Positions 1 through 64,000 of a stretch of 64,000 nucleotides of DNA are shown here, piece after piece. Location of the stretch: contig NC_045138.2 of the NCBI RefSeq assembly GCF_008831285.2, positions 35,579,115-35,643,114 on the forward strand. The letters are read 5' to 3'. This stretch comes from Nymphaea colorata (Eukaryota; Streptophyta; Magnoliopsida; Nymphaeales; Nymphaeaceae). The translations under genes were made by a program, and so were the position numbers. Position 1 is the stretch's first letter. Each line of letters starts with the position of its first letter. Below the pieces are notes generated by a model, which was not told the DNA's origin, made no database searches, and was given only the letters and a program-made list of their open reading frames with translations.

Positions 1-291
1 ACCTGGATGCTGAATCACGAAAAAATTACTAGAACTGTGAGATATATACTTGTATCAAATCACTAACCTTATAGCCATTGTCCTTCTATACAGCCGCATT
101 ACTCTTTTGCTTTTGGTGGTGGAGAGAAGAAGAAGAAGAAGGGGCACATACAACCAAAGCTAATGGCTTTACATCCGAGACTGTCCAATGGATTCCTGTT
201 ATAGCACATGGAAGTGCCCATTTTCATTTTGGACATACTGCTTATACAACCATATTATAGCCAACTTCATAGTCGTGGACATAGAATCACT

Positions 292-1533
292 TCATTGGCA
301 TTCTTGGAAACCATCCTCTGCAGATCCCTCCTCCCAATCCTGGCCACCTGCATTACTATTGGCTGCCTGTTCCATTTCCCGTTGGACTGATTCTCGTCTT
401 AGTCTTTCTGTTTCCAACGATTCGCGATGCCCTTCGTCCAGCATTTCCATAAACTTATCCTTTATCTCGTGCAAAGGATCCTTGTCGATCAATTCACTGT
501 TCTTATATGCTTCCCTCAGCACAGCAGTCTTGATACCTTCCTTGAGCGACATGTAGAAAATTCCCGAGTGCCTAGTAAAGATATTAGGAAAGGCATTGGA
601 AAATCTGTACTCTTCACAGAATTTCCCCAAGATTGGAACCGGAACCCTTCGCAGCAGTGAAAGAGAAAGAAGTTCATGGAACACACCAACCGTCCTCTTC
701 TCCATCTCTGGTGAAGCTTGATCCAAATGGGTAGCATCAGAATAAGGGGATATATAAGGAAGCTCCATCCAATCCCTCACCCATTCTCGCATCTCCTTCT
801 TAAGAAAGAACCCTGGAGGGAGATGTACATTGAAAGCCGGCCTCATTCGAATGCCCGTAAGCCGGGATTCCTCCTCCGCCCTTAATTCGATCACAGACTT
901 GGCAAACTCCGGCCTCCAAGAAACCAGCTCCAGAAACGATTTCCCTTCGCCCGGACAACCTACCAATCTGAACAACTCAGGGTACTTGGGGATCAAACTG
1001 CACAAGAAATCGTCCGGGAATCCGAATTCCCTCTTGACATGAACCAGCTTATCGGCACTGACCACTTTGTGCTTCGACATCATTAATAATTTGCTCAATT
1101 TCGCGACAACGAGCGGTTCGTTCTCCGCTCTGATCCTTTTCTCGTCGTCGATAAACTGACGAAGACGGGGGCCAACTCTGAGAAAGGGGACGAGCTCAGA
1201 TTTAGGCTTTATTCGATCTGGGTAGATCTCGAATAGCCCAGGGTAGCGGTTGAGGAAGGTTTTCACTTTAACGGTGAGCCGCAACCTTTCTCTTCTCTTC
1301 TCCAAGTACTTTATGGGGATTACCTGGCCAGGTTCGTTGAGCACCTCCTTGACGACTCTGGAGCAGAGGCGCCATCTCTTATCTTTCTCAATGGCCTCGT
1401 CTATATGGGTGTCCTTGCGCCACACGACCTTGAGGCTGGAAATGAGACGGCATTGATTGAAGCCAGAAGGGTTCGAGAGAGAGATCCTTCGGAAGCTCGA
1501 AAGTTCGGATTTCACTATTGGCGGCAACGGCAT
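292..1533 (-). CDS. PORR-domain organelle RNA-binding protein (WTF1/RPD1-like)
   Basis: A single-exon gene of 413 residues. Known for the family: PORR (plant organelle RNA recognition) proteins bind group II introns or transcripts in mitochondria or chloroplasts and help splicing. Seen: after a basic, Ser-rich, acid-poor N-terminus that looks like an organelle presequence (about residues 1-30) comes the PORR signature KVVWRKDTHIDEAIEKD, then KYLEKRRERLRL and NRYPGLFEIYP. The middle carries further repeats (FPDDFLCSLIPKYPELFRLV, then PFNVHLPPGFFL-like spacing), and the end has the FYMSLKEGIKTAVLREAY block before a hydrophilic Glu-rich tail. The open frame extends upstream to 1578, but only from a TTG codon, and an in-frame stop lies near 1638. 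The first ATG, at 1533, is therefore the start. Target organelle and intron cannot be told from sequence. I am confident of the family. Confidence 0.93.
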   Translation of the reverse strand: MPLPPIVKSELSSFRRISLSNPSGFNQCRLISSLKVVWRKDTHIDEAIEKDKRWRLCSRVVKEVLNEPGQVIPIKYLEKRRERLRLTVKVKTFLNRYPGLFEIYPDRIKPKSELVPFLRVGPRLRQFIDDEKRIRAENEPLVVAKLSKLLMMSKHKVVSADKLVHVKREFGFPDDFLCSLIPKYPELFRLVGCPGEGKSFLELVSWRPEFAKSVIELRAEEESRLTGIRMRPAFNVHLPPGFFLKKEMREWVRDWMELPYISPYSDATHLDQASPEMEKRTVGVFHELLSLSLLRRVPVPILGKFCEEYRFSNAFPNIFTRHSGIFYMSLKEGIKTAVLREAYKNSELIDKDPLHEIKDKFMEMLDEGHRESLETERLRRESVQREMEQAANSNAGGQDWEEGSAEDGFQECQ

Positions 1534-4500
1534 CTCGCATTTCAGAAATATGGGGCGACCGGAGAAATGGCAAATCAATATGCTTTGCTCAAGATGGAAG
1601 ACGAAAGGATAGTTTGACCCGAAGCCTGTTGAAGATCAGGAGGCAGTGACAGATCAAGAAGATCCCAAAAGTGGACTGTAGAAAAGAGAATAACGAAATT
1701 TAACGAAGATGGCAGCAGAATTGTCAATTGTAGCTCAAGAAAGGAGTGCCCAAGGCGGCCGAATTGGAAATGGGTTAAACTAGAGAAGGTGGTATTCTGG
1801 ACGCAGGGTTCTCCGTCTTCTTAAAACCCTAACCAAAATCTGTCTGAGCTTCGCCCAATCGGCAAAAATTAATACTCACAGTTACAAGAGAGCTCGCGTT
1901 CTTCCCTTAAAATTCCGCCTCGCTCTTTTCGATTCATAATCTTAAGATTAGATTTCCTGCTGGAGCTTCGTGTATTATTTTCAAAAGCGTTCGAGCAACG
2001 GATCGTTCTCCTGACTGTCAAGTCCGGTTGGTTCTCCAATCGATCATACAGATCGGTGCTATCTGATCGAATTTTAATGTAAAAGCATTGAACATCGAGG
2101 TCCCAAAGGGCTTCAACCGAACTCAGGATTTATATTTTCTGAGATCAAATTTTAAGTACGACTAGCTCTTAAAACCGGATAATTGCATTCCCTCAAGCTT
2201 GAAATGCAATGGGGTTTCACATCCATTTCGTAATCAAATTTAGATTTAAAGTTGTAAAATTCATGCCCTCTCTGAATAAATATCTGATTACCAAGGTGTT
2301 GTAATTTTTTCTACCGCACCCTGACCAATATTGTTAAATGCGATGACCTCTTATCACGAGGCGAGCCATAGGCCCCAAGGTGTAAAAGCATAAGCTTCAT
2401 GATCAAAATTATGAAATATAAATATCCACAAAAAATATGACAAAAACTTAAAAGCTCTTATTGCAGAATTACTAATATTACCCAAAAAAAATTGTGAGCA
2501 ACTTGCAATTTAAACTTGTTCTTCACTATGTTTGCTGACCAATCATTCATTAAAAACAACAGAAAGAAGTTGCCAACATGCGTACTTTCAATTGTATAAA
2601 ACTTCAAGTTACAGTTTAAAAAAAAACAGTCACAATAACAGAATATCTATGTATAAATTCAGACATCGATGCTTCTTAAACTAACAAATATTAGATATCT
2701 AAATTTTTTATTATGATCTATAAGATCACTAGGAAAGTAAAAATGCAACAGAAAACTGTACGCTAAAGCAAGGATCACTAGTAAACCATAAATTGTCGAC
2801 TCCTTTACTTGAGCCCTATTCTCATATGCCATTTAGAGGTCTTATATAATCTAATTAACACTTTTTACCACATGTGAGAACGATTCATAAATTGTTTAAA
2901 ATGCGACACATTGAACCTAGTCTGTTGCATATGTGACAGACAATAGGCAAAGAAAAATATGTCTTAAATCTACAGGCACCAACGAATTGGGCTAACACAA
3001 AGAGTTAGAGAGAGAAAGGACCCCAATCAAATGTTTAAATAGGACAAACAATATCATCATAAGCTTCAGGAGGGAGAGAATGTAGACAGAGATCAAAGTG
3101 AGGACCCCAAATCAAATATTTCGACCAGAGCACTACTCTCTCATGTTAAATTGCTTTTAAACGGTCTGTTTCTTATTTCCTCATTAAAACAAGCTGATCT
3201 TTTATTAAGACTTTCAAGATATATTTTATATAAATTAAAATGTTTGGTTTTTTGGGTAAATTCATTAAAACTTATAATTAATTAATTTACGTTTTAAGTT
3301 CTCATCAGTGAAGAAGGGGAGGAGAGAGAGAGAAAGGGTAGCTATCCTTATTTTGTAAAGTTATTTACAAGCTATTATTATTATAAATGTCCAAAAGACC
3401 TTAGTAAGAAAGCTGGTTCTGATCAAGATTGCCCTTGCTTTTACTTTTATAATATTTATTATTTATAATATAGGTGTTAAAACATGTTAAATTTCCGCAG
3501 CCCAATAAAACAAAAACAGGAGGAGTAGCCCAAGATAAAGAAGGAAGGCACAGCTCGCCACCGATCGACTGAGACGACCCCAGGGGGACTCAACTCAGTT
3601 TAACGAATTCATGGTTTTAACCCGTATTTTTATTTTTATTTTTTAAATAAGAACCGTATAGATAGTCCATAAAATTAATTCCGTTAAACTAGAAAACAAA
3701 ATGTTTTAGCTAAAAAGGAGGAGGAAGAGTAATAATAGATGGAAGATAATATGGAAAAAAATTTTACACTACCTTTTGAAGCCAATAAAAGTTTACTTTT
3801 AAGTATGTACAATACAGTTCTCATGAAAAGCTAACTACATCACAAAAACGGTTTGTTTTTAAGTAAAATGTCGGCCTAAACATGTATTTGAGCCGAACCG
3901 ACCGGGCCTTACGGGAACACTACCAGATTCGAAGTCTTGGTTTGCGAAGGATGGTGCGTTGCCGATTCTCGCCGTCCTACGCCGACATCCCTTGCCAGCG
4001 AAGTCAAGTACCAAAAGAAGGAAGAAGGAAGGGGGAAACTCTCCAATAACGTGTTTTCCCGGGAAAATTCACGAGTCAAAGAAATTTTTATCTCCACTTT
4101 AGGTAGAAGCGATCAAAGGTCTTCGGTCAGGCCTGCATATGCCTCTCCGCTGTTTCGTTCATCTTCTTCCCTTGGTGATCTTGGGAAGGTTCACTTGCGT
4201 GGAAGAAATCTTGCTCAAGCATTTGTGAGTGAAATTGGTTTTTGATTTCGGAGTCTTGGGTGCAAGTGATACATCCAATACATTAGTAAGATTTTATCTG
4301 CAATTGTTCGATTTGGTTTTAGTATTTTTTTTCCTTCTTTTGATTGTCTTTTTGCTTATGTTCGTGTCGGCTTTTTGGGTAAAAGTTCACCATCAGAAGT
4401 CGGAACGCCCCTCAGAATTTGGTTAGTTTTTTCCGGGAATAGTTGGAGTTGGATCGTGGGAATTGGGCAGTGAATGAAGTTCAATGCTGATCGTTATATG

Positions 4501-4767
4501 AGCTGTAGTGGAGATTGAACCGGGGTGGGATCTAGGTTTTGGACGGAAACTGAAGGGGCCTTTCATGAAAATAATGAGAGGACCTTCTAATTTATCTGAA
4601 GAGATTTATAAGTTGTTCTGTGGTTATTGTGGAATTTGCCAATGGTTACACATGGAATTCCTATGTTCTCATGAGAAAGAATGGCTTGCTTTCTCCTTTT
4701 TCAGGTGCAACCGGTGAGCGGATATTGCAGTTCAGAAGTGATTGAGTGCCCCTGCTGGTCCTGTGCC
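1534..4767. other. Intergenic region and divergent 5' leaders (PORR and ELMO genes)
   Basis: The PORR gene runs left and the ELMO gene runs right, so this stretch holds both promoters. It is AT-rich, with poly-A/T tracts and a short GA-rich run near 3319-3337. I see no convincing extra gene. The last 63 bases (4705-4767) look like the end of a 5'-UTR exon: a pyrimidine-rich intron end with CAG at 4702-4704 precedes them. A possible donor (GTAAGA) lies at 4286, so the ELMO leader is probably split by an intron of about 400 bp; that donor is uncertain. Confidence 0.5.
1824..1832 (+). promoter_or_regulatory. Telo-box (AAACCCTAA) upstream of PORR gene
   Basis: The motif lies about 290 bp upstream of the PORR start codon, reversed relative to that gene. 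Telo-boxes are known near transcription starts of plant genes for translation and RNA metabolism and work in either orientation. Role here is inferred from sequence and position only. Confidence 0.45.
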
Positions 4768-7700
4768 ATGACTCCAGGAACTTTAAGGAGGCGACTGCAC
4801 CATGGTGATGTCGATGGAAAGAAACGCGAACATGTTGAGGCAGATGCACTAGACTTCCTAAGTGAGCCGTTGCTTGGGAGTGCACGCGAAGTCGCTAGCC
4901 TTGTAATAATTGCTTCTGAACAACTTGATGTCTTTGTTCAATTGGCTGCATTGGGCCCAAATTGAGGAAACCTGGTTTTTGGCGTGGTTTCTCACTTTCA
5001 GAAAGATGATTACGAAAGCGACGAGGATACTTTGGATGAGAAGAAAAGAAAGGAAAAACTGCATTGGGCGCACCTATTCTCACAGTTGATAACCCACTGG
5101 GCTCAGTTTTTGGGTAATGATTTATTCATTTGATAATTTGTTATTGGCAGAGTGGTACTTGAAATTCTTCTGCCTCTGGGGGTTAACTTTGCGAAAATGA
5201 ACGGAAAAGAAGAATGTTTCTGTCCGATTACCGGTGACTCAACAACGTATACCGACGCTTGTGCAAACGCAAATATAGAAATCTCGTTTAAGTAAACTGA
5301 GCTTAAATGAGGGTCTGCTAGTCATTCCTCCTTCTCAAAGTTGTTATGGATGCGCTGCCATTAGTTCTGCTTGTAAAATAGGTGTATCTGTTTATTCTAA
5401 ATTGCGGTCGGTTGTAATTGCTGATGGACAACCTCTTATTTGCAGCAAATATTGTTATAGGCTCTGGAACTATCATTGGGCGGCTCCTACCTCTTCCCCT
5501 TATCAATAGCTTTGGAAGTGAGAAGAAAAACCGTCCAGTTTTTGTGAGTCCTTTGCAGGTGATCACCACTGCTTCATCTTCTGTAAGATAGAAACACATA
5601 TCTGCAAAAAAAAAGTAATGCTTCTACATGTATGCACTATACTTAATTCAGCACTTAAGTTGGAAGTTTTCTACCTTTGAAATGATAGTAGTCTATACGA
5701 ATATGAGTTTTTTCATCCCTGCTGTAACTGTAATGCTAACCAGTTAACATGCCCTAGGTCTTAATTCTTTTTCATCTTAAGTGTGCATTGTAAGGCTTTA
5801 GAATAAATTATCTGTTAGCATTTCACTACTATACGTTCATTTATGAGCAATCTGTTTACTTGCAAACCATAAATCTTGCTCACCTAATTTTTGTATTTAT
5901 GTGTTCCACTTTCCTTTTTGTCATTTGGTTATTATCATTTAATATAGGAAGAATGATCCCTCTAAAGCTCTTGTTCCAGGTTTCTGCATTTATTCTCATG
6001 GTTTCTATTAAATTTTTTAGTTCTCATGCATATATATGGTCTTTTTCTGTGAAATTGAGATTATTGCATCTTTTGTTCCACAATCTTGCAGGAAGAGAGG
6101 CTGAGATTATTGCAGCAGAGGATGGGAGTTCCTTTTGATGGTTCTCGTCTAGATCACCAAGTATGGCTTAACCTGCAAGTGTTCATTTACTCTATCACGT
6201 CACCTGGTTAGCTAACTTTGCTTCTGTTTAATATGGGGATGTGTTTGTCTGTTCCGGCTGTCTTTTCCTGCCTTTATTTTATCAATTTGTTTGGCTTCCC
6301 TTCTTCTTTTATAGTTTAGATTGGAAATTGCTAGTTGGTTCTTTCTTTTTTTCCTTTTCCTTGAAAATTCTAATGGGAGTGCTCAAAATTTCCAGATGTG
6401 TTTTATTTGTGAATTTCAGAACGTAAGATTTCCTTATAATGCAAGGAACAACTCCCTACAATTTTTTTCTTCTTTTTCCTTTCTGGCGTACCAAGTGTCT
6501 CCTTAATTTCAAAAATATGCTTGTTTACTGGATTTTACATTTAAACCCTTCAAAATATAAGTTCCCATCAAACTCGTTCTGGTTTTTCTTTTCCTAATAT
6601 ATGCCTGATGAAATACGTGCCTTTTTACTAGGATGCCCTCAAGCAGCTTTGGAGGCTGGCTTACCCCAGCAGAGAACTTCCATCACTTAAATCAGAAGTG
6701 TGGAAAGAGATGGGTTGGCAAGGCTCTGATCCATCAACTGACTTCAGGTATAATAGTTATGAAGTAAAAGCAAATGACCTTTAAGTACCTCTTGTTAGTG
6801 AGTTCAATTTATAATTTTGTTGACATTTCTAGGGGTGGAGGCTATATATCACTGGAGAACTTGATTTTCTTTGCACAGAAGTATCCGGTATGTTTGGCAA
6901 TCTTTTGAAGGTTTCTGATTTCAGATTTTTCATCTGCAATAATGGTATGACCAACAGGTAACAGGAAAATATGATGTGTATATAAGCTGATAAGGAAGCT
7001 CATGCTTTATTTTTCCTGTTTCAAGGACTCGTTCCAGAATCTGTTGCATAAAAAAGAAGGAAGAAGGTCTGACTGGGAGTATCCATTTGCTGTGGCAGGG
7101 GTAAATGTATCTTTTATGTTGGTGCAAATGTTGGACCTGCAGTCAGGTATAGTATCTATTGATGATCTAATGATGCTTATTGGCTATTTGTTGCATGGTT
7201 TTCATTTGGTAAATTGTTTGTTGTAAACTGTTCCTTCAGGAGCTTACAGCAACTGATCTCTGCTGCTGTTTATGACCAGAATAGACTTGGAATGAGCAAT
7301 GAAAAAGTAAAATATTGCTATCCTGTATAGAGTTGGATCAATGGCCTGCAACTTGCAATTTATAATTTAGGAGACCCAGAAAAATTCCCAAGTTATTCTG
7401 TATGAACAAAATATATTCATAGGGTATGTTCTGCTGCAGATGTCCCTATGAAATGTATGCTATTTTACACAGTTTTTCATCTCCTTTTCCTAAATCACTG
7501 CAACTGCAAGAGCTCAAGACAGACTTCTGACATCCACAAGTCACATGATGCTTGATGACATGGTAAACCTGTGAATGGGACTAAAACTGGCTGCTTAATG
7601 GATCAGGAATCAGCAAGTTGACCAGCAACAGCAATTTATCTGGGTTGGGTCGTAAATTTTTATAGTGTGCTTTTGCTGCAAAATGGTGAAAAAGTTGAAA

Positions 7701-9614
7701 TAATAAGTGACCATTTAGCAAATACACTCAAACAACTATAGTTTACAAATGCAACTACAAATGATAACTAATAAACGACACAGATAAGATTTATTTATTT
7801 TTAGCAAACTATTATAGTTTATTTCTTAGTGACAGTGGATAACAGTTAGAATGGGTGCTGAATGAAACACTCCCGAATTGGGTGATTGTGAACCAATTTA
7901 GCCAATCCGAAACTGAGTCCTCTATGATTTGGCTGCACTTGGTCAGTAGACTCGTGACCCACAGTCCCTTGGCACTTCTGGTTGACTAATGTGATTTCCA
8001 AGTCAATCCTCTGGGTTTTCTAACTATGTTTGATGAGCATAGTTAAAACTGCATCTAAGTTGCTAATGTCATTCCAACTTAGGTTTATTTTACTTTCTAG
8101 TTTTTTTATTTCAAAGATTTTTTTTCCTTTGCATTTGTAAGTATTATGGTCTTGCCATGAACTAATAACTTTTCCAACTTAGGCTTATTTTATGTTCTAG
8201 TTTTTTATTTCAAAAGTTACTTTGTTTCCTTGGTTTACCATTTATATGACCATGTTGTTGCCTTGAACTGATAACTTGTAATCGTGTGATAAGAGTTATA
8301 GATGACGTTGTTTTATGTCGTTCAACTTTTGACCATATTGCATACAACACTGACCCTGGCAATAGTACATCAACACCTTAAATTTTGGAAGTAATCACAA
8401 ACACGTGCGTCAGCCTGTTCCCTTTGATAAAATCAACCAGTGGTTTGACTTGATAAAATGCCAGTGTTAGCTTCAGCATTTTTCTTTTCTAATTGTGTTC
8501 AGTTTACCCATTTATTTATCCTTTTCCATGATCAATCAACATCCACCTGTCCTCCTGACACCCATCAAGTCCCTGCTCATCTACTTCTTCCATGCATTCA
8601 TCTCTCAAACAACTGGCTATTCATTACCCCTTGCCCACCTAGTTTGTGTTGATCTAAGTGTCAGCTTTCTGTCAAATGGCTGCTTTTCTTCTCTTTGAGT
8701 CAATCAAAGCCTAACAACAGACAGCCAGCAAGTAATTAAGCTTTCTTGGAAAGAACCATGAGCGCCCCTATGAATTAGTTGTTTACTATGAAGCTTTTTT
8801 CTCCTTGAAAAGATAAGTCATTGTTTATTTCTATAAGTTATTAGTATGATTTAGCTTCTAGTCCTGCTGAATTGAAGAGATGAATAAGTGCAGCAATGCA
8901 ACGAGTTTAGACATCGCCGTCTTTTTTCTCATGGATTTCACTTCAGAGTGAGTGAAAATACCCAAGTATTTGATTGACCTAGGGAATGAAGTAAATTCAG
9001 GTAAGTTAACAAAAATCGGTGGTTGTTGGACCTAAAACATGAAACGTTAGGTTATGTAATATTGATAAAAGTCGGCTGGCTACTGATATTTCGTTGCTAA
9101 CATGGAGAAAAACGTTTTGTGAAACTTTTGACCTCTTGAGCCAGTTTTGGACAGCAAAGGAAATTCTTCCTGCCAAGGAAATATCATGCTTTTGATTTGG
9201 AGATGTATTATTTGAGATGTTGGTTTGAAATTTAAATCTTAATTTTCTTTAGTTACATTGTGTCGTAAAATTTCTTGTAGGACCACCGACTTCTATAGTG
9301 GCGGCCAACTTTGCACGCCTACTTGCAGAAGATGAGATGGCATTTGACAACCTCTTTTGTGTAGCGTTTATGATGCTGGATGCCCAATGGCTTGCTAAAC
9401 GTGCTTCATATATGGAGTTCAATGTAAAATTAATGGTCCTCGTTCCTTCGTCATGAATTTATCTCCTTTTCCTTTTCCTGAATAACCTGGACTTGTTTTT
9501 TAACTTTTCTAGGAGGTGCTAAAATCAACAAGGACGCAGTTAGAACGTGAGCTTTCTCTAGATGACGTTTACAGCGTAAGGGATCTGCCTGCATACAATC
9601 TCTTACGTCGATAG
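4768..9614 (+). CDS. ELMO domain-containing protein (plant ELMOD family)
   Basis: Spliced CDS of 321 residues; exons 4768-4902, 5002-5113, 5446-5558, 6092-6160, 6632-6747, 6833-6887, 7026-7146, 9281-9423, 9513-9614. All phases join. The start MTPGTLRRRLHHGDVDGKK is typical of plant ELMO proteins, followed by an acidic stretch, LHWAHLFSQLITHWAQFLAN (an amphipathic or hydrophobic segment) and the ELMO domain at about 107-280. Inside it are LWRLAYPSRELPSLKSEVW, KEMGWQGSDPSTDFRGGGY and WEYPFAVAGVNVSFMLVQML. Animal ELMODs are GTPase-activating proteins for Arf/Arl GTPases, using the Arg of the DFRG motif; it is present here (Arg182) with its codon split by intron 5. In Arabidopsis, ELMOD proteins (MACARON, ELMOD_A) set pollen aperture number, as I recall. 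The exon 7 acceptor is AAG, slightly unusual. Intron 7 is 2.1 kb. Biological role of this copy is inference. Confidence 0.93.
8074..8277 (+). repeat. Diverged ~100-bp tandem duplication in ELMO intron 7
   Basis: Two adjacent copies begin with CCAACTTAGG at 8074 and 8174, exactly 100 bp apart. Each runs through a TCTAGTTTTT/TTATTTCAAA block to a GAACT(A/G)ATAACTT end. Small substitutions and T-run length changes separate them. Intronic; no function visible. Confidence 0.7.
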
Positions 9615-10919
9615 CCAGACATGATCTATGAGATTAGAGTTCGTTACCTGTAATGTTATGCAAATGTATTCTTTTCTTATGTTCATTAAATACAAAAAAA
9701 TTCTGGAATAAGTCTAGTTCAACTAAAAGATGCCCCTTTTGCATAATATTTTCCAACTAAGTTCATCTCCCTGATCTTTCGTGATTATAGCTTTACTTCC
9801 AAAGTTAGCCTGATGCGTTCATCGTGCTGGATTTGCTTGTCGAAAATGGGTATATAAACACCTTCTGCCGATGTACCTGGCAGTCAGTGTGGGAACCAAG
9901 AGCTAAGAGGAAGTCTCCATCTATTCTAGAAGAGATTTGAGTTATGAACAACAAGTACTTCAAGGCTACTCTTTTTCTTCTTCCAACACTTGGCTGCCTT
10001 TGTTCACATTTCAAGGACAAGGTCTCATCATAGCTAACTGCTGCCATCATTGATGTCGGCAGAGGTGAGAAGGCTTTGGGCCTCTTTTTTTAAACGTGGG
10101 TTGTTAAACTCGCTCACCCGAAAAAGGTCTGACCGGGACAGCAAGTCTTCCAACAAATCTTGGTCCTTGTGGTTAATCGCAATCCATAGCACCACACTGT
10201 TGGAATGTCCAGCATGAACCACCTGTTATTTGTATTTTTGAACTGCCTATCCGTTCGACGGTTTAGGTTGGAGGAGGGCTGCACAAGCCCCCAGCTGGTG
10301 TCTAGGTGTAGGGTGGGCACTACCCATCTTGGTCCTGAACCATGTGCAGAGAAATTAATGTCCGGGTCCACTCATATGTTGTCCGCCATCTGAGTGCCAC
10401 TGGAATAACGTTAAGAGTTACTTGTTTAATAAAGTGGTCAGAAAGGAAACAAAACGAAGCCATTTACAAAGAACGGTAACTTGAACACGAAAAGTATGGA
10501 CCTTCGTATAGAATGGGCAGAGGGCCTACGATAAACCAGTCTGGTGGAGTAAATTTCTTGATGCGAAGGTATCTCAGGGCAATAATGACCAAGGTGGTTT
10601 TTCAGAAAACATTTTAAAAGTGTCATGAATCATGATATTGTGATATTAGTGCAATAAAAAAGTAAAACAAATTGGCTCCGACAGTTTTCTTCCTCATTAT
10701 GCCTTGATCAATCGCTCAAAAATATATGGCTTGATTTACAGGAACTGAATGCATCGACCATACCACTGTATTCGTCCATTCAACAGATTAACACAATAAA
10801 ACTGACGACCAACAACCAATCCCCATTTATGATATCAAGTTCAACGCAACGAGATTTGACGAAATTTGTCAAGTACAAAAAGAACATAAATGAAAATTGC
10901 TACCGGTTGCAGTCCAATT
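9615..10919. other. Convergent 3' region between ELMO and AP2 genes
   Basis: This holds the 3'-UTR of the ELMO gene from the left and of the AP2 gene from the right. Short ORFs at 9805-10050, 10034-10222 and 10114-10371 on the minus strand show no family resemblance and overlap each other in different frames. A GC-richer patch near 10100-10390 looks unlike its AT-rich surroundings and may be an old insertion, but no terminal repeats were found. Confidence 0.4.
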
Positions 10920-12610
10920 CTAAGAGCAGATGCTGATGGGACAAGGAATGAGGACAGAACTAGGAGCAGCCATGGGATCCACCAATGCATACTCCACATC
11001 CTTATCAGTACCAAGGAGGAACTCACTGTCACACGCACCACTCGGGCTCTGGAAAATGTCCTCGAAATTTACACCACTGTCTTTATCTCCAGTTCTGTCC
11101 CTGATATCCGTTTTCTCGAATAAGAAGTCCAGGTTCTCTGGAATATCGGTGTCACTAAACAGATGATGAATTTCTAAAACTTCCGTTCTCTCATTCATTT
11201 TCTCCATTATCTCAAACTGAGCATCATCAAGGGCAGAGTTCACAGTACTGCTGGAAGGGCATTCTCGGTGGGAACATTTGGACGTAGTGGCCTCCTGTTG
11301 AACGGGCAATGGTGGGGAAAATTCATGGGTAGCACCAAATTCTGAAGGCAAATGTCCTCTGTAATTACTTATATCGAAGTTGGTTACCGCATTTGGTCCT
11401 CTGTATTTGATAGCAGCAACATCGTAAGCAGCGGCAGCTTCTTCTTCAGTACCTACATAAATGGAAAGATATACGTAATTGACATGCATAATCAGTCGAC
11501 AAGCAGTCTTATGGATCAGTCAGACTGTACAAAGTTTGTGATATGAGCTTCCTGGATGAGTCCCCTGAGCCAGCAGTTTAAGTTATGACACATCTGAAAA
11601 GGAAAAAAAGCTTTCTGGAGAACCAAACCTAGTTTGGGAAAAACAGGGTGAACGAAAAGTTACGATAGACATCAATTTTTCTGAGACAAGCCAGGGTTGC
11701 TTATAGTTGGTAGAATCCATGAAAGGTTTACCTTCTCTTTTCTTATCTAATCTGCCTGCCTAGGTAAGAAATTTTTCCCTTTACTCCAAAAGAGAAAAAC
11801 AACGCTATATCTGGAATCATTTAAAGGGACCTTTTGCTTGGTCATAAGAACTTGGTGTGCACTTGCCTAGAGAACTGGCTCAAAGCTTAGAGCTTGAAGA
11901 AAGCCTTTAATGAATACTTGAAGTGCCTGTCTAGTGACAAAAAGACGCAGAAAGGAAACTTTTTTAGTGCAAAGGAAAGAGTCTGCTTCCGACTTCTCTC
12001 CAAAGGGCCCATCTGTTTCATGCAAAATGAGGAGACCCAGTTCCGTGGGATTCACATTATGTTCAAGAAGTTTCTGCCAGCCTATCAGTCCCATAAAAAT
12101 CGTTCTCCAAGAAAGGGGCGGGGATGCATCTCAGTAGCAGTTTCTGGGTGGACAAAGGAACCAAACGCTTTTTTTAAAAAAAAAAAAAAAATGAACGGTC
12201 TAACTTCCGTTGTTGATTCTTTTCAAGCCCATCTGTTACCGTAAAAAGAATACGTCCTTTTCAAGACAAGCTCTATAATTTCGGCTAACTGCTCAATAAC
12301 TGCAACTACCATCCTTCGGCCGCTTTCTGCGTTTTCCTTGTCGCTCTCCGCGGTATTTCATTGAGACAAAGCTCCATAACTGCGACGGCCAACTCTCGCG
12401 GCTGCAAGTGGTTCGAATTTGATTTGAAGATTTTGCCAATTGTTAGTCCGGCTCTAGCCTAATGTCCCCATCCATTTGCGAACCTCTCCCTCGTCTGCTC
12501 GTGTCCCTCTCCGCCATTAATTCTGATAGAACTTGCTTTAATCACTGTGCCGCCGACGGTGGTGGCACCCAATCCATTTCAAGGTTCCGGATATATATAT
12601 ATATATATAT

Positions 12611-12651
<41 letters not shown>

Positions 12652-14407
12652 ATACTAAAGGTGCCCAAATAAATATATTTGTGGCTGGAAACACGCCCAA
12701 TTCTTGCTTCCCAGCGTCCATTGTGATGATGCCTAGATGATAAATAGGCAGGTGAAGTTAGAGATGAGATGAGAAAACTATTTGAAGATTGAGTGGAACA
12801 CAAATATTAATTAATGTTGCATTTTCTGTTCGTTTGGTTATATAGTCGGAGAGGGTTTCACCATTCACCTGGCTACGCCGCGGTATCTTGAGACCCCCCT
12901 GGAGAAGCCACTGCTCCTCCTCCTCAGGGAGGCCAAGTACTCTTCCTTCGTCATGCTCTGCATCTCCTTTGACTCCTCTGCGTATTCATTTAGCTGCAAT
13001 ACAGTTCAGTTCATTTTCTATTCAAATTTTCATTTAATTTCTTCGGTAAAAATGCACATCTACGAGGTTATGTCGTTGTTTAAGACGAACAACAAACAGA
13101 TCAGATCCAACGAACTTATGTCATCAACAACGGCCCAAGAATCTGCTTACAGGAAAATTCAAGGTGGTGCCGACTCCCCAGTATTTAAGCGCGGCCAAGT
13201 CGTATGTTCGAGCAGCAGCCTGTTCATCATCGAATGCTCCTGTACATTTCCCCATGCATCCTCATTCTTCAACCACATCAGTACTTGAAGCCAATGTGCA
13301 TGCATGCACAAACACACACACGCCCAAACTTTTTTTGGTTGAAAAAACTATTTTATTTCTTCATATTATTGAAAAACACATTTTCATTTGAAAAAGAACT
13401 TGGGATTTTTATTTCTCCCAAGTACAAATCTTGTGTCCAGTAACTGAGCAATATACTGGGTCAGCACTTCACCTTCTGAAAAAGGTCTTAGCATGATTTT
13501 CGCAAGTTATGTTTTTAAATTACCCTGACTACCAAGTCTTAGGAGGACAATATCTTGGCCGATTTGAGACATAATTAGAACTTTGGAAAAATACATGGGC
13601 ACTGCGTTTAAGAGTGAAAAAGTTGCAAAAATATGAAAAATCTGATGTAAACTTTTTAATACTGTCAAAAGCAACCGCTCCCCGTGTGGTTTACAGAAAA
13701 TCAGCATTTCTCAAGGAAAAGAAGTAGAACACGTCCTATTTTCCAAGCTTTTTCAAATTGAAAAAACAATTTGGATAAATTTCCTCGAACCACTTTGCTA
13801 TTTAAAACTCATAAAAGCAAACGATCAATTTGACCGAAAAAGGTAGCTTTGAAGGCAAAAGCATGCATGCCACTTACCCAGGTAAACTGATCGCCAAAAA
13901 TGACCATGGAACATTCAAAAAGGAAGAAGAAAAGGTCAGTGAAAAGGAAGCAGCAATGGCGTAAAACGAAAACGAAATTCTGAGAAGAAAATAAGGGAAA
14001 ACTTCTCCTTGTAGGAGTCCTACCTTGTTTCCCCTTCTTGTTCTGCTTAAGATTCCAAGCATTCTTGTCCCACAGATGAGCTTCATACCTTCCTGTCCAT
14101 CTATGCCTAAAGAAGGATGGAAAACACATGCAGTTAAATGTTTCGACACCCGCGAGAGAGACAGAGAGATCCAATGTGCATGCTGCCGAAGATGATTCTA
14201 CAGCCTATACCTTGTTACTCCTCTATAGATAGAACTCCTTCTTCCTGTGCTATTGCATGAAGGACCTCTGCCTTCTTCAGGACTAGTGGCATCATGAGTC
14301 CTTTTCGCACGCTTGATTCTGGTGGTGTGCCCTGCAGCCTGCTGAGGATGGTTCTGATCACCTCCATTAATGGAGGTTGGTGAAGTGCTTGAGTTTGATC
14401 GCTTCAT
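10920..14407 (-). CDS. AP2-type transcription factor with two AP2 domains (WRINKLED-like)
   Basis: Spliced CDS of 370 residues on the minus strand; exons 14211-14407, 14024-14106, 13878-13886, 13151-13239, 12869-12993, 12656-12732, 10920-11452, all in phase. A Ser/Thr-rich N-terminus holds a basic TRIKRAKR stretch (likely nuclear localisation). AP2 domain 1 (about 60-126) reads [20 protein letters not shown] through [20 protein letters not shown]. The linker [18 protein letters not shown] is the AP2-subfamily hallmark. AP2 domain 2 (about 157-225) includes [33 protein letters not shown] and [11 protein letters not shown]. The C-terminus is acidic, with VNFEDIF, and could activate transcription. 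Known: WRI1/3/4 activate fatty-acid and glycolytic genes for oil, cutin or wax, while AIL/ANT relatives act in growth. The VYL micro-exon and linker favour the WRI clade; the exact orthologue is not certain. Confidence 0.9.
12591..12650. repeat. Compound (AT)n-(GA)n microsatellite in AP2 intron 6
   Basis: An (AT) run at 12591-12612 is followed by (GA) at 12616-12650. Read on the coding strand it is a CT tract beginning only a few bases after the exon 6 donor GTATG. Such runs are length-polymorphic, and its closeness to the donor could affect splicing (inference). Confidence 0.95.
13878..13886 (-). other. 9-nt micro-exon of the AP2 gene (completes V, encodes YL, starts G)
   Basis: The exon is TTTACCTGG on the minus strand, flanked by CAG and GTAAGTG. 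It carries phase 1 to phase 1, joining GKQ-G to GA-GCA and restoring the conserved VYLGAF strand of AP2 domain 1. A VYL micro-exon of this length is known in WRI1 and related AP2 genes. It is far below the size that automatic gene finders handle well. Confidence 0.9.
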
Positions 14408-14421
14408 CTTCTTTGGTGGTC

Positions 14422-14541
14422 TTAGTCTAAGGGCCTTGATTTGGTGACCTGATCATATATCACTTTGCCAATAACGAAACAAAAGGAGCGTTCTTCTAAA
14501 GCCTGCTTAATGTGGGAGATGGATGCAACAGTCTTGACCAT
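14422..14541 (-). other. Upstream ORFs in the AP2 leader (39 and 9 codons)
   Basis: If transcription begins near the predicted TATA element, the leader holds two upstream ATGs. One, at 14541, opens a 39-residue frame (starting MVKTVASISHIKQALEERSF) that stops at 14422. The other, at 14456, gives a 9-residue frame (MIRSPNQGP) ending at 14427 inside the first. Both end before the main ATG at 14407, so they could lower or condition translation. The leader is assumed unspliced; no transcript data support this. Confidence 0.45.
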
Positions 14542-14637
14542 GCAGGCCACAGCCTCCGCTTCCGAGCTTCCTTCTATGATCTGGTTTTCTTTTTCTGGGT
14601 ACTTTTTTCTTCCGCTGGTTCACCTACTTGTTCCACC

Positions 14638-14945
14638 AGAGAGAGAGGGGAAGAGAGAGAGAGAGAGAGAGAGAGAGGAGGCCTGGGTGGCGGTTTGGAC
14701 GCACCCTAGTTTAAATAGGAAGGGAGAAGAGCAACTTTTTTAATGCAACGAACACTTGGTGAGAAGAACGCCATGCTCCCAATGGGAGTCCAGCTCCCCT
14801 AGAGAGAGAAAGAGAGAGAGAGAGGGGTTGGGTGGCGTTTTGGAAGCATCTTGGTTTAAATTGGAAGGGAAAACGGCACCTTTTACTGACACTTGGTGAG
14901 AAGAAAGCCATGCTCCCCGTGAGAGTTCAGTTCCTCTTGATGCAT
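14638..14945. repeat. Diverged ~140-bp tandem duplication spanning AP2 core promoter, with GA/CT tracts
   Basis: Two copies follow one another, each starting with a GA microsatellite (14638-14678 and about 14798-14824). Each then has GGTGGCGNTTTGGA, a TTTAAAT-GGAAGGGA block, ACACTTGGTGAGAAGAA and GCCATGCTCCC. The offset between copies falls from 145 to 137 bp because of small indels. CT runs continue at 14948-14962 and 14973-14992. The proximal copy includes the candidate TATA box. Confidence 0.8.
14709..14718 (-). promoter_or_regulatory. Candidate TATA box (CTATTTAAAC) of the AP2 gene
   Basis: On the minus strand CTATTTAAAC lies about 300 bp before the start codon. The CT-rich tract at 14638-14680, about 30-40 bp downstream, would be a natural initiator. 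A mutated counterpart (CAATTTAAAC) sits in the upstream duplicate at about 14854-14863. Assigned from sequence and position only. Confidence 0.5.
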
Positions 14946-14992
14946 GCACTCTCTCTCTCTCCGTCGCGCACGCTTTCTCTCTCTCTCTCTCT

Positions 14993-17900
14993 GTTTTTTT
15001 CACATATATGTATATGAGCGTATAAGTTTTTGCTTTGTTGACGTTAATTTACACATTCAATCTTAAGCAAGTGAATTGAAAATTAATATTTCTTATGAGT
15101 GAAATTAAACACTTGCATGCCATTATTTTAACAACACCTTTGTTTTCAAAAAACATTGCGAAACTATAATCAGCGTTTGGTTGTTTAATTGAAGAACGAC
15201 ATTCATAATGACATCATGTTTCATGTAACAAGAATATGGTGTTTTTACAATTTCTAATGGCACCGATACCTTTTATCAGTTTTTTTTTTTTTTACCTCAG
15301 CTCTGTTTGTAGTCTATGCATATATAAATTTATCTAAATAAATACTGAACCTTTAATAGGACGTAGGGTCAGCATCTTCTAAACTTTTGGTTTTAGTTAA
15401 TAAGTTGGTAATCACCGATATGAGAAAGTGATTCTTAAAGTGGCATAGACATAGAAAGATGACGGCAGACCGGATCATGTCGACTGTCGTAACTATTAAA
15501 GGTCAACAACTACCATGCTGTCTACAAAGACGTAATTGCATAAATTTTCAATCCAATTCATACCCGGGAAGACATCACAGGGAGACGGATTTTATATGAA
15601 ATCCTTTTTCTTTCAATAAACAACAAATGTTGCCAGGCAACACAACGGGAACCAGATTAAGACTAAGGTCAACGGACTTTCAGTGAAAAAATAATATGTC
15701 AATTGCCAACCCAAAACTCTGGATGTGCAACTGAAGGAAATCAAACTATCAATCAGATTCAACATCATAAAATAACTGAGACCAGCCCAAAGAAAGATCA
15801 AGATCCTAATTCCAAAAAAGTTCAAATATATCCATTTGTTGTGACCGTTATGACAATTAGTTTATTTCCCTCATATTGGATGCTCAGTTATACGCATTAA
15901 AAAAAAGAAGACAGTTGTTTGAGCTCTCAGGTTCTAGTTTCTATGCATACATATATATATATATATATATATAATAAATCTTAGCTACCCAAAATATGAA
16001 CTCCTCTTCTTCTTTTTTCTTTCAAATGATAGTGAGAGGAGGAGAAAGAAAAAGTTGGGAAGAAAGATGAGAAAAGGTGGGTGAGAAAGAATGGATAGCA
16101 AGGCACATGGGCAAGTGAATTAAGGTGGGGCACGGCTCGGCTCTTCAGGGTATGTATAAGCACTAAAGGCAGGACGAGAAAAGAATAGAATGAAGGGCGT
16201 GTCCGATCCACATGATTAAGATACTATATATATATTTCAAGCGATCGAGGATTCAGAGTTCCTTCTAATTGAAAGATATGAAATGAATGATTCCACTGTG
16301 ATCTATATTCATCTTAATGTCAGACTTTCGACTTTTGTTGTTTCTGTCCATTCCATTTAGGACATGGGCTTTATTTCTGTAAATGCTTTTGTTTCGCCAT
16401 CTACACTCTTGTTTTTGTCTTTGTGACAGAGATTGATCACATGCCCAAGAAAGGTATATATTGTTGCCACACAAACTAGTGCGTGTACAAGAGGCTGTGT
16501 TTATTCTTGAAGCAAAAGTTTCAATTGGGAAAAGAAAAATAACGAAGAAACATTGCAATGCTCTTTGTTTTAAGAGAAAGGGCTTGTGTTGCCATGCCGA
16601 GAGACTTTCGGTAAGAAATTTTCCGGAGATAGGAATTTTCCAGTCAGCCAGTTTTTTCAGAATTTATTCAATCAGAAAAGATTTTTCGTTTGGAGGACGT
16701 AGAGAAATAACTGTCAAAGGAAAATATCAAGAAAAGAAAAAAAAAATAAGGGAGCATGTGATCCTCTCTCGTTTAAAATTCTCAAGGTTTGGGATTCATG
16801 AATTCAAAAGCACCATACCTTCCCCCTTTATGGTCTCAAATCAGACTTTTCCTCGAATCTCTCGGAGCAGAAAACAAACTATTTCACGCAGTGTTACATA
16901 AATTTGCCTTAATTTTTTGAGTTGAGATTTAAGCAGATTAAATGAACAGTTTGCTAATGTTGTCACTGCCAAATAACCCTTAGGTCTAATAAACCATGAA
17001 TTTTACTATGAATCTTTCACCACGTCAACAAAAACATGCTACATCATGTCGTGAATAAGAAGTAATCAAACAAACGCTACAAGGTTTTATACTTTTTAAT
17101 TGTACCCAGATCTATGGGTACAACCAACCAACTGCCACCTAGTTGTACGGACGCAAGTTGATGAGCAGTCTGACCTAAGAGGCCCAGCCCGGTCCACAAC
17201 TCGCTCTCACTCCAAAAGTTCGGCACCCTAAAGTTATTAATGATGCAAAGAATTTTGTTGGAGAATGATGGAAGGTATCTGTCTGCATTCGGACTTTGTT
17301 TGGTGGGAAACCATGAATGTGATGATATTCATGGCCGAGTTTTCAGTTCATGGTCCACCTTTTTCCGTTCTAATATGAAAAATAAGCTTCTTTCTTCTTT
17401 CATTTCTTGATACACTTCACGTGCACTGCCATTCCCGTGAATGACGACTTTAAATTTCAGTTTTTTCCTTTTTATGGATGAAGATTAACTCCAACAACTC
17501 GGAGACGATACCGTTTGAAAAGTTTATACAACAAAGTAGCCAAGGCTTGATTTAGAATTTTTCAACTCGACCCTTTACAGTTTTTTGACAACCTAGAGTT
17601 TAACAGGACATTTCCATTCAGACTTGCAGGTCAAGGGTCTAGTGGATTCTCTGTGGATACTAGTATGTCTGTATATATATATATATATATCTTTGGCCCT
17701 AACACAAGAATATGCCGAAATGACTGAAATATCCTTGACGTTAAAAGGAAAACCCGCCTCTTTTTGACAAGATCAAGCAAAAAGGAATAAGCAATATATC
17801 CTTTCCCTGTAGGAATCAGTACTTTTTAACTTAAAAAAACCTGTACCACATTTGTCTTGACCCTTACGCATAACCTAACCTACAAGTACCTGTCGAACAT

Positions 17901-18868
17901 CACTTGTTTCATACAATTTTCATCAAACTCAATTATTTACTTTGAGAAGACATTATGTTTTGACAACACAAAAGGCATAGAAATTAGATTTTTGCTAAAT
18001 TTTCACATATGTGGTACATATATTACATATATAGGATTTGTGGATTTTTCTGTTTAAATTTGGAGAGAAAAATCCTCCGTCCTCTCACATACATTTTTGG
18101 GTAGCTGTGATCAGACACAGCTCAAAATGGCCAGACGATTTCAGCTTATATATATATGTATATATATATATATACACACACACACTTTTCCTTCTGAAAT
18201 TTTGCTCCATGCAACTATGCAATTTTAACAACACTTGTACATAAGCACGCCAATGTATCAAACTATTTACTACCAATAGAATTGAAAAAGATAATTCACA
18301 ACAATGTGCACTCCAGAGCATATCCTTGTGACATGTATGCAGATTGCAGATGAATACAAATGTATTTAGTTAGCGAGCGCTATTCACAACCATCCTTCAG
18401 ATCTAAGCAGAGATGATCCATGATTGACCAAAAAACTTGAGGCACGTTCTTTCTCGCGTTTGAAAAGCTTCCCCACCCTTCCAATGCAAACAAATTGTAG
18501 ACCCCGCAGATGACCTGAGAAAGGGCAACGCATTTCCTGCAGGAAGGATTCTTTACTGAACATCAATGTATTGGATCACTGGCTTCAATTTGCCTTGGCC
18601 AAGAGAGAAAACGCAATCAGGAAGGCCAGAAAAGCATCCGCTATCCTATGGTGGATGTCAGCAATTCATAACTGTTTATCTCCACACACTTCTCCAAACA
18701 ATTTATATCCCACATAGATCCACATATACGCGTGCACGTGCCCACATAAATAACTACTTCCCTCGTCACTTGACTGACCCAAGGCATCAAAAAAGCACTT
18801 CCATAAAAGAAAATGCAATCCTTGGCATCATGAACTACAAGAGTAACGAAATTGCAGCAGCAGCAGTC
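14993..18868. other. Intergenic region, upstream of AP2 and downstream of the coiled-coil gene
   Basis: AT-rich DNA without a recognisable gene. It contains (AT)n runs at 15950-15973, 17671-17690 and 18147-18176; the last passes into (AC)n to 18185. ORFs at 15981-16211 and 16265-16558 (minus) and 16461-16901 (plus, 146 codons) have no family features and irregular composition. The right end should hold the 3'-UTR of the gene ending at 18869. Confidence 0.45.
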
Positions 18869-21800
18869 CTAAAAGATGCTATCAGAGCAAAGTAGCAGCC
18901 CTCCTGAGTTTATTCTGTTCCTGAAGATTACTTTCTCAAATAGCAGACGTTCTGCAACCTCTACTAGATGATAGTGATCCTCATCATAACTTGTCCGCAC
19001 ACATTTAGCAACTGTCTCATCTTCAGTTTCTTTTCCAAACTGCTTGATGAGACTTCGTATGACATTGGTGCTCTCCCCTTTTTCTGATGCATCACGTGCG
19101 ATAGAGAACTGAAAATTCCCTGGTTGTCCTGTTGTCAGGCCAACCACATCATTGCATCGGTCACTCAGCCAATTCTGAGGTTGCTCGTTCAACACCTGTT
19201 GTCATTACATGAAAAATACTATATCACCCTTCAATACAATTGTCAAGTAGTACCTTTCACGCGGCCCTCGGGAATGTGCATTTCCATCTGCTCAATCGAA
19301 TGACGTTCAAATCCATCTTAATCATGTTATGCACTCAAAGTTTTCAAACACAATTTTTCTGCTATAAGAAGAATGATACAATGACGCTACTTTCAACAAA
19401 ATACAAAGGAAATTTGAGTAGTTTTAAGAAAACAAAGATCACACCATCAAACCAGTTGGCACATGCATAAATGCATGGACTATACACACACATGCGCGCG
19501 CGCACACACACACACACACTATCATATGTTTTGTAACTATCCACAACATATTCTGAGAAAGAATACCTCGTAAAGGAAAAGGGGTCCATCTGATGAACTT
19601 GCACCATCACAAGGATGTTGTTTCCTTCCATCAGTAAGAGCAACAACAGCACTGCTGCTGTGTGTTGACTCCTCTGGGCATGACAAATCTGAGCTGTCAA
19701 ATGTTGAAATGGATACACATTCATCAAAATAGTTCAAGGCATCTTCCTCGAGGCGCCTGGACATTTTCTTGCGTTCCATGCTGGTCTGCAATCAGGATTG
19801 CTCATTGCAGTATACCATCAAACCAAACAAAAGACATGTATGCCACACAAACAAGAAAGAACAGTAGGATTACGGTTTACCTTTCTTTTAGTTTGAGGCT
19901 TTTGCCTTCCTGCTGCCTTTGGCTCAGGAAGAACTTCCTTCAGAATCCTACTAAGCTCTTGGCTGCGCTGCTCTTCAATGGCAAGGTCTGCCTTGAGATT
20001 CCTTGTACGCTCCTGGGACTACAGGTATCATCAACAGCAATATAAATGCCCGTTATGACATTGTAGCACTTACGAAGATAATTGGTAGTAGCATGTCGAC
20101 CAAAATCAGGAATGAGAACCAAATTTTGAAATTGCAGTTACAGGCAAGTACAATAACCAACAAATCACCATGTTAGACTCCACAACACCTAATACATCTG
20201 GTTCATAACCTAACAGGCTGACACAAGAATTTGTAGCCCCTTAACTTCCAAAAAATTGAAACATCTCTGTAACCCAAACAACTCCATGTATTTGTTTTTC
20301 TTGTTATAATCATTAAGGTGCTGATTTTGAATTAACCTTTTCTGAACACAACATTATATATAGCCTATATTGGACTTAAATGCTTGGTTATGATTACTAT
20401 CCTGGTGAACAGTGACAAAACTAACAAGAGAAGATTTGTTACCTCAGCAAGCTTTGCAGAATAGTCCTTCCTAATATCAGAAACTAATTCAACTCCATCT
20501 GGGCTGACCAGTTTCGAAGCTGCATTAGCAATATCAGAAGCATACAAATTGGGATTTCTCCATATAGCCTGACAGGAACAAAGACCAACTAGTTACTCTA
20601 CCCACCAAAAAAAAAGTCAGACCACTCTAACAATAACTTATGGCACATTGAGGAGGCGAAGGAGCAAAGAACAGATTAAATTTGACAAGAATTAAGAGCA
20701 AACAGAACGCAAAAGAAGGAAGGAATAACCACATCTACAATTCAGACTAGATTTCACAAAACATCGTAATGAGGCCTGCAGATGTTGCTACCTGAAGCAG
20801 GACAGAAGGTACACTTGACAACTTAAGGTTCGGTGAGTCACTAGTAACCATATGCAGTGACACAGTTACTAGCTATCGCCAATGCACTCATTTCTTGCAC
20901 CATAATCATTAAAACACCTTCAACAGCCATAATCATTAAAAAAAAGTATCATATTGAACCATTAAGAGTCAGTTATTGATGTAAATAGATAATCCAATAT
21001 CAGAAATCTACTCCCGGCTTCCTTCTTTTCTTTGGCAAGGCAGATTTAAGAAAGCAATTTCAATTTCTTCCCAATGAACTACTATTTAGACTAGATACAA
21101 AATATTTAAACAAGCAAACTATTTGAATATCTCCTTTTTATTCCTGCTTAATATATTTTCTGGTCCATTGATGTTATCTACTTAGCTAATGAATAGAACA
21201 AGCCATGCTAGCATTACATCATAGAAAATTTTAATTCCATGTGGATGGAAGAAAGAAGGAAACCTGCTTGCATTTGAATAAAAGGCATCCATGTGCCTCC
21301 TACCACATGATCAAGCTAGGGGACCGTACCTTTCAGATAACTTCTTCCCTTCATAGTGTATCATTTTCTTTGGTTTATATTTTTCAACAATTTCAATATG
21401 TTTTGACTGTGATAAAACTACTATTACATGGTATTTTTCATCTTTTTGTGGCTCAAGGATCATCATTCATCTGAGCTTGGCTGCTAGTTCATCAGTAGAT
21501 AAGAAAATACTTAGCCATAGAGCCATGTTTGCCGAAGATTTAACATTTCTTAATATTGACAAGGTATTCAATGCCTTAATTTTTAGCTTGCAAGGCCAAA
21601 CATGTTTCTTTTATTAACCCCAGTAGAGAGGCACTAATAGTGTGATGTTCATTCACTTAGGCAGGGTCACAAAATGAAGTTACCAAATCAAAAAGTAGAG
21701 GCAAATGGAGATGATGAAAGCTAAAGCAAGATATGTGCATCAAAATATGCCTTGAATGTGAGAAACATGAGGCCTTTCAGGATGCATAATCAAAAGCAAG

Positions 21801-23671
21801 AAAGCAGCAAAAATGGAACTGATGGGGAAGTAGCAGAAAAGAAGAATATAAAGATGAAGCTTCGATTTTTATTTGAAGGCAAGAAAGGAAGCAAGTAGGA
21901 ACATGAAAAAAGGATAAAATCTACACTCTGTTTTAAACAATACATAGGTCTTTTAATAGATAACACCTTAATACAGTTTCGAAGAATGAAAGGGACTCAT
22001 CTTTAGGAAAGTTATAGAATCAGAAAGCTCTCAAAATAATTATGACATGTGAGACAATTGTGCAATTTTCTGCTTTCAGAGCAAACAACAGAGGCTTTCG
22101 AAGCTTCTAAACCAATAATTACAGAATAAAACTATTTCAGCCGCACCACATTCACTGGGGCAACTCAGAGCTTACAAATATCAAGTTTTGAAGCAGAAAT
22201 TTAGCAAAAAAATATATATAACAATATGATCCTGTGGTCCTAACACGTTCGTGGACAAAAAAGAATTCAATACATCAGACGTGACAGTTGATTTTCTCTC
22301 GAAAACAGTAGAATAGCATTTACATTGAATTGAGAATCTTTTCACAAATGCGACCGAATTTTATGATATTATGCACATTCCTTAATCGTGTGCACCTAAT
22401 ATCACATCATTTGACGAGGACATAACCAGCAATAAGTACAAAAAATCAGTCCCTTTAAAGCTGCAAAGAAAAGTAACGCCAACATACATTTTCAAGGTCC
22501 TGCCTGACTTCAAAAACAGCACGCCTAACTTCAGACCTAACAGTTTCATGTATGCCAAGAGCACCAGCATCGCCGGTAGGATGATCATGCTGAAAAGTCT
22601 GAAAAAAAAGAAAAGAAAATAAAAATCACATAAAAGATATTGACTATTGACTCTTGGCCATGTAACAGTAGAAATGAGGGAAAAAACATGGTTACATATT
22701 TATGTTAGCCTTTCAAATGCCAATTTTCTTCATAATTACTAAACTTCCTAGGCATGAATGCAATATTTTACAGACAATTTTCCCACCTTCATTTGTTCGA
22801 ATACCGCCTTAATCGTCTTCTCTTCTGCATGACTGTAAGGAATTGCGGATACACTTTCTTCTGAATCTGATGTTTGCGCAGACCGCTGTCATGTTTGAAG
22901 GAAAACCATCTTTCTCAGTAATTTGCATGAATTCTGATATACAACAACCAAGAAAACATAAAGAGAAGAAGCTTTTCCACTCTTCATCTTAACACCAGAA
23001 GCCTCAAACTTGAAACATAGAGGAAGCAGAAAAACACTTATCCAATGAGCACCCTTCTTCACCAAACACTCTCCTACTTATACCTTCTCTAGAACAATTT
23101 TGACTCCAAACAACAGAAATAAAGAAGCGCAATCAAACTTCCGGAACTTGAGACCAACCTCAGGATTTCCGTAATGGCCGCGAGAAACAGAACGCTGTCT
23201 TCTCCCTGTATCTACCCTCGAAACGCTCCGACTTGGCGCCTTCACAGAACCGGCACGGAAAGGCTCCCTCCTGCAGACGGACCGTCCGCGTCTCTCTCCG
23301 TCACCAACGAGCCCAGAACTAGAACCAGGTCTACTACTAGACGCCCCACTAATCGCTCGACCCATCCCACTATCCAGGGTATCTGCCATTCCCCTGATTC
23401 CGACCACGTCCATCGACTTGGGCGACTCCGGACTCGAACTGGTCGAGCCGAAGAGAGGATTATCCCTCTTATTTGCGAAATCTAAGGGACTCGGCCGCGA
23501 AAGATCAATTGACCTGTCGCGAGGAAACGCGCTAACGCTCCGAGACCTCCTCATGACCGTCTTCTTCCCCAGCTCGTCAGGATTCGACCTAGCTGAATCG
23601 CCATCACCACCACCATCCTTTTGCAGGAAGCTCCCTCGTTTGGACGTCGACTTAAACGCAGAAACCGCCAT
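18869..23671 (-). CDS. Conserved plant-specific protein, basic RSRSVS-rich with coiled coil, function unknown
   Basis: Spliced CDS of 510 residues; exons 23159-23671, 22787-22885, 22488-22598, 20443-20568, 19881-20018, 19567-19785, 18869-19195, every junction in phase 0. Residues 1-171 are basic and Ser-rich: MAVSAFKSTSKRGSF, RRSRSVSAFPRDRS, NKRDNPLFGS and RSVSRVDTGRRQRSVSRG. Next come AEEKTIKAVFEQMK, HETVRSEVRRAVFEVRQDLE, SPDGVELVSDIRKDYSAKLA, then a likely coiled coil (about 272-315) with QERTRNLKADLAIEEQRSQE and LSRILKEVLPEP. The acidic YFDECVSISTFDSSDLS block and a C-terminal LLFEKVIFRNRINSGGLLLC motif follow. I recognise this as a family conserved across land plants that databases name inconsistently; I know of no demonstrated function. 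Equal phase at all seven exons is notable. RS/SR-like repeats could be phosphosites or a microtubule- or RNA-binding tail (inference). Confidence 0.85.
19483..19519. repeat. (CA/CG)n alternating purine-pyrimidine run in intron
   Basis: The run reads ACACACACATGCGCGCGCGC then (AC)n. Such alternation with a GC core is the classic sequence able to adopt Z-DNA. It lies in the last intron of the coiled-coil protein gene. Confidence 0.85.
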
Positions 23672-25311
23672 GCTTCCTTTCTGTTTCAGCGAAAAGAAAG
23701 GACCGAGATTGAAACTACGGAATTTTTTTTGTGGGGAGTCCACAAATGGTTTTGACAGATGAAGAAGGCCTAAGATACATCGAGGCTTCCCAGAGATTCG
23801 GGATAGATAAGAGTGGTGAAAACGATTTACTTTGGTGAAACATGCTGGTTGCTGCACAGAGCTAACAAGGTTTGCAACTAGTTTTTTCACTGCGATTAGG
23901 AAGAATAGGAAAGGGATAACTCCGATATGGGTAAAATAGGTAGAAATTTGAAACGCTCAACGGGTCAATGCAGAAGAAGGTTGGCGCTTCTCCAGAAGGA
24001 GAACGTACGTTACGAAGGCGGAAATTCTTTCCTCGTTTGCTACGGCTCAGACTTGCCACAGTTCCCCAAAATGCCCTCCTCGTTTCGGAATAAAGTGGGC
24101 GTGTTCGTCCTTCTTCCGACGCGCCTTTTTTTTCTCTCGACTTTTATTTGCAGCTTCCAGATGGAAAACGCGTTCGCCATTAAAGAACCGGAGTGCCATC
24201 AGAAGGAAGTAGTATGTTCTCTTTCGTTTTATTTAGCACAAATTAATTGAAATTTTCTTCTCATTCAGTTTGGGCAATTGAAGTATTATTTAGCAAAAAC
24301 TTTGTTTAAATCGGGTAGTTGCATTCCGTTTTCCTACTTAAGAGCTTCAAGTTGAAGGAGGTTTACCTCAAGGGGCATACTGCAACCAGGCAGCAAGACC
24401 GTTCACATTCAAGGGGCTCAAGATTCTGAGTCTATCATGCTTTGATGTGTATCTCTCACTGCTATAAATGGCGGCGAGCGTGACACAAGGAGTCGAAAGC
24501 TGCAAATGATGGTAAACGGAACATACGGGTTGAAGAATGTACTTTAGGTGGCATCGAAGCAAGCCAGAACCTAAGGCTTGATCGCCTTTGTCTCAAGGCT
24601 AAAGCAATGGAAGCCGCACTTGGTGAAGAGAAGAGGTATTACCAACATGTAACTATCATGTTGACGATCCATTAATACATAAAATAAACAAAGAATTGAG
24701 GTTGCAGGTGGATTAGATATGGTAAAGAAGTTTAGCTCTCAATATATGTAGCTGATTTATATTAATTGTTTTGACGCCTTATTTCCACCTAGAGGCACCT
24801 AATTAGCATAATTTTAATTAATTAGTTGTCTTTAGTGCATGTCATTTTGTTTCTTCAGCTTAGATGGCTCTACTTCTCTTACCTACCTCTAGGAATGACA
24901 ATAGCTACTTTTCGAAGAGCAATATGTGCATGCACTTTGCCACAACATTTCTCTGGAGTTGGAAGAATCCAATTTTCTGGTGCAATAAAGTTTAGAAGCA
25001 TGTCAAGCATGAACTGAACGCAAGACAAACCTACCACATAGACTTTCTCCTTGTCGGGTAGAAAATATGATACTTGGATGTACGCTAGCTTGTCCCCATG
25101 AGACCGCTAGGTGTGAAAGAATATTTGACGATATGATCATGCTTATAGCCTTATGAAAATAATTAATAAGAGAGAGATAGAAAGATGATTAGACGCAATG
25201 GACCAATTTAAGATTTTTTTTTTTCCTTCATTAATCCGTTTTCTTTTAGGTGTGTTTGATTACTACAGATACCAAATCCACAGTTTTGAAGTCCAACCCT
25301 CATTCCATCCA

Positions 25312-25331
25312 CCCCCCCCCCCCTGCCCCCC
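25312..25331. repeat. C-tract (C12-TG-C6)
   Basis: Twelve C, then TG, then six C on the plus strand, in otherwise AT-rich intergenic DNA. The minus strand is G-rich and might form a G-quadruplex. No gene is adjacent. Confidence 0.8.
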
Positions 25332-28300
25332 AAACCTCAATTCATGGATTTGAGATTCACATTCCGGATGGATGCGGAAATCGACAGTAGCTACCATGAA
25401 TTTCAAATGCCCTTGGATCTGAAATCCATGAAAATCAAACGCAATCTTAAGCAAAGGAGGGCAACTGATTTATTGCAAGGATGCGGCAGCAACCTTGGGA
25501 ATGACGAGAGCTTGGGGTCAAAATGACAAGATGCATGGAAAAAGCTTCTCTTTCTTTTTCATTAACTAAATTGGGGGTAGATATCCCGTCCTATTCAAGT
25601 AACTAACCTGCTTTCCTTCTCATTGGATCAGCTTGGCAGTGGTTGTAGACTTGGTTTCTCTTTTTTGTACTAAAGCAATAAAGATTAATTAGGTTATCCA
25701 AAGGATATCCTTTCTTTTTTTGGGCTGAAAATACAATGTGTAATAACAATACATCTTCTCCTGTTGGGTGAGTGAAAAAAGAAAAAAAAGTCTCGAGACA
25801 TTTTCTTCCTGTGTTCAATTGGGCCAACACCCTTGGAGGCAGAAGCATTCATCGTCTGACTCAACTGCAAGAACAGAGGCAGAAGCAAGCAAGAGAGAGG
25901 GGACACGCTCCCGTGACTCGACATCAATAAATTTTCTCTGATTCCGCAGCAGAATCGGTAGGGAGTGGAAGAGATTCTGTGAGCAGCGCCTTGGTTGAGC
26001 AAAGAAGAAGAAAAGTTCACCAAGTTTTTAAATCGTTCGCTTTCCAAATCCACCAGTAGACGACGTGTATGGCCATGTGAATCTCTTAGCGGGCTTTTTA
26101 ATGTCATTTGACTTTTTCTCAAATTGAAGAAACATATGGCGCGCCAAACTAGGAAAAATAATTAATATAACTTAAGTAATTGGTCAACTCCATTTAGAAC
26201 CTTTTTTCTTTTTTTTTCCGAATCATTTCTCAAGTTGAAGCAATTTGGAAATTCGCTTCTTGACCTGTTGCAATTGGCAAAATTTATCCATCTGCAATTC
26301 TTCGACAACTTACCACTGTTACAGGCAACAGCCAACACTGAGTTTTTTTGTTATTGACATTACTTATTAGCTCAGGATATGATTACTTTTAACGACACAT
26401 GCAACGTCAAAACTAATTATATATACATATATATGAAAATTGGTATATCTCAGACCACTTGGGTGTTCTAAAATCTTGTCAAAAGAATTTTAAACAAAAT
26501 ACGAACATTTTATTATGTCTGTAAATACTAATTCAACATAAAATATGTTTTAATTCAAGTTGTTTTTAATAGAAACACTTATTTTTCTACTATAAAAATT
26601 TCGGTGTCAATAGCCGTTTTCTTTTTTTACCAGAAAAAAACGTTTAACTCAAAAAAATGACTAACTTGATATATGATTTTCACTAATACATGATTAAGAT
26701 TATATTTATAAGGTCAAATATACATACTTTAACAATCAATTTTTAATAGTTTAGTTTTTGTCCCTGACCTAATGGTGTGATATAAATATTTATATATAAG
26801 TCAATGTTGTTGGATGCCAGACTCTTGATGGATGGCTAAATTTTAAAAGTCTGTCGCAGTACCGTAAATCATTGTCAAAGTCACCATAAACCGTCTCTAA
26901 GCCAAAGTAGTGACTATATTTTTTTGAAGGCAACCTTTTAAATTTTAGTGGTCCAACAACATCCAGCTTCCAGCAGGACTGAATCATGATTTTTTTATAT
27001 TTGATAGTACTCAAGCAAGGCAAGCTTCAAATCATCATACAAAGAACAGTATTCGAAGTTTTTTTGTGGCACTGACAGTCATGTTATCAATCGACAAATT
27101 TCATTTCATGAAGATGAATCTAAGAGAATTGTGGGTTCATTTAGAATGAGAAAAAATGGAGATTAAAATAGGAAAATTTTTCCACTTCTTGACGAATTCA
27201 GCAAGATAACCAAATTAGTTAAAATAAATGAATGCAAAACTGAAGACGGCAAGCCATTTTTTTTTTTCCATACAAATCTACAAGTAAAGTTTCTTGTAGT
27301 GCCAATACATTTTTAAGAATGCTAAAGAGGCCTTATTGAGGCCCTCTTACTGCCGGGAGATGATCAGCGGCCATGGAAACAAAGTAACAAACCCAACCTC
27401 ATAAGCAAGGCTATTTTAATGGCGCGATGCTAACAATGACTTTATCTGAGTTCCAAGATTCATGAGAGAGAAAGGCGCTGCCTCTGGGTCTTCATTCTCT
27501 GTCTAGAAAATGAGTCCCACCACCAATCAGAGCATTGGAGATTCAAATTACCTCCTATATTTCAAACATGAACTCCAATTTCGCTAAACAAACAGAAAAA
27601 GAGCAAATCAATACAAATGACGTGCACGTATCAGAAGCCACGCATAAAGAAATGATAGATACAGAAGGGACCCCAAACCAGTCTGTGGATTGGAATCTAA
27701 TAGGACCCATCAATTTGGTTGAGGAATCAGAATCAAAACATAATAATCTTCCATCTTCTTACTCCAAAGTTACAATCGATACACTAGCTTGACCAGGAAA
27801 AGCTTCACCGGTCCCAGTCTCGTCCTTATTCTGATAGTAATCATGGTAGCTTTCCCAACCACGGACATCGCCCATCTACCTATCTTCGAAACCGAGTGGA
27901 TGGCTAAAACGCCAAAACTCCTGTCTGCTTTCTAAGGGAAAGAATTTCATGTTATTGGGGCATCTCTACCATGAAAAAAGTGGAAGAGTATAAATGAAAT
28001 AATAATATCAGGCGCAACTTCAAACCTAACCAAAAGATGATGGAGACCCATCTCTCACAAGGAGGAAAAGAAGGCGTCACCCTCTTCCATCTAATGAATT
28101 GACCTCCCAGTAAAGCTTACCCCAGCTATTCCAATAGCTTCGGCCCTTACATCACCATTGGATGTTGCACAACAGTGATCCGTTCACCTTGCGGAACTCA
28201 AGCCAGAAGAGGACGAGCAAATTTGGACTTTTCCAACTGTTGGCAGGAGGAAGTTTTAAGAATAAATTGAATAATTGAAGAACCGATTGAAAAAGGAAAA

Positions 28301-28401
28301 GCGGAGGCTAGAGAACCATCCGCGGTGGCTTCTATTTCCCCTGCGGTGCAGAAGACGCCCTTTTTCATGGGACCCTTATGCTGATGCGCTCAGAGATTAG
28401 A

Positions 28402-28434
28402 ATCTCTCTCTCTCTCTCGCTCGCTCGCTCTTTC
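28402..28434 (+). repeat. CT / CGCT repeat in the propeller gene leader
   Basis: A (CT)n run passes into CGCTCGCTCGCT and ends just before the first upstream ATG at 28438. Pyrimidine-rich runs like this are common in plant 5' leaders near transcription starts. Confidence 0.7.
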
Positions 28435-28437
28435 TCG

Positions 28438-28690
28438 ATGGTCCTGCACAAATTACAAACGCCTGATGAGAAAAGCAGCTGCTTATACAGAAGGGAGCGA
28501 TTAACAGTTTAAATGGTATAGCTTCGATATGCCCCGGCTTCTTCCCCATGTCACAACAGACAAAAGCGGGAACCATGAGCTTTTGTCCGCAAGCCTTCAT
28601 GTGGGTCTTTCTGATGATGTACCAGATGCCCAAGTGTGCTACTGTACTTGGTGGTTCATGTTGTGCCATCCCACCAATCCAGAGACATGA
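28438..28690 (+). other. Upstream ORFs before the propeller gene start
   Basis: Three upstream ATGs are visible. One at 28438 gives a 24-residue frame ending at 28512. One at 28513 gives ATG-GTA-TAG. One at 28529 gives a 53-residue frame ending at 28690, overlapping the first 116 bases of the main CDS in another frame. If the leader is as drawn, the overlapping frame would strongly limit main-frame translation unless leaky scanning occurs. An unspliced leader is assumed. Confidence 0.45.
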
Positions 28691-31600
28691 AAAAGCATTC
28701 CAGCAGAAAGCCGATAAGTTTTATGTGTTTGAAGAGCAATCAAACAGTTGGAAAGAAGTTCAGTTGCCTTTTGATCTCTATAACTGTCTTAATGGCAACT
28801 GTACCAAGGCTGGGTCAATTGAGCAGCGCCGGGAAGGTGGTGCCTCTAGCAAGAAAAAGGACGAGAATTCTAAAATTGATGAAGGACCGCATACGGAGGA
28901 GAATATTGATCCTGTTTTGCCGCTCAGGAGAAGGACATCCATTACCAAAATGTCAGACTCATCCGTTTGGGTGACAGGAGAGAGTGGATCAATCTACGAA
29001 AGGTTTTGGAATGGTTTACAATGGGTGATAACACCACATGACTTGCCAATATCTGCACATGCAATTTCTGTTTTCATCGTCAACCAAACCATTCTTGCTC
29101 TAGACGACGATGGAGTCCTGCATAAGGTAAGTCGTCGCCTCTATTCTCTGAGGTTCTTCCCCTGAAACTAGAGACTGGAACTTTCAAGCTTCATTCTAAT
29201 GCACGAATACTGCCCAGTGCGGTCTTTCCGCCTAACAGCCTTTCCTAATCGAAGTATCAGCTTCATAATTGAAAAGGTTAGGCGCTTGGTAAGACTGCAG
29301 ACTTCATCAACGATGTTGGAATGAGCTATAAACGAAAACCAAAACTTTGCAGTTGATGCGGAATCACCAGCCAATCCCCAACAGTTTTCTAGAATGACCA
29401 AGAAATAGTGCCTGTAACAAGGTTTAATTTTTCGAGCATAACATCTAAGTTAGCATCCTTATCTTGCGAGGGAGTCATCATTTCATTGGAGTATCATCTG
29501 TAGCCTGTAGGTTGGCGTCGAAGCTAGATAGTTCTTAGCAAACATGTGTCCGTCGCGCCGGTTCCTCTGGTACCTGGCCCAATAGCAATTTCATCGACCT
29601 TATATTTAACATAATTTGATTGTAGGCCACTCGTTTCATCAGTCCATTAGCTAAATTCGTCCCATCTATTTCTCTGCTTCAAGCAAAGGCGCAGATCCAA
29701 GATCAAGCTTATGAATATCCGAAGATGTGGGAACTTCCCATATCCATGTTAAGCGAAAGGAAAACAGAGTTCTTCCGTAACTTTTTGCAAAAATTTACTT
29801 GTCTATTACTGTGGTTCCTCTAATGCTCTGTATGCAGATGAGAAAATATCAGAGAAGATCTGGATAAAACTGCAAACCTTACCCAATTTACCGTTATGCA
29901 CTCCTGAAAGGATGGACATCCATCTGCTTATGATCGCAGTTAGCACTTTCAGTTCTTTCCAGGAAGCCGGTCACTTGCTTAACTGAAGAGTTTTATACCA
30001 AAAGTCTTCCGCTCTAAGTACCAGCCCCACATGCCCAAAGTGGTCCATAAGAACCAGCTTTTTAGTGATAAGATAGTTCATACAGTTGAAGAAGCATATG
30101 TTAAAGTAAAGATTTAACGTTAGACTGCAATGTGAGGATGTAAATAATAAACTATTTTGTATGCCCACATAAATTTTAAGGTTCAGAATTGAACTCTAAT
30201 AAGCAATTGTTCAGGGGCTACTTTTCAGGGTTCAACTCCAAGGGGCAGCTGCAGTAGTTTACTAGAACAATTATGCCGATTAGGCAGACATCGCTTCCAA
30301 AGTGCTCGAAACTGGTCCCTTGAATTTTACCCAAAAAAGCAGGTGAAGCTGATTTAGAAACCCTTAGTTACACCTATTGGAATAGCTATCTCAACAGAGA
30401 AATATCACTTCATCCATCTAAGTGCATAATATGTTGTCCTGTAGTTTTTTAGCATACCAGAGTACATTGAGCTTTAGTTTGAAGCCTAGCTTTGAATTTG
30501 GGCATATTCTGAATTTGCTTCATGTATTTCAGCTACAACTAAATGAGAATTCGCTGCCAACATGGGGAGAACTCAAACCTATATTTGAATCAATCATGCC
30601 AGAAAGAGAAGTTGAACCAATCGCTGGAATGCAGATTAAAACTGGTGTTGTAACAGAGAATGGCGAGTAAGTAAATGAAAGATAACTCTTGTATCTTATT
30701 CCGAAAGAAGTAGAATCTTTTTATAATTTTGATTAGTATCAGTTTATGGGGGAGGAAAGTAAAAAAGTTCAGACATTACTGGGAACCGTTCAGTATTCAA
30801 TTAAATCACATTCATCTTTTCATATTTGTATGACAGGAGACTATACCTATCTACCTTGGGAGGTTCGCTTTTGGAAATCAGAGACCTTCAATCTTCACGG
30901 TGAGAAAGTGTTGCATCGTTATGATAGTACATGTATATTGTCAGAATTCTGTCAAATTGTCCATATTTGATGCGGATCATGTTATGCAGTAGTAATGCAA
31001 GCTTTGGTTGCTTGGCGATAACTAACAACCTAAGATCAAGTTGAATTTTGACAGGTGGATATATCACGGGCAACCACCTGGTGGAAGTATTGCAGCTATA
31101 GCTGGCATTCCAACTACAAGAACGGACATAGTGTTTATAGTAAGGTATACTGCAATGATTCAGTAGAGGTGGAACTTTTTATATTGGCTGATATGTAAAT
31201 AATCGTGTATCTTCATGCATGGTCATTATACCTTCAAGTACCCCTCATGTACCAAATATTCACAAGTATGTTCGATCCTGTATATCTTTATGTGATCTAA
31301 ATGGTAGTTTACAAGCAGTGGGACAACTATGGTCTGAACACTCAATTTCACTTGTTCAGTTACATGGGGGAGCTTTATGAATTTGACATGAGTTCAAAGC
31401 CATCATGGAAGAAGCACATATGGAGTGAACCGTTAGGTCATGAGACCTTCCTTTTGCCATGCGGAGGCCATGTTATGCATGGACTGATTGGAGTTCATTC
31501 ACTGTCTATATTTCTTTTAACGAAGGTAAACCTAGTCTCTTTTGTAATATACACTGAGCAGATACATGTCTCTACAGATCTGATAATGCTTCCATCTCTC

Positions 31601-34600
31601 TACATTATTTTAATTGATCAATTAATGGTGAGCAAATTTTGTCTAGTATGGTGTCTCTTTAGATTTTACCTGAAAATTGTGATTTCCAAAATTTTGAGTG
31701 CAGTATGCCTATTGCCTACAAATATTGGTTAGTATCACGAAGCATTTCCACTTTCAATCTTCACACACATAAGAAATTATGAACTCATTCTGACAATTTT
31801 ATTGCAAAGTTGTGTCTCTATAATTTAGCCATCACTTTTTGTGGAACTATGATCTGAAGCACAGACCGAAGAACATTTTCTTGTTTGAGCATGTGGCCCT
31901 TCTATATTTTTGTTCGGTCACATGGCTTTCTAGGGCCCCTTATGTATTGCTGTCTTGTTGAGTATAAAATTGTAATAGTAAAGCATGTTTTACTTTCTTA
32001 TGAGATTGCAGTAAAGCGACAGTCCTATGACATCAAAGGAGGTTTCTGGGTTGCACTGAGATATCGTAGGAGAAAGGAAGGTAGGACCACTTGAAAGAGT
32101 TAAGGTTTCAGTCTGCAGCAAAACAATTAGGCCTCTAAACCTACAGCACTTCAGTGATCATTTACTTGGTTAGAGAAAGAAACAATTTTCTCATGGTATT
32201 GCATGTTAATGATTAATTTTAACGTAGAGCAAACATGAACAATGACAATAATTAAATTTTTTCCCGATGCCTCTTATTCTGCTGGAATATACATCTGCCA
32301 AATTTCACACGTATGTTTTTCACAACCAATATGGAGCTCATTGAGAAAGAATCCAGCCCTTTTGGGTCTTCACTATTTTTTGCATATATTAATCTAAAAT
32401 TCACTGTTATAACCCAGCTTTGATAGGCTTGGTTTCATAGAAAGCGATTTTTTTCTCCATCATACAAATAGGTTTGATTGCAAACTTGACGTAACTTGGA
32501 GATGCTACTGATTTATGCTCTACTGGTGTACAGAGCTGTCTGTTTTTCCTGCTCGATTATCCCATCTTAAGATTCTGTCGTATCTGAAGGTCTTTCTCAA
32601 ATCCACCTAAACCTTAAAGACATGGTAAATTGCAGGATGGTGTTCTTATAGAGAGGAGGTTTCATCAGAGGAAATGGAAGTGGATTATTCATGGACTTCC
32701 TAGAGGCCACAAATTGAGTGCCATAACACCAGCTACATCAAATGACTTGAGCACAAAATTTTTCTCGTTGTTCCTTACTACAACAAGTGGATCCATCTAT
32801 GAATATCGGATCTCAAAAAATTCAGGTGAGCCTTTGAACTTTCCAAGTAAAAAGTGAAACCCACCAAGCTTTTCTTCATCAACATACGTTCTTCATTAAG
32901 GCATATTTTAAAAAAATGGCAAAATTCATTTTATGAAGGTCGAAAGAAACTATTGCAGATACTGGATTGAGCAGAGTGCAATTAGTTTAAATGTTTCTCT
33001 ATGTTCTTGAACAGCAAATGAGCGAAAACAGACCTTGGATAGTTGGATCTGTTGAATAGGAAAACCTCAAAAACCATACTAAAAGAGAATATATTGCAAA
33101 CGGTTGCTATAGAAAGCTAAGAAGCTACATGCAGATTTAATGTCAAATAGAAATAAGAAATCCCTGGAGGAAAAGTCAATAAGGTGTAGGAAGCTATAAC
33201 AAACATGCCTCAGCTATGAGGCCTAAGGTTCCTTGTTAGCTCAAGGAATGCAACACTTTCGATATTTCATGCAGAGTTTGGGGTAGAGTTGATAGCATCG
33301 CTCATTGGTGTGGAGGTCTAAAATATTTAACTTATGTACCCAAGCGAAGGAAAAAGAAAAGGATATTAAAACAGCTGCTAGCTGTTTTGCTAGTTCTCAT
33401 TTGTATATTGTGAAACACGGACACACCTCTGGAAGCTCGAGAACAGAAAGCAAATTATCAGGGATAAGTTATCATCTTAGTAGGTTGTCCTCTTCGTAAA
33501 AGCACGTCAGTATGTGATCCATCGCATATCTCTTTTCAAAAAAATGGCAGTTAATAACTGGTTTCATGGAAATTCTACATAAAAAGGTCAAATGAAGAAA
33601 TAGAAACTTCAGTTGCTACTTCAGATTTACACACATTAACTTGAGTATCACTTTCTTTAGAAAAAAATGTCATGTTCAATTTCTAAAGAGCAAGATGCAC
33701 GTTTGCTTTTTTATAAAATACAGTGGCAAGACAGGGACAGGATAATCCAACCTCGGAAGCATGGATCAATCATATGCACCCACCACATGCAAAGGTCGCC
33801 CGGGGCATTTTAGGACTGCAGCTTCAACCTGGCAGGATGCTGTTTCCACTGGATGATGGCAGGGTCGGAGAGCTCCATTCGTCAGGAATTGGAGGACATA
33901 GTGTAGGGCCAAATAATCATGCTAATGCAAGGAGGAAAACATCATCCAGATATGAATGGAGCATAATAGATGCACCAGAAACTGAAGGATGGAATGCAGA
34001 ATATTGCACAGAAGGACGTGGACCATCAAACTGCATCACTGGGATAAAGGATTTAGTTAATGAACAGGAACTAGATGACCCCGGAAAAATAACCAGAAGA
34101 AGAAAAAATCAGGAGTACCAAAGCTACATAATGCCAATTAAATACACCAACAGCCAACCAGATGTTTCCGACCAGAACAACATTTTGACAAAAAAAATTC
34201 AGCCCATCTTCCGCATGAGATCCATGCACCCGGACAAGTCATTCTTCCTTGTCACAGATAACGGTATAACTTTTGAGTATCTTTATACTGAAGGCATCTG
34301 GTTGTGGCTCAGGCATGAACATCCGACTCCGATGAAAGGTATTTTAGGCATCTATAATGGAAGTTTATTTTTGGTCGATATGCATGGTAGCCTATTGATA
34401 AGAGAAAGAAACAGTAATGGCTTAGCATGGATAAACTGCACTTCCATGAGTAGAGGAAGAAAAGTATCTACAGGCCCCCCTTGGGATGGGGTGCCCGGTA
34501 AAGTTCAGGTGCCTACAACCGAAGATTCATTATTTTTCATCAATAAAAATGGAAGGCTCCTTCAGTTTAAAGTAAGTCAAAATTTCATGTAGCACAAGGA

Positions 34601-36183
34601 TAGATCATTTCAGAGGCTTGAATTTTAGGTGTATGTTTCTGTTCAAGATTGTTGAACAAACGATGGTCTTATCTTCTACAGGTTGCGTTGAGGAAATTTG
34701 TCTGGAAGGACTGTCGAAACCCCCAAAACATCAAAGTCAGTTCTATAGTTGATCAGGAGGGATTAAGATCTAATATTGTATTCGCTGTTGGAAATAATGG
34801 TCGACTTTATCAGTTTAACAAAGTTACTGAATTATGGCACGAGCATGATCAATCACCTCACTTGTCTCTTTCTAGACTACCCGGAACGGTTTTGAGGCCA
34901 TCCAGTTCATCTTTATCTGGTTCTTTGTTCATGCGTTCAGAAGACGGTGGCCTTGTAGAATATCGTTGGAATCCATTAGATGGATGGAACTGGATGGAAC
35001 ATGGGACACCGCATAAGGATGTCATTGTTGCCGCTGCACCAGGCCCTAGCTTTCAAGGGAACCAGTTATTTATCATTGGATCAGATGGTCATGTTTATCT
35101 GAGATACTTAGTAGACAGCGCATGGAGATGGCAAAATTATGGTTTCCCATCCATGGAAAATCTGGAGTCAGAATCTGACGACGTATTAGTGGGAAATTCA
35201 GAGGCTACTGTGGTTAGCAATCAGAATATGATGCACGATTGCAATGATGAAGACAGCAAGTGCAATCCAAAGGTCAGTAGCAAGTATTATTATTGCATGG
35301 TGAAGAGGTCCACGCATGTTGCATTTAACATAAACCAGAAAATTATAATCACCGATTAGGTTCAGACTTTCAGTTATATAAAAGACAAAATCATCCTCTC
35401 CTAGTCTCTGGTTTCGTTTTGAGACATCCTTGCTAGATGATGGCAAAAGATATCTTGGCACCTTGATGACATTTTTGAAACTGGAACCTAGTACCTGAGT
35501 GGTGGAAACAGTTAACTTTGTTAAGCGGAAGACATACTTCAAAATCACATTCCCCTTAGGACTTGAGGAGAAAATCCTGGAAAGGAAATTACAAAATCAG
35601 AGATACAGTGAAGTAAGTGGAAGTCACACACTGCACGCCGGAATCTCGGCAGTTCTGTTTACAACAGAAAGGCCACATCGTTTCTCCTGTACTCGTATTG
35701 ATAAACAATGCACTTAGATTCTTCAGATTGTCAGGAGAGGCCTTGTTCGCCTTGAGCATTGTCTGAGAAATTTTTGTAGGCTAAAAACAGAAAGGAAAAG
35801 CATGTTGGTAAATTTCAAACCGATGCAGTTGCGACTATCGCGGGATTTCAGACTGTCAACTAATTTTTTTATTACTGCAGGTAGCACCAGTTCGGCCGAT
35901 ACCATTTTCTGATGAAGCAGCTATTTTCGAGTTGAGGGATGGCAGAGTGAGTGATGTACTTTCTCAGCAGCGAAAACAATCAGCGACCAACTAAATAACA
36001 GTATCCTTGTGATCTCTTTTATTTCTTGGCTCTACCTATTTGGGGAATTCTTAACCTGAGCTTCTATTGTAACAGTTGGGAGAATTGCGGAGAACGGGTG
36101 AAACGCAGTGGAGCTGGAGCAGGATTATCAACACTCCAAGAAGCCAGTGCCGAGCGGCCTACTTGACGGTTTCAGCATCATAA
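28575..36183 (+). CDS. Secreted beta-propeller protein with ~14 PLL/fucolectin-like repeats
   Basis: Spliced CDS of 935 residues; exons 28575-29126, 30533-30666, 30837-30899, 31055-31144, 31360-31525, 32636-32825, 33724-34571, 34682-35272, 35881-35946, 36076-36183, all in phase. The start MSFCPQAFMWVFLMMYQMPK is hydrophobic and looks like a signal peptide; an in-frame ATG lies nine codons upstream. After a conserved FEEQSNSWKEVQLPFDLYNC block and a charged linker, about fourteen repeats follow. Examples are GSIYERFWNGLQWVITPHDL, GVLIERRFHQRKWKWIIHGL, GLVEYRWNPLDGWNWMEHGT and GHVYLRYLVDSAWRWQNYGF. This G-hydrophobic-(E/Q)-(Y/F) ... W-x-W ... HG-x-P pattern resembles PLL-type and fucose-lectin beta-propellers. 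The family is conserved in plants but, as far as I know, uncharacterised. Glycan binding in the apoplast or secretory system is inference. Confidence 0.85.
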
Positions 36184-37860
36184 GCATTGTAAATTAAACA
36201 GGTACTGAAAAAAAGACCACGGGTAAGAAGAAAAGGAGATGGCACGTCCATGTAATCTGCTGGGAATGTATCATATAACCAATAAAGCAATGTAAATCTT
36301 CACACGCAGTTCCACGGATTGCCGTCAAAATGGAGGAACCACAACAAATAAAGCGAAGAAAAGTTGCAGAGAAACAGTCATCCTTGTTTTGCAGCGAAAT
36401 TATTTTGTCATGTTACGTTAATATCCTCTTAAAAGTTTGTTTGGCAGCAAAATTTCGTCCACATATCGCCACTGAATTGAGATAGAGATGAAAATGAGAA
36501 AACGAAACAAAGACGAAAATGAAGCCGGAAGATGAAAAGAAGATTAGATTTCTACGACCATCCTCATAAACGAGCAGTAGACAATTACCTCTCTCCATTC
36601 TCCCATATCAAGTTATCAACCATTTCTAATTAGAAAGGAAGGAAAAGGATTCCAGGCTCCCAAACCAAAAATTGTTCCCAGGGAAAGAGACCAAATAAAT
36701 TATTATCTACGTCTGAACCTGGCCCATGCGAAGCCCGGAAACCAAACTAACCAGACAATTTTAAATGTGCCAGGAAAACCTTAATTACAACTATGGTGGC
36801 TCAGATGCAAACAGCTTGGTCCACCTATGAAAAGGTTAGATCTAAAACCTTCAAGCTGAAGGAAATCAAGAAAACACCTCTGGTTGATTTATATAGAGTT
36901 TATCTAGTTATGGCTTCTGAACCCCGACCCGACTGCCAGAAAAAAAAAAAAAAAAAAATTGAAATGGCTTCTTCGATTGCAGCGTTCAGAAGTCCCGAGG
37001 ACTGCAAATTAACCATCAAACTCATGCCAAAGGTGGAAATTCGCACAAAGGACAGCAGCTAAAGCCTTCTAAAGTACTACATTGGAGACGGCAAGCTTGC
37101 GTCTGAAATCTTCGCCAGACTAATTTGTGAGACGGAGATACCGGCCAACAAATGCTTCGTCCACCTAGGGTTCGGCTTATGACCTTAAAAGTTCAATGGT
37201 GCCAAAACCCTAATTGAGACACACTTTTTGGCATCATCTGCTCTAAGCCTATCAGATTGTGTCATCCTTCTTTTAAGTAATGGGAAGCCGACAAGTTGGT
37301 TAGATGTGTAAACCTTGCCAACCCAAGATGTGAATGTTTACCCATTTCCGTTCTAGTCCTTAGATATAAAATCCTCTATGTACCTCTCCCTTTTTCATCA
37401 AGACAAGGACTCTCATTGCTTCAGCCTTTGTGACAGATAGCAAATCCTTGCCATGAGACTTGTTAAGTCTCCATCAACTGGAATGCTTCAAGTCAACCCA
37501 TCCAACCAAGGGAACCGAAAACCTGACAGCGCCCTAGCCAAAAACAAAGAACAAGGCCAATTAGCAGTTACGTACACCCAATACGATTAGTTCAGGAAAA
37601 AATAAAAATCAAATCTGTGATTAATAAATTTCACTGCCCATTCCAACAATTATTCATATGTACAATGAAGCCCAGGTGAATCACCGACTCCAAAGCAAAA
37701 AAAATTTCAGAGCCACCCACCCAATTCAATCTTCACCATTATCAGAGGGCAATAAAAAAACCAAAAAATTTGGTTAAAAAATTAATACAAAAAATCAAGA
37801 CTAAGCCTCCATGACACACTCGGCTCGGAGCGCTGCTCAGTCATCCCTTCCGCCAAACCA
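36184..37860. other. Convergent 3' region between propeller gene and LARP1
   Basis: Both neighbours end into this stretch. A canonical AATAAA at 36281-36286, about 100 bp after the propeller stop, is a plausible poly(A) signal. A 19-base A run lies at 36940-36958 inside a short ORF (36793-37062) with no recognisable domain. Nothing else supported. Confidence 0.5.
36281..36286 (+). terminator. Candidate poly(A) signal AATAAA of the propeller gene
   Basis: The hexamer lies 98 bp past the stop codon; a second copy occurs near 36346. Plant signals are loose, so position is the main support. Confidence 0.4.
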
Positions 37861-40800
37861 TCACTGATTCACAGCTTCAACTGAAGCTGGAGACGCTCTG
37901 CTATTTGCATGATCATCAGCAGCACAATTAGTGTAAAGAAAGCGATCTTGTGTAATTTTTGACATGGCGGCGAACTCATTCAGAGAGAAACTTTTACTCC
38001 TAACCAACTTTGCCAGCTCCGGATGCATCTTTAGGGGCCTCTTTCCCTTTTGCAAGTTGTGAAATGCCCTGCAAATTGTTCAGAATGTAGTTATTCAAGT
38101 ACCCTTCGAAAGATAACCAAGCAGTTTCATTATGAAGCCAGGCTAACACCTGAACAGAAAGAAAAGACAGGACCGAAAGAAAAGACGCAGCATGAAGAGA
38201 AAGGGGTGAACAGCTTCCACTTGTACAACCTGCCACAATGGGCACAAACGCTTGTGAACTGATGCTAACCAGAAGACCAAAAACACAAGTCTAAGGCACA
38301 AACCCAATCCATTGGTTGAGGAACCACAAGAAACCAAACAGGAACATTACTGGACAACGGTTTTATTCTTTGAATTTCAACAAGCAACTAAGATAACAAT
38401 GTCATTCGACCAACACATTTGACTCAGAGATGAAGCGGGTCCTAGCAGAGTTCACATGAATAGGTTATGAAGAATTGAAGACTCGGTTCTTACCAACCTC
38501 ATTATGGGCCAGCACCAAGCAAACACCCTATGTGATCAGAAAATAAAGGCATGCATCAACTAGATTAAAAGGACTGAGTTAGTAAATTACCAATACTGTT
38601 CAAGGCCATACAAATTCCCTTTGCTATATAACTCAAGGGTCAGTTGCTCAAAATCATCGTACAAGTCTCCTCTGAACTTCTTCTCCAATCCATCACTGAA
38701 AATGGGCATTCCACCAGTAAAACAGGTCACATTAAGACAACCAAAAAAATTCTCAAGAAAGAGAAGTCGACATCAAAGTACTGTAATTCTCAAATATTGG
38801 ACAAAGTGGATTGCTGATTTCCAGTAGAGAAGCTTTATTGAAGGACCTGAAACAGATTTCATTGAGATCATACTACGAAAGCACTAACCACTGATGAATA
38901 TGGACTTGGAAAAGATGCAAGAATATGGAAAAGGGAGAGAAGGCCTCACATAATCTTCCTATGAGAGGTAGTGGAGCAATGAATTTAAGCTTTTTTTTTT
39001 GGGGAAAAACAAATGAAAACAGAAGGAGAAACTTAATACCTATAAAACTTCAAAAGGCACTCTAATCCATAACTATAATTAGCTGCTGAATCTTCAAGTG
39101 CCAACTTCCGGAAGTCATTGTACATAGAGCGATTAAAATGATATTGCAGAAAAAACGACCAAAATCTGTAGAGGCTGTTCATTTCCTGCGTTACAACTAA
39201 CATGTCAACTTTATGAAATTTCATTGATCCACCAAAATATTCTAAAATATAGTAAGAATGCTAATGCAATCTCTCATAAGTCATATGTTCAACACCAACA
39301 GGGACTAGTAAACATCAAGTAAATAGCAACTCATTCTGGAGTATGAAAAGCTCAAGTGAGAAACAGACAATTTCATTTAACCCAGAGATCAAGCAACACT
39401 GCAGTTATTGGACAACCAGAATCATATTGCAACGTTATTGTATTTTTTTTTTAACATAGCATTGTACCCAAAACTTGCTGTGCCCAAAATTTCACATCCT
39501 CTATGTATCTGTGTTATATATATGTATATATATATATATATATTCATTTCATTGTGTATTTAAGTATTTATTTGTTTATTTATTTCTTTGCATTTACACT
39601 CATATTTAAAATTGACTTCCTTAAAACTCATTAGCACCAGTGGGATTACCTGACAAATTATTACAAGACTTGCACCTTTCCGTATTTATGAAAGAACAAG
39701 ATCCACAACTATTGTTTTGACAAGACAAATCAAAGAATTTAGCATCAAGCCTAATCAAATTGCACGAAAAGGTTAGTAACTGGAAAATATCACTTGCCTT
39801 AATGTCAATTGAGACCTGTACATCTCTCAAACCATTTAAGCACTAAGTTTCATTTCACTACCTCAACTGACCCACTATGAAGTTCTGCATCCTTAGTCAT
39901 GCCACACAGGTACATTGGTGTCATAGATCAGTTTGAGGTCCTATTATGGTCTGTCTCCTTTGATTATTCAATAGTGCATTAAATTTTTCAAATTTTGCGC
40001 CCAAAAAATAGAACATCGAACTCAGTTGTGTAAACATCCAGCTCACCTACATAGCCTGACAACAGTTCAAGAACCCACTAAAAGTTAACCATTTACCCAG
40101 GTCAAGCATGACAAGTTGATAAGATGATGTTACGGTTTTATATTCAGTATTACATAAAATTCACGGTGCAGACTAAGCAGCAAGGATCACAGCCTACTGC
40201 AACTACAGTGTGTGCAAGGAAAACCAAGTCAGGTATCAATCTTCTATAAAAAGGGTTTGGTTGTAGAAACACCATTAACAATAAACATGACCAAGATATG
40301 GCGATGCATCTGACAATGCAAGTGTCAGCTTGTCACCATATAAATGCGAATAGCACATGCATCCTGTTACCATGTTTTGACAATGCATGGGATTTAAACA
40401 CAACAGTAACCTTTATACAATAAGCATAATCAACGAATCTGACCTCACTGCAACCAATCCCCATTCTCTTACGATCATTTAAGGAACACTTGTAGTACTC
40501 CAAATACCTAATCCAAACAACAGACAAGTGCATAAGATAATAACACTGACAAATCTGGAAACCTTCTTCTACTACTGTCTTCTTGTGGAACCAAAGCATA
40601 TCAGTTTGGAACTCAACTTACTTATGTTGCCTGAAACCACTTGCTTCAAGAAGTTGAGAATTTGGATGCTGAAAGAGAGCAAAGGGCTTTCTCATAGATT
40701 CAACGGAAGGGCTGCATCCAGAAATGACGCCAGTTTCAGGATCAGCACCAGGAGAAGCATTTTGTATTGAAAATGTCAAACCAGGTGAAAATTTCTAGCA

Positions 40801-43800
40801 AGTAAAATATTAAAACTAGTCATACTATTGTCACATATATTGTTCTTGGGATTTTGTCATTGAGGTTTTTCTCAGATATTAATCAAGAAGATTGTTTTTC
40901 ATGGAAAATTTTCATAAATTCAAAACTTTAACATACATATAAATGAAAATTACGAAAAGTCGAGTCTTCCATAATTTTCTAAAAAACTTCAACAAAGTTC
41001 AAAATAATTATTAAAATATTGAAAAGGCATCAAGAATTTTAAAATATATTAAAAAACATGTTTTTCTGAAAAAGGGGGGAAAGCAGAAAAATATTATATA
41101 ATGTGATATTTTCATTTTGGTATTTTTTTCAAATATCGTACTTTTCCTGTTTTATTTGTTTTGTGCTATTTTCCCACTTTTGGCATTTATTTGAGAAAAA
41201 CGGTAATATTGTGACAGTGGTTCAAAACTATAAACTAGAAAGACCATAAAACAGTGTTAACTGGAACAAAAAACACTCACCCACAGCTTTCAGGTGGAGT
41301 CATCCCAAAGAAAAATCCCACTAAGTTGCTTGGTGAACTTTCACACAAAAGACCATGTGGACCACAGTCAGAACCGTAACTATTAGAATTAGAAGGAAAT
41401 AGGAGCTGATCATACTGCAAATGGGTATCACACCTATCCTTGTTCCTCCTTTGAGCATTCAAATGGCTATTTTCAATGACATTGATTCCACTGAGAACTG
41501 CATTAGGCCTTGAAGACACTAATCCAGGAACAACGTTACAAGCTTCCAGATCTCTATCTTTGACATCTTCACTAGATATGCAATTTTGAGCACTATGAGC
41601 ACGCTCCTGCATACAACAAGTTCAGCAGATGGATTCTAGATTTATGACACACATAAGCACGCATTCCATATAGACGATAAAACGTCAGAATAAACCACTC
41701 CAATCTGTTCAGCCTCCTATGAGTTGACAGTAGATAGGAAAAAAAACAAGCAGATGCATCTTGAAGGATATTTAAATGTTAATCGCAGGAATAGATGCTA
41801 TTACTCATTTTTTGGCATTTATTTGAGAAAAATGGCAATATTTTGGGAGTGGTTCATGCCTATAAACTAGATAGATCACAATACAGTATTAACTGCAACA
41901 TCAGAAACCAACATTCTGGATGGTAGGCATTAGTAAAACCCTTAATCAGCAGAAAGTCAGAGACACTATAAAAGATACAGATCTTGTCCAAGAAAATGTT
42001 CAAAAAACACAACCATGGTTGCCCTTGTTAATCGATCTAGGACTGAAAACTAGCTGGATAACTGCAAGCAATTTCTTTGTCGGATTTAGTAGAGAATCTA
42101 GGGAAAAATTAGTGAGAAAACTCAAGTGATTACCGTGTCTCCATGGTTTCTATAAGTGTGTGACAATGTCAATAAAGCAGAATCAGCAAAGATCTCTATT
42201 TCCAATAACCAGAATGAATAAGCAATAGAACAATAAAGTAGTTCAGAAACACAATTCAGATAATAATCACTCAAAAACTGGCTTACCAGCAGCAGCAATT
42301 AACTTGCTATTTATCCGTCTATTGCTTTTCTAAAACTCTGCGAAGTCAGATAAATACTAACACCACATGACAGTAGCCAAAATGGAAAATTATGAGATTG
42401 TAGCAAATTAGATGTTAATAAAGGTTTAAGGAATTCTGACATTGAAAATCACTATTTGCATGTTTTCCAGCAGGACTAAACGAAGGTTCAAACTTCAATG
42501 GTCATACCTGAGACACAACTACAAGTTTTTGTATCTCGTGGTCATTGACATCCATATGATCATCGAATTCCTTATTCCTAAAGGAAGAAACAACAAAAAA
42601 TTGTAAATAACTAATATAAACAAGATAATACAATGAATCTTAAAAATATCATCACAGTGGTGCTAACTGTTAAATCACAAATGTGTGTAGCAATTTGTAA
42701 TAACCACAGTATCAGTAAATGTACAACTAGTTTTTCAAGCCAACCTGACTGCAACATAAAGTACCAAATACTGCACTATTCAACATTATTCCTCTCATTC
42801 CAGTGATTTTCAGCCACAAGCAACATACAGTTGCAACTCACAACCTATATGCAGTATGCACTGTATACTAGTCCAGCCAACATCTATTACAACGATGTCC
42901 TTGCTGGTCGATAAAAGTAAGTATCTTTAATAGAAGTATCTCTCACTTTGAAAAAATAATGTTTGGCCATCTACTCATTATCTCTCTTTTAAAAAAATAA
43001 TGTTTAGCCATATACCCATCATGAATCACCTACTTTGGATTTATTGAAGTGCCAGCATGGTGTCAACCAACACATAGTAACACAATTGTATGTCAAAGCT
43101 TGATTGACAAATCTTAATGACTGTGTGCTGTCACCTGCCTTCCCCTTATCCTGTTGCCTAAAAAGACAGAGAAAGAGAACTCACCTACAGAAAAATAAGA
43201 AAAAGTGCATATTAAACATGTATGTCTAGAGCTTGCGATGGCTTGCTTTGAGTGAACCACACTTTATACTGGTAGTTTTCCAGTTAATTATATTGGAAAC
43301 ACTTTTAAGATCCAACTGCCTCATGCAAAGTTGGTCATGAAGATTTTGTGCAACATGTGGTTGCGTTTTAAGGTGCTTAAAATCTCTATACACATCAAAA
43401 CCTTCCCACCGAAGACAAATCTTCAACTATGGAATCACATCTGCAAACCTTGAAGGATATCAATCATACATACACATAAATACAAGAATGTATATATATA
43501 TATACATATATATATATATAGACAAGATTGCTAGTAAATCCAGAAATATAATAATAAATTGTAGGTAGATGTTGGTATATGTGTGAGTTACGTAATGCAG
43601 TGAAACTTGCACATGTATATTATGGAGATGATACATAAGTAATTAAGCACAGGAGCACTTATAACAAACAGTATACAATGTGGATCTGTAGTAAGCAAAT
43701 ATTCTGCTTATCTGCAAGTACATGCAGAGAGACTAGCTCATATGCCCCCCATTGGGCATGAAGGGGTTGCAAATACATTGTACTCGTATAATATGGAGCA

Positions 43801-46800
43801 TTGACCACAACGACATCACAAACTACCAAAACCCGTTGCCATATAAAGTATGGATTTGCAAAATCTTGAAGGCATTTAGACATGTGCATCTGTGTGTGTC
43901 TCTCTCTCTCTCTGTGAGAGAGAGAGAGAGAGGGAGAGACCCAATTGCACTTCCATTGGCAGGACTTCATAAACAAGAAGCAATTTATTCAACAGATTTT
44001 AGCAGACACTTGATGATGCCTTTTTTCCTTTTCCTAAATACAAACTTACCTTCCAGTAGATGAAATATGATCCACTCTATCAGTATACTCTAATGGAAGC
44101 TCTTCATCAAGCAGGGGAGGGCCACAGTCCCCATTAGAAATTGAAGGCGCAGCTACAAAAGCATCACCCGCTGATTCTGGTTGACCCAAGGAATTGACAA
44201 AGCTTTTCTTTGTAGAATAACCAGAAAGAACGCTGTCCTTTGGACGGTCACTCGATTCATCAAAAATCACAACGTCAATGACATTGTTTGCTCCTAAATC
44301 CAATGGTTCACTTGTCAAGTTTTCAATATGTGTCCTTTTTCCAGCTGGCATTACTTTTTCAACCTCATTTTCAGAAGAGCCTGCAGATGCAGTACCAATT
44401 TCAGAGGCATGCTCCAATTGGATGCCTTCTTCTTGAGAACTTATCAAAGTGCCATGATGATTGCAGGAAGGAACAATAATCCCATGATGACATTTTAGAA
44501 CACCTTCAGCCATCTCAAACATGCCATTTGAATCATCAGATGCTGTATAATGTTTTGCAATCTCTTCAATGGCCTCCAGACATTTTTCCGTGCCACTGGA
44601 TGCTCTTCTAATAGTATCATCACCTTGTGAAGCATGTGAAGAGACCAGAAACACATCATCTGGCAAGGGACCAAGAAATTTGTCCCAGTCTTTGCTTTTC
44701 CTCATCATATTCCCCTATCAAGAAGACCAAATTATTCAAGCAGAAGAGAACAGAGAACACGAAAAGTAAAAGGCACCTCAGAAATACAATTTTAACTGCC
44801 AAATAGGCAAATAATCAAAATAAAAGCATCAAAAGTTTTAGATGTCTCACTCGTAATTCAACTTGACTTGAATCCTTGAGTGCATCAATGACTACTTCAA
44901 TATCTTCTGTCATGGCTAGAACCTGAAGCAGATGATAAATTCCAAATAACTAAGTGCTTGATACGTGTAAAAGGTCTATGTTAATGCCCTATCTGATGCT
45001 AACTAAACAAAGATGCTTAAGTAAGCAAAAAAAATGCATATACTATGGGGTTGTGAGTCTGGATTTATTGTGGGCAGAAGGAACATGCAATAGTAAAATA
45101 ATGAGAGACAAACCCGTCTAAAGCCAGCAATTAATTTTATAGAGATCCACCCTTCTTCATCAATTACACTGCGCATAAACCTGTCTTTACACAAATTTTC
45201 CGCACTGAAGAGATAATTCATATTAGTTCACAACTCAGACAGCAGAGACTATCACTCGTAAAGAGAGGTACCCAAAGCACCGGTTCTGGTCTAGCACTTA
45301 AACGTAGTATCATAAAGACTGAGATTTCAGGGAAGAAATTAACCTGAAATAGTATTCTATCTGTTTGACTATCCGAGTTTTCAACTCCTGCAAATCAGTC
45401 GACTGGGAGATAACTTCAGATGCCAAAAGAGATGATTGCGGAGGTGATGAGAAAGGAACTGGCATTTGGGGAGAAGGCAGATTCGGTTGGGCAAAATGGT
45501 GTGCACTGCTAGCATGTTCATAAGGTGGTGGTGCAACATGGAAGATTGAAGCTGCATTGAATGGTCACTGTACCAGATCAGGTAAAGAAGAAAGGAGACA
45601 AAAGCAAAAAATAATTTTATGAAAAGTACTTTGTTAGCATAAAAAAAAATAGTAAACATCACTCCAGGTATACAATAAAAATATAAAACATTAAGGACAG
45701 AAAATGCCTTTACCAGGAGCTGTATTCATAAATGCCTGAGGTGGACCAAAAAAGCGGGGATGCTGACCAGGAAAAGTTGGACCAGCATGCTGTGGCATGT
45801 TACTGGGAATATATGGCCATTGGTGATGCCATGGATGATTATACCGGCCAATAGGCTTCTGAGATAAAAGCTTTCTGTTATAAAAATTGCTCCTGCAAGA
45901 GTTTGAATTACCTCGAATTGGTCTCTGAATGTTACCGTGGATATCAGCACCAATTCCTGCTGCATGTGGATTGAAGGGTCTCATGGGCATACGATATCCA
46001 GGTCTACAAAAGGTAGCATCTGAAGGAAACATCTGACTGGGGTTAGCTGGGAATGTGTAATCTTGAGCTGCTGAATGTGGAGGATACATGGGCATTTGAG
46101 GAAATGGTAGAATATATGAAGGAGAACGATGCATAGGATAAACTGGAGCAATGCCATTTGCAGGATAATACCGCCTTGGACCTGACTTATGGTGCATATG
46201 AGTTTGTCTATGAGAACGTGTAGCATCTCCATGACCATTCAATTTTTGTTCATGAATTGATCCCTGGAAATAATGAGGAAGAGACAGCAACAGCTTTAAA
46301 GTTTAAATAAACTGACAACTCAAGCCAAAAGAAAACAACAATTACAAAAGAACAGCCATGGAACACCTTAGTAACATTTTTCATCTCAAGTGGCTCTCTC
46401 AGATTATACTAATTTGATCACGCATGCAGTGGGAACCAGGTCATAGTAGCTACTATACAAAAGCAGGATAGAGAAGCATGACGATCCGGCTAAAATTAGT
46501 AAACATGCTAGAGTATATTGTAGCAAAAGGCTGCATTGCAATTTTCAACCTAAAGGAGAGAAACAAAATGTAAAGGAATGTGCTTCAAGGCATTCCATAT
46601 CCTATAGATCCAAGCCCTGTGGAACTCAAGTTTGACAGTCACACGATTGCATGTACAAACTCAAGCACGCACACCGATATATATATACACTTAAAGAGAT
46701 CAACCACTCATAGTATATAACCTATTCAAAGCAGATCTCGTCGTTCGTACAAGATGCACAGCGCTACAAAAGCCAGTGCTTGACAAACTTCTTTTTTTGT

Positions 46801-47916
46801 TTTCATGATTGATCTCTATTTGTTCGTGTTTCCCTTCAGAAAATCCTAGCCTACCGTATGAAATTTTGTTTAATTGCAGCATTTTAATCCTATCGAATCC
46901 AACTTTCAGGTAAGAGAAAGAAGGGCAGAAAAGGACGCCTATAAATAATTATGGCATGGAAAATGCACCTAAAAACGCCAAAAAGTGCGCTGATGTGCTC
47001 TCGTCAGTGCAGGTATAAAGAACCCATCGACATATCCTTGTGACGTAGCTTCCAAAACTATATAAAGAAACACCAAGCTTATTTAATTTGTCCGCTCCAG
47101 GTATACCAGTTGCCTATCGGGTTTTACTGTTTCAATGAAATAGATGAGTTACACAATGGAGCTTCCAATTAGTCTGGAGAACGCAAACACTTGAAAAATA
47201 CGAGAACATCGATCCCACCTACTTTCTTTAGATAAATTACGTGTGCTTTTTAATTGCAGGGAAGTACGTTTCTTGCATATGAAATTCTTAACACACTCCA
47301 ACAGCTGCTCCAAAAATCATAGCGCGAGACGTTCTTTATGATCCAGGGCATGAGTTGCTCGCTACAGACCCTGCTTTTCTAACCAGAGAAGCAAAACCAA
47401 AAGAACACGAAAAGCAACAACGTAGATGAAGATACGTTTCTCTACACATTATGTTTCTGAAGATGAAAACTGTAAAGAAATTCTTAAATAAACAAACAAA
47501 CAGGACGAAGAAAGCGTGCACAAGTCAAAAAAACGGATCAAGCCAACCTCCACAGACTGAAACTGCTCTTCTTGCTGCGGTGGCGGTGGCGGAGGCGGAG
47601 GTGCAGGACAAACCTCTCCCCCGCTACCACAATCTGGCCCTGCGTCTGCATGATTCGCGGCGAGCGGAGGCCACGACTCTGCCCCCATTACAGCACAAAC
47701 TACGTTCCCGTTTGTCGCCGGCCTTTTCCACGCGCTCGGCCTCTCGACCTCGCCCTCGCCCTCCGCACGGCCAACGCTATCCACCCGGCTATCTCCACTT
47801 GCGTCGATCCTGACGGAGGCCTCGAACTCCTCTGAGAGGCCGGCCGCATTCGCAGCCTCCGCCGGCGGGTTCAGAGGGCACGAAACCGCAGCAACGGCAA
47901 CGGAGCCGCACTCCAT
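37861..47916 (-). CDS. LARP1: La-related protein 1 (LARP1) with La motif and DM15 region
   Basis: Spliced CDS of about 987 residues; exons 47548-47916, 45714-46263, 45344-45551, 45114-45204, 44851-44922, 44050-44714, 42508-42577, 41281-41606, 40622-40711, 40444-40507, 39040-39185, 38591-38695, 37861-38068. Phases join; the exon 9 start is the weakest call. The N-terminus has PSAWKRP then [10 protein letters not shown], a plant LARP1 hallmark, a Pro8 tract and a Pro/His/Tyr-rich exon 2. The La motif (about 357-432) includes [34 protein letters not shown] and [28 protein letters not shown] precedes the DM15 region (about 797-925): [70 protein letters not shown]1 binds the cap and 5' TOP of translation mRNAs downstream of TOR, and in Arabidopsis aids heat-triggered decay with XRN4. 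Oddity: two expected cap-pocket tyrosines are replaced (Asp885, Leu924). Confidence 0.92.
39516..39542. repeat. (TA)n microsatellite in LARP1 intron 10/11 region
   Basis: An alternating TA run with one G interruption, in the intron between exons 10 and 11. No function visible. Confidence 0.85.
41179..41274 (+). repeat. Direct repeat copy 1, beside LARP1 exon 8 donor
   Basis: Starts TTTGGCATTTATTTGAGAAA, contains CAGTGGTTCA and CTATAAACTAGA, and ends CTGGAACA just 6 bp from the exon 8 boundary. It matches a segment 632 bp away on the other side of the exon. Confidence 0.75.
41811..41908 (+). repeat. Direct repeat copy 2, in LARP1 intron 7
   Basis: Same order of blocks as copy 1: TTTGGCATTTATTTGAGAAA, GAGTGGTTCA, CTATAAACTAGA, then CTGCAACA. 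Differences are scattered substitutions and small indels. Together the two copies bracket exon 8. Confidence 0.75.
42951..43012 (+). repeat. Short tandem duplication in LARP1 intron 6
   Basis: AAAAAATAATGTTT(G/A)GCCATNTAC(T/C)CAT occurs twice about 47 bp apart, separated by a TCTCTCTTTT spacer. Intronic and diverged. Confidence 0.6.
43491..43520. repeat. (TA)n microsatellite in LARP1 intron 6
   Basis: TATATATATA repeats with one C interruption. Intronic. Confidence 0.85.
43899..43931. repeat. Perfect CT/GA inverted repeat (15-bp arms, GTG loop)
   Basis: A (TC)n arm at 43899-43913 is followed by GTG and an (AG)n arm at 43917-43931, exactly complementary. It can fold as a hairpin in DNA or in the pre-mRNA. 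It lies in LARP1 intron 6, about 120 bp from the exon 6 donor at 44050. Confidence 0.85.
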
Positions 47917-50138
47917 TGCCGGAAAAAGCAGGAAACAGACCAGCAGCCGGCTTGAGCCGCGCTACTCTTCCACCCGATCCCTTCTCCTCTCCTCTTCTCC
48001 TCTCCCTCCTACGACTACGAGAAGGCTGGAATGGCAGCGGATAAAAAATCGCTGCTTTTATATTCACGTCCCTACTGAGATTAGGTTTACGATGGAATCA
48101 GCTGATGGATGACCGAAAAACTAAGGGCACAGGGAAGACAAATGTGAGTCTCTTGAAAGCAAGGGCCTCTCGATCTCATCATCCCGCGTGACTGAGGGTT
48201 TTTCCTTGATCCCGCGTGGGCCCTAGCTTGCACTTTGCATATATTAAATATATGCTCTTCGATGAGTCGGCCGGTAGTTTATACAAATCACGCTTTCTTT
48301 TTCTACAAATTTTACGAAGTGAGAAAACATATTTCGTTTTTATCTATCTTTTCTTCAAATAATTGTAAAATAAACTTCATCCGATATGCCTTTTCTCGAT
48401 AAATCTTTGGAATAACTAAATTGAAATAAACCATTTTGATGGCGATGCAATAAAGAATATACGAATTTTAAAAAATGATAACCAAGCATTAGAGAAAATG
48501 CACGTTTTTTACTTGTTTTTTCCATGCCATGAAAATGGTCATTTGTGGAATATAACAGATTGTCTGTTGAGCACCTAACATGATACGATGTGGAACTGGT
48601 GAACACGATGAGTCTGACCCAAACGTATCATTTAAACAAATGGTTTGCTGTAAATATCTGAAATTGTCCCTTTGGTCGGGCAGTGGAACATGGGTTCTAC
48701 TTCTCGTGTTGGCCAGGCCCCACACCAAATCAGGTTGGCCCCAAATTTTAAAATTATTTTTACATATTTTATTTTATTAAATATATATATATATATATAA
48801 ATAATTCAACCAATGCCAACCCCTACTTCAAGTATTTCTTGTACCGTAAAGATTATTAAATACATAAATATTCAACCAGCCACAATTATCTGCTGCATAA
48901 CATTGTAATTTTAATCATTGACGTTTTTTTGTGGTTTATTGAACCATGCATATTTTATTTGCATACATATGTTTTTCCACTCGTATTGTTAAACCTCGTG
49001 CACTTGATGCATTTTCCGTTTTTTGCTGTGTTTTTTTATAATTGGTTATATATTATAGGCCCTTAATGTCATATTGTATGTAGAGTCGAGCTCAATTCGA
49101 ACTCACTTGGTAAAACTCAACTCAAACTAGTTTGACTCTTTAATGAATGAGTTTAGTTAAAGACAAAAAAATGAAACCACTTAATTTAAGGAGTTGAGCT
49201 CCCCTATAATAGTAAAGTCGGTGAAAAGCAAATCCACCTGATCGAAGACACGCATTAGTGGTACTATTTCATTGTCGACAAATATCGTTCACCCGTAAAT
49301 TTTATTTAATAGCATGTGTGTGTGGTGTGCACCGTATACAAAAACCCATCACCCTTAACGGGCTAACGAATGATCGACCAACGCAAGTAACTCATCAAGT
49401 TTTTTCCACAAGACAACGGCAACTCAGCAAAACCGCTGGAAATGCTGCCATTGCATATGAATGCTGTAATTATCATTCTACACGTCTATCCCAAGAGGGA
49501 TGGTTGTATATATAATGATTTTTAATAACAATTTATATATCGACGTGCTATCGAATTTTAAGATATTTTGCACATGATACAACAATAGACGTGTAATTGG
49601 ATGCATAAACAAATTACCCCGCTTCATCATATAAAAATGTATAAGTAGTATATGCAATTGGAACTTTTTTTATATTTAAATTCAATGGCCCATATGATTG
49701 CCATGAAATATAGTTTATAAGTGCTTGTTGTCCCTTTGATACTTTCATAGAGACGGCAGCTTATCACGGTCGCTTCATCATCGAACTGTAGTTCTGTATG
49801 CAAAGACAACCAAAATTTGGTCGGACATAAAGAAGCATTTTTTATTATAAAATTTTAACAGAAAAGCCCAACTTGAAATGATCCGAAAAAAAAAAAAAGC
49901 CGATAGATTTGCCAATCATCACAATGGAAGGAAGGACGAATATGTCATTCGACGATAAAAGCGGGACAAAAAAGTTATTGTTCCAGAAGATTCTGAAGGG
50001 CAAACTAGTCAAATAAAGGGCCATCGAGCCCCAGGGCCGTACCCTCGCCCGCGAGAGAAATCGTAACCCTAATTTCTCTTGCTCTCTCGTCCCTCGCTTT
50101 TCTCCCTCTCTTTCTCTGCCGCATCTCTCTCTCCCGCC
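47917..50138. other. Divergent intergenic region between LARP1 and first UBA2
   Basis: Both genes read away from this stretch. It begins GC-rich by LARP1 (47917-48060) and becomes strongly AT-rich, with a (TA)n run at 48780-48800. No further coding frame is convincing. The last 100 bp are the C/T-rich leader of the UBA2 gene. Confidence 0.5.
50065..50072 (+). promoter_or_regulatory. Telo-box-like AACCCTAA in first UBA2 leader
   Basis: It lies 67 bp before the start codon at the edge of a CT-rich leader, matching the usual placement of telo-boxes in genes of translation and RNA metabolism. The paralogue has a comparable element at a similar distance. Confidence 0.5.
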
Positions 50139-51467
50139 ATGGCCAAGAAGCGAAAGGCAGAACCCAAGCCCGAGCCAGAGCCCGAGGAGCCAACTCCCGT
50201 TGAAGAAGCACCCCCTGCCGATGCCGAGATGGTCGAAAACGCAGGCGCTGGTGACGCGGACACCCAGGGCACCCAGGACAGCGTTGCGGAGGAGGACGGC
50301 GAGGATGAATCCGACGAGGAGGATGGCGAGGAGGCACTCCAGAAGCTCCTGGAGCCCTTCGGCAAGGATCAGCTCGTCGAGCTACTCGTTGAATCGGCCC
50401 TCAAGTACGCCGACGTTCTCGACCGTATAAACGTGGTAGCCGACGTTGATCCCGCCCATAGGAAGATCTTCGTCCATGGCCTCGGCTGGGATACCACCGC
50501 CGAGACCCTGAAGAACGCGTTCAAGAAGTACGGGGAGATCGAGGACTGCAACGCCGTCACCGATAAGATCTCCGGCAAGTCGAAAGGATATGGGTTTATC
50601 CTCTTCAAGCACCGTAGCGGCGCTCGGAAGGCGCTGAAGGAACCGCAGAAGAAGATTGGCAACCGGATGACTGCCTGCCAGCTCGCCTCTGCTGGGCCGG
50701 TGCCGGCGACGCCACCGGTCTCTGAGTACACGCAAAGGAAGATCTATGTTAGCAACGTCTCGGCGGATATCGATCCGCAGAAGCTGCTACAGTTTTTCAA
50801 CAAGTACGGAGAAATCGTAGAGGGACCGCTTGGCTTGGACAAACAGACTGGAAAGCCTAAGGGTTTCACACTTTTCGTTTACAAAACGATCGAGAGCGCT
50901 AAGAAAGCGCTCGAGGACCCGCATAAGAACTTCGAGGGGCATATCCTGCACTGCCAGAAGGCGATCGACGGGCCAAAACCGCCGAAGGTGCATCACCACA
51001 ACCTGCCACCGAGCCATCAAGGTTTTCACAGGAACGAGAGTGCTGGCGGAGGATTTGGTCACGGAATCGGGAATTTGGGAAGCAGTGGTTCTGGTGGTAA
51101 CCCTCTGATGTCTGGTGGGTTGGGGTTTAATCAGGCGGCTGCTGCTCCCGCGACTCTCAATCCAGCACTGGGTCAGGCTTTGACAGCGCTTTTGGCCACC
51201 CAGGGTGCTGGTCTTGGCTTGACGAATGTTCTAGCTTCGTTGAATCCGGCCCTCAACCCGAACCTGTCTTCCGCTGTCAATCAGACTGTCCCGTCTCCAT
51301 TGGCGAGCAGTGCTCCACATGGCGGAGTGGGAGGGTTTGGTAATCAGCCAGGAGGTAATGCTAACCTGTACGGGAATCAGGCTGCTCTACCGTATCAAAA
51401 CTCTGGTGGAAGGTCACAACAAGCTGGAGGCCCTATGGGTGGTGTGCCGCCGTATTTGGGGCATTAG
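50139..51467 (+). CDS. UBA2: UBP1-associated protein 2-type double-RRM protein (copy 1)
   Basis: An intronless CDS of 442 residues. Known: UBA2 proteins are nuclear hnRNP-like RNA-binding proteins linked to UBP1, to binding U-rich 3'-UTRs, and to ABA, wound and senescence responses. Seen: MAKKRKAE start with basic patch in a strong CCGCCATGGC context; acidic N-terminus (to about 65); conserved LLEPFGKDQLVELLVESA helix; RRM1 at about 108-185 with RNP2 KIFVHGL and RNP1 KGYGFILF; RRM2 at about 200-275 with KIYVSNV and KGFTLFVY; then a Gly/Asn/Ala/Gln-rich tail ending GGVPPYLGH. The frame can extend upstream only from a TTG, so the ATG at 50139 is chosen. The stop TAG is followed at once by GTACGA, a probable 3'-UTR splice donor. 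A paralogue lies downstream on the same strand. Confidence 0.95.
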   Translation: MAKKRKAEPKPEPEPEEPTPVEEAPPADAEMVENAGAGDADTQGTQDSVAEEDGEDESDEEDGEEALQKLLEPFGKDQLVELLVESALKYADVLDRINVVADVDPAHRKIFVHGLGWDTTAETLKNAFKKYGEIEDCNAVTDKISGKSKGYGFILFKHRSGARKALKEPQKKIGNRMTACQLASAGPVPATPPVSEYTQRKIYVSNVSADIDPQKLLQFFNKYGEIVEGPLGLDKQTGKPKGFTLFVYKTIESAKKALEDPHKNFEGHILHCQKAIDGPKPPKVHHHNLPPSHQGFHRNESAGGGFGHGIGNLGSSGSGGNPLMSGGLGFNQAAAAPATLNPALGQALTALLATQGAGLGLTNVLASLNPALNPNLSSAVNQTVPSPLASSAPHGGVGGFGNQPGGNANLYGNQAALPYQNSGGRSQQAGGPMGGVPPYLGH

Positions 51468-51470
51468 GTA
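51465..51470 (+). promoter_or_regulatory. Stop codon abutting a probable 3'-UTR splice donor (copy 1)
   Basis: TAG at 51465-51467 is followed directly by GTACGA. UBA2 genes in Arabidopsis are known to have 3'-UTR introns. A junction here would lie immediately after the stop. The matching acceptor was not fixed. Confidence 0.5.
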
Positions 51471-54400
51471 CGATACTGTTCCGCTCTGAAAATTTCTTGA
51501 ATAATCTATGTGATCTTTTACAGTTTCCTTGACGCATGCACTGGGGCGCTGGCTCCGTTTTACTTTTCGCATGCTTGCACACGCAAATATATAGCAATTG
51601 CACATGTTATGTGGGTGTATTTTGGTTGCCGAGGGGATTGGAGATTACCCGCCCACGAACCACCACGCCATCTTTAATTATTCATGTTCACACCTACATG
51701 CACAGGGACATGCCTGTTAAGTTTCTGTTATCAAAAACATGTTTTAGACATGCTTTGTTCACATAAGGTTGATGGGTTTTCGATTCGGTGATTTTGAATT
51801 GAAACATTGTGCGGTAGAATGGACCTACGAACGCTTAATTTTTTGATCCAAGGTGTTTTGAATCGACTAAATTTGAAAATATCTTTTAGCTGAATTAGTT
51901 ACTTCATCATTGTGTTTTCTTCAAGTTAGCAACTATACGTTTCCACATTTTTCTATTATTATTCTTAATCGGGGGTCGGTTTGTGTGCAGCATCTTTTTA
52001 GTTACGATTTAATTTGAATCACATTACTTTGTCATATGGCCTTGCATGCGTTCTCATTTTCTTTCGAAGACCATGGCGACATCGACTACAGTAAAGAAAC
52101 GCTATTGTCAGTTGCATTCGGAATGTTTTGAAAAGACATCTAAAAAGTGTTTTTGTGCGCTTGGTGACCGAGCAGAAGGCTTTCTAACCTCATGATACAG
52201 TCGTTCTACTTGATTTTCTGCTTCCCTTTTTTTTGTTCTTACTGAAGGCATGTCGGGGGACAGTAGCCAGTGTAACACTGATATCTTGGGGCCCTTAAAT
52301 TGCAATTCTCGAGACCCATATTTGTTGTTGTTATTGTTGTCATTTTCCTAAATCAAGCTACCCTTTTTCTGACCACCCCTCATGCACGAAGGAGCTTTGG
52401 CCTTTAGGCTCATCTGTGATGCTTGCTACATGTTTTTTATTACATACATCTCAATTGAACAACTTTAGATTAAGTTAGCTAATATTGCTAGCTAGATGTC
52501 TCTGTGACTGTGTTTTGCGTCTCTTCTGGTTCTTGGCATCGTGGATGATTTTACTGCTCAGAACAGCAGATTGGAGAAATTAAAAGGGTGTTAGCTTAAA
52601 TCACTCGAGGTATCACTAGAACGGAATTCTCCTTACTGGTTGAAGTTGTAGGTTTTCTTATGTTAGAATTCATATTGTTCCATTATGTTTGACATTGAAA
52701 CACCATCCTTAGGCGCTCTCATGTTGGATCTGGATTAGGTGCACATTCTGTTATCATGTTACAGTTAGAGGCATTATTCATCCTTGTGAAAAAAAAATGA
52801 CACGTGGGACATTGATAAAGATTTAGCAATTTGCATAGGTATGGATCAGTGTGATAGACTGGTAGTTAATGCTGTCTAAAGAGAAGTAGAATTGCTTTTA
52901 CCCTTTTATAGAATGGCTTGGTCTAAATGGTTTTTGGTGCATAGGCCATTACTTTTGCTGTCAAGGCTTGATTTATCACTGTACAGAGGCTCCAAGAAGT
53001 ACGCAATGATTGTCACCAATGCATCTGGGTTCTTCATTTTTCATTCACTATCATGGATTTTTAGGTGTTTATTGTAGCTACGGAGAAGTTAGTAATCGTT
53101 GCTGGTTTTTAATGGTTAAGGTTTCTTAATCAAATCTTTGATAATATTTTGAATACTAGTTTCTAGCAATCTTGAAATTCACTTATATTATCAAATTTTC
53201 GCACATTTGTTCATCTTCTTTTACTGCAAAATGCTATTATCTTGCACCTTTTCCATGATTCAAAGACCTGAAGATTTTAATCTTCAAAAGCAGTTGTTCT
53301 CTTGTTTTCAAATGATATTTATTTGACAATTTATTGTGCTAACATGCGATTTCTTTTTTCTATTGTATTTAGAAAACAAAGAGACTGCTTTATGAAACTG
53401 CTGCATTATATTTCTCTATTCATTTTTGCAGATGTTTCCTCGGTGCACCCGTTCCTAAAATTTTGGACAGTTGATTCTCCTCAAATTTCTGATATTGGCC
53501 CTCTTCATGAAAATGTTGCTTTTATTACTTCTGGCGAAGTGTAACCGGTGCAATGAGAGATTTGAAATTTAGTCATGTTACTTATTTATAAAAGTCCTAT
53601 GGGTTTGAACTTTTGAACTTGTTTGTGCTAGTTAAAAACCATACAGTATGGTTTTGTAATTGGAACATCTGGGTTAATGCTTTCATTTCTCCCGTTTTAA
53701 AATTTATTTTGGTTGTCTATTATTGCGATCTGAGATTTGTTAACTATTGCTATCTTAGGGTTAATATTCGTAAGGCAAGTGGCTTTTTCCACTCGATACT
53801 GTCTTTAGCTTTATGGGTTATCATTTAGAGTACAAATTTTTTTGCATGTGGCTGTTCCTTACATTGATATTTTCTGTGGAGCTAAATTATCAGGAAAATT
53901 TATGTCTTCCTTTGGTGCCTGATCTTGTGCACCTTCCCCCTCCTCTCCTCCCCACTGCCACCTCTTCTCTCTCTCTTTGAAGTAAGTTGTTGGTAGGTTA
54001 TCTATTATAGTTATATATGAAGGGACCACTATGCATCATCGGTGCTGCATGTGGTTGATCGTGTGTGGCTATTGATGAAGTAGCTTGATTATCTTGTCTG
54101 TATTGCAGGTTATTTCTTTGGAGACTTTCAACTAATCCGTTTCTTAACAGTATCATTTTCTAAAGCAGCCCCATATTAAATTGAAATTTTACCTAACAGT
54201 CAACATCTCTCCTACGAAAATTCACAAATCACAACTTTTTTTTGTTTCTTTTTTGCAGTTTTTTCTATTGAGTATTTTCACGCGTAGTAGTTTCTTTTTG
54301 TCCGTTTTTCTGCAGATCTGTACCCTTCGCAGACTTCTGCGTCGGTTACATTTTATCAGAGTAATTGTTTTTGCTGGAAAATTAATGTGTCGGGCACATG

Positions 54401-57074
54401 TGGACTTCAAACCACCAAGATTTTTTGTGTTCTATTCTATATGTGTGGTCGCCCGAAGTTTTTGTTGCTGATTGGGAATAAATAGACTAGCCACTGCAAG
54501 AAATTATTATTTTTTCTCTTAACGATCTCCCCTATGCTGAACACGGATTTTGGTGATATGAAATTAGTGGTTCTTTCATATACTTCCATGAATTCTAAGC
54601 ATGGTTTGTCCCTCAAGCTCTGAGGAGGATTCTTTGGATGCCTTAAAAATCAGTTAGTCTTTGCAGCCAATTTCATATCGAGCAGCCCAAAAAATGTGCT
54701 AATGTTGATATTTTGGATTGTTTTCAAAGATACATAAAAATATATGGTAGACAAGTCATGGTACTCAAATTGATGGTTCTATCCTCCTTGTTCGGAGTAA
54801 AGTATGCAGTTTTTCACCCCGGCTATGTTGTTTGACGGGATTTTTGCTTTTATTTTATTGCCTTCTGAGCTTTTTCTCACACCTAACCTTCTGAACTTCA
54901 TCTCACACCCAACACACTACAGAATTTTGGTTAAACGTCAGTGATAAGCGTGCATTTTCCGTTGGGATTCGTTGTTGCATCACTGCAGTTTTTGCGAAGG
55001 ATTTTCGAAAGATAGAAAGAAAAACGATCTTTTGAGGCTTTTATTATTCACTTTACAAATTATAGACTAGGTTAGCCGGTGAGTTCCTTCTCGCGCGGTT
55101 CTTAACTTTGGGGCTTTGGTAGGGGATTTGGAACATTTTATTGGACTTTGTCTGCTTCCCTGTAGCTTCATCGACTGCTAGCTCAAGACATCGGAACTTT
55201 TTGGATGGAGAAAGGTATGCTATATAACTCTGCTTCTCATGTGAAAACGGTGAGACAGCAACTCACTTCTAAGCCACCTTTGTTTTTGTTGCTACTAGTA
55301 TTTGCTGGATATAAATATTGGATTTTTTAGCATATGAATGCTGGCGTAGGTTGTTGATATTTTCTATTGGATTTATAGTTTTAAGCTGTCTTATATTTGC
55401 ATAGGAAGAAAGCCCGAGTGACGTTTTCAACGCTCTATGCCTCTATCTCATCCATTCTGGATTTTCTATAAAGGATCTACTTTACTGTCAAAACGCCTGG
55501 GCCACTTTTGTCTAAGGAACGACAAAAATGACCTTTGACAGTGTAGGATAGATAGGCTAGAAATTCGGTCCATTTGGCGTACGTATTATCGGTTCTACTC
55601 TGACTTATAGCGTTATGTATTTGAAGGGTGATACCGATACGTGTATCAAATTGGTATTTACCAATTTTCCTCCTCTTGGTTATTTTTAGTATGATTATTT
55701 TCGCCGGGGAAGTCAGATTCTCAATTTTCAGTCGAGAGCGTTTGTGGAGGTGGTGCTGTCTTTGTTTTCAGAATTTTCTAGAAAGCGCCTCAACTTTGAA
55801 GTAAACGACCATAACAGTCGGTTGGTGCCCTGATTTTTAACACGAAGGACGGTTAGCTGAAAAATTTCGCCGACTTAATCGCCGGATTTTTGTTAATATT
55901 TTCTGCCTTTCTTGTGTCTTGCTGCCGTATAAGAAGAATGCTCTGTCAAAATGGGTAAGGTGTTGGGGGTATTAATTTTCCATTTAACCGTTAAACTCCT
56001 GTCCAATATTGGTGGCCGCCAGGGATTTATTCTCCTCGTCAGCCTTTCTCCTCGTCAGCCTCGGCCTCATCATAGGTCATTGCAATTTCATTTCAACTGC
56101 AGAGGGGAATTAGGCAAGTCGTTCCGCGTTCGTCCGTCGGTTGTCCGGTGAATTTATTTAGCTCTTGTTGACATTCTTTTTGTCTATACTGTACCTAGTT
56201 TGAGGAAATTATAACCTTATTACTTATGTGTGCGTGGGGCGACATTGTCCTGTCGAAATCCTCTTTCTGTTTGTAGGTTATCTGATTAATGAGGGGTTCG
56301 TTATTCTGCAATTTTGACTTGAAGTATCGAATTAGAATGGTGAGGAGCTAATGATGGACTTTTTTTCCGTATGACGTGATGGTGTGAGGATGTGATAGGT
56401 GATGGGAATGGAGGGGTGTTGCAAGGTCATTTTGACACACTTGCCCAGGCCTTGAAGTTTGCGTCTCCGTGGATCTGTTGTCACATCACAAGTCTGCCTG
56501 TATCTTAACAAGTATGAGAATGATTCTTATGGTTCCTTGAAAGTTCGAATTGAGTCCGAAATTATTTTGGTGAGAGATTTAAGTTTGTAAACTGAGGCTT
56601 CCGGAACTGGTTGAGCACTTCTCGTCAAACTACCAAATCCTTAAATGCTTCAGGTGAAAGAAGATGAAGCTTGTTAGAGGTTCGAACCTTCATAGGCTGT
56701 TTGAAGCGCCGTTATCTCTGTTTGTGGGCATCTAAACCACGTTAAAGCGTTTTGTGTTAAATCCTGTCCGTTAATCCTCTTTCTGATTGGCCTTGACGGT
56801 GTTGAATAGTATCCATGGGGTTATATTGCTGCCTGTGGAAGCATTAAGTATTGCATGAAAATGTAAAGGGTACCCTTGAGTCACCTTTCATTTTAATATT
56901 CGTGCGTTAATGTGTGCCATCTCTTGCGGCTTTCTTACAGTTTTGGTTGGATCGATTGGCAATCGTCGTGTTACTGCTATGTGGCTTGCTGTCATGCTGA
57001 TCGACGCTTGCGTTAAATCGTGTGGCTTCGTTGTTGCAAAACGTGATAACAATTGACTTTGGCGGTTTTGGGTG

Positions 57075-57078
<4 letters not shown>

Positions 57079-57111
<33 letters not shown>
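57079..57111. repeat. (TC)n microsatellite
   Basis: Uninterrupted TC repeat of about 16 units between the two UBA2 genes. Confidence 0.95.
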
Positions 57112-57115
<4 letters not shown>

Positions 57116-58632
57116 TGTTGACCTGCAAGGAACGGTAGTCTGGTCTTTGTTGGTTTTATATTAAAAGGGTTAAGCGCCACTTAATTTTCCTTTTTTTATT
57201 TTCTGGATATGATGTCGCCGTTTCGCCTGGACGGCCTTATTTGTTTTGCTTTAAGTAATTCAGCGTAATCTCGACCCGTCTCGCTCGTTATCTTTCTTGC
57301 TGGGAGTGATGAATTATCGATCAATAGTTTCCATCTAATTTACCAATTGGGGTGTTTCATCCTAACTGATTATCCTGTTTGGCTCATATCCGTTGATATG
57401 TGTTATTAATTGGAACACGTCCCGATCGTCTTAATCGTTTTGCAAAGGAGAGATGTCGATGGCTTGTTTTGGTTCTGAGTCTGGTCAAGGAATGAAGTCT
57501 CTGGTGATGTTAGATCTGCTTGAAAATGATACTAAGTGGACGAGGGTTTCCAAGAGTGCTTCTCAAACGGAAGAGACGGCGACCATCCGCGTTATAATTG
57601 GTTTATTGTTAAAAAAATGGCATACTAGCTGCTTAGATTGCTTGATATGACTTTAGGTAGGTGATGTTGCGGAAAGCAATTTCTGACTGATAACATAAAA
57701 GGGAAATTACGAGGCGTACATGCGCTGTGCTTCATGAGATGAAGGCATGAAGCATTTCATAAGTCAGTCTTCGATGCGCACATATATAATATTGTCGTAA
57801 TATTATGTGCTGATGTCTATTTGGTTGTCAAAAATTCATCTCTAAATGCGTCATCAATTGTGTTAAAAACACAAGTGTTACACCATTATACATTGTTGTT
57901 AATGTTTATGTGACGACTATGTTTGTGTGATAGATTTTTAACTTTTCATCAGCGATCATATGTGGTTCATGGTATTGTACACGTAGTGAGTCGGGACGGT
58001 GGGAGAAATATGACCGAACCAATGTTGTTTGCGTCTTCAATTTCAAGTGAAATTTTGGGTTGTTGCTGAAGGCCATTGAGTCTTTACGAAGCGTCTTAAA
58101 GGGTCTGTTCGTGCTGTCATCGGGGCGGGCTGTCCGGAAACGAGTGCCATGGACATCGCATCGCATCACGTCCGCTTGTGTCGGGCAATGCATTCCTAGG
58201 GGCGATGAAAACATAACGACGAGGTCACGAGAGTCGAGACCCCGTAAGGCCGAACCAATATGAATCAGTCTAAACGACTCCACGTTGGTCGAGCCATGAA
58301 TAAAGATATTATTAATTTGTTAATACAAAAATTAAACTTATAAATGGTTCTTAACCCTCTGCTAATGATCCCTAGAAAGCAGTTTATTATTGCATGAAAC
58401 GGGAGGTGCTTAGATTGGAGACTCGATTCAAAATGTCATTTAGAGCGACCCTAGTATTACCACAAATCAATTAGTAACACTAAACCGGTCCTTTTGGGTG
58501 AACCAATATGCTGATATGCTATTCAGACTTGAAGATCTGAGCAAATACCTGGGTGTAGTTTTACGGTATGAGTTCTAGGACGGATGTGGTATGATCGTGT
58601 TACGCTAAATACCCGTATCCGACGTTTGCCGT

Positions 58633-58642
58633 AAAACCCTAG
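58633..58642 (+). promoter_or_regulatory. Telo-box-like AAAACCCTAG in second UBA2 leader
   Basis: It lies 73 bp before the start codon, almost the same distance as the element before copy 1 (67 bp). It probably marks the transcription start region and may be shared by descent. Confidence 0.5.
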
Positions 58643-58714
58643 GTTCTGCCCCCACTTTTCTCCTCCTCTTGCTTTTCCTCGGTTCTTTCTGTTCTGTACC
58701 GGCGAGCGGCATCG

Positions 58715-60196
58715 ATGGCGAAGAAGCGAAAGGCTCCTCCAAAGGTTGAACCTCCTCCACCGGAAGAGTCCTCTTCCTCAGAGGAAGAAGAGGAGGAGGA
58801 GGAGGAGGAGGTGGAGGAAGTAGAAGAAGAAGAAGTAGAAGTAGAAGAAGAAGCAGAGGAGGAGGAGGAGGAGGAGGAGGAGGAGGAGGAAGAAGAAGAA
58901 GAAGAAGAAGAAGAAGCAGAGGAAGAAGAAGAAGAGAAAGAGAAAAAAGAACGTGCAAAAGAGGAAGAAGAGGGACGGGAAGAAGACGAAAGCGATGGAG
59001 AGGAGGAGGAGGAGCAAGATGCGGCAGCCTCGAACTCAGGGAAGAAGAATAAAAGAAACAAGCGAAAGGATCTGGTGAGAAAGCTTCTGGAGCCCTTCGG
59101 GAAGGACCAGCTGGTGGACATCCTGATGCAGGCATGTGCGAAGAACCCTAAGATCGTCGACCGCATCAACTCCGTTGCTGACACGGACCCTTCCCAGCGG
59201 AAGATCTTCATCCACGGTCTTGGCTGGGACGCCACCACCGAGCAGGTTCTCTCCGTCTTCAAGAAATTCGGCCCCATCGAGGAGTGCAAACTCGTTACGG
59301 ACCGGGCCACCGGCCGATCCAAGGGCTATGCTTTCCTCATCTACAAGCACCGCGCCGGCGCACAGAAGGCGCTGAAGCAGCCGCAGAAGAAGGTGGGCTC
59401 GCGAATGACCGCATGCCAGCTTGCCTCCGACGGCCCGGTGCCCTCGCAACCTGTGTTCGATGCTTCCGACCGGAAGGTTTTCGTGAGTAATGTGCCGCCG
59501 GAGGTGAACGTCGACAAGCTTCGTATTCTGTTCCAGAAATTTGGAGAGCTTGAGGAAGGGCCGCTGGGGCTGGATCGAGTTACCGGGAGGCCGAGGGGAT
59601 TCGCAATCTTCATCTACAAGACTGTCGATGGCGCAAGGAGGGCGCTGGAGGAGCCGTACAAGCTTCTGGAAGGACACCAGCTTCATTGTCAGAAGGCCGT
59701 TGACGGTTTCAAGCCAGGCGCCGCCAAGGCTGCAACCACACCGCAGGCGGTTGTGCCGATGGTGGGAGCTGCGACGGCTTTGCCACCGAACGACCTCGCT
59801 CTCACTCACACAGGCGGTTCTCTTTTGGGGTTGCCAAATTCCTTGGGTCAAGGGGTTGGTCAGAACATGAATCCGATGCTGACAGGCGCAAGTGCTGCAG
59901 GACTCGGGATTTCTCCGGTGATGAATACTGTGAATCCAACTGGCATCTCTCCTCGGGTCAACCCGGCACTGCCGACTTCGGTTGCGACCGGTGGATCCGC
60001 ATTGGGCGGGCTTTACGGAGCCCAGGCATCGGTTAACAACGCGAGCCCTAATATCATGAGTAGTTATGGTTCGCAAGCAGCTTTTCAGGGGCTCGGTCCT
60101 TACCAGGGTGCTAGTCAGATAGGTCAATCGGCAGCAACTAGGACACAACCTGGTGTGGGATCGTTGGGTGGCTTTTCATCATACCTGGGGCGTTAG
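58715..60196 (+). CDS. UBA2: UBP1-associated protein 2-type double-RRM protein (copy 2, poly-Glu)
   Basis: An intronless CDS of 493 residues, tandem paralogue of the gene at 50139. Same plan: MAKKRKAPPK start, acidic N-terminus, LLEPFGKDQLVDILMQA, RRM1 at about 162-240 (KIFIHGL and KGYAFLIY), RRM2 at about 253-330 (KVFVSNV and RGFAIFIY), then a Gly/Ala/Asn/Ser-rich tail ending SSYLGR. It is 51 residues longer, mostly because of a Glu tract at about 17-101, followed by a basic KKNKRNKRKD patch that copy 1 lacks. RRM cores are well conserved, so both proteins should bind RNA in the nucleus. The tails are much more diverged, including loss of the HHHNLPP linker seen in copy 1. The stop TAG is again followed by GTAC. 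Confidence 0.95.
   Translation: MAKKRKAPPKVEPPPPEESSSSEEEEEEEEEEVEEVEEEEVEVEEEAEEEEEEEEEEEEEEEEEEEEAEEEEEEKEKKERAKEEEEGREEDESDGEEEEEQDAAASNSGKKNKRNKRKDLVRKLLEPFGKDQLVDILMQACAKNPKIVDRINSVADTDPSQRKIFIHGLGWDATTEQVLSVFKKFGPIEECKLVTDRATGRSKGYAFLIYKHRAGAQKALKQPQKKVGSRMTACQLASDGPVPSQPVFDASDRKVFVSNVPPEVNVDKLRILFQKFGELEEGPLGLDRVTGRPRGFAIFIYKTVDGARRALEEPYKLLEGHQLHCQKAVDGFKPGAAKAATTPQAVVPMVGAATALPPNDLALTHTGGSLLGLPNSLGQGVGQNMNPMLTGASAAGLGISPVMNTVNPTGISPRVNPALPTSVATGGSALGGLYGAQASVNNASPNIMSSYGSQAAFQGLGPYQGASQIGQSAATRTQPGVGSLGGFSSYLGR
58763..59017 (+). repeat. GAG/GAA trinucleotide repeat encoding a long Glu tract
   Basis: Within the copy 2 CDS, GAG and GAA codons run nearly unbroken across about 85 codons, with occasional Val, Ala, Lys and Arg. 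Pure GAG blocks (near 58785-58805 and 58857-58890) alternate with pure GAA blocks, the pattern left by repeat slippage. The purine-only coding strand may form triplex DNA. Confidence 0.95.
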
Positions 60197-60199
60197 GTA
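60194..60199 (+). promoter_or_regulatory. Stop codon abutting a probable 3'-UTR splice donor (copy 2)
   Basis: TAG at 60194-60196 is followed by GTACTG, mirroring copy 1. The conserved TTAGGTAC context in both paralogues supports a real donor. Confidence 0.5.
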
Positions 60200-61565
60200 C
60201 TGTTGCAGTGTTTTCCCTTCCTGTAGTTTGATGATATATGGTTATTCTTCTTTTGCTCATGGTACTGAGTATCTTTCACAGTTTGAGCTATGTTGGAAAG
60301 TATTTTTCATTATGACAGTTTATCATCTTTTAAAAAGCTTTCCCTTGTCGTGTGAGATCCGCTTCTATCTGTTTATTTGACAATAGCAAAACTAAGAGCA
60401 GTTTGCTCCATTTAACTGTTGATGGCGAGAAATATTACTACTTATATTTGTTTGCAGATTAGTTTTGATGTCTCCTGTCTTAAGCAGTTGTCCCTTTTTA
60501 TATTTTTGGTTGGTTGATTCGGCCAAAAACTGTTGTAACTTGTTGCTCTCATCGTTACTAATGTGCAACTGTCTAGTAATTTCTAGCTAGGGCCTTTTCA
60601 TCTATTTCTTAATTGAAATTTGTGGTTTATAAATCTTTCCTTGCATTTTTCTTTCTCGGGAAAGGTTTGCTTGAACGTAGATCACATTATCCTGTCCGTG
60701 GATGCTGGCTAGCGATGTGTTCAGTGGCAAACATCTGCCAAGAAAGTTTTGAAGCCTATTTAACGAAATGAGCTGCATTTGTGTCATTTGAGGAAAATGG
60801 TGGCTAAGTGTTGCCATGATACCCATGAAACGTTGTTTGTTTCCACATCCTCACTAGGTATCAAATCTGTTGTTGAAACATATTCTGATTTAATTCATAG
60901 ATAGAGATAGAAGGTTGATTTTCTGAATCACACCAGCATGAGGTAGGCAATCTATTATTTAGTTTGATTCTGATTTGATGAATAGATGGGGATAGAAGGT
61001 CGATTTTGCTGTTCTGATTGATGACCTATTTGGAATAGGTATATATATGGGCCAGATTTTGTTTGAGTGGCTGTGCGAATTAAAAGGTTTTTCATTAATC
61101 AGCCTAGTATGAAAATTAGGAAGACATTGATTTGCTCCATTACTGAAATATGAGAAAACTGTCACTCATTTAGAAGAAAATCACAAGCTTGTGGAGGAAC
61201 TTAATGAATACAAAATTCTTTAATTGTGAAGGAAGGGAAGAGATCATGCACTTGCTTTAAAGTCTTCTTTCAAAACAAGGGAAGAGATGTAATGCTAGCT
61301 TGAGATGTCTGTGACTCTGTAGACATTTTAGACCGATGAATGGCACATTGATTTCATTGTACCATTTTTTCCACTGTTCTGAATGTTAAACTGAAGGTTA
61401 TTCTTAATAATCATTATCAGTGAGATCTTTCTGTAACTTTCCTAGCATATGAGAGGAAGCGAGAGATGGAGTTAAGGTTTAGAGGTTAAACCGTTAAAAG
61501 TGACAAGTGAAAAAAGGATCGGGAATATTGGTGGCTCTAGCCTGAGGATTTTTTATTTCATCGGC

Positions 61566-61597
<32 letters not shown>

Positions 61598-61717
61598 TTT
61601 TGTTATTGTGTTAACTTTTGCTTTAATTACTTTTTGTTGTGAACTTTTTGATTAATACATAAAACTGTTACTCTATTTTATATATCTGTTGTTAGTCTTC
61701 CAACAGCCGTTATTACT
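60197..61717. other. 3' region of second UBA2 gene
   Basis: T-rich DNA without coding frames, likely 3'-UTR exons and introns then intergenic sequence. A (TA)n run is at 61565-61591. Confidence 0.45.
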
Positions 61718-62262
61718 TGCTTGCTATGTCACACGGCTACGGGTACACGGCAATTTTATATTTTAAAAAATTAAAAATGGTAATAAAATAAAATAAAAAA
61801 AACAGATGCACATAGCATTGAAAAAGAGGAGAGGATCAAGATCGACAGATTAACCATCCAATCTTCAAACGAAAACATCCCCAAATCGGCAAATGCAAAA
61901 AAAAAAACCCCAAATGAAGCATGAAACCCTAACTTCTAATATCGAAAAGAAAAAAAAACACTTACCTGTCTGTCGTCGGCTGCCGCCGGACCGTGGATCG
62001 CTGGACCTCGTTGCCGTCGCCCGCCATTGCTGAACTCTGCTGTCGCCGGTTACAAGTCGTCGAGCGTAAAGGTCGAGCGTGAAAGCATAAAGAAGTCGAG
62101 GGTTAAAAAGAATATCGGGTTAGGAAAGTGGTTCGGATCGGGTCTGACCCAGACCCAATCCAAAACGTATCTTGCCGTGTCCAAGTGTCGGAGTGTCGAC
62201 GTTGGTATGCGGCCCATTTTGCCGTGTCCGTGTGTCTTAGCTTGCTGGTTGCTGCTTGCTAT
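61718..62262. mobile_element. Probable small insertion flanked by 10-bp direct repeat
   Basis: TGCTTGCTAT occurs at 61718-61727 and 62253-62262, bracketing about 525 bp, as a target-site duplication would. Just inside, the left end has CACACGGCTACGGGTACACGGCAA and the right end, read in reverse, has CACACGGACACGGCAAAA, an imperfect inverted similarity. The interior is GC-richer than both flanks and includes an internal telo-box (61924-61932) and a gene-start-like fragment. Element class was not recognised; a degenerate MITE or transposed gene fragment is possible. Confidence 0.4.
61966..62027 (-). other. Gene-start-like fragment (first exon?) inside the insertion
   Basis: On the minus strand an ATG at 62027 opens a 20-codon frame, MAGDGNEVQRSTVRRQPTTD, that ends at a consensus donor CAG-GTAAGTG (exon edge 61966). 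It resembles a captured promoter plus first exon. No second exon could be identified, so no product is proposed. Confidence 0.25.
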
Positions 62263-62728
62263 CACTTGACTGTGTTCCTTCCTCTAAATTTTTTTATGCA
62301 AAAATGATTCTTTTGTGGACAAATCTTTCAAAAAGATATATAATGTGACTGAATTGCATCTTTAGATCTTTGGTTTTCTAATACAATTTTTTCACTAATA
62401 TCCAATTGGTCAATGTGATATTAGCTACAATTGTGCAGCACTTGAAAGTTGCAGCCACCAACAGTTGAACAATCATTAGGGTCACAGGTGCAGCACTTGA
62501 AAGTCGCTGTCACCGCAGCTGGGGTTAAAATGCATTCTTCTAATGCAGGAGATTTGGGAAAATTGTTGGTGTATTAGACAGAAGTAATTGTGATTGATTG
62601 TTGCACTGAGTACTGTTTTTTCAAATGAAATGTGTCTTTCATCCCTTGTGCACTGCTCCAACATGGCTATGAAAGCCAATTGATCTGCAAAGATTGCTGT
62701 GTGAGTTTCTGAAGAAATTTGTACAAAA

Positions 62729-63217
62729 CTAAGCCACTTCTCTTTTAAGTGTATCTGCATCATGGGTGCCCTGCTTTTTCTTCAAATGTGATTTTCTTAA
62801 TGTCCCATCTGTCTTTTTTGTTTTTTGTTTCTTCCTCAGCATTGTTTGGACATTTGCTTCATCCTTCAAGGTGTTGAATAAAACGTGTTTTGTTGAGAGG
62901 CTATCCTGAGTGTCCATCAGATCCTTGTACTCTGTCAACTCTTCCTCTTCTTTTGCTTTGTTAGTTTTTTTGATACACAGAGCCTTCAAGTGCCCGAGTA
63001 TGATCATCCTGTTCTTGTCGGTCTCTATTCTGAATTGGACTCTCAAATATGCTGGTTTCTTCTTCATGGCCATGTGGCTATCTTCCAAGTGCATGCACAG
63101 AGCATTTATCTGTTGATGAAGAGTTTTGAGAGTTGGTGGGTGGTTAAACGTTTTGGAATCTACAATTGCGGTTTGGGTCAGTGCAGGATCTGTTATAGCC
63201 AAAAGTTGCAAACTCAT
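62729..63217 (-). CDS. Hypothetical coiled-coil ORF, possibly partial or relic
   Basis: An uninterrupted 162-codon frame on the minus strand, starting MSLQLLAITDPALTQTAIVD. It is Lys/Glu-rich with heptad-like stretches: TLHQQINALCMHLEDSHMAM, FRIETDKNRMIILGHLKALC and KTNKAKEEEELTEYKDLMDT. It ends in a very basic KKQKTKKTDGTLRKSHLKKK segment. I do not recognise the family. The composition looks protein-like rather than random. A shorter frame directly downstream (62482-62763, different phase) contains ETHTAIFADQLAFIAMLEQC and may be a further exon or the result of a frameshift. No clear splice sites or promoter were found, so it may be a fragment of a larger gene or a decayed copy. Confidence 0.35.
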   Translation of the reverse strand: MSLQLLAITDPALTQTAIVDSKTFNHPPTLKTLHQQINALCMHLEDSHMAMKKKPAYLRVQFRIETDKNRMIILGHLKALCIKKTNKAKEEEELTEYKDLMDTQDSLSTKHVLFNTLKDEANVQTMLRKKQKTKKTDGTLRKSHLKKKQGTHDADTLKREVA

Positions 63218-64000
63218 GCACAATCCATCCCCACGTGCAAATTTACGTTGTTGCTAGGAATTTCCTTCTGGAATCTTTTTTTTTTTTGTTTAGCTAATGC
63301 CAGTATCACTTGTCTTCAGCTGATCATGATTTTTAACTGTGTTTGTCCAAGGTATGATTAGTTAAAGAAGTCTTTCTTTTAGATTCATCCCTTACTGGCA
63401 GTTTAACAAAATTCATGCTTCTTTTTATTGCTGTTAAGTGTTAACGAGTCTATGTTTGCTCGTTAAGTGTTGCTATCTCTCTCGTGGTTAAATGTATTTA
63501 TTGGTTACTTTTCATTCGACTTAAGTATCTCACTACAAAGTCGGGCTGAATTTATCACCCCAAGGAAGGCCAGTATGAATGCGTTCATCGCCTATAAATC
63601 AAACCGGTCACTTCTGAAAAGCTTACTAAAGGAAGCAATATTTCTCAGAAAGAGGCGCTTACAACTGCTGCTGGTACCGGTTGACCTGCTTAAAGCTTTT
63701 ATTTGTGAGAGGCCAAGATTCAAGAAACGTTGATGCCCATGATGCTTCTCCAACTTATTAGAGATGCTTGATTGTTTCGTCCTTACATGAAAAATAGGTT
63801 TTATAACTGAGAATGTTATTACTTGTTTATAGCTTGTTTTCACTTTTGGGGCCCTGATGTTGCTGTGACATTTGCATTCATTTGCATTGCCGATGAAGTG
63901 GATAATGTAACTTCATTCTTAAAATCATATTGCCACCTTCCACTTCCTTTGAACAAAAGATTGCTTCTCTCTTTGCACGGCAAATAACGGCGGAAAAGTC
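63218..64000. other. Right end of window, no supported gene
   Basis: A plus-strand ORF at 63467-63733 and an overlapping minus ORF at 63592-63843 were inspected. Neither shows a family feature. The plus frame has a basic SNRSLLKSLLKEAIFLRKRR stretch that could be an exon cut by the window edge, but evidence is weak. Confidence 0.3.

What the first reader, a model, noticed from the sequence alone, without database searches (positions are those of the whole stretch)
37861..38695. LARP1 DM15 cap pocket has Asp and Leu in place of both cap-stacking tyrosines
From memory of human LARP1, the DM15 region holds the m7G cap with Tyr883 and Tyr922, helped by Arg840, Phe844, Arg879 and Lys924. Aligning the spliced window protein without gaps puts Arg842 on Arg840, Phe846 on Phe844, Lys881 on Arg879, Asp885 on Tyr883, Leu924 on Tyr922 and Lys926 on Lys924. 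The spacing of 39 residues between the two tyrosine positions is the same. Asp885 is codon GAT at 38692-38694, just after an exon junction; Leu924 is TTG at 38053-38055. Typical plant LARP1 has SYGLEKKF and AFHHY here. The fold motifs are otherwise kept. This suggests a LARP1 that keeps the DM15 scaffold but has lost or changed cap recognition.
Basis: partly seen in the sequence, partly recalled or inferred. Interest (0 to 1): 0.75.

Follow-up and report, generated by a model that had tools for sequence, protein, structure and literature searches.

The report
Water-lily LARP1 copy without cap pocket
One of two copies of the LARP1 gene in what is probably a water-lily genome seems to have lost the pocket that grips the cap at the start of messenger RNAs and a piece that in humans lies in the ribosome's RNA channel, while its core domains stayed under selection, so the pair may be a natural separation of LARP1's jobs.

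Summary
The spliced minus-strand gene (987 aa, 13 exons) is a LARP1 with a La motif and a full DM15 region. Without gaps, Asp885 stands on human Tyr883 and Leu924 on Tyr922. His800 and Arg847 are also lost (Ser, Gln) and Arg879 is Lys; Arg840, Phe844, Ser882, Glu886 and Lys924 are kept. A search of the genome (probably Nymphaea colorata) found one other DM15 gene, on contig C9: a paralog with an intact pocket, one clear collinear neighbour gene and dS about 1.0, near the published water-lily genome-duplication peak. DM15 dN/dS between the copies is 0.16, without stops or indels, so the scaffold was constrained. Of 8 RNA contacts invariant in three animals and C9, 5 changed, against 7 of 62 other invariant sites (P = 0.003; 0.037 without the two tyrosines). 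The window copy also lacks the exon matching most of one human 40S-binding segment. Five poly(A) residues are kept, as is Arg840, needed for RAPTOR binding in human LARP1. Best reading: a cap-blind LARP1 retained for poly(A)-tail and possibly TOR-docking roles. Main caveats: no RNA evidence; the DM15 frame needs a non-ancestral exon-9 acceptor or exon skipping; recent decay is not excluded. Ascomycota give a precedent for DM15 losing RNA contacts.

The parts
37861..47916 (-). LARP1-C1 gene, ATG to stop, 13 exons: 47916-47548, 46263-45714, 45551-45344, 45204-45114, 44922-44851, 44714-44050, 42577-42508, 41606-41281, 40711-40622, 40507-40444, 39185-39040, 38695-38591, 38068-37861
   Evidence: model; Pfam La 3.5e-23, LARP1_HEAT 4.4e-53; alignment with C9 paralog
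44872..45372 (-). La motif (residues 367-423, exons 3-5); equivalents of Q333, Y336, N342, D346, F348 kept
   Evidence: residues from passages of PMC9458460
41607..42507 (-). intron 7, where the C9 paralog has an extra exon (..IASELVTTINDGLYFYEQ); no coding copy found here; a degenerate relic near 42340-42285 is possible by eye but not demonstrated
40622..40711 (-). exon 9 (start of DM15; H800 equivalent is Ser802); its acceptor lies inside the exon of the C9 paralog
39040..39185 (-). exon 11: DM15; Arg842, Phe846, Gln849, Lys881
38591..38695 (-). exon 12: DM15; Asp885 (GAT 38694-38692) on Tyr883; Glu888 on Glu886
37861..38068 (-). exon 13: Leu924 (TTG 38055-38053) on Tyr922, Lys926 on Lys924; divergent C-tail
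50073..51467 (+). two-RRM protein gene next to LARP1-C1; a homolog lies in the same relative orientation on the same side of the C9 LARP1, about 65 kb away

Best explanation
The window gene is one of two LARP1 copies left by an old duplication, most likely the water-lily whole-genome duplication. The C9 copy keeps the cap/TOP pocket and the 40S-segment exon and presumably does the classical job. The window copy has lost cap and TOP reading (shown: residue changes; inferred: loss of binding) and most of one 40S-binding segment (shown: exon not found; inferred: function). It keeps the La motif with the five poly(A) residues checked, and a DM15 scaffold under purifying selection that includes Arg840. 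Proposed mechanism, inferred: it binds poly(A) tails through the La motif and docks the TOR complex or another protein partner with the HEAT-like DM15 solenoid. It could then protect or regulate mRNAs without blocking eIF4F at TOP caps, and may compete with the C9 copy for tails or TOR.
For: Both stacking tyrosines and 3 more of 9 contacts changed while C9 keeps them. Of 70 sites invariant in human, zebrafish, fly and C9, 12 changed in the window copy: 5 of the 8 contacts and 7 of the other 62 (P = 0.0028; 0.0056 if the kept K924 is added to the list). DM15 dN/dS 0.163, bootstrap 0.087-0.282; 0.148 without contacts; La motif 0.110. A neutral branch of 0.44 substitutions per site left no stop in 0.25% of 2000 simulations and 75% identity in none. 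DM15 found in two places only (9 candidates, 9 scored; the tool calls such counts lower bounds). One clear collinear neighbour gene and one weak one, and dS 1.02, near the published Ks peak of about 0.9 (PMC7015852 passages). Exon matching about human 649-688 not found; the human ribosome-binding region is 660-724, first segment 660-694 (PMC11649897 passages). Poly(A) residues kept. In human LARP1, R840 and not Y883 was needed for RAPTOR binding (section 25 of PMC8034618); the window copy has R840 and not Y883.
Against: No transcript, protein or binding data. The DM15 frame needs a non-ancestral exon-9 acceptor or exon skipping. The copy changes faster at conserved sites (12 against 3 in C9, binomial P = 0.035) and its C-tail (43 codons) has dN/dS 1.08. 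Recent neutrality is not excluded: a neutral branch of 0.1 left no stop in 11% and 75% identity in 94% of 2000 simulations. R840 is also kept in human LARP2, which does not bind mTORC1. In human cells a LARP1 with a mutated ribosome-binding region still repressed TOP reporters and supported TOP levels, so the weight of the lost exon is uncertain. Without the two tyrosines that prompted the finding the concentration test is P = 0.037, or 0.060 with K924 added. Pairwise dN/dS cannot be divided between the branches. Synteny support is modest.
Confidence: 0.5

Rival explanations
1. A duplicate on its way out: constraint held for most of its history and was relaxed recently, RNA contacts and linker exons being among the first things lost; no new role.
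For: Missing exon, altered exon-9 acceptor, faster change at conserved sites (12 against 3), C-tail dN/dS 1.08, linker dN/dS 0.40-0.48. A short neutral branch (0.1) is compatible with the open frame and the identity.
Against: 987-codon frame open with GT..AG junctions. DM15 and La motif dN/dS 0.16 and 0.11. Changes at invariant sites concentrate on contacts. A neutral branch of 0.2 gave at least 75% identity in only 0.3% of 2000 simulations.
Confidence: 0.27
2. The mature protein lacks DM15 altogether: because the ancestral exon-9 acceptor is gone, splicing uses an upstream AG and stops before DM15, leaving a La-motif-only protein.
For: The window copy has no AG at the place of the C9 acceptor (the alignment is weak there). 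The nearest upstream AG, giving an exon start at 40794, leads to a stop at residue 790; all 17 upstream AGs tested lead to stops, among them a polypyrimidine-rich site at 41065.
Against: Acceptors giving exon starts at 40711, 40690, 40639 and 40630, and skipping of exon 9, all keep the DM15 frame. DM15 exons are under purifying selection without stops or indels.
Confidence: 0.12
3. The pocket has changed specificity rather than being lost: Glu886, Ser882, Arg840 and Phe844 still hold a nucleotide or another ligand, with Asp and Leu in place of the tyrosines.
For: The guanine-recognising S882 and E886 and the backbone-guiding R840 are kept.
Against: Both aromatic stackers, R847 and H800 are gone; in human DM15 the single mutants lost affinity 124-fold (Y922) and over about 950-fold (Y883). 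Net charge of the 130-residue core (K, R, D, E counted) is -1 against +5 in C9.
Confidence: 0.08
4. Assembly or splice-model artefact.
For: No read data; the model was chosen to stay in frame.
Against: Three of the five contact changes are multi-base and the five are spread over four exons; exons 10, 11 and 12 equal those of the paralog in length and phase.
Confidence: 0.03

Closest known systems
C9 LARP1 of the same genome (C9:10320686-10343636)
   Same: Same exon order, La motif, DM15; 54.6% identical over 973 aligned residues
   Different: C9 keeps H800, R840, R847, R879, S882, Y883, E886, Y922 (F844 is Tyr), has the 40S-segment exon and a longer exon 9
Human LARP1 DM15 (PDB 4ZC4, 5V4R, 5V87 and others)
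   Same: DM15 alignment ungapped over the pocket, E 2.6e-47; R840, F844, S882, E886, K924 equal
   Different: Y883 to Asp, Y922 to Leu, H800 to Ser, R847 to Gln, R879 to Lys
Ascomycota LARP1 DM15
   Same: Described as possibly no longer RNA-binding, R840 and Y883 not being conserved, while the fold is predicted to persist (Lahr 2015, PMC4652764, passages)
   Different: There the C repeat, and to some extent A and B, drifted and R840 is not conserved; here all three repeats stay close to consensus (PF21071 profile 1-143 of 149), R840 is kept and an intact copy lies in the same genome
Human LARP1 Y883A and R840E laboratory mutants
   Same: Y883 changed with R840 kept: RAPTOR binding unaffected (section 25 of PMC8034618), capped-TOP affinity lost
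   Different: Natural, with four further contact changes and a missing exon

Membership tests
LARP1 (by descent and domains) | La motif | tested here: met
   PF05383 E 3.5e-23, 81.7 bits against cut-off 37.1
LARP1 (by descent and domains) | C-terminal DM15 / LARP1_HEAT region with repeats A to C | tested here: met
   PF21071 E 4.4e-53, 179.8 bits against 27, profile 1-143 of 149
LARP1 (by descent and domains) | Poly(A) residues of the La motif (Q333, Y336, N342, D346, F348) | tested here: met
   alignment, numbering placed by spacing; residue list from passages
Cap/TOP-binding DM15 proteins | Two stacking tyrosines 883 and 922 | tested here: not met
   Asp885 and Leu924
Cap/TOP-binding DM15 proteins | C1/backbone contacts H800, R840, R847, R879 | tested here: not met
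   Ser, Arg, Gln, Lys: one identical, one conservative, two lost
Cap/TOP-binding DM15 proteins | Guanine recognition by S882 and E886 | tested here: met
Cap/TOP-binding DM15 proteins | Measured binding of m7G cap or TOP RNA | not testable with these tools
   needs protein
40S-binding LARP1 | Ribosome-binding segment 660-694 (human long-isoform numbering) | tested here: not met
   exon matching about human 649-688 present in C9, not found in the window
TOR-regulated LARP1 | RAPTOR binding and phosphorylation | not testable with these tools
   only R840 retention seen

The most novel reading that the evidence does not exclude
Water lilies divided LARP1 in two after their genome duplication: one copy reads caps and holds 40S subunits, while the other is a natural cap-blind, ribosome-blind LARP1 whose DM15 solenoid has returned to being a protein dock, held by TOR through Arg840, and which guards poly(A) tails or acts as a natural antagonist of the TOP-repressing copy.
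Probability: 0.25. Interest if true: 0.75.

Novelty: new variant of a known kind. Interest (0 to 1): 0.58.

Why it matters
Whether LARP1 represses or activates TOP mRNAs is disputed (abstract start of PMC7928164 in the listing), and the mechanistic evidence read here comes from engineered mutants. A natural pair in one genome, one copy complete and the other without the cap pocket and most of one 40S segment but with poly(A) residues and scaffold kept, would let evolution separate those activities. It also asks what selects for the DM15 fold when it cannot read caps.

Tried and rejected
Splice choices: the first script stopped with an error and two models lost frame because of wrong exon-3, exon-9 and exon-10 junctions; mended with the GCAG acceptor before 45551 (the same site exists in C9) and the GTAAGT donor after 40622. 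Exon 9: 24 AG acceptors were tested with the exon-8 donor; 4 keep DM15 (exon starts 40711, 40690, 40639, 40630) and 20 stop, all 17 upstream of 40711 among them; skipping exon 9 keeps frame. Other donors were not tested. A relic of the missing exon in intron 7 looked possible by eye (IAS*L), but blastn gave only chance-level matches and tblastn of the exon peptide against the whole window none below E 0.43, that one lying elsewhere (output cut, exon peptide shown down to E 430). PAM2-like motifs: simple patterns matched neither copy, uninformative. Rfam: 0 matches at gathering scores in the window. Synteny: 473 window ORFs of at least 50 aa against 219,700 bases around the C9 gene gave 33 hits at E 1e-6; outside LARP1 they fall on the two-RRM gene, one weak match (53371, 53 aa, 47%) and one match inside the C9 LARP1 gene (61860) that does not fit collinearity; no other window ORF matched. 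The 12 La-motif matches of the genome were not examined beyond the list. Structure prediction was not attempted, because the protein is spliced and does not occur letter for letter in the DNA. Print searches: LARP1 with Nymphaea colorata gave 0 papers; terms on DM15, duplication and lost cap-binding residues (at least 4 of 5) gave 2 papers whose listing shows other topics; LARP1B with DM15 and paralog gave 5, seen as a listing only. No report of this was found by these searches in that library.

Full report
What is there. The window lies in a 407.8 Mb genome of 783 contigs, at C1:35579115-35643114. By size it is most likely Nymphaea colorata (published assembly 409 Mb, 804 scaffolds, 14 pseudo-chromosomes; passages of PMC7015852); the name is an inference. 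The minus strand from 47916 to 37861 holds a LARP1 gene. Thirteen exons with GT..AG introns and matching phases give 987 aa, with Pfam La (E 3.5e-23) and LARP1_HEAT (E 4.4e-53; profile 1-143 of 149).

The pocket. phmmer against PDB sequences finds 5 distinct sequences at E 0.001 or better, all named LARP1; from section 16 of PMC11349179 8DHU is fly, 8DIO zebrafish and 5V87 human. There is no gap across the pocket. Contacts as listed in the human structure paper (passages of PMC5419741) compare, human to window, as H800 to S802, R840 to R842, F844 to F846, R847 to Q849, R879 to K881, S882 to S884, Y883 to D885, E886 to E888, Y922 to L924; K924, taken from the finding, is K926. Five of nine are changed, both stacking tyrosines among them; R879 to Lys is conservative. 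Outside that list K915, which with Y911 holds a sulfate in the apo crystal (passage of PMC4652764), is Gln. In human DM15, mutation of Y883, Y922 or E886 lowered capped-TOP affinity more than about 950-, 124- and 380-fold.

The second gene. A search of the whole genome with PF21071 gives four exon matches in two places, the window and C9:10341870-10342316 (9 candidates, 9 scored; the tool calls counts lower bounds). I read the C9 gene as 14 exons, C9:10320686-10343636, 1065 aa. It keeps every listed contact except that F844 is Tyr. Synteny is modest. A two-RRM gene (window 50073 on +; C9 10255473 on -) and a weak 53-aa match (53371 on +; 10245421 on -) lie on the same side of LARP1 in the same relative orientation. 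One further match (61860) falls inside the C9 LARP1 gene and does not fit; no other of 473 window ORFs matched in 219,700 bases. Nei-Gojobori dS over 973 codons is 1.02, and the published water-lily duplication peak is at Ks about 0.9. The pair is therefore probably, not certainly, a whole-genome-duplication pair.

Selection. DM15 (148 codons) has dS 0.88, dN 0.144, dN/dS 0.163 (bootstrap 0.087-0.282, 1000 resamples; 0.148 without the nine contacts). The La motif has 0.110, the N-terminal part 0.27, linkers 0.40-0.48, the C-tail (43 codons) 1.08. DM15 has no stop and no indel against C9. In 2000 simulations per distance, a fully neutral branch of 0.44 leaves no stop in 0.25% and 75% identity in none; at 0.2 the figures are 2.5% and 0.3%, at 0.1 they are 11% and 94%. 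So the scaffold was under constraint for most of its separate history, but a recent relaxation is not excluded, and pairwise dN/dS cannot be divided between the copies.

Concentration. Of 130 ungapped positions, 70 are invariant in human, zebrafish, fly and C9. The window copy changes 12: 5 of the 8 contacts (F844 drops out because C9 has Tyr) and 7 of 62 others; hypergeometric P = 0.0028, 0.0056 with K924 added and 0.0011 with K924 and K915 added. Leaving out the two tyrosines that prompted the finding: 3 of 6 against 7 of 62, P = 0.037, or 0.060 with K924. Conversely C9 changes 3 of 61 positions invariant in the animals and the window copy, so the window copy is the faster one (12 against 3, P = 0.035). 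Net charge of the 130 residues is -1 against +5 in C9.

More is missing. C9 has an exon (10338963-10339067) encoding SFKTGEG...IASELVTTINDGLYFYEQ. With its neighbours it aligns to human LARP1 628-697 (domain i-E 3e-4), the exon itself to about 649-688. Human residues 660-724 are the ribosome-binding region seen in the 40S mRNA channel, first segment 660-694, with H665 at the decoding centre (passages of PMC11649897); the numbering check puts His at 665. I found no such exon in the window gene. In human cells a LARP1 with a mutated ribosome-binding region repressed TOP reporters as well or better and showed no clear difference in TOP levels, so this loss need not matter much. Exon 9 of the window gene starts inside the exon of C9: there is no AG at the aligned place of the C9 acceptor, and the nearest upstream AG leads to a stop.

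What is kept. The five La-motif residues that the poly(A) structure paper names (passages of PMC9458460) are identical (numbering placed by spacing). Arg840 is kept. In human LARP1, R840E but not Y883A reduced RAPTOR binding, and RAPTOR binds mainly, though weakly in isolated fragments, to the C-terminal region with DM15; LARP2 keeps R840 yet does not bind mTORC1 (section 25 of PMC8034618). In Arabidopsis, LARP1 mediates TOR control of TOP mRNAs (passages of PMC7584452).

How it probably works. Shown: residues changed, exon not found, fold constrained, intact second copy. Inferred: no cap or TOP binding, weak or no 40S binding, poly(A)-tail binding through the La motif, and a protein-docking role for the DM15 solenoid, perhaps for TOR. 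Rivals are recent decay, a DM15-less product through exon-9 splicing, and a changed ligand.

Known or new. As a gene it is a LARP1 by its two defining domains; as a cap-binding DM15 protein it fails the test. Loss of DM15 RNA contacts has been proposed for Ascomycota LARP1 (passages of PMC4652764). The combination here (constrained scaffold, contact loss with R840 kept, missing 40S exon, intact sister copy in the same genome) was not found in print by the searches. I class it as a new variant of a known kind.

Noticed in passing
50073-51467 and 58643-60196 (+): Two neighbouring genes for two-RRM proteins (UBA2-like by recall) with similar layout, apparently a tandem duplicate; both match one place on C9 near 10255473.
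   Followed up: partly
292-1635 (-): Open frame of 447 aa for a plant organelle RNA recognition (PORR) protein, Pfam E 4.3e-112.
   Followed up: no
33717-35359 (+): Two long adjacent frames (291 and 245 aa) on the downstream side of LARP1-C1 that by eye look like parts of one repeat (propeller-like) protein; no Pfam match at 0.001.
   Followed up: no
41065 (-): Polypyrimidine-rich acceptor (ctttcccccctttttcag) inside intron 8 of LARP1-C1 that would stop the protein before DM15.
   Followed up: partly
L010 (G000:C614:36824-37021): La-motif match with three in-frame stops in the same genome, perhaps a pseudogene or a match running across an intron.
   Followed up: no
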